DNA from: a virus
Length of the DNA: 38,117 bases
Strand: one strand, 5' to 3'
IMG/VR virus record: IMGVR_UViG_3300048592_000880
Span: 1 to 38,117 of that record
Numbering within the stretch: the first letter of the stretch is position 1; each line of letters starts with the position of its first letter. The translations under genes and the position numbers were made by a program. Under the pieces are notes generated by a model that saw only the letters and a program-made list of their open reading frames with translations, searched no databases and was not told the DNA's origin. Shown one piece after another: positions 1 to 38,117 of the stretch.

Positions 1-127
1 AGAGTCAGAGACGCGGCGGGCAAAGTGAAGGTCAGATTCCAGGCATTGGTGGTTGGCTTTTTCAGCCTGCTCAAGCTTTATCGAGTCGAAAAACTTGTCA
101 ATCCTGGCTTCCAGACTGTTTTCCCTG
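1..127. repeat. Terminal direct repeat, left copy (circular-contig overlap)
   Basis: The first 127 bases are identical to the last 127 (37991-38117). The repeat lies inside tail gene D, and that gene reads in frame from one copy to the sequence preceding the other. This is what an assembler leaves when it closes a circle with a fixed overlap, so the true unit is 37,990 bp. A genuine terminal redundancy is the alternative, but the odd fixed length and the position inside a gene favour an assembly overlap. Confidence 0.95.
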
Positions 128-498
128 GCTATGCTTCGGAATAGATCACCAACGCTTTTACTGTCCCAGGTCTTGGATCTTTTGTTGGCTATTTTTGAAG
201 CGGACTCAAAGCCTTTCCCGGTTACTCTGACAACGTATGGCGGGCCTTCATCAAACACTTCATCCACAACGGTTTCACCCATATAGGTAAGGGCTTGGCC
301 TATGTAGCCAAGATATATCTTCATCTTTCTTTCGGTGGGCGGGTGCTCCATATCCTCCATGCTGTCATCAAAAACGATTTCAACTCTATCGGAGTTTGAG
401 TTTATTTCGTCAGTTATGGAAAGCTCCAAAAGCCTATCCTGAAGGTCATTGCTGATAGGCTTTCCATCTATCTCGATTTTATAAGACGGTGCTATCAT
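1..498 (-). CDS. D: Tail protein D (P2 gpD-like), N-terminal part, broken by window edge
   Basis: The start ATG is at 498-496, just after the stop of gene X. It encodes 166 codons up to base 1 and continues in frame at base 37990 for another 172 codons, giving a protein of about 338 residues in the circle. P2 gpD-type proteins form the baseplate hub around the spike and belong to the T4 gp27-like hub family. The order U-X-D after the tape measure is the classical P2 order and supports the call. The N-terminus (residues starting MIAPSYKIEIDGK) is a typical hub beta-domain start, with acidic stretches near residues 40-55. Nothing is missing biologically; the split is only caused by where the circle was opened. 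Confidence 0.85.
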   Translation of the reverse strand, partial: MIAPSYKIEIDGKPISNDLQDRLLELSITDEINSNSDRVEIVFDDSMEDMEHPPTERKMKIYLGYIGQALTYMGETVVDEVFDEGPPYVVRVTGKGFESASKIANKRSKTWDSKSVGDLFRSIARENSLEARIDKFFDSIKLEQAEKANHQCLESDLHFARRVSDS

Positions 499-708
499 CT
501 AGTCCCACGCCTTAAAGCTTTGTGAAACCTGCTCGCTGAATGTGATATCAGGCAGCTCTATGGACTCGCCGCCTTTCAGGTATAAGCCTTTCTCAGCAAG
601 CCCTTGGTTTGCATCAAGTACAGTGGAAAGAGCCTCAAGGTAGCGCTCACCGTAGAACCTGAAGCAGATTTCATCAAGGCTATCTCCTTCCCTTGTCGTA
701 TACTTCAT
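499..708 (-). CDS. X: Tail protein X (P2 gpX-like, LysM-like)
   Basis: A 69-residue protein that begins with a LysM-like sequence (KYTTREGDSLDEICFRFYG) and ends in a short acidic tail. P2 gpX proteins of 65-75 residues are tail completion proteins with a LysM-like fold. The gene sits between U and D, overlaps the end of U by 4 bases (ATGA) and is followed directly by the start of D, as in P2-like tail operons. Length, motif and position agree, so the call is firm, although the exact role of gpX in tail assembly is not well defined. Confidence 0.85.
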   Translation of the reverse strand: MKYTTREGDSLDEICFRFYGERYLEALSTVLDANQGLAEKGLYLKGGESIELPDITFSEQVSQSFKAWD

Positions 709-1112
709 CTTTTTGATTTCTCCGGCTTGACCTTATCAACGCCTTGCCACTCAATAAGTTGAAGTTTGAATTCAAGTTTTTTTGGAATCCCTTCGGCGGT
801 AAACTCCCTGAGAGTTTCCTGTATTTTTTCAACCGTGAAACGCCCATAAGAATAGCCAGACGAGTCTATAAGAATGGCGTTCTCCCCCCGGCTTGCTATC
901 TCCTTCAAGGGTTTCAATGGGTCAGGGTCAGGCGATCCGATGAAAACGGGATAGATAACCCCGTCAAGAGTTATTGACTCTCGATCCTTTCCGAAAAATT
1001 GTGCCTCAACCCTGGTAATAAGCTCCTGCGCAGCCCACCTATAGGATGTCGTCCTATCAAGGGTTTGAAAGGAATTCTTAAGAATATGAAACTCGAAACG
1101 GCCAAAGGCCAT
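705..1112 (-). CDS. U: Tail protein U (P2 gpU-like)
   Basis: I place the start at the ATG at 1112, which has an AAAGGG five bases upstream and gives a protein starting MAFGRFEFHILKNSFQ, about 135 residues. A GTG at 1130 overlapping the tape-measure stop is the alternative; an ATG at 1190 would overlap the tape measure by 68 bases. P2 gpU family proteins start with a short MxxGxFxF strand and carry a later strand ending in G-x-I-Y-P, seen here as LDGVIYPVFIG. They are tail completion proteins located between tape measure and X. The C-terminus is lysine-rich. It overlaps X by 4 bases, suggesting coupled translation. Confidence 0.8.
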   Translation of the reverse strand: MAFGRFEFHILKNSFQTLDRTTSYRWAAQELITRVEAQFFGKDRESITLDGVIYPVFIGSPDPDPLKPLKEIASRGENAILIDSSGYSYGRFTVEKIQETLREFTAEGIPKKLEFKLQLIEWQGVDKVKPEKSKR

Positions 1113-1122
1113 GAGTACCCTT

Positions 1123-3810
1123 TCAGTCACTGAGCCTTGACCTTTCCGCGAGGTCTGCTTTTTCAAGCGATTCACGCAGCTTTCTATCAATCTCGGCGGC
1201 TATGTCGTAGCTCTCCGAGCCGGAAAAGCCGCTGAGGTTTATTGTGACATTATAATTCCGGTTGGTCGGTGTCGTCGGCTCGGAGGCCTTGGCCTGAGCC
1301 GCCCGAAGGCTCGCTATGATTTCGGCTTCAATCGCGCTTGAAGACGTGGAGCCGGTTCTTATGGCTTCCGCTTCGTCGGCTTCCTTTTTGTCCTGGAGAT
1401 ATCTATAAATCGCATAGCCACCCGCGCCGAGGCCTGCAAGGAGAAACCCAACGCCGGTAAGGCCTCCGACCGCTGCGAGTGCTCCCGCCGCAGCAGTCCC
1501 TATCCCGGCTCCTGCAGCGGTTCCTACGCCGGCCCCTGCCGCCCCTATCCCGACGCGGGCCAAAAGCCCTTTGCTGCCAGCCAGGAGCTTTCCAAACATA
1601 CCCCCGCCCGCAGCAGCCCCCGCCCCCGTGGCGACGACTTCGCCCGCCTGGACAGCCTTTTGAAGGGCTGCAAATTTTCGCATTTGCCTGAACTGATAGA
1701 GCATGAGAGCCGGCGCGGCAATGTCAGAGATGGCAGCGCCGGCACTGAGCCCCTGTGATACCGCGACTGAGCCGACGCCAAGCGTTGCCCCGAGGGCTTT
1801 GTTTTTTTGCGCGTATTCGGTAAGCAGCGTAATCCCATCGGTAAGGGCCGCGTTGGTTGACTTAAGGGTATCCTCGGCCTGTTTTGCGAGCACGGCTGAA
1901 AGCCCTTGCCAGGCCGCCTGGGTCTTTTCCACAGAGCCCCGGTAATCATCGGTCATGGCCTTGGCCTTGTCCGAGATAACATCACTCGTCCCGGCCTTCT
2001 CGATCTCGGTCAGATAGTGGTTAAGCTCATTGACAAGCAGTTCACGCCCATCCTTCATAACCTTGAAGCTGTTGTTTGTTGCAGCGTTGAGAAGGCGAGT
2101 AAAGCCGGCGGCGGCGTCATCGCCCACGATTGACTTCGCCAAAGCGGTGACTTCGCCGGTACCAAGTTTTTTTTCAATGACGCCGTTTGCAATTTCTCTG
2201 ATAAGCGTGGGAAAATCACGGAGGTTTCCAGCGCTATCTCTTGTGAAAACGCCCATTTTTTGTAACTTTTCATTGGCTTTGTCAGTGGGGTCTGACAGCT
2301 TTTGGATCATGTTACGAAGCGCAGTTCCTGCGTCTGACTCCTTGATGCCAACAGCCCCGAGAAGGCCCACGCCAGCCGTTAGCTGCTGAAAGGATACCCG
2401 CGCTGTAGCGGCGACGTTCGCCACCTGCTTATAGGTCAGAGCAAGATCGCTCATGTTGAGCTGGGTTATGTCGGCAAGCTGGGCCAGGGTATTTCCTATA
2501 AAGCCCATGTTTGTCTTGAGGTCCATCTGGTAGGAATTGGCAATGCTGGAAACAAGACTGACAACCTGCTCGTTTGATATCTCGCCGACCTTCGCAATAT
2601 CAGCTATCTGGCGGACGTTGTTACTGTCAATCTGCTCAACACTGAGGCCCTGCTTTCCAAGCTCTTCATAGGTTCCAAGGATATCCTTCGGATTAAAACC
2701 CTTTTCGCGTCCTATCGTGATCGCTTCGGCAAAGATCCGGTCAGAGAATGCGCGGGCCCTTTCGCGCTCGGCAGGGTCGGCGGAATACTTGTTAGCCGAT
2801 CCCATGACCAGCTTGGCTTCTGCCTTGCTCAGGGCCCTTGTCGTATCAAAGCCAGGGTCCAGAAAGCCGCCGATTCTGTCAGAGGTTCTGGAAAGCGATT
2901 CAGAAAACTGGCCCATGTTTCCAGCCATGTTTATGCCGCGAAACATGCGTTCCTTCTCGAACCGCAGGTACTCACGCTGGGCGCGTTCGGCCTCTTTTTG
3001 AGCCTCGCGCTTTAGCCTTTTCTCTTCCTTGATGGCGTCCTTTCTTTCCCGCTCGGCTTTTCTTTCCGCGCGGCGGACCTCTTCTGCGGCATCCTGTTCA
3101 GCTTTTTTCTTGGCCTGTATTGCTGCAAGCTCGTCCGCCTTCCTTCGCCTCGCTTCAGCTTTCAGCCTGGCTTCTTCGGCCTTTTTATCAGCCATTCTTT
3201 CCTGGATAAGGTTTGTCTCACGCTCGGCGGCGCTTGCTGTATCAGCTTGCAGCCGCTTGGCTTCGCCCATATAGCGATTGATACTTTTTTGGGCTTCATC
3301 CCTTCGCGCCATGGCTGAGGGAAGACTTGAGGAATATTTGTTGATGGAAGCCCTGGCCCTGAGCCCTTCAGCCTCAGACTTTTCAAGATCTGTCTTGGCC
3401 TTCTCAGCCTTTTGCTTGGCTTTCAAAAGCGCGTCCATGTCCTCCTTGGACGTGGCACGCCCGGCGCGTTTGTCGGCTTCTATTCTTCTTTCTATGGTGG
3501 AAAGTTCAGCCCTGGCGTGAAGTTCAGACTTTTGAAGATTAAGCCAGCGGCGATAGATGGGTATGGCCTTGTCAAGATCATCTTTAACTTTGGACTCATA
3601 GCGCAGGCCCTTGAAGGTCTTTTGAAGGCCTTCTTCACCTTTTTTTAGAACCCTCTCAAGTCCGCTTGTATCAAGGTCCTTATAGGTTTTCTTAAGCTCG
3701 GAAAGCTTTTCGCGGAATCCTTTCAGGGAACTGCCGGCGCTCTTCAAAGGACCCGTGAGCTGGTCGTTTCCTTTGATGGTAAAGTTTAGCCTGTAGTCCT
3801 TGGCAGTCAA
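1123..3810 (-). CDS. T: Tail tape-measure protein (TP901 family, P2 gpT role)
   Basis: An 895-residue protein that sets tail length and is threaded through the tube during DNA injection. Residues about 20-290 are charged coiled coil, very rich in Glu, Lys, Arg and Ala. Residues about 330-600 match the conserved TP901-type core (for example MSDLALTYKQVANVAATA and VGIKESDAGTALRNM). Residues about 690-810 are Gly/Ala-rich hydrophobic segments, expected for membrane insertion. It begins at a TTG whose TGA overlap is the stop of the E' frame, so it is translationally coupled to the chaperone, as in P2. It ends overlapping the alternative GTG start of U. The protein length predicts a moderately long tail. 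Confidence 0.93.
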   Translation of the reverse strand: MTAKDYRLNFTIKGNDQLTGPLKSAGSSLKGFREKLSELKKTYKDLDTSGLERVLKKGEEGLQKTFKGLRYESKVKDDLDKAIPIYRRWLNLQKSELHARAELSTIERRIEADKRAGRATSKEDMDALLKAKQKAEKAKTDLEKSEAEGLRARASINKYSSSLPSAMARRDEAQKSINRYMGEAKRLQADTASAAERETNLIQERMADKKAEEARLKAEARRRKADELAAIQAKKKAEQDAAEEVRRAERKAERERKDAIKEEKRLKREAQKEAERAQREYLRFEKERMFRGINMAGNMGQFSESLSRTSDRIGGFLDPGFDTTRALSKAEAKLVMGSANKYSADPAERERARAFSDRIFAEAITIGREKGFNPKDILGTYEELGKQGLSVEQIDSNNVRQIADIAKVGEISNEQVVSLVSSIANSYQMDLKTNMGFIGNTLAQLADITQLNMSDLALTYKQVANVAATARVSFQQLTAGVGLLGAVGIKESDAGTALRNMIQKLSDPTDKANEKLQKMGVFTRDSAGNLRDFPTLIREIANGVIEKKLGTGEVTALAKSIVGDDAAAGFTRLLNAATNNSFKVMKDGRELLVNELNHYLTEIEKAGTSDVISDKAKAMTDDYRGSVEKTQAAWQGLSAVLAKQAEDTLKSTNAALTDGITLLTEYAQKNKALGATLGVGSVAVSQGLSAGAAISDIAAPALMLYQFRQMRKFAALQKAVQAGEVVATGAGAAAGGGMFGKLLAGSKGLLARVGIGAAGAGVGTAAGAGIGTAAAGALAAVGGLTGVGFLLAGLGAGGYAIYRYLQDKKEADEAEAIRTGSTSSSAIEAEIIASLRAAQAKASEPTTPTNRNYNVTINLSGFSGSESYDIAAEIDRKLRESLEKADLAERSRLSD

Positions 3811-4225
3811 CCGCCTAACCTTTCCCTAAGCCTTTTAAGGCACCTTATGTACCAGTCCTGAAGTTCAGAAACGGTCAGCCCTGAAAGCTCCGAATAGCTC
3901 CATTTCCACTGTTCAGCGAGGAAAGCCATCCTTTCCGCTATTCCGTCCCACTCCATGTATTCGTGGATAAAAAACTTGAAATCTTCGTGTATAAAGGCAG
4001 AAAGTCTGCCGCGTAGTCCACATGGTCAAAGAACTCGGGCGGCTCGCTGGAGCAGTTTTCGAGCATAAACCAGGCTATTTCCTGGTCATCGAAAGCCTTG
4101 ATGGTGTCGCGCTCCTTGAACTTCTTCCAGTCTGAAATCTTTGGCCGACGAATCTTGATTTCAGAAACTGTCCGGTTTTGATAGCTGACAGGCATTCTAA
4201 GGGTATAGGTATACTCAAAGCTCAT
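3807..4225 (-). CDS. E': Tail assembly chaperone E+E' made by -1 ribosomal frameshift
   Basis: The E reading frame (4225-3938) contains the heptamer T TTT TTA at 3974-3968 in the phase required for a -1 slip. After slipping, the ribosome continues from ATC at 3968-3966 through 53 sense codons (IHEYMEWDGIAER... ending RLRERLGG) to a TGA at 3809-3807, giving a 139-residue fusion. The extension is rich in Trp, Glu and Arg, looks like real protein, and its stop overlaps the TTG start of the tape measure. P2 uses the same kind of slip for E/E', and lambda uses one for G/GT. The E' part has no good start codon of its own, which supports frameshift expression. Confidence 0.85.
3938..4225 (-). CDS. 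E: Tail assembly chaperone E (zero-frame product)
   Basis: A 95-residue protein starting MSFEYTYTLRMPV, followed by a polar helical region with the motif RRPKISDWKKF typical of P2 gpE-like chaperones. A strong AAGGAGG lies upstream. It lies between tube and tape measure, the fixed position of this gene in P2-like phages. The chaperone binds the tape measure during tail assembly and is not in the mature virion. The last nine residues are unique to the zero frame; the -1 product replaces them with the E' extension. Confidence 0.85.
   Translation of the reverse strand: MSFEYTYTLRMPVSYQNRTVSEIKIRRPKISDWKKFKERDTIKAFDDQEIAWFMLENCSSEPPEFFDHVDYAADFLPLYTKISSFLSTNTWSGTE
3968..3974 (-). promoter_or_regulatory. 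-1 frameshift slippery heptamer T TTT TTA
   Basis: On the minus strand the codons AGT TTT TTA provide the X XXY YYZ pattern in the E frame at residues 85-86. Both tRNAs can re-pair after a -1 slip. It lies 30 bases before the zero-frame stop, and the -1 frame stays open for 53 codons beyond it. Confidence 0.85.
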
Positions 4226-4237
4226 GGCTTTTCCTCC

Positions 4238-4750
4238 TTAAACAAGACCAAGAAGAATTCTGACAATCTGCCTTTGATCCTGGCCGCCAATGACCCGCTT
4301 GCCGTTGACGCCATCTATCTCGATAAGGTTTGACCCGTCCATATCGAGCGAATAATAGAAAAGGTCTGCAGAAACCTTGAGGCTCATCCCCGTATCGCCT
4401 GCCGACCAGGTGCCGAAGTCCAGGCGCTGAATGACCCCTTCCATCTTCGTAACGATGACCGAGTAGTTGTTAAAAAGCTTCTGAACGCCCCGCGCTTCAA
4501 ACTGAATGGGCCCGCCCTGGACCCAGCCGAAAAGCGAGATAAGCTGAGGGTCATACTCGGCCATGGTGAACTCGGCTTTTAGCATCTCCATCCCGCCTAC
4601 TTCCACGGGAATGGGGATGTCAGAGCCTGCGGCCCGGAACTCTTCATTTTTCATGGCTATCACAGGAAGCATAAGCTCCGTTAAAAGCCCTTCCTTTGGA
4701 ATACCTGCAACAGCCAAACTAAATCCGGTCAGACGCCTTGGCATTACCAT
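4238..4750 (-). CDS. FII: Tail tube protein (P2 FII-like)
   Basis: A 170-residue protein that polymerises as the inner tail tube inside the sheath. The sequence MPRRLTGFSLAVAG, the central beta-rich part (EVGGMEMLKAEFTMAEYDP) and the C-terminal EIDGVNGKRVIGG pattern are characteristic of the P2 FII family, and the length is the usual one. An AAGGA lies eight bases upstream of the first ATG. It directly follows the sheath gene (13-base gap) and precedes the chaperone, the standard order. A shorter start two codons downstream (second Met) is possible. Confidence 0.92.
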   Translation of the reverse strand: MVMPRRLTGFSLAVAGIPKEGLLTELMLPVIAMKNEEFRAAGSDIPIPVEVGGMEMLKAEFTMAEYDPQLISLFGWVQGGPIQFEARGVQKLFNNYSVIVTKMEGVIQRLDFGTWSAGDTGMSLKVSADLFYYSLDMDGSNLIEIDGVNGKRVIGGQDQRQIVRILLGLV

Positions 4751-4763
4751 AGTTCAGTCCTTC

Positions 4764-6482
4764 TTATGTGAAAAGGTCAGAGATAAATCTATCTGTGAGA
4801 CGGCTTCTGAATCTAATTTCGTTTGCTACATAAGTAGGAGTGAACTCAAAGTCAAAGGTGACAATTGCATTCTTTATGTCTTCCTTTGAATTAAGTTCAG
4901 GGTCAGCAAATGCCGTTCCACCAAGGATTGCACCTCTTGTCTGAAGAGAGCGCATATAGGAATTTACGCCACCGAGAACGGTTGAAATATAGTTGACAGT
5001 TATATTCTGATCCACGGCGTAAAGATGGTTTTTGATGATGGAATCATTCACCGAGTTGGCTATGCGGCGAACATTGATCCACTTGAAACGTATTTCAGAA
5101 GGGCCCGCCAGGGTTCTGTTGCCCCAAAGCCTAAAGCCGTCCGCTCTGACAACCGTTGCGATTTTATTGTTATTAAGAAAGTTTGCGTCCGAGTCCCGGT
5201 CAGAAATGGAAAAGCTGACCTGCTTTGTGAGGCGAACAATTCCGAGCATGACCCTGTTTGATGGGGAAACCCAAAAGCCCTTGGCGTCATCGGTTACAGC
5301 CACAAGTCCAGCCGCTGGAGCGGATAGGCCGATGTCACCAATTTTTGGTCCCATGTTCACAGGTGGCCACACACCATAACCATGTCCTGCATCAAAACCC
5401 GCTGCCGAGGCTGCGGCCTCTTCCTTCGTCTGGGCTTTAATGTCAATAATGGCAACCCCTCTAAGGGATCGGGCGGCAAGTATGAGCGCGTCAGCAACAA
5501 GTTTTTCGCCCGAAAAGTCAGGAGCAATAAGAATCTTTGGAGCAAAGGGAAGAAAGACCGGGTTTCCATCCTTGTCGGTTCCCACGGGCTCGGATTCAAT
5601 ATTTTGTAAAAGCTTGATACCCGTGTAACGGCCTTGAGCGGCGTCATAGCCGCCGAGAACGGAAAGATATCCGCCCGCGCTGCCGGCGTCGGCTTCCTTG
5701 AAGGTGAAAGCATCGCCGGAAACTTCCTGAGCCGAAACGCTGAAGATGGTCAGCTTTGCTTCCTCGGCCTTGGCCGTGATTCCTGCAGCGGATAAAAGTT
5801 CAGAAAGCCTTGAGTAAACAGTTTTTCGTGACTCTTCGACTTGGACATTTGCATAATTTTCCGATGGAACCTGATCCACCGAAAAATCAAAAGCTCCCTG
5901 AACAACAAGAGCGTTTTGCTCAAGCTTGACTCTAAGTTTTTTATCACCAAAGGCCAGGGCTTCAATGGCTGTTTTGAAGTTTCTCGGAAGGGCCCTTAGC
6001 GCGGGCTTATCCGGCGCTGCTATCGAAACCTCCTGGCTGTCGCTGCCTACGGTGAATTTAGCCTTGTAGGTCATGCCCGGATTGTCGTTATCAAGGGTTA
6101 TGACATAGCTCGGGTAAAGGTCGGCTTCGGTCACAGCATAGTCAACGCCTCGCACGCGGAGCGTGGCGGCTCGATCCCCGGCGTTATTCAGCGAGGCTTC
6201 GACGGCCTTGGCCGTACCGGCTTCGACTTTGATGGCGATGACAAGGGGCTTGCCCTGCGCATAGATAGCTCCAAGGGCCCTTGGAAGGGTATCGGTTCCG
6301 CCGTTTGCCTCACCGAAAGCCTCAACGGCTTCCTTCTCGGACCTTATAAGATAAGGCTTATTGGCGATACCCTTGCTTGCGGTTCCGACGATTCCAATAA
6401 TGCTGCTTCGAGTCTGCGTAATAGGAACCGCGCCGCTGTCAAGCTCTTCAAGGCTAATGCCGTGTAGAAAATTATCCGCCAT
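4764..6482 (-). CDS. FI: Contractile tail sheath protein (P2 FI-like)
   Basis: I take the ATG at 6482 as start (MADNFLHGI, preceded by AGGAG), giving 572 residues; an upstream start would add 14 residues lacking a good ribosome site. The N-terminal pattern SSIIGIVGTASKG, the central VWPPVNMGPKIGD, and the C-terminal FRLWGNRTL with DFEFTPTYVANEI are hallmarks of phage tail-sheath families. The protein is longer than P2 FI (about 396 residues) because of a large inserted beta-rich region at about residues 100-270, probably exposed on the outside of the tail. Contraction of this sheath drives the tube into the host. This gene establishes the myovirus morphology. Confidence 0.95.
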   Translation of the reverse strand: MADNFLHGISLEELDSGAVPITQTRSSIIGIVGTASKGIANKPYLIRSEKEAVEAFGEANGGTDTLPRALGAIYAQGKPLVIAIKVEAGTAKAVEASLNNAGDRAATLRVRGVDYAVTEADLYPSYVITLDNDNPGMTYKAKFTVGSDSQEVSIAAPDKPALRALPRNFKTAIEALAFGDKKLRVKLEQNALVVQGAFDFSVDQVPSENYANVQVEESRKTVYSRLSELLSAAGITAKAEEAKLTIFSVSAQEVSGDAFTFKEADAGSAGGYLSVLGGYDAAQGRYTGIKLLQNIESEPVGTDKDGNPVFLPFAPKILIAPDFSGEKLVADALILAARSLRGVAIIDIKAQTKEEAAASAAGFDAGHGYGVWPPVNMGPKIGDIGLSAPAAGLVAVTDDAKGFWVSPSNRVMLGIVRLTKQVSFSISDRDSDANFLNNNKIATVVRADGFRLWGNRTLAGPSEIRFKWINVRRIANSVNDSIIKNHLYAVDQNITVNYISTVLGGVNSYMRSLQTRGAILGGTAFADPELNSKEDIKNAIVTFDFEFTPTYVANEIRFRSRLTDRFISDLFT

Positions 6483-6513
6483 CTCCCTTTTCTCCTGTCC
6501 AAAAAGTGAAAAT

Positions 6514-7005
6514 CTAAACCTCAAATACGTTCATTAAATTGGCATTCGTAAAGCTGATACCTGTCTGAAAGGAAAGATTAGAGACAATGGTTTTTGTCTC
6601 AGATTCACAGTCAACAATGGTCACGGGTCCACCCGAAGAGCCAAGCGTGTGAATGCCTCCGCGAATCCATACGTTTGGTGATGTCACCCTGAAAACAATC
6701 TCATCCTTTGAATAAAAGAAAACCTTCTTTTCGCTGAACTCGATAAGGCACGGGAAGTCTATGACGTGCCCGCCTTCTGGTGGTGCCACCGTTAAATCAC
6801 GGATATAGATATGGACGCGCCGGCTTTTATCGGTGAGCTTTTCAGCGATTGTTTTTTGAAAGTCATTGTCCACGACGATTGATGGCCCAATGGTTTGGAC
6901 AAAGCTGTTTGTTTCGTTTAGAGATTGCCTTAACGCGCTTTCCACGTTCGTTTTAAAATCCGAGAACGTCCGTATTAGATCTACTATTCTATCCTCAAGG
7001 CTCAT
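6514..7005 (-). CDS. Unknown small protein between tail fibre and sheath, candidate tip or fibre protein
   Basis: I do not recognise this 163-residue protein. The first 60 residues are predicted helical, and the rest alternates hydrophobic and polar residues in the pattern of beta strands (VHIYIRDLTV, VIDFPCLIEF, VFFYSKDEIVFRV, VWIRGGIHTLG), as in small trimeric fibre or tip proteins. It overlaps the end of the I(-H) gene by 4 bases (ATGA) and precedes the sheath gene, the place where P2-like phages encode tail fibre H and its chaperone G. It could be a short receptor-binding protein or a fibre chaperone. No catalytic motif was seen. Confidence 0.7.
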   Translation of the reverse strand: MSLEDRIVDLIRTFSDFKTNVESALRQSLNETNSFVQTIGPSIVVDNDFQKTIAEKLTDKSRRVHIYIRDLTVAPPEGGHVIDFPCLIEFSEKKVFFYSKDEIVFRVTSPNVWIRGGIHTLGSSGGPVTIVDCESETKTIVSNLSFQTGISFTNANLMNVFEV

Positions 7006-8174
7006 GGGTTCCCCCCTGGAGTCTTAAGGGCTGTCAGCTCGGTTTCAAGCTGGGAAACCCTTGCGGAAAGTTCAGCTATGAGGCCCGTGAAAAGGGCCGT
7101 TTCATCAGCAATTGTGAGCCTGAGTCTATCGCCTGTTGTGACCACGGCGGCGGCCTTGGCTTCGGCTGAAAGGAAAAGGTCAACGTTCAAAAGCAGCTCT
7201 TCCCCGCGCACCTTGCGGCTTATAAGTCCGCTCGTGCGTGAATCAATCGAAAAGAGAACTTCAGGCTCGCCCGGTAAAAAGACGAAAACCCCGACCTCAG
7301 TAATATCAAAGTCTCCCTGGATGTCAGAGGTCAGGGACGCGGTTATGTTGAAGCCAGTAAGAAGGCTTTGCCCTTCTGTTCGTGAAAAGGGCTTTACGTC
7401 GGCAACTTCTGTTGTGAGAACTTCCCGCGTAAGCTTTGTCTCGCGGCCCGTGGGCTGATAGCGCCCATCGCCGAAAGCCACCCGCTTTACGATGAACTTT
7501 TGCCCGCTCGTGAGCGCCTTTGTCAGAAGCTCGCGCCCCTTGTCTGTGATAACGGTGAACCTCTCGCCCATCTGAAGCCTCAAAATCTTTGTGAATCGGT
7601 AGTAGAGGGAAAGCGCAAGGGCTCCCTCCTGGTCCTGGGCTCTTAGCTCATAGGCAAAGCCGGAACGTGCGGGCTTGAGAGCCCTGATAAGCCGGTCTAT
7701 CTCGATTTTATCACTTGTCGATATGGCGGAACTAATGCGGACAAGGAAGAAAAAAGGCAGCTCAGGGCTCTCGATAATCTCGGCCCTGAATAGATCCCCC
7801 TCGGGCCCTCTTCCCGAGCTTCCAAGCGCGGCTACGGCATCCTCAATCGAAGCGACCGTTCCGGCAATCGAGCGGCAGTAGAGCCATTTGTTTAGAAAGT
7901 TTATCTTCTGCTCTATGCTCCACTCATCGCGCCAGACGGGAACATTAAGCCCCCAGGCAAAATAGGGAAGAAGCTCTTCAAAACCTGAACCTGCATAGGC
8001 TTTAAGGTTCCAAAGCTTTGAAAAATCAAGCCCACCGCCCTTATAGACTTCGCCTGAAGCCTTCTCAGCGAGAAGCGTTGACGCCTCGGCCCGCTCCTTG
8101 ATTCTTTGAAAAAGCTCTTCAAAGATTCGCATGAGAGGGCTTGAGTATGGGCCCTGGATGGATGGCCTAAGCAC
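7002..8174 (-). CDS. I: Baseplate protein I fused to a tail-fibre N-terminal domain (I-H fusion)
   Basis: 390 residues, starting at GTG with GGAGG nine bases upstream and overlapping J by 8 bases. Residues 1-185 match the P2 gpI type (LLPYFAWGLNVPVWRDEW, then FLNKWLYCRSIAGTVASIEDAV). From about residue 195 it changes to a sequence like the N-terminal domain of P2 gpH-type tail fibres (GRELLTKALTSGQKFIVKRVAFGDG, DITEVGVFVF), ending in a short coiled coil (GLIAELSARVSQLETELTAL). In P2, I and H are separate and H is a long fibre of more than 600 residues. Here the fibre part is short and fused, with no long distal fibre after it. Host-range determinants must therefore lie here or in the next gene. 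Confidence 0.88.
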   Translation of the reverse strand: MLRPSIQGPYSSPLMRIFEELFQRIKERAEASTLLAEKASGEVYKGGGLDFSKLWNLKAYAGSGFEELLPYFAWGLNVPVWRDEWSIEQKINFLNKWLYCRSIAGTVASIEDAVAALGSSGRGPEGDLFRAEIIESPELPFFFLVRISSAISTSDKIEIDRLIRALKPARSGFAYELRAQDQEGALALSLYYRFTKILRLQMGERFTVITDKGRELLTKALTSGQKFIVKRVAFGDGRYQPTGRETKLTREVLTTEVADVKPFSRTEGQSLLTGFNITASLTSDIQGDFDITEVGVFVFLPGEPEVLFSIDSRTSGLISRKVRGEELLLNVDLFLSAEAKAAAVVTTGDRLRLTIADETALFTGLIAELSARVSQLETELTALKTPGGNP

Positions 8175-9216
8175 CTAGCTTTTCCTCCATCTGGGTGATT
8201 TCTATATCAAGCGTTTCGACTTCAACCCCATCGACGTTGCGCTTAACCCGATCAAAAAGCGGGTATTCATCAGGGCCGGCGAGGATATCCTGAGCCGGGG
8301 AAGTGAGCTTGATATCAAGAGCGTTGAACCTTACCGGGCCTTCCTTCCTGTCGCGCGTTCCCGCGTAGATGGCTCCGGTTATGGCTGACTTTGAAAGCGT
8401 AAAGCCTATCCGCTCGCTCGATTCAGCAAAGGATAAAACCGACTCACGAGCGGACTTTAAAACGATGGAGGGGTCAACCCCTGGAGGAATCTTGACTTCA
8501 GCCTTGATCCGAAGCCGGGGAATATTGCCCTCTTCAGAAAGGTCCTTGTCATCCTTTTTCGCCTGGGCCGCTTTCACCGTGAGAATATCGTTAATGGGCC
8601 GAATGGTGCGCGAGGAAAGATGAGAGGAAATGGCCGCTGTTTTTCGCGTAATTTCTTCAGCCGGCAGCTTGCTTTGATCCTTGAAAAGGATTGTGACATT
8701 CACGCGGCCCGTTCTTCCCTCCTGCTTATCGCCATCAGGGGAATAGGTTTTTATATCCAGGATCTCTTCTTTCTGAATCCCTGGAGCCCGCTTTGCGTGG
8801 TACTCGTAGCTGGCCTCTGGTCCTGCAGTTGAGATTCCATCGAAGGCCTTTCTGATATCCTGGCGAATCACTTCGTCAGGGACGCTCGGCCTGGGCGCGC
8901 CTGTCTCGGGGTCTGTCTCGAAGCTGACGTTTTGACCAAAGCGGCTTGCAATCTGATAAAGCGGGTTTCCTTCCGTGAAAGCTATGAAAGAGTTTTTCCC
9001 GCTGTCGTTAATCTGCTGAATGAATAAAAGCCAGAGCTTGGCGGCCATCTTTAAAATAAAATTCGCGGGATCGGTCGGGTATAGCTCATAATCCTTTCCC
9101 AAAGCCTCCTTGGCGATTTCAAAGAATAGCTCTTTGACCTCGCTTTCGAGCGCAGCCAGCTCGCGCGGCGTGGCGATCTCGGGGCTTTTTTGTATGGATA
9201 TGTCTATTTCACTCAA
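8167..9216 (-). CDS. J: Baseplate wedge protein J (P2 gpJ-like)
   Basis: A 349-residue baseplate protein of the gpJ family (related to T4 gp6), which forms the wedge ring around the hub. Family signatures include the early pattern YPTDPANFILKMAAKLWLLFIQQINDSGKNSF, here at about residues 43-75, and the later REVLT-like and PINDILTVKAA stretches. The start is a TTG overlapping the stop of W (TTGA). It lies between W and I, the conserved P2 order. Length is close to P2 gpJ (about 300) with an added C-terminal part. Confidence 0.9.
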   Translation of the reverse strand: MSEIDISIQKSPEIATPRELAALESEVKELFFEIAKEALGKDYELYPTDPANFILKMAAKLWLLFIQQINDSGKNSFIAFTEGNPLYQIASRFGQNVSFETDPETGAPRPSVPDEVIRQDIRKAFDGISTAGPEASYEYHAKRAPGIQKEEILDIKTYSPDGDKQEGRTGRVNVTILFKDQSKLPAEEITRKTAAISSHLSSRTIRPINDILTVKAAQAKKDDKDLSEEGNIPRLRIKAEVKIPPGVDPSIVLKSARESVLSFAESSERIGFTLSKSAITGAIYAGTRDRKEGPVRFNALDIKLTSPAQDILAGPDEYPLFDRVKRNVDGVEVETLDIEITQMEEKLGA

Positions 9217-9533
9217 ACCGTTATCCTAAGCCTTTCTCCGGTCTGGGTTTCAGCTTCCAGCTCAATTGCAAAACTTGAGTTTTCCTCGTTCCGCTTTACT
9301 GTCAGAGAAACCACCCTTACGCGCGGCTCCCAGCGTTCTATGGAGTCGATAAGATCCGCCTTGAACGAAAGGAGCGAAGCCCCTGGCTGGTCAAGGTATT
9401 CCATGATTCCTGAGCCAAACTCACGAAAGAGCGGAACCGTGCCGCGTGGGGTTAAAATAATCATCTCTATCGACTGCCTAAGCTCATCGAGGCCTGATAG
9501 AAGCTTTCCCGTATCCCTTGCCATGGCTGTCAT
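9213..9533 (-). CDS. W: Baseplate wedge protein W (gp25-like)
   Basis: 106 residues of the gp25/gpW lysozyme-like-fold family. The diagnostic pattern ILTPRGTVPLFREFGSGIMEYLDQP is at about residues 26-50. This protein joins the sheath initiation ring to the wedge and is one of the most conserved contractile-system parts. It overlaps the end of V by 4 bases (ATGA) and the start of J by 4 bases. A second in-frame ATG three codons later is an equally good start. Confidence 0.92.
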   Translation of the reverse strand: MTAMARDTGKLLSGLDELRQSIEMIILTPRGTVPLFREFGSGIMEYLDQPGASLLSFKADLIDSIERWEPRVRVVSLTVKRNEENSSFAIELEAETQTGERLRITV

Positions 9534-10282
9534 TTGGGGCCCCCGGTGTCGCTGCCGTCGTTACCGTTTGTGTGGGCGTGAGAAAGAAGGCTGATAGATC
9601 CAGCCTTGACATCAGAGCCCTTTATCTCGCCCGAAGCTTCGATGGAGCTTGCGCTTACCGCGCCTTCGACCGTCATTGATGGAGCAGAAAGGCCCCCGGA
9701 AGCTGCCACGGTGGAGGAAAAAGAAGCGGCCCCGGATACGTTAAGCTTTCCCGTAACCGTTGTCTCGCCTGTGATGTTGGTCTTTCCCGTGATATCGACG
9801 CTCTCGGATGCCGTAACTTCAGCCTTTTCCGCCTCGACCTTTACCGATTTGGCCTTTATCGTGACGCCGCCGCCCGCCGTATCGACTTCAATGGTTCCAG
9901 GCTTTTTAAAACTCACCTTCAGGGATTGCGAAGCCGTGTCATAGGAAAGCTTCGTCCCGTCCGAAAACTCGTCTTCAAAGACCGTCTTTTTTCGGCCTGA
10001 AAGGCTTGAGGTTCGCGGGATTGATCCAACTATGACGGCCTGCGCGGGATCACCATAGGGAACGAGCAAAAGAACCTGCTCCCCAAGGCGAAGGGGTCTA
10101 TGGGATACGTCCTCAAAGCCGTTCAGGAGCATGCGGGGAATGGGAACCGTCTTAAAGCCTGGCTCAATCTCCACGCGGTAGTAAAAGCGCGACTCGTCCA
10201 CCTCGCGCACAATCCCGGTTTGGATCATGCTCGATATGCGGCGCTGCGCCTCGGCTTCGTCAAAAACCCTGGCCCCTTTCAT
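9530..10282 (-). CDS. V: Baseplate spike protein V (P2 gpV-like, HxH tip)
   Basis: A 250-residue membrane-piercing spike. Residues 15-90 are the OB-fold domain (GIVREVDESRFYYRVEIEPG, then LLVPYGDPAQAVIVGSI). Residues about 115-225 form a repetitive beta region (SVKVEAEKAEVTASESVDITG, then VTGKLNVSG), expected to wind into a triple-stranded beta-helix. The C-terminus carries HAHTNGNDGSDTGGPK, an HxH motif that coordinates a metal ion at the tip of P2 gpV. The length exceeds P2 gpV (211) because the helix is longer. It starts at ATG overlapping the stop of the previous gene. Confidence 0.93.
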   Translation of the reverse strand: MKGARVFDEAEAQRRISSMIQTGIVREVDESRFYYRVEIEPGFKTVPIPRMLLNGFEDVSHRPLRLGEQVLLLVPYGDPAQAVIVGSIPRTSSLSGRKKTVFEDEFSDGTKLSYDTASQSLKVSFKKPGTIEVDTAGGGVTIKAKSVKVEAEKAEVTASESVDITGKTNITGETTVTGKLNVSGAASFSSTVAASGGLSAPSMTVEGAVSASSIEASGEIKGSDVKAGSISLLSHAHTNGNDGSDTGGPK

Positions 10283-10857
10283 TTGCCCTTCCTTCCGGGT
10301 GTTGTGAACTGGTCCCAGATATCAAACTGTTCTTTCTTGGGAGCGGGCGGCGGCGGCGCGGGAAACTCGGGGGCCTTCTCGCCGTTCTCGGGGTAGGCCT
10401 CCCACTTCAAAAAGATTTCCTCGCCGACGTTCACCCGTACAAGAAAATCAGAGCGCCAGCTTTCAAAGCTCTGCGCTTCAAGGTCTACGTTGTCATCCTC
10501 TGAGCCAAGCCACTGCACATGAATCGACTCGCCGGTATCATATCCGTCAAACATGGAGTCATGAAAGATGGCCCCAATCTTCCATGAATAGTCGCGGGCC
10601 GCATACCTTGCCCGAAGGGAATTGGCCGAGGACAAAAGCGGAACCATGACGCGAATTTCCCAGGCCTGCGCCAGCTCGATTTTGCCGTCAGCCCTGGCCG
10701 CTGGATCAAAGGAGCGGGCTTCGATCACAATATAGGGTTTTTTCTCAGGGTCCTTTTCATCGGGCGTCTCCCCCAATATCTCGATATCTTCAACGCGGCT
10801 CGAAAGAACCCGCTTGAATTCGTTAAAGACATGCTCTGTAAGGAATTCAGGCTTCAT
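10279..10857 (-). CDS. Probable tail completion/terminator protein
   Basis: 192 residues with an N-terminal helical part (FLTEHVFNEFKRVLSSRVEDIEIL) followed by beta strands with a nucleotide-like IVIEARSFDP stretch. It has a proline-rich tail (FPAPPPPAPKK) before the last 25 residues. I do not recognise the family by motif. Its position between the gpZ-like protein and the spike V is where myoviruses encode neck or tail-terminator proteins (P2 R/S region), and the size fits. It overlaps both neighbours by 4 bases (ATGA), so it is a translationally coupled structural gene. Confidence 0.7.
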   Translation of the reverse strand: MKPEFLTEHVFNEFKRVLSSRVEDIEILGETPDEKDPEKKPYIVIEARSFDPAARADGKIELAQAWEIRVMVPLLSSANSLRARYAARDYSWKIGAIFHDSMFDGYDTGESIHVQWLGSEDDNVDLEAQSFESWRSDFLVRVNVGEEIFLKWEAYPENGEKAPEFPAPPPPAPKKEQFDIWDQFTTPGRKGK

Positions 10858-11417
10858 TTTTTAAATGCCTTTGCCTTGAAAATAAGCTCCTGCTCCAGGT
10901 AGCGGATAAATCGGCTATAGACTTCCTCTTCAGAAACAGAGAAAACGGCGCTGGCCTTGTCGATGATCTTTATTCGCCTTTCAAAGAGAGGAAGACGCTG
11001 GGGCCCAACCCTTTCAAAGATCATTTCCCGAATCTTTCCTCGCTTTCGTTTTCTAGGCGTCCTCACAAAAGCGCTCTTATAATGAACATTGAGAACTTTT
11101 ACGCCGCCCTTTTTCTTTAGCATTCTATAGTTGAGGATGGAGGCTGGAACGCCTGCAGCAAGAAAGCTCAGGCGTCCTCTCATGAAATTCCTGTTCGCCC
11201 CGAACTTTCTGAAACGTCCTTTGATGATCCGGTTTTTGACTCCGGTTTGCGCTGTTATCTTTTGGGATAGAGTCTTTCTAATGGTGATGAGGGTTCGGTT
11301 TATAGCCCTTATTATGGCTGATTTTACAGCCCATTCATCGAGCTGGAAGATATCGACAACCTCTGAAAGAGTGTCCAAGGCCTCTTCAAAATTTAAGCTT
11401 ACCGATGCCTTTGTCAT
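10854..11417 (-). CDS. Minor tail protein Z-like
   Basis: 187 residues, very basic. The stretch IIRAINRTLITIRKTLSQKITAQTGVKNRIIKGRF at about residues 38-75 follows the pattern of the prophage minor tail protein Z family (lambda gpZ), which acts at the tail end that joins the head. The middle part is beta-rich (LSFLAAGVPASILNYRMLKKKGGVKVLNVHYKSAFVRT). A GGGAG nine bases upstream supports this start, which overlaps the previous gene by 32 bases in another frame. A tail-neck role is inferred from family and position. Confidence 0.75.
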   Translation of the reverse strand: MTKASVSLNFEEALDTLSEVVDIFQLDEWAVKSAIIRAINRTLITIRKTLSQKITAQTGVKNRIIKGRFRKFGANRNFMRGRLSFLAAGVPASILNYRMLKKKGGVKVLNVHYKSAFVRTPRKRKRGKIREMIFERVGPQRLPLFERRIKIIDKASAVFSVSEEEVYSRFIRYLEQELIFKAKAFKK

Positions 11418-11742
11418 CGCTCGACTCTCCCAAAATTTCTTCCCTTAGCTCCAGCAGAATCGTACCGTCATGCTGGTCAATTATTGATGCCACCTCGGTT
11501 TTAAGATCACCCATAAAGAACTGGGCCTTGCTCCTGACCTCCAAAGCATCTTCCTTCAACACTTCAAAGAAGGAGCTTCGGCCCGACATCTTGTATTGTT
11601 TTGAAAGCGTGACATCACTGATCTTTTGACTGTAAAATCCTTGAAGCTCAAGCTCTCGGCCATCAGATAGAACCACCCTGGCCCTGTCGGTGAGAGGGCC
11701 GCGAAACATTTCCATAAGATGGCGCTTAAGCTCTTCTTTCAT
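11386..11742 (-). CDS. Head-tail joining/neck protein, family not certain
   Basis: 118 residues, starting at an ATG that overlaps the capsid stop (TAATG). It begins with a helix (KEELKRHLMEMFRG), then beta strands (ARVVLSDGRELELQGFYSQ) and a C-terminal half with alternating hydrophobics. It is placed directly after the major capsid and before the gpZ-like protein, where lambda-type phages encode FI/FII-type head-completion and joining proteins. I do not recognise the exact family, so the role rests on position and size. Confidence 0.65.
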   Translation of the reverse strand: MKEELKRHLMEMFRGPLTDRARVVLSDGRELELQGFYSQKISDVTLSKQYKMSGRSSFFEVLKEDALEVRSKAQFFMGDLKTEVASIIDQHDGTILLELREEILGESSDDKGIGKLKF

Positions 11743-13871
11743 TACTCTTCATCGTTTCCGTCAGTAACTTTTTTGGAGCGTCTGATTCTTCTTTCTCTCG
11801 TTCCGCCGCCCTCAGTGCCGCCCTCAGCCGTGCTGCCGACCGTCTTAAGGAAGCTTGGACGCTTCGTTGTGTCGATGGTCTTGATTGCGGAAAAGCTTTC
11901 GCCGTGACGCAAAATAAGGTCCATTTGCTGCTCGATATCAATACGGACAAGGCCCGCGGACTGGTTAAGGTACGGATTTTCCTGGAGAAATAGGGCTCCC
12001 CACTGGCCTATAATGAGGTCGCGGAAATTACCAAAGACCATCGCGGAAAGGTTTTTTCCCGTGCCGAGATTCGACGGCACATGGTTGGAAGCCAGGGCTC
12101 TATAGCCGTTGACAATGCCTTCCCCACCACCCGAAGAGGTCCATATCATCTTCGAGGTCAAAGGAGCTTCTGGAACGGCCTTGAGGTAGCCGCGAACCCG
12201 CGCGTTTGTGATGTAAACCATCGCATCCACGTCCGCATTGTTCTCGGCAACAGCAGTTTCCATGTCAATGATATCTTCAAACTGAAGCGCATCAGCTCCA
12301 AGATCCACCGCCACGTCAACGTCGGGATGGTTCAAAATCCCGCGCGGCTCAAGGTTCTGGCCGCTTCCATAGATCGCCGCTGCGTCCACGGCGGCGGCCA
12401 CTGCAGCCTGGAGGTCTTCACGAATGAAGGCTTCCATGTCGATGGACGACTGCAAAAGATTCAGCCTTGAAATGTCGATGAAGTCCGCGATACGCTTGGG
12501 AGCCATGGGCACCTGGCCAAAGGTCTGCTGGCTTCCTGTCGGTGCCACGCCCTCAGCAACCCACTGCGCCTTGGCTTTTCCGGTTTGCTTTGGGATGACC
12601 ACATTTCCAACAAGGCCGCGCATGAAGCGGGCCCCGGCCCGCCCGATGACAAGGCGTTCCCAGAATGCTCTGATAAATTCAGAGCCCATGGTATCGGTTC
12701 CAACAAGGTTGGCCCCACCCGTCTGGGCCGCGTTTCCAGGCTTCGGCGTTGAAAGGATGGGATCGGCACGGTAGAAAAAAACTTCCGGGGGAATGGCTAT
12801 GCCATGGCCCTGGCGGTTTCCGCCGTATTTCTTTATGGTTGCTTCTGAGACTTCCTGCTCATAGCCGCCGCCGCGATAGTTTTTAACCACCATGGAAGCG
12901 AGCGCCCGAACGATTGAAAACTGGCGAACGTCTTTTTCTTCAAAGCCCATTTCCCCTTCAACCTTATAAGTCATAGGGCTTTGAACGTGCTTTGAAGCAA
13001 TCTTTTGCTTGATGGCGCTTCTGAATTCAGAAAGGCTGCGGCCTTCCTTGATAAACTTTATGGCAAGGTCTTTCTGATTGTAAGCCTCTCCGAAAGCTAT
13101 GATATCAGCAGCCTCTGAGGACTCCCCTGATTCATCGTCATCCTCAAGGCTAATCGAGCGGGAAGCCTTCATGGTTTTTTCCTTGGAAGGCTTTTCTTTT
13201 GCAGCCTTCTCTGCCCCTGCCTTTACTTCCGTTCCTTCCAATTCATCATCCATCTTAAGCTTCTCCTTATAATGGTTTTCAAAGCTTTCCTTAAGCTTTA
13301 GGTCAGACTCACTGAGGCCTCTGCCAATCCCTACGCGAAAATCGGCAGGTATGGACACAATCGAAACTTCCCGTATATCAAACTGGTCAACCCTATACAT
13401 TTCAACGCCGTCTTCCGTGAAACCCTCGAACACAAAGCCTTCCACGGGAAAGACATAATTGAAACTGACGTTTCTTCTAATGCCGTCGATGACATCCTGA
13501 AAGATCTCTTCCCCTTGGGCCGAGCGGGAAAAGCGGACCTTTGCATAGAGTTTTCCGCCGTCGCTCCAGGCCCTTTCCACAACCCCAATTTGCTTGTCTG
13601 GATCATGGTTCAAAAGGAGCGAACCAGCGGCATTGATGCGCTCAAAATCTATCTTTCCGCTGCGGATATTAAGCCGCTCGTATCCGAACCAGCGAAGGAC
13701 CGGAACTTCGGAGGCAAAAGAAAAAACCGCCGTCCTCTTCTCCTGGTCGATCTCCGGGGCTGTGTCCTCGGCCTGAAACGTCTGGCCCGATGGCAAAAGC
13801 CTCTCAAAGATGAGATGCTGTCTTAGCCTTTGCCGCTGCTCGGCGTGGCGTTTTAGAAGTTCCGGCTCCAC
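11742..13871 (-). CDS. Fused prohead protease and major capsid protein (HK97 fold)
   Basis: One 709-residue chain. I choose the GTG at 13871, preceded by GGAGGGG seven bases upstream; an open frame reaches ATG at 13955 but lacks a ribosome site. The N-terminal part is a U35-type prohead protease: LLLNHDPDKQIG supplies the His near residue 88, NVSFNY the Ser near residue 136, and EVSIVSIPADF follows. Residues about 200-300 are charged and Lys/Glu-rich, like a scaffold or delta domain. From about residue 320 to the end is an HK97-type capsid (RADPILSTPKPG, GNVVIPKQTG, EPRGILNHP, VYITNARVRGYLKAVP). The protease would cleave itself and the scaffold from the capsid part. Such fusions are known in some phages, but separate genes are more usual. 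Confidence 0.92.
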   Translation of the reverse strand: MEPELLKRHAEQRQRLRQHLIFERLLPSGQTFQAEDTAPEIDQEKRTAVFSFASEVPVLRWFGYERLNIRSGKIDFERINAAGSLLLNHDPDKQIGVVERAWSDGGKLYAKVRFSRSAQGEEIFQDVIDGIRRNVSFNYVFPVEGFVFEGFTEDGVEMYRVDQFDIREVSIVSIPADFRVGIGRGLSESDLKLKESFENHYKEKLKMDDELEGTEVKAGAEKAAKEKPSKEKTMKASRSISLEDDDESGESSEAADIIAFGEAYNQKDLAIKFIKEGRSLSEFRSAIKQKIASKHVQSPMTYKVEGEMGFEEKDVRQFSIVRALASMVVKNYRGGGYEQEVSEATIKKYGGNRQGHGIAIPPEVFFYRADPILSTPKPGNAAQTGGANLVGTDTMGSEFIRAFWERLVIGRAGARFMRGLVGNVVIPKQTGKAKAQWVAEGVAPTGSQQTFGQVPMAPKRIADFIDISRLNLLQSSIDMEAFIREDLQAAVAAAVDAAAIYGSGQNLEPRGILNHPDVDVAVDLGADALQFEDIIDMETAVAENNADVDAMVYITNARVRGYLKAVPEAPLTSKMIWTSSGGGEGIVNGYRALASNHVPSNLGTGKNLSAMVFGNFRDLIIGQWGALFLQENPYLNQSAGLVRIDIEQQMDLILRHGESFSAIKTIDTTKRPSFLKTVGSTAEGGTEGGGTRERRIRRSKKVTDGNDEE

Positions 13872-15303
13872 CCTCGGCCCCCTCCTTTTCTCCAAAGAAT
13901 TTTTTGCGTAAACGCTCCGCCATGAGACGGCGGCGGTAAACATCCTCAAGGTCATCGCCGCGCTCAGAGGCTATATCGTCCTCCGCTATAAGCCCGACAT
14001 CAAGAAGGTCAAGGAGCGCCTGGGTTTCCTTTCTTGGGTCAACCCATTTCCATCCCCTAAATTTCCAGCTTGGTTCCATGTACCTGGCCATGCGCTCGGG
14101 CCTGACCCCTTCAAGGGCTCCGGTGAGAACTCCCATTTTCAAAAAGCGCTCCCAGACGGGCTGAAGAAAGCGCCTGACTATCAGCCGCTGAAGGATCGCA
14201 TAGGCGTCCCGGTCCGTGAGGTATGCGGCCCGGAGGCTCGTATAGTTCACCCCTTCGTAATCAAGAGCCGCGTCATTATAGTTTATCCCGTATCCGAAAC
14301 CGGCGCACGCTTTGCGAAGCATGGACTTTCGGAACTCGGGAAAGGACTCTGAGGGAAAGTCCCAGTTCAGCTCTTTTAAGGTGTAGCCATCGGGCAGCTT
14401 ATCAATCATCCCTGGCTCAACCTCGTAAATCATATCATCAGGCTCCGACTCGCCCGCAAACTCTATGGTCCCGTCCGCTCCATGCCCAGGAAGCCTTTCA
14501 AGAAAAGCCGCCTTCGATGCTCCGAGCCGTGCGGCTGTGATCTCCGCTTCCTCATGGCCGGCGATGCCGCGCATTGTATTGATGGATGCGGCCATTTCCG
14601 AATATCCGCGAAGCGCTGAAACCCGCTTTGGATCATAGACATGGGAGACAAATTCAGCCGGAATCCGCGAAACCTTCCGGCCATAGATGAAGCGGGATGA
14701 CGATTCATCAGTAAAGTAATAGGCCTCCGGCCCGCCAAACTCATTGACTTCAATCCCCATCACAATGCGGCGTCCGCCCCCTAGGTCAATATTAAGGTCA
14801 TCATCAAGCGCGTCAGCCTCCAGGAGCTGAAAGGCATACCCAAAGGGGTTGTTATATCCTTCCCTATGCACAACAAAAATTTCCCCGTCCCTCTGAAGCG
14901 ATCGAAGGACAAGGCCTTGGCATTCATAAAGGGAGAATCTTTTTGATACTTCGCAGACTTCCGAGCGCGAAAACTTCTTCCATGCGCTTTCCAGGATATC
15001 GTTGACGCTCTCTTCAAGCTCTCCGCTTTTCTTTGTAAAGACCATCTTTGGCGTGATCCCGTTGACCCCGAGCACGTTAATGTGTGTGAGGGATAAAAAG
15101 CGCTTTGAAAAGGGATTGTTCTGCTCCTGATCCCGCGCCAGCTCCCGAAGCTTTGTCACAGAGCCGCGCAGCTCATCGTTTGCCGTCTTGTGATGACGCA
15201 AAGGATAAATCCTCTGGCGCGTCAGCGCCTCGAATTCACGCTCCCCGCTGCGGCCTGTAATTAGCCATAGGGCCCTATTTATAAAGCTTCTGAAGTATCC
15301 CAT
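13804..15303 (-). CDS. Portal protein (lambda gpB family)
   Basis: 499 residues forming the dodecameric DNA channel at the head vertex. Family signatures are NPFSKRFLSLTHINVLGVNGITP near residue 65, DGEIFVVHREGYNNPFGYAFQLLEAD near 140, VSHVYDPKRVSALRGYS near 220, NYTSLRAAYLTDRDAY near 350 and WKWVDPRKETQALLDLLDVG near 420. The C-terminus is Lys/Ala-rich. The start ATG has AGGTGA just upstream. Its 3' end overlaps the protease-capsid gene by 68 bases in another frame, so the two are tightly linked. Confidence 0.95.
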   Translation of the reverse strand: MGYFRSFINRALWLITGRSGEREFEALTRQRIYPLRHHKTANDELRGSVTKLRELARDQEQNNPFSKRFLSLTHINVLGVNGITPKMVFTKKSGELEESVNDILESAWKKFSRSEVCEVSKRFSLYECQGLVLRSLQRDGEIFVVHREGYNNPFGYAFQLLEADALDDDLNIDLGGGRRIVMGIEVNEFGGPEAYYFTDESSSRFIYGRKVSRIPAEFVSHVYDPKRVSALRGYSEMAASINTMRGIAGHEEAEITAARLGASKAAFLERLPGHGADGTIEFAGESEPDDMIYEVEPGMIDKLPDGYTLKELNWDFPSESFPEFRKSMLRKACAGFGYGINYNDAALDYEGVNYTSLRAAYLTDRDAYAILQRLIVRRFLQPVWERFLKMGVLTGALEGVRPERMARYMEPSWKFRGWKWVDPRKETQALLDLLDVGLIAEDDIASERGDDLEDVYRRRLMAERLRKKFFGEKEGAEGGAGTSKTPRRAAAKAKTASHL

Positions 15304-15306
15304 TGA

Positions 15307-15606
15307 TCACCTGAAATAAAAGATCATACGCTTTTTCTTTCCCGTCTTCTTTTGCTGAAGGTTGGAAAGATCCCTTAAAACCCTGTCTCTTTCAGCCTCC
15401 AGGGCTTTCCTTGCTGAGACAAGCTCTGAAAAATTATGCTTTTCAATCTCCCTGTCACCCTCGCCTTTACTGTTTCTGTAGCGCTGGACATCGCTTTCTG
15501 AGAGCCTTTCAATGGCCGCGTCTATTGACTCAATCCTTTTATTGACCGTCTCAAGCCTGGCCCTTACCTTCTCTATCGCTTCGTCTAGTGTCAGCTCCTG
15601 GCTCAC
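15307..15606 (-). CDS. gpW-like head-tail connector
   Basis: 99 residues starting at GTG with AGGGG six bases upstream. The protein is mostly helical, with a first helix (LTLDEAIEKVRARLETVNKRIESIDAAIERL), a polar loop and a second helix (ELVSARKALEAERDRVLRDL), and ends FYF plus a basic residue. Lambda gpW has the same place between terminase and portal, an E-rich second helix and an aromatic C-terminus (FYV). This protein is about 30 residues longer than gpW. The call is by position and general resemblance. Confidence 0.6.
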   Translation of the reverse strand: MSQELTLDEAIEKVRARLETVNKRIESIDAAIERLSESDVQRYRNSKGEGDREIEKHNFSELVSARKALEAERDRVLRDLSNLQQKKTGKKKRMIFYFR

Positions 15607-15640
15607 ATAAAACCCCTGGTTTGAAAGGCCCTTTTATAAC

Positions 15641-17596
15641 TCACCACCCGCGCACCCATGAGCTTCCCCCCGCGCCCTTTGGCCTTTTGGGCTTTCCGCT
15701 TGGGCTTGATATTTTGTTGCGGCCTTCAAGCCAGAAAAGGGCCGCTTCCATCTCGGGCATGCCCGACTCCACCATGGCTTCAAACTCAAGGGCCCGCTTC
15801 TTGTAAAGCTCGCGCTTTTGCGCATAAAGGGGCCGTATCAGGATCTTTGCGCCCATGGCGAGCTTTCGGCAGTCCAGGGGCTCGTTACGGACATGGCTTG
15901 GCTTATGCCATTCGCGGACATCAAAGCCGCGCTTTGACTTGATGCGGATTCTCTCGGCCACAAGCTCCTGGAAAAACTTTTTCCCGTAGGGGTTCAGCTC
16001 GTTCGACTCAATAAACGGGAAATGGCACGAGCGCGGCCCATCCTCGCGCCTTAGATCCGAGTAAATCTGAAGCTTCGCTTCCGAGTCGCAGAGGGGATAA
16101 AGCGGGACCTTCCGGGCACCCTTCCCCTTTTGAATCCGGTAGGGATCACCAACGATAGGCCGGCCCCAGCCCTTCTCACCTTTGAAAGCAAAAAAGCGCC
16201 TGGCTTCGTGGGTTTTGACGAAGGCCTCGGCAATTTTTTGAAGATAGCCCTGGTCGATCCCAACGGCGTCGATACCAATATAAAATCCAAACTCATGGCG
16301 AATGGGCTTTTTAAGATAATCCTCAAGCTCTTTCCAAACCCGCGTTTGCTGTGGGTCGCCGTGAAAAACCCTATAGTCTATCGAATAGGAAACGTCATCT
16401 TCGCCCCAGCCGACAACCTCAACACATAAGTTGTTGCTGTTCACGTCAACGCCGGCAGTCACAAATAGAACCGGCTCGGGGGCCTCGGCCCTGTAGATCT
16501 CGCGCCGCTGCCAAAGGCTTGAGTCATCTACGCCCTCGGTCTGGGCAAGGTAGGCTCGCGCAAGGCGCGTGTTGACGAAGGTTTTCATCTTCTCTTCGTT
16601 GCCGCGCTGAAGCTCGTTTCTTGCCTCTATGTATTGCTTGACAAGTTTCGACCAGGAAACCCATGGGCTGTAAAGCGTTGAAAGATGGTATCCCATGACC
16701 TCTTCAGAAACTTCCGGGTTTACGCAGCTCCATCGGCCACGCCGAAGCATCTTCATCTTATGGGATTCGTCTATCAAACCCTCGCAGAGCTGGCAGCGAT
16801 AGCGGGCCGTATCGGGCTTATCGTCAGCCTCCCAGACAATGCCGTTTTCCCAGATAAGCTCTATCTCGCCATCGCAGTGAGGACATGGGACAAGGTAAAC
16901 ATGCTGGCGTGAGCCGGCATAGAGCCTTGTTATGTGACAGGTCCCTTCCTCGGTAGGCGTTGACGTATACATGGTCTTGGCGTCAAAAAAGTTTGATTGC
17001 CGCGCCTCGGCAAGGTCAAAGACATCACCTTCGTTTCCTGCCGTGGCCGCGCAGCGGCTCACTTCGTCCACAAAAATATCCCTGACCGGCGTTGAGCAAA
17101 GATCCTGAACGCTTGTCCCTGCAATCTTTAGAGAGCCGCCGACATAGGTTTTTTGATCTTTCGTATCTATAAAGCGTCCGCGCTTTTTCTCTGGAAAGAC
17201 ATCCTTCAAAACCGGGCAGTCCCGAAGCATGGGCTTGAGCCTTTTGGCTGAAAACTCGTTCTTTGCCGTGTCCTTCTTGGGGTAGACAACCATGGTTGAC
17301 CCTGGCCGGCGAACGAAAATCCAAAGAAGAAGGCAAAGCATGATTTCAGTTTTGGCGAGCTGAACACCCCATTTAAGGATGATCTTTCGCACCTGACGGC
17401 GCGTGTAAATATTGAGGACTTCCCGCGTATAGGGCGCGGCGTCAGTCCTCCATGGGCCAGGGCTTTCGGCTGTCTCAGGGCTTAGGTAACGGTACTTGTC
17501 GCAAAAGTCAGCAACGCTCATGGCTTCCTTCGGCCTTAGCATCTTAAGATGCTTCGCCGTGATAAGCTTTAGTGAGATATTGCCGAGGTTTTTCAA
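15641..17596 (-). CDS. Large terminase subunit (GpA family packaging ATPase/nuclease)
   Basis: 651 residues. The ATPase domain holds a Walker A-like GVQLAKTE at 77-84 (the GpA-family variant of the P-loop) and a Walker B DIFVDE at 173-178. Two Cys pairs, CPHC at 238-241 and CQLC at 268-271, form a zinc finger seen in this family. The nuclease domain follows: VTAGVDVNSNNLCVEVVGWG near 370 supplies the first acidic cluster and FYIGIDAVGI the second. It cuts concatemers and pumps DNA into the prohead. The TTG start overlaps the small-subunit stop (TTGA); an ATG at 17521 with AAGGA upstream is an alternative that would lose 25 residues. Confidence 0.95.
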   Translation of the reverse strand: MKNLGNISLKLITAKHLKMLRPKEAMSVADFCDKYRYLSPETAESPGPWRTDAAPYTREVLNIYTRRQVRKIILKWGVQLAKTEIMLCLLLWIFVRRPGSTMVVYPKKDTAKNEFSAKRLKPMLRDCPVLKDVFPEKKRGRFIDTKDQKTYVGGSLKIAGTSVQDLCSTPVRDIFVDEVSRCAATAGNEGDVFDLAEARQSNFFDAKTMYTSTPTEEGTCHITRLYAGSRQHVYLVPCPHCDGEIELIWENGIVWEADDKPDTARYRCQLCEGLIDESHKMKMLRRGRWSCVNPEVSEEVMGYHLSTLYSPWVSWSKLVKQYIEARNELQRGNEEKMKTFVNTRLARAYLAQTEGVDDSSLWQRREIYRAEAPEPVLFVTAGVDVNSNNLCVEVVGWGEDDVSYSIDYRVFHGDPQQTRVWKELEDYLKKPIRHEFGFYIGIDAVGIDQGYLQKIAEAFVKTHEARRFFAFKGEKGWGRPIVGDPYRIQKGKGARKVPLYPLCDSEAKLQIYSDLRREDGPRSCHFPFIESNELNPYGKKFFQELVAERIRIKSKRGFDVREWHKPSHVRNEPLDCRKLAMGAKILIRPLYAQKRELYKKRALEFEAMVESGMPEMEAALFWLEGRNKISSPSGKPKRPKGAGGSSWVRGW

Positions 17597-18066
17597 CTCT
17601 TTTCCGCCTCTTTCTTATTCTTCCGCTTTTTGCGCTTGGGTGGCTCGGGAAGCGTCAGCTCATCATCTGACTCCTGATACTGGGCGGGCCCCTCTTCGCC
17701 GGCTTCCACCTGGGCCTCTTCAAGGCCGCCCTCTTCCGGGGATTCCTCAGCCTCCCTTAGCTCCTGCTCGGCTTCGGCCTCAAGCTCAAGGCCGAGGTTG
17801 GAAAGCGATTCAAAAATATTATTGATATCGCGCTCCACGATTTCGTAAATCTCGCCTGGATCACTGACGCCCGATAGCTCCCTTGCCATGCGGGAAGGCA
17901 TGGCTGAAAACCCATATTTAAGATGGGAGATGAGCCTTAGCCACTCGGCCTCGATTTCTTCGCGTGGTATCAGCTCGCGCCTGGTCTTTTTGTTTTCAAG
18001 CTCGAATTTTTCAGCCCTGGCGTTATTGAAGCGCTCGAAGGCTCCTGATTTTTTCCTTGCCATCAT
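17593..18066 (-). CDS. Small terminase subunit (Nu1-like)
   Basis: 157 residues. The stretch FNNARAEKFELENKKTRRELIPREEIEAEWLRLIS at about 12-47 follows the Nu1-type packaging protein pattern (dimerisation coiled coil after the DNA-binding domain), then LPSRMAREL-type helix. The usual N-terminal winged helix of lambda Nu1 is absent. The C-terminal 60 residues are a highly acidic, Glu/Pro-rich tail ending in a Lys/Arg-rich patch. Nu1 recognises the packaging site, so loss of the winged helix means another part or another protein must recognise DNA; the neighbouring coiled-coil protein is a candidate. Its TTGA junction couples it to the large subunit. Confidence 0.8.
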   Translation of the reverse strand: MMARKKSGAFERFNNARAEKFELENKKTRRELIPREEIEAEWLRLISHLKYGFSAMPSRMARELSGVSDPGEIYEIVERDINNIFESLSNLGLELEAEAEQELREAEESPEEGGLEEAQVEAGEEGPAQYQESDDELTLPEPPKRKKRKNKKEAEKS

Positions 18067-18458
18067 GCGCCTTTCAGGGCTTTCACCCGGTATCTCGCCG
18101 TCTCTGCAAGAGATTCGAGCAGTTCAATTCCTTTGTGAACCTTTTTAACTTCGGCTTCCTTCTCCCGAAGCGTATAGCGGGCCGCGCGAAAGCGCTCATC
18201 CTCAAAAGCCTTGGCCTCACGCTCCTTGCCGGTCCCGCCCATGAACTTTTCCGTGATCTCTGATAAAAGCATGCGCTCTGATATTTCAAGCTGTGCAATT
18301 TCTTTTTCAAGCTCACACTTTTTATGCGAAAGCTCAGAGGAAAGGGTTATAAGGTCAATCTGAGCCCTGTATGCCTTATCAGGCCTTGGGTCCAGCAGGG
18401 CCTCGGCTGCCTCCTTGATTCTATCGTGTAGCGGCTTGTCCGCTTCCCTTTCTTTCAT
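18063..18458 (-). CDS. Coiled-coil protein between recombinase and terminase, unknown function
   Basis: About 131 residues, nearly all helical, with long heptad-like stretches (IDLITLSSELSHKKCELEKEIAQLEISERMLLSEI and EKEAEVKKVHKGIELLESLAETARYRVKAL). No known motif was recognised. The start ATG at 18458 overlaps the recombinase stop (TGATG); a GTG one codon earlier is possible. It overlaps the small terminase gene by 4 bases. Its place directly before the Nu1-like protein, which lacks a DNA-binding domain, suggests a packaging accessory role, but this is inference only. Confidence 0.75.
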   Translation of the reverse strand: MKEREADKPLHDRIKEAAEALLDPRPDKAYRAQIDLITLSSELSHKKCELEKEIAQLEISERMLLSEITEKFMGGTGKEREAKAFEDERFRAARYTLREKEAEVKKVHKGIELLESLAETARYRVKALKGA

Positions 18459-20011
18459 CACGAAGCCCTTTCGCCGAGTTTTTCAAAGAATGTTTCAGGT
18501 GGAAGCTTTTGGCTAATGGCTATGTACTTCGCCGTCTGATTGATTGAGGCGTGATCGAGCCGCCGCTGAATCTCGCGCATGCTCATCCCCTCGTTATGCC
18601 ATTCGATGGCGGCAAAGACCCGAAAGCTATGGGCTGATATGTCGGTCGGAAGCTGAAGCTTTCGTGAAAGATACTTGATGAGCCGCGTTACGCTCCTTTG
18701 GGAAAGGCTTCTATGGGGCCGCGTGTAGCTTTCCGGCAGTAGATAGGAGCTTTCAGGGTTTCCCTTGTGGTACTCGGCTTCATACTTTTCAATGAGCCTG
18801 TGCGTTGATCCATCCAGCGGGATTTCGTAAGGCTCATCCTTGACCTTGCTCGTAAGCTTTATATGGTGGTAGTTTCCGCGCCGCTCGATATCTGAAAGCC
18901 TCACGTTAAGTATGGCTCCGATCCTTGCCCCGGTCGTGGCCAGAAGATGCAGAAGTAGATGCTCCTTGGCCCGCCGCGCTTTTTCATAAGTCGCTTCCTC
19001 GGCCTCGGCCCGCTCCCTGGCCTTGTCTATCATGGCTTTCACGGCCTCAAGGCTCACGGGTTTTGTCTTGAGCTTGTTTTGATCGAGCCGTAGGCGCGGC
19101 GTATCCTCAAAGGGGTTTTCATCAATCCCCTTTTTTCGCTGCATGGTCTTATAGAGCCCGCGCATGGTGGAGATTTTTCGCGCAATCGTTGAAGCTGAAA
19201 GCCCCCGCGCCTTAAGATCGTTAAAGTAGGCTATGGCCTCATCCTCGCTGACGGTGAAAAGCGAAGTGAAGGGCCCGCGCTGGCGCATATACTCGGTGAA
19301 GGTCTTGAGGTCTTTGAGATAGCTTTCTATCGTGCTTTTTCCGCTGTAGCGCTGAAGATAGACCTGAACGAACCTCGCCGAATCCTGCTCAAGATGAAGG
19401 CCCTTTGTCTTCTCTTCAAGCGTTAAAACAGCCTCTATCTCTTCCCCTGAGCGTGTCCTTCGCTCAAGACGGGGGAGGCCCTTTGTGATTTCATAGTAGC
19501 TCGCGCGGCTGATCTTAAAGCGGCCTATCGTGATATCGCGCGGCTCTCCCTGCTTTTTCGCCTGGCGGACTTCATCGCGCGTTTTAAGGGAGATTTTGGG
19601 ACCAAAATAGCCCTTCTCTTTTTCCTTCTCCCTTCCCATGGCCATGGCTTTGAGAATGAAAAGGCCTTCATCAGCTCTCGGGTCATGGATAAAAAAGGGA
19701 TCGAGCGTAAGGAGCGTCACGGCCTCGGCCTCGCGGTCCTTAAGGGCCCGCATGACAAGCTCGGGCTCCCGAATTTCCGCCGCCGACCAGACTATGATTT
19801 TCCCCTGGCGCTCGATGCGGAGAATAAGATGCGCAAGGTCTTTTTCCTGGTTTTCATAGTAGGGGGATAAGGAGAGGTTCGCGGGATCGAGGTTTTTGGG
19901 AATCCTGCCGCCATGCTTTTTGAGAAGTATCGCCGCATATTTCTCCCTGGCCGTTTCGATCGAAACGCCGGAAGGCAGGTAAAACCAAAGCTCCTGGGCT
20001 CTTGATGACAT
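18458..20011 (-). CDS. Tyrosine recombinase with an extra N-terminal domain
   Basis: 517 residues from the ATG at 20011 (GAGG seven bases upstream); a TTG at 20038 would add nine. The C-terminal half is a tyrosine recombinase with all catalytic residues: Arg in TTGARIGA (363), Lys in TSKVKDE (389 or 391), HSFR (461, 464), His in RLDHA (487) and the Tyr in TAKY (496). A SAM-like core-binding domain (YSGKSTIESYLKDLKTFTEYMRQRG) precedes it. Residues about 10-180 are unusual: they resemble the body of a serine resolvase followed by a small HTH (RFKISRASYYEITKGL) but lack the catalytic Ser/Arg signature. It could integrate the phage or resolve dimers. The stop overlaps the next gene (TGATG), so it heads the packaging operon. 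Confidence 0.88.
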   Translation of the reverse strand: MSSRAQELWFYLPSGVSIETAREKYAAILLKKHGGRIPKNLDPANLSLSPYYENQEKDLAHLILRIERQGKIIVWSAAEIREPELVMRALKDREAEAVTLLTLDPFFIHDPRADEGLFILKAMAMGREKEKEKGYFGPKISLKTRDEVRQAKKQGEPRDITIGRFKISRASYYEITKGLPRLERRTRSGEEIEAVLTLEEKTKGLHLEQDSARFVQVYLQRYSGKSTIESYLKDLKTFTEYMRQRGPFTSLFTVSEDEAIAYFNDLKARGLSASTIARKISTMRGLYKTMQRKKGIDENPFEDTPRLRLDQNKLKTKPVSLEAVKAMIDKARERAEAEEATYEKARRAKEHLLLHLLATTGARIGAILNVRLSDIERRGNYHHIKLTSKVKDEPYEIPLDGSTHRLIEKYEAEYHKGNPESSYLLPESYTRPHRSLSQRSVTRLIKYLSRKLQLPTDISAHSFRVFAAIEWHNEGMSMREIQRRLDHASINQTAKYIAISQKLPPETFFEKLGERAS

Positions 20012-20231
20012 GAAAGGGCCTCGGGGTTTTGTAGGCAATTTCTGCCTAGCTCTTATGCTGCAAGGGATTGGTGACAGTTAAATTATACCGCGTGGACGCT
20101 CTGCGGAGAAGAAGCCCGCCTTTTTCCTTTGGCTGCAAGGGTTTGCCGGCTTTCAGTTATCGGCTCTCACCCCTCTCCGTCGCCGGCAAAGCCCGGTTAT
20201 GGTGAGTTGCTTGACTCCCGGCACCGGGAAA

Positions 20232-20263
20232 CTTAGGTTAAATTCGTACACGCGAATTTAAAG
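20232..20263 (+). repeat. 11-6-11 recombination/operator-like site A
   Basis: Left arm GGTTAAATTCG (20236-20246), spacer TACACG (20247-20252), right arm CGAATTTAAAG (20253-20263). The inner nine bases of the arms form a perfect inverted repeat. The 17 bases CTTAGGTTAAATTCGTA (20232-20248) recur exactly, inverted, at 23805-23821. An 11-6-11 layout is that of dif/Xer core sites, but a repressor dimer operator would look similar. Confidence 0.75.
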
Positions 20264-20308
20264 AAAAATTTCCAAAATATATCCACCTGAAATAAAAGAT
20301 GCTTTCCA

Positions 20309-20336
20309 GGTTAAACTCGTACCTGCGATTTTAGAA
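20309..20336 (+). repeat. 11-6-11 recombination/operator-like site B
   Basis: Left arm GGTTAAACTCG (20309-20319), spacer TACCTG (20320-20325), right arm CGATTTTAGAA (20326-20336). It starts 73 bp after site A, close to seven helical turns, in the same orientation. The arms are less symmetric than in site A. The left arm differs from those of sites A and C by one base. Confidence 0.65.
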
Positions 20337-20339
20337 TCT

Positions 20340-20377
20340 CATTTCGGTACATTTGGACGCATTTTGGTACCAAAATG
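20340..20377. promoter_or_regulatory. 18-bp perfect palindrome with upstream half-site, likely operator
   Basis: CATTTTGGTACCAAAATG at 20360-20377 is a perfect palindrome. A half-site CATTTCGGTAC lies at 20340-20350, 20 bp upstream in the same orientation (two helical turns). The arrangement suggests cooperative binding of a dimeric repressor upstream of the recombinase-led operon. The cognate regulator is not known; the HTH proteins at 23285 and 25690 are candidates. Confidence 0.65.
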
Positions 20378-20407
20378 GGTCAAAAATGGCGTTTTTTGGC
20401 AGGTAAC

Positions 20408-20425
20408 TTTTCCATACGTGGAAAA
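20408..20425. promoter_or_regulatory. Inverted repeat TTTTCCA-4-TGGAAAA
   Basis: A perfect 7-bp inverted repeat with four bases (TACG) between the arms, 30 bp beyond the 18-bp palindrome. It could be a further operator in the same control region. No T-run follows, so it is not a terminator. Confidence 0.45.
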
Positions 20426-20821
20426 TGTTGTCGGCTCACTTCCCCGCACCTGTTGCGGTGCTGGACTTTACCCTGTCGGCTGACTGGCCAATGCGGTCTG
20501 GTCAGCGTTAATATTCGGCACCGTCCACGCCCCGGCTTGGAATCTGTCCGATAACTGCGGATTTTGCCATAAGCCATTGATATGAATAGGAAAGATTGAA
20601 TCCCAATGATATCAGGGTCTTCGACTCTGAGGGGTCTGAAAGCTCGTCCAGACGGGCCTTACAATTGACCTATAAACGCCTTTCCCGGCAGATCCTCCCC
20701 TAACCCCGCCTCACTCCACGCAGTCCCACAGACGCAGACCTAACCCACCAGAAACATTAGGCTTTCAAAGGGTAAACGCGCCGCACTTACCTTGCGCCAT
20801 TGGGTCCTAACGTCAGAAAGA

Positions 20822-20847
20822 CGGCGCGGGTCAGGAGACCCGCGCCG
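20822..20847. terminator. Strong 11-bp GC hairpin
   Basis: CGGCGCGGGTC (20822-20832), loop AGGA, GACCCGCGCCG (20837-20847): a perfect stem of very high GC. On the plus strand a T-containing stretch (GTTTCAGACATTTTT) follows; on the minus strand TCTTTCT follows. It could terminate an unrecognised RNA or antisense transcription from the 22-kb minus-strand genes. Direction is not certain. Confidence 0.5.
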
Positions 20848-20945
20848 GTTTCAGACATTTTTCCCAAGTTTTTCAATAGGATGCGCATTGATTTGGCGGG
20901 GTAGATAGGTCTAAAATGGCGGATTTTACCCTAAAAAAAGGTAAG

Positions 20946-20999
20946 GTGCTATTATAATTGGAAAAATTTGCCCAATTCGAGCCAAATAAGCACTTTTTT
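20946..20999 (+). terminator. Nested hairpin followed by six T
   Basis: GTGCT (20946-20950) pairs with AGCAC (20989-20993) and AATTGG (20956-20961) pairs with CCAATT (20972-20977), followed by TTTTTT (20994-20999). It looks like an intrinsic terminator for a plus-strand transcript, but no gene ends just upstream. A TATAAT at 20953-20958 inside it could instead be a -10 box. Confidence 0.4.
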
Positions 21000-21173
21000 C
21001 GTGACAAGATAGCCGACGGTCAAAAAGATGCCGTTAAAAGTCCACTTCAAGGCGTTTGAGATACTGAGCCAGGATAGATCAATTTGCATAAAGCCCTCCA
21101 GGTCGGGATGATCCCAGCCATAATGTTATGCAATCCCTGTTCCCGTGTAAAATGGACTTACCGGAGGACTCCT

Positions 21174-22001
21174 ATGAACAAGCTCTTGATTGCCGGCCTC
21201 TTCGCCTGGCCGGTTGCCGCCATTGTCGGCTACGATGCAATGAACCGTGGTCCCATTACGACCTTCGCCGCCGAGACGCTGCGCATCCTTCAATGCTCAG
21301 ATAAGCTTCCCAACGGTATGCCGTGCCCGAGCCCTAAAACCGCCCAATCAATCCCAGCGGTGAAGCCGCCAGCAGGAACTGAAAACCTTACCGTCTGGGC
21401 TGACACCGATTCAAATAAACCAGGCCTCATCCTTGAACGAGGCTCCGGGCTCGCAGCGGCTCCTGGTGGACTCTGGGCTGACCAGGTGTATTCGGGCCTT
21501 AAGGATGGGCAGAAGCGTCTTGTAATTGATAATGGACAATGGCTTGGCGATAACTCTGGCCTCAAGGGAGATAAAGGGGATAGCTGCGAGGTTATCCCAG
21601 GAGGCAATGACCCAAGAATTGTCTGCGGAACTACGTTCATCCCTCTTTCAGAACTCAAGGGAGGGAAGGGGGATAAAGGTGATCCAGGACCAGGCTGCAC
21701 TATATCTTCCACTGGTGATGTTAAATGCGGGACGGCTCCCGCCGTCAACGTCCGAGGTCCAAGGGGAACCTTCGCCGGTTGCCGCATAGAGACGCAGGAC
21801 ACGAATACGACCAGCGCAGTTCTTACTGTTACCGCCAGGTGTCAGGCAGGGGAAATTCTCACGGGCGGTGGCTGTTCCACGGGGTCTGACTCAACCACCG
21901 TTAACGCATCCGTGCCGTCTGATAATTCCTATACTTGCGCTTTCGTTGCAAGGCCTAACACATTGATACGCGCTGAAGCTATCTGCTGCCGCACAAACTA
22001 G
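21174..22001 (+). CDS. Exported collagen-like protein
   Basis: 275 residues from the ATG at 21174, which has GGAGGA six bases upstream; the open frame starts 90 bases earlier without a ribosome site. An N-terminal hydrophobic segment (LLIAGLFAWPVAAIVGY) acts as signal peptide or anchor. The middle holds interrupted collagen-like Gly-x-y runs (GLKGDKGDS, GGKGDKGDPGPG, VRGPRGTFAG), and the C-terminal domain is Cys- and Thr-rich with paired Cys near the end. It lies alone on the plus strand outside the structural operon. Collagen-like repeats occur in phage fibres, but the leading hydrophobic segment argues for a protein displayed by the host cell, for example lysogenic conversion or exclusion. 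Specific function is unknown. Confidence 0.8.
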   Translation: MNKLLIAGLFAWPVAAIVGYDAMNRGPITTFAAETLRILQCSDKLPNGMPCPSPKTAQSIPAVKPPAGTENLTVWADTDSNKPGLILERGSGLAAAPGGLWADQVYSGLKDGQKRLVIDNGQWLGDNSGLKGDKGDSCEVIPGGNDPRIVCGTTFIPLSELKGGKGDKGDPGPGCTISSTGDVKCGTAPAVNVRGPRGTFAGCRIETQDTNTTSAVLTVTARCQAGEILTGGGCSTGSDSTTVNASVPSDNSYTCAFVARPNTLIRAEAICCRTN

Positions 22002-22007
22002 CTTCCC

Positions 22008-22331
22008 TTATGCTGGTAACTGCTCAAAGCCTGAAGTTTGCTGACTAGCCAAGTTATTGTTTGACTTGGCTTTGGCAGCTCTTTTCTTCAACACCTCAGA
22101 CCTTATTTCCTCCAAAAGCTCTTCGAGGGTATTAAAGCCAGGGCTTTTGCTGGCGGCTCGGTTTGGCGAGAACTCCCAAAGGCCGTAGCCACCACCCCAG
22201 CTCGCGGCTGGGTCCAGTGTTAGAAAGCTCCCAGGCCAGCGATTGCCAGCATATTCGTCAACCATCGCTCTCATTTCAACGTCTGGAACCATATCTTCCA
22301 CGCTTCTGTATAAATCTTCAGGTCTTTTCAT
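22008..22331 (-). CDS. Unknown small protein, downstream of the 146-residue basic protein
   Basis: 107 residues. The N-terminus is acidic (PEDLYRSVEDMVPDVEMRAMVDEY), the middle has Trp/Gly (SWGGGYGLWEFSP), and the end is a short helix with a basic patch (EELLEEIRSEVLKKRAAKAKSNN). It overlaps the stop of the upstream gene by 4 bases (ATGA), so the two form a coupled pair. No family was recognised. It ends six bases from the convergent collagen-like gene, with no terminator visible between them. Confidence 0.65.
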   Translation of the reverse strand: MKRPEDLYRSVEDMVPDVEMRAMVDEYAGNRWPGSFLTLDPAASWGGGYGLWEFSPNRAASKSPGFNTLEELLEEIRSEVLKKRAAKAKSNNNLASQQTSGFEQLPA

Positions 22332-22768
22332 TTCCGCTTCCCTTTTACTTTCTTTGCCGCTGCTGCCGCTGTCTTCTTAGCTGTCTTGCCTTTGGCCTGG
22401 GCTGGTTTCACAAGGGCCTTCAATTTTGTTTTCAGTTCATCAAGAGCTGCGAGGATTGCTGGAATATCCTGCCCTTTGACTCTTTCGGGACTTTCATCAA
22501 TCAAGCTGCTGTATCTTGAAATCGTGGATTTAAACCCGTAGATTGCCCATTCTGCGCTTCGCTGCTCCTGCTTATCCTTTTTTTCCTTGATGAATGCCTC
22601 GATCTCGCTCATTTCCTCTTCGGTTGGCGGGCACTCCTCGTCAGGCTTGAACGTGTAGTCATAGTTATCAATCGTCCCAATCTTTTTGACTATGGCGTGT
22701 CGCTTTTCCTTATCATAGCCGCGATAGGACAGGACGCGAAAATTCCGCTTTCCCTCTAAAAACTGCAT
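22328..22768 (-). CDS. Basic DNA-binding-like protein transcribed away from the iteron array
   Basis: 146 residues. The N-terminus is a compact basic segment (LEGKRNFRVLSYRGYDKEKRHAIVKKIGTID), the middle is helical and acidic, and the last 30 residues are an Ala/Lys tail like that of histone H1 or other non-specific DNA binders. The repeat array at 22.8-23.09 kb begins 36 bases upstream of its start codon, so it may be regulated by that array or bind it. I do not recognise the family. It could take part in replication, partition or chromatin-like packaging. Confidence 0.7.
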   Translation of the reverse strand: MQFLEGKRNFRVLSYRGYDKEKRHAIVKKIGTIDNYDYTFKPDEECPPTEEEMSEIEAFIKEKKDKQEQRSAEWAIYGFKSTISRYSSLIDESPERVKGQDIPAILAALDELKTKLKALVKPAQAKGKTAKKTAAAAAKKVKGKRK

Positions 22769-22789
22769 GAACTTCCCTCAGCTCTTTGT

Positions 22790-22806
22790 CTGCAAAGGAT
22801 TTGCAG
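22790..22806. promoter_or_regulatory. Inverted repeat CTGCAAA-3-TTTGCAG
   Basis: A perfect 7-bp inverted repeat separated by GGA, 22 bases upstream of the start codon of the basic protein and touching the first iteron copy. It is a plausible operator for that gene. Confidence 0.5.
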
Positions 22807-23088
22807 ACTGTCTAAACTTTCTAAAATACTGTCTTCGGAATGTCAACTTATATCTTCATATTATCGAAGACAGTATTAATTATTTTAAAGACTGTCTTCA
22901 TAGTTATTGATGACTATATTCTGTATTTTGATGACTGTCTTCAAACTTTCTGGAGACAGTAGAATGACAGTCTCTTTAATTTTGACGACTGTCTTTATAT
23001 CTTCGATGATAATGATGACTGTCTTCAAATATAACTAATACTGTCTTCAATAAAATGATGACTGTCTTCGTAAATTGTGATGACTTTC
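22805..23088. repeat. Iteron-like array of GATGACTGTCTTC, candidate origin
   Basis: The 9-mer ACTGTCTTC occurs seven times exactly: 22828-22836, 22866-22874 (inverted), 22891-22899, 22934-22942, 23018-23026, 23040-23048 and 23061-23069. Degenerate copies are at 22806, 22911, 22953 (inverted), 22984 and 23079. The full 13-mer GATGACTGTCTTC appears at 22930, 23014 and 23057. One pair, AATACTGTCTTCG (22825-22837) and its inverse (22865-22877), forms a 13-bp inverted repeat. Spaces between copies are AT-rich. This looks like the iterons of a theta-replicating plasmid or the P4 origin. A repressor-binding array is the alternative. Confidence 0.75.
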
Positions 23089-23284
23089 GCTTCCTGCGCT
23101 ATGATGGCTTGAAAAGAAAGGGGGAAGTGATCTAAAAACCCCCTCCCGGTGTATGGTATTGAAGGCCTTGAGACTCAAGGAGCGTCATTATGATGAAAGG
23201 CGCATTCTAAAAAATCCAGCAAACTACCCATTTATGATCGCTCGGGCGGGGCTCTGCTGCGCCATGATTGGACGCTAGAGACTC
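23089..23284. other. Intergenic stretch with hairpin and 15-bp palindrome
   Basis: No supported gene. GGGGG and CCCCC flank an AT-rich loop around 23120-23148. CCTTGAG-A-CTCAAGG (23166-23180) is a 7-bp inverted repeat with one central base. AAGGAG at 23177 is followed by ATG at 23190, but that frame closes after six codons. The region separates the array from the 3' end of the HTH gene. Confidence 0.5.
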
Positions 23285-23767
23285 CTAGGCCCCGCCAGAA
23301 TCTGGGCCCGAAAGTCCTAGCCCCGCAAGAATACTATAACGATACCTGGCCACGTCCTGGGGATTCCGTTGCAGCCCCTGGCGCTCGAAGCCTTCGAGCC
23401 CGCGAAAGCCTGCAGAACGGCTGGCGCTTAGAAGTTTTGCGAATGCCGATGGCATGTGATGTTCTCGCCCATCCTCTGCGCGTCTTATCTGCATTTGTAG
23501 GTAGCGGTCCATTGTGAGAACGCGATGCAATAGCTTAAGCCTCTTCACGTTGACTCTGGCCGTACTCACCGCATTTATCAGCTCATGCCTCACGTATAGA
23601 AATCCCGCGTACTTCTCACAAAGACGCCTGACAGCCAGCACGCTCTTGTCAGTTCTTTGCGATATCTCCTGAAAGGTCAGCCGCTCAGCATCTTCGAGCT
23701 TTTCACTTATCAGCCATTTGGCAGGCGGGCGACCGTAGCCGCCCCGGTTGTGCTGTTCGTTCTCCAT
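23285..23767 (-). CDS. Putative HTH DNA-binding protein
   Basis: 160 residues, basic. After a Gly/Arg-rich start, LTFQEISQRTDKSVLAVRRLCEKYAGFLYVRHEL at about residues 30-65 has the spacing of a helix-turn-helix and winged helix. The rest is helical and Arg-rich (VKRLKLLHRVLTMDRYLQMQIRR) with a Gly-rich tail. Site C (11-6-11) lies 22 bp upstream of its start codon, so it may be controlled by the protein that binds sites A-C, possibly itself. It could be a phage repressor or an initiator acting on the adjacent array. No specific family was recognised. Confidence 0.65.
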   Translation of the reverse strand: MENEQHNRGGYGRPPAKWLISEKLEDAERLTFQEISQRTDKSVLAVRRLCEKYAGFLYVRHELINAVSTARVNVKRLKLLHRVLTMDRYLQMQIRRAEDGREHHMPSAFAKLLSASRSAGFRGLEGFERQGLQRNPQDVARYRYSILAGLGLSGPDSGGA

Positions 23768-23789
23768 GTCTGAAAAAGCCCCTCTTCTT

Positions 23790-23821
23790 AGATAACTTCG
23801 TATCTACGAATTTAACCTAAG
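23790..23821 (-). repeat. 11-6-11 recombination/operator-like site C
   Basis: On the plus strand: AGATAACTTCG (23790-23800), spacer TATCTA (23801-23806), CGAATTTAACC (23807-23817). The inverse of the right arm is GGTTAAATTCG, identical to the left arm of site A. With flanks, 17 bases (23805-23821) match site A exactly in inverted orientation. It lies between the divergent HTH gene and the 55-residue membrane protein gene, about 3.5 kb from site A. Confidence 0.75.
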
Positions 23822-23867
23822 CAGGCTTTGGAATGCTATCCTAAATCAGAATTTCAGGGGGAATTGC

Positions 23868-24035
23868 TTGAATAGACGTATGCAGGAAATAGACCCGCTA
23901 GCACTCATCCACGCGATGAAAAGTGGAGGACGCAATCAAACCAGAAGCCCAGCGAAGCGTATTTTTGCGGCTCTTGTCCTGATTGTGGCTCTCTTTGCAC
24001 TCGGATTTCTAGCCTGGAAAATTCAGCGAACATAG
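23868..24035 (+). CDS. 55-residue single-span membrane protein
   Basis: I place the start at TTG 23868, with AGGGGG six bases upstream; an ATG at 23880 is in frame but too far from that site. The product starts MNRRMQEIDPLALIH, has a basic segment (RSPAKR) and then one transmembrane helix (IFAALVLIVALFALGFLAW), ending KIQRT. Basic residues on both sides of the helix suggest N-in, C-out or a dual topology. It could be a small holin, an exclusion protein or an inner-membrane partner of the nearby exported proteins. No holin was otherwise found in the genome. Function is not established. Confidence 0.6.
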   Translation: MNRRMQEIDPLALIHAMKSGGRNQTRSPAKRIFAALVLIVALFALGFLAWKIQRT

Positions 24036-24111
24036 CGGCCGCGGATCCACATGCAAAAACCTTTACTGCCAATGGTTTGGAGATTGTTATTTTGGGCGAA
24101 CACTAGAAGAC

Positions 24112-24135
24112 TGTGGCCCCAAAAAAGGGGCCACA
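24112..24135. terminator. Perfect 9-bp hairpin with A6/T6 loop
   Basis: TGTGGCCCC (24112-24120), loop AAAAAA, GGGGCCACA (24127-24135). It lies between the convergent 55-residue gene and the lipoprotein gene. No T-run follows on either strand, so it may be a bidirectional Rho-independent-like stop or an RNA stabiliser. The rest of 24036-24189 shows no gene. Confidence 0.5.
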
Positions 24136-24189
24136 ACGTAATTGCAATTCGTTCGGTGGGATAACGAGGGATCAAACTTTTTCCATCGG

Positions 24190-24762
24190 CTACAAAGCAA
24201 AAACACCTTCCTTTATAGCCTTATCGTATGTCACAAACATTAGTGGAAGCTCCCTTGAGCCTGCATTTTCCACTGTGTAATTATAAAATGATTCTGATTC
24301 AGGTTTACCTGGGAAGAACATTTGAAAGCTGTCTTCAGACGCTGTAACCGCTGACCCGCTTAACTTCTCTTCACTTCTGGAAAGTGAAATAGCAAGATTA
24401 AACTTTTTATCTTTGTCCTTCAACTCAAACCTAGCCGTCAGGTAACTACACCAGGAAGCGCCAGTGCATTTTGGTTTTATTGAGTCAAACTCAGGTGGAA
24501 GAACGCTTTCAGACGAAAGCGGAAAAATACATGAAGTGAATTCCACGCTATAGGATGGGGCATAGGTTTCAATGAACCATGAAACAAAAGCCTTTTGAAC
24601 GTCGCAGCTATCTGCATTGGAATTTAGCTTAAGCGGCTGAAGTCCGTTCAAAGACAGCGGCGCGGGCATAACTTTTTGCTCGGGCACGCTCTCTTTACTG
24701 TCTTCAGAACCACAGCCGACAAACAGAGCACAACTTGCTATAATCAAAAGATTTTGTTTCAT
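24190..24762 (-). CDS. Lipoprotein, unknown function
   Basis: 190 residues. The N-terminus MKQNLLIIASCALFVGC is a classical lipoprotein signal with lipobox LFVGC, so Cys17 would be lipidated after cleavage. The mature part starts with a charged linker (GSEDSKESVPEQK) and continues as a beta-rich domain with two close Cys (PKCTGASWCSYL). No family was recognised. It follows the exported-protein gene at 24774 by 11 bases and is probably in the same operon. A role in surface exclusion would suit a prophage lipoprotein, but that is inference. Confidence 0.78.
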   Translation of the reverse strand: MKQNLLIIASCALFVGCGSEDSKESVPEQKVMPAPLSLNGLQPLKLNSNADSCDVQKAFVSWFIETYAPSYSVEFTSCIFPLSSESVLPPEFDSIKPKCTGASWCSYLTARFELKDKDKKFNLAISLSRSEEKLSGSAVTASEDSFQMFFPGKPESESFYNYTVENAGSRELPLMFVTYDKAIKEGVFAL

Positions 24763-24773
24763 GGACTAGCCCT

Positions 24774-25400
24774 TTAAATCAGTACCGAAGCGTCTTGCTT
24801 CAGCTTCTTCAGACATTCGTTACCTGCTGATAAATCATTGGCTGCTGTCATGCAACCCAGAAAGTTATCAAAAACGGTGGTGTATTTCTCAGGGACCAAG
24901 CCTGGATTTGGCGAAGAGTAGTCAATATTTCCAAGGTCCATCCCCTCCAGAATCAGGATGAAAGCTTCGCCATCATGTATAAGATCTCTTTTCCAGTCTG
25001 GAGCGTCCTGGATGGCCACAGCAACCTTTTGTGATCTTGCTTTGGCTCTGCCCGCGTACTCTTCGATGGCGAGCACTGCTAAGGTATATTCCCGCGTCCC
25101 TGGCAGTATGAGCGTTGCAAAAGTAATTGGATATTTATCCAGTGCATACTGGAGGTTTGGCGGAAGTCTTTTATACAGAGAAACCCACTCATTCTTGATG
25201 TTTTCATAAGCGGCCCCGACATCTTTTCCGAGGTATTCAATGGACTTTGAAGCATCTTCAATGTTGCAAAGTTTGGTCTTTGCAATACATTTCCCATTGA
25301 ATGGGTTCCGCGCTATACATTCCATCCAACAGCCTGCGAAAGCACTTTGAGACGCAACAAAGCTGGCCAACAGAGCCGACGACATGAGAAATTTCTTCAT
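24774..25400 (-). CDS. Exported Cys-containing protein, unknown function
   Basis: 208 residues from the ATG at 25400, which has AGGAG about eight bases upstream; a start at 25463 would place 21 polar residues before the signal. The start KKFLMSSALLASFVASQSAFA is a clear signal peptide with AFA cleavage site. The mature N-terminus carries a Cys pattern (GCWMECIARNPFNGKCIAKTKLC), then a helical domain. Two more Cys lie near the end. It precedes the lipoprotein gene by 11 bases. The domain is not recognised. It probably resides in the periplasm with disulfides. Confidence 0.75.
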   Translation of the reverse strand: MKKFLMSSALLASFVASQSAFAGCWMECIARNPFNGKCIAKTKLCNIEDASKSIEYLGKDVGAAYENIKNEWVSLYKRLPPNLQYALDKYPITFATLILPGTREYTLAVLAIEEYAGRAKARSQKVAVAIQDAPDWKRDLIHDGEAFILILEGMDLGNIDYSSPNPGLVPEKYTTVFDNFLGCMTAANDLSAGNECLKKLKQDASVLI

Positions 25401-25689
25401 TTTCAAAACTCCTTTTGAAGTAAATGCAAGCTGCATTGCCTGCATGCTGACATAAGAAAACATACGGACGTAACGATGCTATGCACGCTCATCGAGACTT
25501 AGCTTAAATTTGTTATTTGTTTTCTTAACCCTTGATGCTCAGGGGTTTCGAGACTTTTTGCTTAGGTGATTTCTAACGTAATTTTTTCCTGAAAAACCCG
25601 CAAGCTCAGACGCTTGCTGTGTTGAAGTATTCTCTTGGTGATGATAATTTTCATCTCCATGGAGATAATGAAAGCAAGGAGGCTATAAG
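25401..25689. other. Divergent promoter region with repeated motif and palindrome
   Basis: Between the divergent exported-protein gene and the HTH gene. CGAGACTT occurs at 25493-25500 and 25549-25556, each followed by a CTTA motif, 56 bp apart. At 25498-25515 a degenerate match to the start of sites A and C (CTTAGCTTAAATTTGTTA) is present. ATCTCCATGGAGAT (25653-25666) is a perfect 14-bp palindrome just before the HTH ribosome site AAGGAGG (25676-25682). Confidence 0.55.
25653..25666. promoter_or_regulatory. 14-bp palindrome upstream of HTH regulator, likely operator
   Basis: ATCTCCATGGAGAT is perfectly symmetric and lies 23 bp before the start codon of the regulator. It sits between the probable promoter and the ribosome site, so it fits autorepression. 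The outer flanks TTTTCAT and ATGAAA extend the symmetry with an offset of one base. Confidence 0.55.
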
Positions 25690-26418
25690 ATGGGACCATC
25701 AGCAGGCGAAGATTTGCAGGCTCTTGTTAGAGCTTGGGCCAATGAAAACCCTGACATTAGAAACATTAGATTTCTTGAGCGAAAGGCTGGGATTGATTAC
25801 AACACCGCTTCCCGCGTGTGGTCAGGAAAAAACCCTGAATGCCAGACAGCTCTTGCCGTTCTAAACGTCGTTACAACTAAAGAAAACGGCCTTTCATATC
25901 TCAAAAGGCACTTCCCTCACGCTGCCCGATTTCACGAAAGAGAGTTTAGTATCCCGGTTTTCTCTGATCGTGATACCCTACAGCCCTTGTTTGATAAGTC
26001 TTTGAGCTTTATTATCCTCGGACTTGCTTATGGTGGCCATGCTGATAAAGGCTACATCCAAAGAATTTATGGCGAGATGGGTTTGCAAGCTGCAAACGAG
26101 CTGGTCAACACAGGGAAGTTTTTCTGGGAAGGTGAAAAGCTTATATCTCAAGGGAAAGAAGAATTTTTCACGTTTGAGAGCAGAGAAGACATCGTTAAGG
26201 CATGTGGTCATATTCTGGGAATGGCAGCCTCTGGAGGCTACCCTGTAGCCCTTCTTGGGTCTTTGCACGATGACGAGTTGGAACGCTTCAAAAATCTACT
26301 TCGGGAATTTTGCTTGGCCGCGAAAGAGCTTGTATATTCATCTAAAGCGGGTGGTAAGAACATCATTGCCTTGTCAACGGTCTATGTCAGTCTGCTCGGC
26401 GAAGGAGAAAAATCATGA
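25690..26418 (+). CDS. HTH regulator with a large C-terminal domain
   Basis: 242 residues, with AAGGAGG seven bases before the ATG. The N-terminal 75 residues look like a Cro/CI-type HTH: IRFLERKAGIDYNTASRVWSGKNPECQTALAVLNVV. The C-terminal about 150 residues are helical and unrecognised (LSFIILGLAYGGHADKGYIQRIYGEMG, ELERFKNLLREFCLAAKEL). It has the overall plan of multi-domain regulators common in Bdellovibrionota and related groups. It overlaps the small exported-protein gene by 4 bases (ATGA), so the two are co-produced. It may be the lysogeny repressor or a local regulator that senses a ligand. Confidence 0.72.
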   Translation: MGPSAGEDLQALVRAWANENPDIRNIRFLERKAGIDYNTASRVWSGKNPECQTALAVLNVVTTKENGLSYLKRHFPHAARFHEREFSIPVFSDRDTLQPLFDKSLSFIILGLAYGGHADKGYIQRIYGEMGLQAANELVNTGKFFWEGEKLISQGKEEFFTFESREDIVKACGHILGMAASGGYPVALLGSLHDDELERFKNLLREFCLAAKELVYSSKAGGKNIIALSTVYVSLLGEGEKS

Positions 26419-26702
26419 AAACATGCCTTACACTTTTCGTCCTTGTAATGAGCGGGACTGCGTTTGCGTTTACTGGCGGCGGGTCGGGAGGCACACCACC
26501 AGCGCTTCAGGATTATGCGGAAATCATGGACATTCGGACGGATGAATTTAACGCTCTCGCCTTGGATGCTCTGAGTCGCAAGCCTTTGAACCTTGGCGGA
26601 AGGCTGTTCAAGCCTCAAAAAATTGATCTTGAAAGCCGCTCGATTCAGTACCAGGCGCTGGCACCAAATGAGCCGCCCCTTCTTATTAAAGAGACAGAAT
26701 AG
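26415..26702 (+). CDS. Small exported protein coupled to the HTH regulator
   Basis: 95 residues with a signal peptide (KTCLTLFVLVMSGTAFA) and a Gly-rich mature start (FTGGGSGGTPPALQDY). The mature part of about 75 residues has no Cys and is acidic to neutral. It overlaps the regulator by 4 bases and is followed by a terminator, so the pair is a complete transcription unit. A regulator paired with a short exported peptide resembles peptide-signal cassettes such as quorum-type lysis-lysogeny switches, but that analogy is speculative. Confidence 0.7.
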   Translation: MKTCLTLFVLVMSGTAFAFTGGGSGGTPPALQDYAEIMDIRTDEFNALALDALSRKPLNLGGRLFKPQKIDLESRSIQYQALAPNEPPLLIKETE

Positions 26703-26722
26703 AGTCATTATGACTCGTAACG

Positions 26723-26748
26723 GCCGGGATGACTCCCGGCTTTTTTTT
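26723..26748 (+). terminator. Intrinsic terminator after the regulator-peptide pair
   Basis: GCCGGGA (26723-26729), loop TGAC, TCCCGGC (26734-26740), followed by eight T. A classic intrinsic terminator for the plus-strand unit ending at 26702. The remainder of 26749-26901 contains no supported gene. Confidence 0.92.
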
Positions 26749-26901
26749 GCCCTATTCATCCCAGATAGAGGTCTTTATGAATGTTCTGGGAAAGCCATGA
26801 AAGTCTTGATGCTCAATATGTCTATCACTATAGCACTTCTTTTATTCTCTAAAGATAGGAAGTTGGTTTGATAGGGAGAGGGAGGGTATAACCTGGAGTA
26901 A

Positions 26902-27156
26902 GTGAAGAATGACCCACTGAGAGGGTATGGAGATGCAAAATATGTAGATGGCCACCGCCTGATAATGCGAAGCACCCGCTATTGGTTATTTATAAGCAGA
27001 CAAAAAGACATGAGATGGCCGAGCTGGGCTGGAAATGAGTTAAGAGAAATTTACCGGGAGTCACTGAAAGCAAAAAAAGCTGCGTCCCGGCCTCTCAGTG
27101 TGAGAACCAGGACAAAGCTTTTCCATGCCGAAGGCGTTACCACGCCTCGGCTTTAG
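26902..27156 (+). CDS. Possible small basic protein
   Basis: 84 residues starting at GTG. The sequence (RLIMRSTRYWLFISRQKDMRWPSWAGNELREIYRESLKAKKAA) is basic and Trp-rich, plausible as protein. The ribosome site is poor: GGAG lies only three bases from the GTG. It ends 28 bases from the convergent primase gene. No family recognised; it may not be translated. Confidence 0.35.
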   Translation: MKNDPLRGYGDAKYVDGHRLIMRSTRYWLFISRQKDMRWPSWAGNELREIYRESLKAKKAASRPLSVRTRTKLFHAEGVTTPRL

Positions 27157-27184
27157 AGTTGGATTAGGTTTTGAAGAAAGGCTA

Positions 27185-29710
27185 TTAGATCATTTCAGGG
27201 GCTTGATAAAGGCTTCTGAGCCTTACTCCAACAAAGCCCCGGATATTTTTACCGCCTAGATTCTTTTGTATCGACCTCACCCCGAGCCTATCCAAAGCCT
27301 TATGAAGGCGTTTCCAGAAGCCCGAGCTGGTCGTTACGTTCGCAAACCCGGCCATACGCTGAAGCTGTTCCATAACTTTATGGGCAGGAAGAAAGCTTTC
27401 ACTCTCATCAAGCTCAAAAAGGTTTTCCACGACGGCTTCAACCGGGTCCTGGATGCGGTGAGTCTCGTTCCGGCGTTCGCTCTCTTCCCGCATTTCATTC
27501 GGCATCCCAGGCGAGAATCCGGCTTTCTCAGCCTCGGACATGGCCCAGCCCCATAAGGTATTAGGGTTGAATTCATTGCGGAACCAGGCATGGTCGAAGC
27601 CCCGAACCTTCACAGACAGGAAGCGGCGGTTTCCGGTCGAATCCACAAGATAGGTATGGTCGTTGCTAGTGCCAATGAACGAAGCCAGCGGGTTCATCTC
27701 TATTGCTGTTTTATCATAAGGCATGCGCACATTTATAACGGGCTTGGTCAGAAAGGCTTTCAGGTGGTTTGGGTCAACTTCACCCGTCGTACCGCCGATC
27801 TCTCCGACCTCCCAAATAAAAGTTGTAGCAAGGCCGATAAGGCAATCCTTGTCTTTTGGATTTATATAGTCTTCCCTGAAATAGCGTCTGGCTATGTTTT
27901 TCGCAAGGGATTGGCAGAAAGTTCCCTTGCCTGCGCCTTGAGCCCCAATGAGTGTAAAGACAGGGTTTTGATATGCGGAGTTATAAACCTTGCTGGCAGC
28001 GCCTTTAAGCCAGACCTCAAAACATTTCTTGAACCATTCGCGGTCAGATTCATTTTCAAAATCGCAATGATCCAAAACCGCCTCAATAGGTTGAGCTGAA
28101 TGGCTTTCAGCCCATGACTGATATTCCCTTTTTGAAGCTTCGAGGTAGTCTTTTATAGGGTGATAGGCTTGAAGGCTTTTCGAGTACAAAGCCTGGAGAA
28201 CTTTTTGAGAACTCTCAAGGTCTTCTCTGTCTTCATCTCCAGCAAGATAACACTCTTTCAAAATGCTGTTCTCGGTCCTTCGGTCAATAAGATCACCGTT
28301 GACCTCCAGAGCGTTCAAGACTTCATTCCACCTTAGCTTATAACCTAATTCATTTTCAATAACGTCCAAAATCTCTTTGGCGTTCATCTTTGGGCCTCTC
28401 TTTCGTCTCCTGTACCCATTATCTATTTTCTCATCATGCCTAAATCCATAGTGGACAAGGGCTTCTATGAGAGTCGATTCCTTCACGTAGTAATATTTTT
28501 TAATGCTCCTTATTGCAGAAGCCAGACTGGAAGCAGAAAAGCTGGACTTTGAAAGAATTTCTTTGAATTCAATAATATCTTCATACAAGTGAAATGAAGA
28601 CTCATCAGAGGATAGAAGAGCTTTGACCTTTTCAGCTATCTCCACAACACTTTCGCCGATCCTGACAGAAGAGGATTTTGACCTGTTTATATCAATTACA
28701 TTTGTCGCCTCTTCCTTTGGAAGGCTATCCATGACTGAGTTAAAAGGCTTCGATGTTTCAAGGTAATCAGTCACCGAAACAGAATCTTCACCACTTTCCT
28801 CGGCGTCGGCAAGATCCCAGCCGCAAGGAACGCCTTCCGGTGGAGTGACCAGATAGACTTTGGCCTCTGGATGTTTAGCAATGATATTTTTTCCAATCTC
28901 AATCATCGCCTTGAATCCGGGCTGCTGGTTCCAAGGCAAAACATTGCCCGACTTGTCTTTGTGGGTGCTGTCAGCGTCGGGCCAGAGATAGATTTTTCTA
29001 TCCGATAGCATGGAGAAGTCAGCTATCTTCGCTTTCTGACATCCTCCGAGCCATGACAGGCAAGGGATTAAAGGCAATATTCTCTGTGCGGCGTCAGCCG
29101 TCTTTTCACCTTCAACAATCAAAACACTTTCAATGTCTCGCCCGGATAGACGTTCAGCGCCATAGATGGGGGCTTTGTCAGGAAATCCTTCAAGAGAGAA
29201 TTTCCAGCGATTTCCTGAAAAGCTATAGGGCAAGACCTCTTTAAGCCTTTTTCCGTTCTCTTCTCTTTCAAATCTACAGGTATATCCTAGAAGTGTTCCA
29301 TCCATATCCCTGTAAGCATAGACATGGCGCGGGTTTCCGTGCCTTGGATGCGCGAAGTTTGTGGGTTCAAAACTTGGCTTTGCGATTTTTTGCGGCTGAG
29401 AATTGAAGACTCTTGGAGCAGAGCGGGTTTCAGAAAAGCCGTGGCGTTCCATGAGTTGACGGAACGCTTCACCGTTCGTCATTCCATGGACAGCAGCATA
29501 GGCAGCGATAATATCAAGCGGCTCACCAGTGGCAAAGTCCCACCCTGAACCGTCTTCATTGAGAAAATAAGACCCAACCGTTCCATCATTTCTGGTCGGA
29601 TTTAAAGCGGTAAACTTCTGGCCGCGACGCTCAAAACCTGGGAGCCATGCGGCGGCTGAACGCATTAAATCACGCTTAATAACCTCTGCTGCATTCTTTG
29701 CTAAATCCAT
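27185..29710 (-). CDS. Replicative primase-helicase (Toprim plus VirE/D5-type helicase)
   Basis: 841 residues. The N-terminal 95 residues (DGTVGSYFLNEDGSGWDFATGEPLDII) resemble a primase DNA-binding domain without zinc-ligand cysteines. A Toprim domain follows: the catalytic Glu is in VEGEKTADAA (200-202) and the acidic pair in WPDADS (245, 247). After a linker, the helicase holds Walker A GAQGAGKGT (589-597), Walker B TFIWEVGEIG (630-639), sensor FIGTSN (678-683) and the arginine finger STGNRRF (691-697), as in the VirE/D5 family. The C-terminal 130 residues may bind the origin, as in the P4 alpha protein. It primes and unwinds phage or plasmid DNA. Confidence 0.9.
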   Translation of the reverse strand: MDLAKNAAEVIKRDLMRSAAAWLPGFERRGQKFTALNPTRNDGTVGSYFLNEDGSGWDFATGEPLDIIAAYAAVHGMTNGEAFRQLMERHGFSETRSAPRVFNSQPQKIAKPSFEPTNFAHPRHGNPRHVYAYRDMDGTLLGYTCRFEREENGKRLKEVLPYSFSGNRWKFSLEGFPDKAPIYGAERLSGRDIESVLIVEGEKTADAAQRILPLIPCLSWLGGCQKAKIADFSMLSDRKIYLWPDADSTHKDKSGNVLPWNQQPGFKAMIEIGKNIIAKHPEAKVYLVTPPEGVPCGWDLADAEESGEDSVSVTDYLETSKPFNSVMDSLPKEEATNVIDINRSKSSSVRIGESVVEIAEKVKALLSSDESSFHLYEDIIEFKEILSKSSFSASSLASAIRSIKKYYYVKESTLIEALVHYGFRHDEKIDNGYRRRKRGPKMNAKEILDVIENELGYKLRWNEVLNALEVNGDLIDRRTENSILKECYLAGDEDREDLESSQKVLQALYSKSLQAYHPIKDYLEASKREYQSWAESHSAQPIEAVLDHCDFENESDREWFKKCFEVWLKGAASKVYNSAYQNPVFTLIGAQGAGKGTFCQSLAKNIARRYFREDYINPKDKDCLIGLATTFIWEVGEIGGTTGEVDPNHLKAFLTKPVINVRMPYDKTAIEMNPLASFIGTSNDHTYLVDSTGNRRFLSVKVRGFDHAWFRNEFNPNTLWGWAMSEAEKAGFSPGMPNEMREESERRNETHRIQDPVEAVVENLFELDESESFLPAHKVMEQLQRMAGFANVTTSSGFWKRLHKALDRLGVRSIQKNLGGKNIRGFVGVRLRSLYQAPEMI

Positions 29711-29938
29711 CTCCGAAAAATCCTTTTTTCGTTTGACAAAAAAGGACCGTTCGGCGACACTTATATGTGTGACGCCGGTTTTCCTTTTTCCTTTTTTATC
29801 GGCTAGCGATGTTTGCAGTCAGTCAGATTCTTTCCCAAGGTTTGGCGACCCGTGTGGGGAAATAGTCAGAAAGGCTGCAAGGTAAATTTTACCTGCCTCA
29901 TTCAGAAAAATCAAAAAAATCTTTTCGTTGCACGAACA

Positions 29939-29970
29939 ATGAGCAGGGCCCCAGAGGCCCTTCTGCTCAT
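29939..29970. repeat. Hairpin ATGAGCAG ... CTGCTCAT
   Basis: ATGAGCAG (29939-29946) pairs with CTGCTCAT (29963-29970), and an inner GGCC/GGCC pairing shortens the loop. No T-run follows. It may be part of a structured RNA or a single-strand initiation site near the primase. Confidence 0.5.
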
Positions 29971-30054
29971 TTGTGCTTTTGCTCGCTCGCGGATTTATAT
30001 AAATCTATATAAAGCACCTTGAATGAAACTCCGTAGGACTTAGCCAAAGCTTTC

Positions 30055-30080
30055 GAGCTTTGAAACATATTTCAAAGCTC
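30055..30080. repeat. Perfect 11-bp inverted repeat GAGCTTTGAAA
   Basis: GAGCTTTGAAA (30055-30065), loop CATA, TTTCAAAGCTC (30070-30080). No T-run follows. It could be an operator or an RNA hairpin directly before the terminator at 30097. Confidence 0.6.
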
Positions 30081-30096
30081 TAAATTATCTCTTAGC

Positions 30097-30132
30097 AATA
30101 TCCTCTCAACATACTGGGAGGATATTTTTTTT
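30097..30132 (+). terminator. Intrinsic terminator upstream of the partition operon
   Basis: AATATCCTC (30097-30105), 12-base loop, GAGGATATT (30118-30126) and an eight-T tract (30125-30132). It would end a plus-strand RNA started within 29.7-30.05 kb, where no protein gene is seen. This supports a small RNA or an attenuated leader of the partition genes. Confidence 0.65.
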
Positions 30133-30169
30133 GCAAAAACACATTCAAAACATATTTTGAGGGTACAAA

Positions 30170-30222
30170 AGATATGCGTTGAATATGGATGAGATAGCTT
30201 GATAAGATATCGTTTAGAGATA
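30170..30222. repeat. AGATA repeats, candidate parC centromere
   Basis: AGATA occurs at 30170, 30192, 30205 and 30218, with spacings of 22, 13 and 13. It surrounds the likely promoter and ends 30 bp before the ParM start. Centromeres of ParM systems are sets of short direct repeats around the par promoter. The repeats here are short, so confidence is limited. Confidence 0.35.
30179..30208 (+). promoter_or_regulatory. Probable promoter of the partition operon
   Basis: TTGAAT (30179-30184), 18-base spacer, TAAGAT (30203-30208), about 45 bp upstream of the ParM start. Repeats overlap it, so the adaptor protein could repress it. Confidence 0.45.
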
Positions 30223-30252
30223 ATTTGCATATTTTAGAAAATGGAGTTTCTA

Positions 30253-31317
30253 ATGTTCAGCCATTCCCAGTCCCTTGATCTTCGCTATGCTATCAATCCC
30301 TCATGCGTGGCGAAGCTGCCCGAGTTCTTCAAGCACGACGGCGACCAAATTGGCTTCAATGATAAATATTTTGCCGTAGGAAGCATCTGTCTCGATACAG
30401 CGGCGGGCCTCAATTGGGATCGCCCCATAAATGCGATGCCGGATAGCGAAGAATGGCGGGCTCTTTTTTATCACGGGCTGGCTCTACATAATAAAACCGA
30501 TATGACCGTGGTCACGGGGTTGCCGCATACCTCCCGCATGGCTCTTCAAGCTGCAGGACGGCTGGACTCGATTATTCCCAGAGGCGATATAGAGTTGACC
30601 CTGGCTCATGACGGAAAGCTCATGAAGAGGCGCAAGCATATCCTCGCGGCCTATGTACGCTCCGAGTGTGAAGCCCATGCGCTGGCCTTCCGCCGCTACT
30701 ACGGCGAGCCCTCCCTTGTTATTAGCATTGGCTTCGGAACCGTGGAGCTGGGAGCCTGTGATAAATCCGGGCGGGTCATCGAAGGATCGCTTGATAGCAA
30801 GACCTATGGCCTGCATCACTGCGCGAAAGACCTGCGGGATACGCTTGTGGGCCTCCAGTACGAGCGCCCGCAGGTGAAAGACACTCAGTTTAGCTTTTTC
30901 GATAAGATCCTTAAAGACGTTTACGGCGATGATCCGCGCTTTTGCCTCAGAAGCCGCAACAGAAAAGGCGTCATCGAACGCGAAGAGCTTTTGCCTTACT
31001 GTGACAAAATCCTTGTTAACTACGGTGAGAGGCTTATTGAGCAGCTTGAGAGCTATTTCTATCGTTTTGATGGACAAATGCCCGTCACCCTCACTGGCGG
31101 CGGGACTCTATACGATATCCTCATGGATAAGCTCGCCGATTATATCGAATCGCTAAAATATGAGGTCAGGATAGCAGACAAGGAAATGAGTATACTGAGC
31201 GCGGCTCTGGGTTACAAAATCATTGCGGAAACGATTGACCCGGAAAATGGTGCAGGCGTTGACGTTGGTAATAGCTCATCTGTAACGATTCTTCCTAACG
31301 ATGGAGTCCTGAACTAA
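30253..31317 (+). CDS. parM: ParM-like actin, plasmid segregation
   Basis: 354 residues from the ATG at 30253, chosen because GGAG lies six bases upstream; an ATG at 30241 has no ribosome site. The actin-fold signatures of the ParM/StbA group are VVTGLPHTSR (near 87), the phosphate-2 loop ISIGFGTVELG (near 157) and the adenosine motif VTLTGGGTLYDIL (near 282), with a C-terminal IADKEMSILSAALGYK like ParM tails. The phosphate-1 loop near the N-terminus (SQSLDLRYAIN) is degenerate. ParM forms dynamic filaments that push plasmid copies apart. TAATG overlap with the next gene supports a parM-parR operon. Confidence 0.8.
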   Translation: MFSHSQSLDLRYAINPSCVAKLPEFFKHDGDQIGFNDKYFAVGSICLDTAAGLNWDRPINAMPDSEEWRALFYHGLALHNKTDMTVVTGLPHTSRMALQAAGRLDSIIPRGDIELTLAHDGKLMKRRKHILAAYVRSECEAHALAFRRYYGEPSLVISIGFGTVELGACDKSGRVIEGSLDSKTYGLHHCAKDLRDTLVGLQYERPQVKDTQFSFFDKILKDVYGDDPRFCLRSRNRKGVIEREELLPYCDKILVNYGERLIEQLESYFYRFDGQMPVTLTGGGTLYDILMDKLADYIESLKYEVRIADKEMSILSAALGYKIIAETIDPENGAGVDVGNSSSVTILPNDGVLN

Positions 31318-31703
31318 TGGCAAAGAGCGGAAACACCAGGGTCAATCTACTGTATACGCCGCAGGAAGCGGAACCTCAGAAGAAATATCTGAGGGATCTA
31401 CTGAAGCAAGGCCTTGTTGTAAATGGCGTCCTGAAGCTTAAAGGAAAGCTGCTTGCAGAGTATTTGATTCTGGAAGCCGCGCGAATGCTGGACCCCGACT
31501 TTCCCCAGGACTTTGGCAGTAGCGACACCACGGAAGAGGCACCGAAAGAGCCGAAACCCCGTAAGGTCATCGCTCCGAACGGCCAGGCTTCCAAGCCTGG
31601 AGCTTCTGCGACAAACGCGGGTCAAAAGCCGCCAAGGCAAAGGATGGCCCCGCCGAGCCAGCAGCAGCTACAGGACGCGAAGGATGCACTTGGGTTAAAA
31701 TAG
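31317..31703 (+). CDS. Probable ParR adaptor
   Basis: 128 residues, overlapping the ParM-like stop by one base (TAATG). The first 65 residues (NTRVNLLYTPQEAEPQKKYLRDLLKQG ... KLLAEYLILEAARML) have a strand followed by helices as in ribbon-helix-helix adaptors. The C-terminal half is Pro/Lys-rich and probably unfolded until it binds the filament, as in ParR. The call depends on position after a ParM-like gene, size and general composition. No direct family match was possible by eye. Confidence 0.65.
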   Translation: MAKSGNTRVNLLYTPQEAEPQKKYLRDLLKQGLVVNGVLKLKGKLLAEYLILEAARMLDPDFPQDFGSSDTTEEAPKEPKPRKVIAPNGQASKPGASATNAGQKPPRQRMAPPSQQQLQDAKDALGLK

Positions 31704-31723
31704 GAGCCAAAGGAGGCTTCTAA

Positions 31724-31945
31724 ATGAAACCAAATGACCTGATTATCAAAGTTATGAGAACGGCGGACACCAAAGCCAAGGGCTCGACTATCACAGCCAC
31801 CGATACAAAGCGCGTGATTGTCGAAACCTTCCGCCACCTCTCAAAGCTCGATACCGTTGAATATGCGGAAACGATTGCGAGGCTGACGGCCATGGGAGAA
31901 AAGGCGGAAGCCAGAGCCAAGACCGCCAGGAAGAAAGCCAAGTAA
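31724..31945 (+). CDS. Small basic protein at the end of the partition operon
   Basis: 73 residues, with a strong AAAGGAGG upstream. It starts MKPNDLIIKVMRTADTKAKGSTITATDTKRVIVETF and ends in a helical Ala/Lys/Arg tail (EKAEARAKTARKKAK). It lies 20 bases after the ParR-like gene and is followed by a terminator, so it probably belongs to the partition operon. A DNA-binding role is suggested by charge only. Confidence 0.65.
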   Translation: MKPNDLIIKVMRTADTKAKGSTITATDTKRVIVETFRHLSKLDTVEYAETIARLTAMGEKAEARAKTARKKAK

Positions 31946-31950
31946 AAAAA

Positions 31951-31980
31951 AGCCAGGGTTCAAACCCTGGCTTTTCTTTT
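31951..31980. terminator. Bidirectional terminator between partition operon and dnaK
   Basis: AGCCAGGGTT (31951-31960) pairs with AACCCTGGCT (31963-31972), a 10-bp stem with a very short apex. A run of T follows on the plus strand and a run of eight A precedes it, which becomes T on the minus strand. It can end both the plus-strand operon and the convergent dnaK. Confidence 0.9.
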
Positions 31981-33763
31981 ATGAGAGGCGCTTAATGTCT
32001 CTCACTGTCTTTGTCAGCTCACCCGAGTCAATGGACTCTTCGAGTACACGGCCAGCCTCTTCGGCCCTGACGGCCAAAGCTTGCGCGGCTTTCTGGTCCC
32101 TTGCTTCCTCGGCCTTTTCCTCTATTCTCTTGATCTCGCGCGAAAGCTCGGCGCGTGCAGAGTTCAAAAGCTTCCGGTCATTTTCAGGCATGGAAAGCTC
32201 TTTTTGCTTTCTTCGTACTTCTTTCTTATCAAGGCGTCCAGAGTTCTTTAAAATTACTTTCTGCTCCTGGCCGGTGGTTTCATCCACGGCTTTAACTTCG
32301 AGAACGCCGTCAGCGTTGATGGTGTAGGTTACGAGGATTTGCGGCACGCCTGCGGGCCTCGGCTCGATACCTGTAACAAGGATTTCTCCAAGAAGGTTAT
32401 TTTCAGAGGCTTTGCGGCTCTCGCCCTGAAAAATCCTCAGCTCGGCTTCTTCCTGATTGTCAACAGTGGTTGAAAATGTTCCAGTCTTGGTCACTGGAAC
32501 GGCGCTGGATTTTTCTATAATAACAGACATGACATCGCCAATCTCTTGAAGGCCAAGAGATAGAGAGGTTACATCAATAAACTCTGCATCAATTTCGCCT
32601 TTGAGAATGCCGGCGTGAAGCGCCGCGCCTGCGGCAACGAGTGTATCAACGCCCTCCCCTTCCAAAGGCTTCTGGCCGTGGAATGCACGGATTTTCTCTT
32701 TCACAAGAGGAATCCGCGTGGAGCCTCCGACCAAAAGAATATGGTTAAGATCGGACGCTTTCATTTGAGCTTCCTGGAGAGCCTTCTTCATGTCCGCAAT
32801 TGTGGAGTCAATCATGCTCTCTATAAGGCTTTCAAACTCTTTTCGGGTGACGCTTTGCTCAAGGTTCACGGGGCCAGAAGGACCCTGCATAAGGAAAGGC
32901 ACGAGAATGGTGGCGCTCTCCTTCCTCGAAAGCTCGATCTTTGCCTTGACTACAGCTTCCTTGACTCGGGCCATGGCCTCGCGGTTTTCGGCAATATTGA
33001 AGCCTGTTTCAGCCGAAAAGCGGCTTAAAACTTTCGTCATCAATGCTTCGTCAAAGTTGTCACCGCCCAGGAATGGATTGCCGCCCGTGGTGATAACCTC
33101 AAAGGAATTGTCTTTTATCTTCAAAATTGAAAAATCGTATGTTCCGCCGCCAAGGTCATACACGCCAATGGTTTGCTCATCTTCGATGTCCTGACCATAG
33201 GCAAGCGCTGCGGCGGTGGGTTCGTTTATCAATGCTTCGACATTCAGGCCGGCAATGCGTGCGGCGTCTATGGTCGCTTGTCTCTGGCGATCATTAAAAT
33301 AGGCTGGAACGGTAATAACTGCGCTGGTTACGCCCTTTCCAAGGTAGGCTTCTGCGATTTCCTTAAGCCTCTTTAAAACTTCAGCTCCGATCTCTTCAGG
33401 CGTTTTGATTGTCCCGTCGATCTCGAAAGCGGCTTCCTTGTTATATCCTGGGCGAACGATAAACGGCACGGTCCAGGTGGTTCCAAGCTTTTTCACTGCT
33501 TCAAAATCCCGGCCTATGAATCGCTTGGCGCTGAATATCGTCTTCGCTGGATTGAGAGCCAATTGTCTTAAGGCCATCTCCCCGACCAAAACAGAACCAT
33601 CCTTTGCATAGGCAACCACGGAAGGCAGAGTGAAAGGGCCTTCAGGGGTTTCGAGAATCTTTGGCTTTCCGTCTTCGAGCACGGCAACCACTGAGTTTGT
33701 AGTACCCAGATCAATCCCGATGGTTTCAGAACTACTCAGCAAATTTTTAATAAACGAAAGCAT
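31979..33763 (-). CDS. dnaK: DnaK-type Hsp70 chaperone encoded by the phage
   Basis: 594 residues from the ATG at 33763, with GGAG nine bases upstream (an ATG two codons earlier is possible; the longer frame to 33826 is unsupported). All Hsp70 ATPase signatures are intact: IGIDLGTTNS, NEPTAAALAYG, VYDLGGGTYDFS and LVGGSTRIP. The linker reads DVTSLSLGLQE (usually DVTPLSLG), then a beta substrate domain and a shortened helical lid; host DnaK is usually about 640 residues. No DnaJ or GrpE gene is nearby, so host partners would be needed. Possible roles are remodelling replication initiators, as DnaK does for P1 and lambda, or folding virion proteins. Hsp70 genes are rare in phages. Confidence 0.93.
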   Translation of the reverse strand: MLSFIKNLLSSSETIGIDLGTTNSVVAVLEDGKPKILETPEGPFTLPSVVAYAKDGSVLVGEMALRQLALNPAKTIFSAKRFIGRDFEAVKKLGTTWTVPFIVRPGYNKEAAFEIDGTIKTPEEIGAEVLKRLKEIAEAYLGKGVTSAVITVPAYFNDRQRQATIDAARIAGLNVEALINEPTAAALAYGQDIEDEQTIGVYDLGGGTYDFSILKIKDNSFEVITTGGNPFLGGDNFDEALMTKVLSRFSAETGFNIAENREAMARVKEAVVKAKIELSRKESATILVPFLMQGPSGPVNLEQSVTRKEFESLIESMIDSTIADMKKALQEAQMKASDLNHILLVGGSTRIPLVKEKIRAFHGQKPLEGEGVDTLVAAGAALHAGILKGEIDAEFIDVTSLSLGLQEIGDVMSVIIEKSSAVPVTKTGTFSTTVDNQEEAELRIFQGESRKASENNLLGEILVTGIEPRPAGVPQILVTYTINADGVLEVKAVDETTGQEQKVILKNSGRLDKKEVRRKQKELSMPENDRKLLNSARAELSREIKRIEEKAEEARDQKAAQALAVRAEEAGRVLEESIDSGELTKTVRDIKRLS

Positions 33764-33901
33764 TTTCATCAGCTCCGAGCAAGGGAAGAGAAAGAGCAAG
33801 GGGATTGCCCATGGTTTCCTGTGCATGATTCAAGCCAGCAGGATTTGATAGAAAAAACAGAAACTTACCTTTTGTAAGAGCGTCCAGGGCCGCCACTGCG
33901 G

Positions 33902-33923
33902 CTGTCTGCTAGACAGTATTAAT
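33902..33923. promoter_or_regulatory. Distant copy of the iteron motif, palindromic
   Basis: CTGTCT (33902-33907) and AGACAG (33911-33916) form a 6-bp inverted repeat, and AGACAGTATTAAT (33911-33923) equals 22868-22880 of the iteron array. The shared 13-mer suggests one protein binds both places, about 11 kb apart. Confidence 0.55.
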
Positions 33924-34002
33924 AACTCGTTGTAATATTTGAATTAAATTGATACAGAGTCACCATAAGTTGACTCTACTGCCAATTCAGGTTATTTTCA
34001 GG

Positions 34003-34037
34003 TTCAAGATATTGGCATTTTTGCCGATAAGCTTGAA
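34003..34037. promoter_or_regulatory. Imperfect inverted repeat before the antitoxin gene
   Basis: TTCAAG (34003-34008) and GGCA (34014-34017) face TGCC (34022-34025) and CTTGAA (34032-34037), around a four-T centre, 20 bp before the antitoxin start. Such antitoxins bind palindromes at their own promoter, so it is a good operator candidate. Confidence 0.55.
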
Positions 34038-34057
34038 CGATAAACCTGGGGTTTTTT

Positions 34058-34441
34058 ATGACGGCTGTATTCCAAACAAATGACCCATTTGTAAATGACA
34101 GCGGCGCACCTGATCTTGCAGAATACAAAAAACTGTTTGGCTTTAGAAATATCGCCAAGGAGCTTGGGAAAATCATAGGCGAGGAAACAGAGTCAAACAT
34201 AAGGCAGGAGCGGGCTCTATACCTTTTGAATAATCCAAAGTTTCTCGATATCAAAACCATTGCATCCATTCTCTATACTCAATACAAGGATGTAGAGAAA
34301 TGTAGAAAATGGTTAATCTCGGGCCGCGCTGAATGGTTCGGGCAAAGCCCACTCGATCTTATAAAGGTTGGCAGGACTGACTTTGTAGCTGATTATCTGA
34401 AACAGGCAACCCACCCGCTCGGGATGACATTCGGGGGATAA
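34058..34441 (+). CDS. Xre/MbcA/ParS-type antitoxin of a RES toxin
   Basis: 127 residues. The C-terminal part CRKWLISGRAEWFGQSPLDLIKVGRTDFVADYL at about 81-115 follows the MbcA/ParS/Xre toxin-binding pattern: a helix, a small-residue turn, PLDLI, then a last helix. The N-terminal half (GFRNIAKELGKIIGEE) may be a reduced HTH. It is directly followed by the RES-type toxin gene (one base between), the normal antitoxin-first order. It should bind and block the toxin and repress the operon with it. Confidence 0.78.
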   Translation: MTAVFQTNDPFVNDSGAPDLAEYKKLFGFRNIAKELGKIIGEETESNIRQERALYLLNNPKFLDIKTIASILYTQYKDVEKCRKWLISGRAEWFGQSPLDLIKVGRTDFVADYLKQATHPLGMTFGG

Positions 34442-34442
34442 T

Positions 34443-35171
34443 TTGAATCAGCAGGAGATAAAGGACTATCTCGAATTTGTTGAAAGCCTCGGTGCTCTTA
34501 AAGTCGATGGTGACAAGCTCAAGGATTATCAGGACACGCAAAAGTCCCTGCAGCAAGCCATACAGTCTTTCTATGATGAAGCGTCTTCAAAGATTAAGAA
34601 AAGCGATGCAAAAAAACTCTCCCGAAAGGTGGAAGGTTTTTTTGTCAAAAGCATGTATCTTCCCTATGCTCTTGACCCATTGAGCCCAGCAGGGTCAAAG
34701 TATAGGGACGGTCGCTTTCATCGCAAGTCGATCGCTGAGACTGTGAAAAAATTTGAGTGCTTTTATCTCGGCGCAAATGAGCATGTTGTTAGCGCGGAAT
34801 GTCTGATTAACCCGTTTGAAGTCAAAAGCCCAAGGGTCAATGTCTGGGTAGAGGTTTCCCTAATCAATGTTTTTGATTGCACTGACCTTGTGCGGAAGTT
34901 TCCTTTCCTCGATATCGTGAGCCGTGAGCCATGGGAAGGCATTGCAACTTTCACAACGCCCTTCACACAGCTTTTTGGTCAGTTTCTGGCTTCTCAGGAT
35001 TATTCGGCGATTCAGTATCAATCCGCACGTATGCCGGATTCTCAAGCTAAAAATCTCTGCGTCTTTCCCGCAAATATATCAAAAGGCGAGTCCATCCTGG
35101 TCATGGACCCTAACAAGACTTACGATGAATTGAAAGACGTTGACAGGGACAAGCTTAAAATCCAGCCCTAG
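34443..35171 (+). CDS. RES-domain toxin (NAD-degrading family)
   Basis: 242 residues, starting at TTG with GGGGGA just upstream. The RES-type signature can be followed: Arg in GSKYRDGRF (88 or 91), then CFYLGANEHVVSAEC with Glu119, and Ser194 in YSAIQYQSAR, with KNLCVFP after it. Known RES toxins of MbcT/Res type degrade NAD and stop growth of cells that lose the antitoxin. Residues 1-75 are an added helical region not needed in small RES proteins. It ends two bases from the convergent patatin gene, with no obvious terminator. Confidence 0.78.
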   Translation: MNQQEIKDYLEFVESLGALKVDGDKLKDYQDTQKSLQQAIQSFYDEASSKIKKSDAKKLSRKVEGFFVKSMYLPYALDPLSPAGSKYRDGRFHRKSIAETVKKFECFYLGANEHVVSAECLINPFEVKSPRVNVWVEVSLINVFDCTDLVRKFPFLDIVSREPWEGIATFTTPFTQLFGQFLASQDYSAIQYQSARMPDSQAKNLCVFPANISKGESILVMDPNKTYDELKDVDRDKLKIQP

Positions 35172-35173
35172 AG

Positions 35174-36133
35174 TTAGGAAAGCCAGAACTTCCTAAGATA
35201 ATCCTGCGCAAGAGCAACCTGGGCCTTGGTCGCAGGATAATGCTGGTCTATCTTTTGGATGGCTTTTAAATCATCCAGCTCGATCTTTTCTTTAAAGGTG
35301 GTCCCGACGCAGCGAAAGCGCTCACCAAGAAGCCTTGCTGACTGATATTGCATCGTGGAATACTGCTCTGTTGCTAGGCTGATTGCATCCTGCACCCAGC
35401 CGATAACCCCACGCTCTGCCCATCCCAAAGCATTTTCTGGATAGTAGCCCGTTGCCACATGAAGGCATTGAACGTCTTTAAGATCGGCGGAAAGGCCTAC
35501 GCTGTCTATGGCTGCACATATGGCCGCTACGGCGGGATGGTTGCAAAAAATGCCTCCGTCAACGTAGTGCCTTAGCCCGAGCATTTTAAATAGGATCTTG
35601 TGCGAGGGGAAATAGGTTGGAGCCGCTGCAGAGGCCAAAAGAACGTCAACAACTGGAATATCAAGGTCTGTCGAGTTCCCTTTGAAATTGTCGAAGAACT
35701 TGGCTTGATATGGTCGGCCATCGCCGCCCAGATCCATGGCTGGGATGAGGACATTTTTTGGAAGGTCGCCTAGACGCGCATCTCCAAAATATTCAGTCAA
35801 AACCTCCCGCAGGCCGTCCGCGTTGTAGCGGCTTGAATAAAGGCCAAAGACGGACAGGACTTTTTGCTGAAGGTTCCTCTTAAAGATCCTGCCGGCGTTC
35901 TTTCGGTAAAGCTCTGCGACTTCAGAAACGGCTTTTGCACGCCCCGAGGCGAGGAAAGCGGCTATGATGGCTCCGGTCGAAGTCCCGGCGAAAAGGTCAA
36001 CCTTGTGAAGAAAAGGAGAAGCTTTCTCCAAATCTTCGAGGATAAGGGCTGAGAAGTAGCCGCGTATCCCGCCACCACTAAGGCTTAGAATGTTCACCTT
36101 TCGCCTGAGCCTGACTATGTGAGCATCCGGCAT
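35174..36133 (-). CDS. Patatin-like phospholipase, end of the late operon
   Basis: 319 residues. The oxyanion loop GGGIRG (20-25), nucleophile Ser52 in GTSTG and Asp192 in VDGGIF form the Ser-Asp dyad of patatin lipases. AAPTYFPS at about 170-177 is also typical of bacterial patatins including CapV-type proteins. There is no signal peptide or membrane span. The start follows the zincin stop by three bases. No CBASS cyclase or other signalling gene is nearby. Because it is the last gene of a continuous late operon after the endolysin, I infer that it attacks host membranes during lysis rather than acting as a defence effector. Confidence 0.85.
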   Translation of the reverse strand: MPDAHIVRLRRKVNILSLSGGGIRGYFSALILEDLEKASPFLHKVDLFAGTSTGAIIAAFLASGRAKAVSEVAELYRKNAGRIFKRNLQQKVLSVFGLYSSRYNADGLREVLTEYFGDARLGDLPKNVLIPAMDLGGDGRPYQAKFFDNFKGNSTDLDIPVVDVLLASAAAPTYFPSHKILFKMLGLRHYVDGGIFCNHPAVAAICAAIDSVGLSADLKDVQCLHVATGYYPENALGWAERGVIGWVQDAISLATEQYSTMQYQSARLLGERFRCVGTTFKEKIELDDLKAIQKIDQHYPATKAQVALAQDYLRKFWLS

Positions 36134-36136
36134 TCC

Positions 36137-36874
36137 CTAGCCCGCCTTTTCAATTTGCGTCTTGTCGAAAAGTTCCGAAACCCGGTTTTTCCTCCGAGCC
36201 GTGCCCATGGCTGATTTTATCTTGAACCTTTCTTCAGCCTCCCGGCTGGCGAACCAGGTTTTTTCCTCCCGCGCATCGGGGTCATAGTATCCGACATATC
36301 CCCCGGCAACGGCGGAAAAACTCTTAAGCTCAGGCGTTTCCAGGAAATCATTGTAGCAATCAAGCTCGGAAAACGGGGTAAAATAGTGCGGAAGAACAAA
36401 ATTTGAAACTTCAATTCGGCCCTTCTTGTACGTCATGGACTGCACGGGGTCGCAGGCCTCCAGCCAGTAAATAAGAGTTCTTCGGCTAATGCCTGTGTTT
36501 GATATTGCAAAGTAATTGACATCAGGATTAAGCGCCATCTCCAGCACCTCATGGGATAGGGTCACGGTCCAGTTTTCGCCCATGGCCTTGGCAACTTCCA
36601 CAAACACGTAGCCAAGGCTAAAGCCTGTTTTGATATCTGAATCATGATAGCCAAGCGTCCCCTCATCCCGCGCGTCGGGTTTGTCCCTGATATAGATAAC
36701 TCCCTGCAAACCTGCGCGGGCCTTCTCAAAGCCTTTTTTCGTATAGTAGCGGCACGAGGCTTTGATGGACCATGCGGGGCAAAAGTCTTCTTTGAGCTGT
36801 AGGTTAATCCCCTTCACAGCCGCTTCGATTCTTTCATGTTTAAGCTTCGATTCGTTAATGATTGCGATTTTCAT
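36137..36874 (-). CDS. HExxE zincin-like protein, possible metalloprotease
   Basis: 245 residues with AGGGGG nine bases upstream of the ATG. WTVTLSHEVLEMALNPDVN at about 102-120 carries H108-E109-x-x-E112, where normal zincins have HExxH, and EACDPV at 139-144 offers a further acidic and Cys ligand; SNFVLPHYF follows. The same combination (SHE-x-LE, CDPV, SNFVLP) is a recurring set that I associate with a group of uncharacterised phage and bacterial proteins. No signal peptide is visible. It stands between the M15 peptidase and the patatin, so it may act in lysis or be a virion-associated protease. Confidence 0.65.
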   Translation of the reverse strand: MKIAIINESKLKHERIEAAVKGINLQLKEDFCPAWSIKASCRYYTKKGFEKARAGLQGVIYIRDKPDARDEGTLGYHDSDIKTGFSLGYVFVEVAKAMGENWTVTLSHEVLEMALNPDVNYFAISNTGISRRTLIYWLEACDPVQSMTYKKGRIEVSNFVLPHYFTPFSELDCYNDFLETPELKSFSAVAGGYVGYYDPDAREEKTWFASREAEERFKIKSAMGTARRKNRVSELFDKTQIEKAG

Positions 36875-36950
36875 TCGCTTGCCCCCTTGGTTGGTTTATT
36901 TGAAATATGTTCGCTGAAAATAAAAATCCATGTAAGCCTTGGCAAGACTG

Positions 36951-37475
36951 CTATACACGCCTTTTTAGAGCTCTCACGGCCGCTGCCTTTGTACGCCGAG
37001 ATTTGAGGGGCTTTCTCGAAGGGTCAAACGGCTGATAAACAATCTTTTTGCTAGCGCCCACGCGGGAGCGTGAGAGGTACTGAAGCCGTGGCTTTACTAT
37101 CGAAACATGAAGAACATTCTGGTCATATTCCACAATACACTGGTCAACGGGAAGCTTCAGCTCAAAGACCTTCCTTGCCAGCTCTTCAATGGATACGCCC
37201 TTGACGGAAATGTCTGCGGCCTCTCCGCGCTCGTGCTGGCTTCCAGGAACGCCGCCAGCCAGAAGATTGACCTCCTTGCTGCGATAGCCTGAGCTGACAG
37301 TTATGACCTTTCCAAGCGCAGTCCTAAGCGGCTGAAGCACCGCCTCACAGAGATAACGAAGGTTTTCCAAGGCCTCAGCCGTTGGGACGTTTGGGAGCTT
37401 TTTGCGCCTTGCTATGTCTGACCGTGTGAATTCGGAAAGCCAGAAATTTTCGCTAAGTTGAACATCACCTTTCAT
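36951..37475 (-). CDS. M15-type peptidase, probable endolysin
   Basis: 174 residues. SGYRSKEVNLLAGG at about 62-75, then SQHERGEAADIS with H81 and D88, and the third ligand H123 in VLHVS form the zinc site of M15 D-Ala-D-Ala carboxypeptidase or L,D-endopeptidases. The last 45 residues are a basic tail (RKPLKSRRTKAAAVRALKRRV), which might help cross or destabilise the outer membrane. It overlaps the stop of D by 4 bases. It cuts cell-wall peptide stems and is the best lysis enzyme in this genome. No signal peptide is visible, so a holin would be needed. Confidence 0.88.
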   Translation of the reverse strand: MKGDVQLSENFWLSEFTRSDIARRKKLPNVPTAEALENLRYLCEAVLQPLRTALGKVITVSSGYRSKEVNLLAGGVPGSQHERGEAADISVKGVSIEELARKVFELKLPVDQCIVEYDQNVLHVSIVKPRLQYLSRSRVGASKKIVYQPFDPSRKPLKSRRTKAAAVRALKRRV

Positions 37476-38117
37476 GGGCTCTGGTTCTCCTTTTTAAGGC
37501 TATCAATCTCTTTTCTAAGGTCTATGGTCGTTGTGTAGCCGCCCCTGCGGGAAAGCTTGTGTTCGGCCCGCGAAACGATCCAGACGCCATCAAGATCCTT
37601 TTTGAATCCTGATAGCTTCACTTTGACTTCAACAACAAGCCGGGGATCACCTTTAAGCTCAAGCATAAGCTGGCTTGCAAAGGATTGGGCCTTTCCGATT
37701 TTTGACCTTGCCGCAATCTCGGCTTCTTCGATGCTTTTGAAAGTTTCCGTAAATCTGTAGGTAGGCTCTCCCACGCCGATGGTCCGCTTTTGAAGCTCGC
37801 CGGTTTCAAGATTTTTTACGAGAACTTCGGCTGATCCGTAAGCGCCGCGTTTGACCTTCTGAAAGCGCCTCCGCTTGACATCGACCCTGCCTATGTCGAT
37901 CGTTGGTGAACTTTTTCCGCTGGCTGATACCCCGCTACCCTCGCGGCTTACAAGAAGCTTTCCGTCATTGACCTTAAGTGAACCGCCATAAGAGTCAGAG
38001 ACGCGGCGGGCAAAGTGAAGGTCAGATTCCAGGCATTGGTGGTTGGCTTTTTCAGCCTGCTCAAGCTTTATCGAGTCGAAAAACTTGTCAATCCTGGCTT
38101 CCAGACTGTTTTCCCTG
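37472..38117 (-). CDS. D: Tail protein D, C-terminal part, broken by window edge
   Basis: This is the 3' part of the gene whose 5' part is at 1-498. Translation enters at the window end (the last 127 bases repeat 1-127) and runs in frame through SDSYGG at the join to a TGA at 37474-37472 that overlaps the M15 start (ATGA). The C-terminal domain includes VKVKLSGFKKDLDGVWIVSRAEHKLSRRGGYTTTIDLR, typical of the P2 gpD late-control/hub family (W-x-V-x-x-A-x-H with a later GY-T-x-x-I). An internal GTG at 37774 would give only 100 residues and is not the true start. Confidence 0.88.
   Translation of the reverse strand, partial: RENSLEARIDKFFDSIKLEQAEKANHQCLESDLHFARRVSDSYGGSLKVNDGKLLVSREGSGVSASGKSSPTIDIGRVDVKRRRFQKVKRGAYGSAEVLVKNLETGELQKRTIGVGEPTYRFTETFKSIEEAEIAARSKIGKAQSFASQLMLELKGDPRLVVEVKVKLSGFKKDLDGVWIVSRAEHKLSRRGGYTTTIDLRKEIDSLKKENQSP
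37991..38117. repeat. Terminal direct repeat, right copy
   Basis: Identical to bases 1-127. Removing one copy restores an uninterrupted gene D of about 338 codons and a circle of 37,990 bp. Confidence 0.95.

Follow-up and report, generated by a model that had tools for sequence, protein, structure and literature searches.

Three similar 28-bp sites lie around a tyrosine recombinase gene and an accessory block in a viral genome, and the question raised by this locus is whether they are recombination sites, as their dif-like geometry would suggest, or operators of one regulator. The stretch analysed here (the window; 38,117 nt, virus record IMGVR_UViG_3300048592_000880) carries a 127-bp terminal direct repeat (1-127 = 37991-38117) which makes a circular genome of 38 kb most likely. 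Its genes include those for a GpA-type terminase, a lambda-type portal, a capsid protein, a VapE-type primase/helicase, DnaK and a tyrosine recombinase, together with one for a ParM-like partition protein (weak match), and it most likely represents a plasmid-like phage. No close relatives of its recombinase, terminase, primase/helicase or DnaK were found in viral contigs, nor any of the recombinase in genome contigs. Profile scans for the terminase and the VapE protein recovered terminases of at most 37% identity and primases of at most 44% over the best segment, with no relative of the recombinase beside these matches, and a cultured member of this phage group was not found in the analysis.

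Site A (20236..20263, plus strand) is an imperfect 11-6-11 palindrome, GGTTAAATTCG-TACACG-CGAATTTAAAG. Site B (20309..20336, plus strand) reads GGTTAAACTCG-TACCTG-CGATTTTAGAA, and site C (23790..23817, minus strand) reads GGTTAAATTCG-TAGATA-CGAAGTTATCT. The places of these sites, their geometry and their shared arm were confirmed on the sequence, as were the 73 bp between the starts of A and B and the 17 identical nucleotides (CTTAGGTTAAATTCGTA) common to A and C in inverted orientation; in a repeat search, A and C appeared as 29-nt arms with 86% complementarity. The dyad symmetry of the arms is 9/11 in A, 7/11 in B and 8/11 in C, one arm is better kept than the other among the window sites, and all three sites are intergenic. 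Their spacers agree at 4/6 positions between A and B and at 3/6 for both A/C and B/C.

A pattern test drawn up post hoc on the three sites gave 0.01 expected matches per shuffle. In a less biased test, any 28-mer with at least 7/11 dyad matches around a 6-base gap was admitted and the best triple was chosen by its minimum pairwise identity; this reached 19/28 in the window, and none of 300 dinucleotide shuffles exceeded 18. The three sites are not a chance set. A looser test that considered the arms only was passed by 1/60 shuffles at gap 6 and by 15/60 over gaps 0-12, and the significance of the sites therefore rests on the whole 28-mer, on the fact that all three are intergenic and, most of all, on the same motif having been found independently in a second phage. 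A weak possible fourth site in the window, TGGACATTCGGACGGATGAATTTAAC (26527..26552, plus strand), lies inside an ORF and scores at about the 95th percentile of shuffle maxima.

Sites A and B are located in a 1.1-kb gap between the recombinase gene and a collagen-like gene. The recombinase gene (18458..20011, minus strand), their nearest neighbour, opens the late operon and probably starts at the ATG at 20011. The C-terminal two thirds of the protein match XerC/XerD models, with an apparent catalytic set of R372, K398, H470, R473, H496 and Y505 (526-aa numbering from the TTG at 20038). Searches of Pfam, NCBIfam, PDB sequences and plasmids did not support the idea that its N-terminal 190 aa are a decayed serine recombinase, and a structure predicted without relatives was unusable (pLDDT 34). 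Between A and this gene, about 150 nt downstream of A, a TATAAT hexamer (20082..20087, minus strand) was read as the candidate -10 of the recombinase and late operon; it has no good -35 and is the only promoter-like hexamer of the operon; A and B are far from it and overlap no clear promoter. Site C lies between the HTH gene (23285..23767, minus strand, start at 23767), which encodes the 160-aa winged-helix-like protein p160, and a divergent small ORF (23871..24035, plus strand) with a single membrane helix by eye; 23 nt separate the end of the 26-bp core of C from the start codon of p160. Together, B and C, in inverse orientation, flank p160, p146, p107 and the collagen-like gene.

When the 2.9 million contigs of IMG/VR were scanned for exact matches to the symmetric core TTAAATTCG-N6-CGAATTTAA, two of them, L184 and L185, came up; an earlier viral pattern scan had given eight matches, none of them palindromic. 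L184 is part of a second phage, G001 (IMGVR_UViG_3300048592_000629; 39,131 bp), which is probably circular, as indicated by its 144-bp terminal repeat. G001 carries four sites, at 24321, 24842, 37231 and 37559, with the motif GTTAAATTCG-N6-CGAATTTAAC and four further spacers, while the motif pattern read backwards had no match there. It also encodes a homologue of p160 (48% identity in an alignment of 149 aa, E 5e-42, and 47% for the whole protein). The gene for this homologue is bracketed by two of the sites, with one palindrome 20 nt before its start and another just after its stop. In both phages, then, 20-23 nt separate the end of a palindrome from the start codon of p160 downstream of it. 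Three of the four G001 sites are 5' of genes, namely p160, a lipoprotein-like gene (~24947) and a 96-aa HTH-like gene (start 37160), although one of these three overlaps the stop codon of the preceding gene and the remaining site is inside coding sequence. The presence of the p160 gene beside a site that was located by its DNA pattern alone is the independent evidence, with the co-occurrence of p160 and motif resting on two phages. The other contig, L185, contains no p160 homologue in its 11.7 kb, and its palindrome may be a chance match.

The consensus over the seven sites is GTTAAAYTCG-N6-CGAATTTAAC, and all seven spacers differ. The initial TA of the spacer, to which the original prediction had drawn attention, holds for the window sites and is not kept in G001. 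Matrix scores of the seven sites range from 24 to 35, with a maximum of 19.8 in 400 shuffles, a comparison that describes the sites and does not test them independently, as the matrix was built from the same seven. In either phage the signal was seen at gap 6 only. The two phages are otherwise mostly different: blastn between them found only a 50-bp stretch, inside the p160 gene, and both terminase types and partition genes differ. Other proteins in common are DnaK (50%) and a patatin-like protein (31%), and the p160 neighbourhood of G001 is without the other genes of the block between B and C.

The reading that we prefer, and consider on balance probable from the sequence comparisons, takes A, B and C as operators for a dimeric DNA-binding regulator that the phage itself encodes, most likely p160. 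This regulator would control its own gene and touch other transcription units. The p160 family (155-160 aa) is the natural candidate for the binder, because it is conserved and linked to the sites in both phages and its model contains a winged helix. The predicted structure, of low confidence (pLDDT 64), consists of a winged helix-turn-helix followed by helices, and the solved structures nearest to it are DNA-binding domains, from pSK1 Par and RacA at the top to MerR-type regulators, at Z scores of up to 5.5 that are within background. No further homologues of p160 were found in annotated phages or plasmids, and it apparently represents a winged-helix family not described so far; the palindromic motif likewise seems to be new to the literature.

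A p160 dimer would place one subunit on each arm, leaving the six spacer bases without specific contacts; seven differing spacers are what would be expected of such an operator. At C, immediately 5' of its own Shine-Dalgarno region, p160 would control its own transcription and perhaps also that of the divergent small gene. From the A/B pair, it would act on the recombinase-terminase-structural operon, for which DNA looping or cooperative binding is a possible means. One regulator acting on the late operon and on the HTH gene had been put forward originally, and this agrees in outline with a motif that tracks the HTH gene in two phages; the binder itself, the sign of the regulation and the effect on the late operon are parts of the model that we infer. 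The motif lies near several transcription units and at the candidate regulator's own gene, as would be expected of an operator. Speaking against an operator are the distance of A and B from any clear promoter and the G001 sites within coding sequence and over a stop codon, for which additional or structural roles are possible. The unequal conservation of the arms in the window is a point against a symmetric homodimer, which does not require it, and the presence in both phages of an XRE-type protein is a point against p160 specifically.

This last point leads to the possibility, which we regard as unlikely, that the sites are operators of a different regulator, either the XRE-type p242 (25690-26418) or a host factor exploited by both phages, with p160 merely a target. 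Each phage has an XRE-like protein (about 245 aa), the two being weakly similar at the N-terminus, a possible degenerate half-site, CTTAGCTTAAATTTG (25498..25513, plus strand; matched by 15/300 shuffles), is present in the p229/p242 intergenic region, and phage P1 offers a precedent in which one repressor serves genome-dispersed operators (PMC8546580). However, p242 and its G001 counterpart align over 53 aa only (30%, E 0.002 in a two-sequence comparison), while the motif is almost identical and p160 is 47% identical, and neither XRE gene has a full-strength site nearby. For a host factor, a scan of 84,980 genomes with the window pattern, which is narrow, gave three matches, none with window genes nearby and two of them (Pseudobutyrivibrio) coding by eye, and hence no plausible host sites. 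That p160 binds the dispersed palindromes as centromere-like or DNA-organising sites, segregating or folding a plasmid prophage, seems very improbable to us. Both phages look like phage-plasmids, with a ParM-like gene in the window and ParA in G001, the four dispersed palindromes of G001 recall the four centromere inverted repeats of N15 (PMC7205306), the top structural neighbours of p160 come from pSK1 Par and RacA, and some of the sites are outside promoters. This role is nevertheless less likely because the motors differ and each is followed by its own candidate adaptor gene, p128 after the ParM-like gene and, behind ParA, a 102-aa gene of RHH-like appearance, with p160 adjoining neither motor gene. 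The structural similarity is within background, as noted, and the site at the p160 start is placed like an autoregulatory operator.

The recombinational explanation starts from the likeness to a dif/Xer core, which is real for the 28-bp length, the 11-6-11 geometry and the dyad-related arms, and fails in the centre, where the inner arm bases are TTCG/CGAA instead of the ATAA/TTAT of dif and the central regions, which would form the overlap in strand exchange, are unmatched. The conserved part of dif/Xer sites is the ATAA/TTAT flanks of the central region, and tests on the xrs of Acinetobacter baumannii gave no recombination between Xer sites whose central regions were not closely related (PMC11705084). 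As the central regions here are not closely related and these flanks are missing, the proposed inversion between A and C is unlikely; decisively, the same palindromes occur four times in a phage that yielded neither a recombinase homologue nor any PF00589 protein, and the motif is therefore independent of a phage tyrosine recombinase. A related proposal is that Xer-type sites bound cassettes (B-C in the window, 24321-24842 in G001) that are read by the phage recombinase, a host Xer enzyme or both, and that A, beside the recombinase, could act as a resolution site. An XerC/D-like recombinase with a complete apparent catalytic set does adjoin A and B, in single-recombinase Xer systems the site stays beside the recombinase gene (PMC5357621), the conserved arm has its TTAA, by sequence reading, in register with that of the XerD arm, and the p160 gene is between two sites in both phages. 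In Acinetobacter plasmids, inversely oriented Xer sites (pdif/xrs) with divergent central regions flank accessory cassettes (PMC11705084, PMC12907356), and this precedent keeps the cassette-boundary proposal alive at a low probability. We consider it distinctly unlikely, given the seven different spacers, the replaced dif flanks and the lack of a PF00589 protein in G001, where a host enzyme is conceivable. The bracketed block is also unremarkable in composition (the A-C block is at the 73rd percentile of 3.4-kb windows), so that a foreign composition was rejected, and E. coli-like dif sequences in the window were at chance level. Quite improbable, in our estimate, is an undescribed Xer-like class of cassette boundary in phage-plasmids, in which a p160 cassette with 11-6-11 sites and variable spacers is swapped between different phages by a host or phage recombinase. 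The resemblance of A and C to the terminal inverted repeats of a transposon was also considered and discarded; neither a target duplication nor a transposase was seen in or around the block.

The tempting dif-like invertible switch thus gives way to a testable reading, a 26-bp palindrome together with a winged-helix family in two circular phages that differ in most other respects. Should p160 prove to be the binder, protein and palindrome together would provide a handle on the control of the late genes and of the phage recombinase. To call a site Xer, more is needed than an 11-6-11 geometry and a tyrosine recombinase next to it.

Compared with known systems, the sites share with dif and pdif/xrs the two 11-bp arms around 6 bp and an XerC/D-like recombinase nearby, and with pdif pairs the inverse orientation around an accessory block and the divergent central regions. 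They differ in the TTCG/CGAA inner bases, in being kept in a phage without a tyrosine recombinase and in having seven spacers in seven sites. A site adjacent to a recombinase in a plasmid phage also recalls Cre-loxP of P1, and the right arm of C (ATAACTTCGTAT) matches 12 bases of the loxP arm, presumably by coincidence. However, the spacing of the arms at the shared CG is 6 bases instead of 16, which is not the lox geometry, and the window recombinase matches Xer models, with no Cre match seen. The IR1-IR4 sites of N15, which are bound by SopB, resemble the present sites in being a small set of inverted repeats scattered over a plasmid prophage; sequence and geometry differ, no SopB/ParB-like domain was detected in p160, and each of the present phages has other partition genes. 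With the C1 operators of P1, the likeness is one motif at separate transcription units of a plasmid-like phage. C1 has 22 asymmetric operators of 17 bp (PMC8546580), whereas the present sites, three in one phage and four in the other, are palindromes of 26-28 bp in which the 6-base spacer is free, and no C1-like match was found for the linked protein. Overall, the sites probably form a small dispersed regulon of a phage regulator, a class that is an ordinary one.

The ParM-like gene of the window is followed by a 128-aa gene (together 30241-31703), which looks like the DNA-binding partner of the ParM-like protein, and a 28-nt inverted repeat lies upstream at 30082-30226. Gene pair and repeat likely form a partition operon, and the window therefore likely represents a plasmid-like prophage. 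A 127-aa ORF followed by a RES-domain gene (34058-35171) resembles, judged by position, a RES/Xre-type toxin-antitoxin pair. DnaK is an uncommon cargo in phage; a full-length copy is encoded both by the window (31979-33826) and by the second circular phage, G001 (33948-35810), with 50% identity between them.

Close to the gene of the winged-helix-like protein p160 in each phage, the same 19-nt non-coding sequence, AAGTGATCTAAAAACCCCC, was found (window 23125-23143; G001 23833-23851), with a chance expectation of about 0.01. The window also carries an AT-rich array at 22827-23069, in which about eight copies of GACTGTCTTC/TACTGTCTTC are unevenly spaced and which is absent from G001. Lying upstream of p146, these repeats may serve as iterons or as an array of binding sites. 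Within the 402-aa gene of G001 there is one internal palindrome, and the next lies across its stop codon, bracketing the C-terminal 100 codons (G001 24842-24867, 37231-37584).

The N-terminal domain of the window's recombinase (18458-20011), about 190 aa, was unmatched in Pfam, NCBIfam, PDB sequences and plasmids. The right arm of site C, the palindrome upstream of the p160 gene, is ATAACTTCGTAT (window 23792-23803), 12 bases that are the same as in the loxP arm; the spacing of site C differs from that of loxP, so the match is probably a coincidence.
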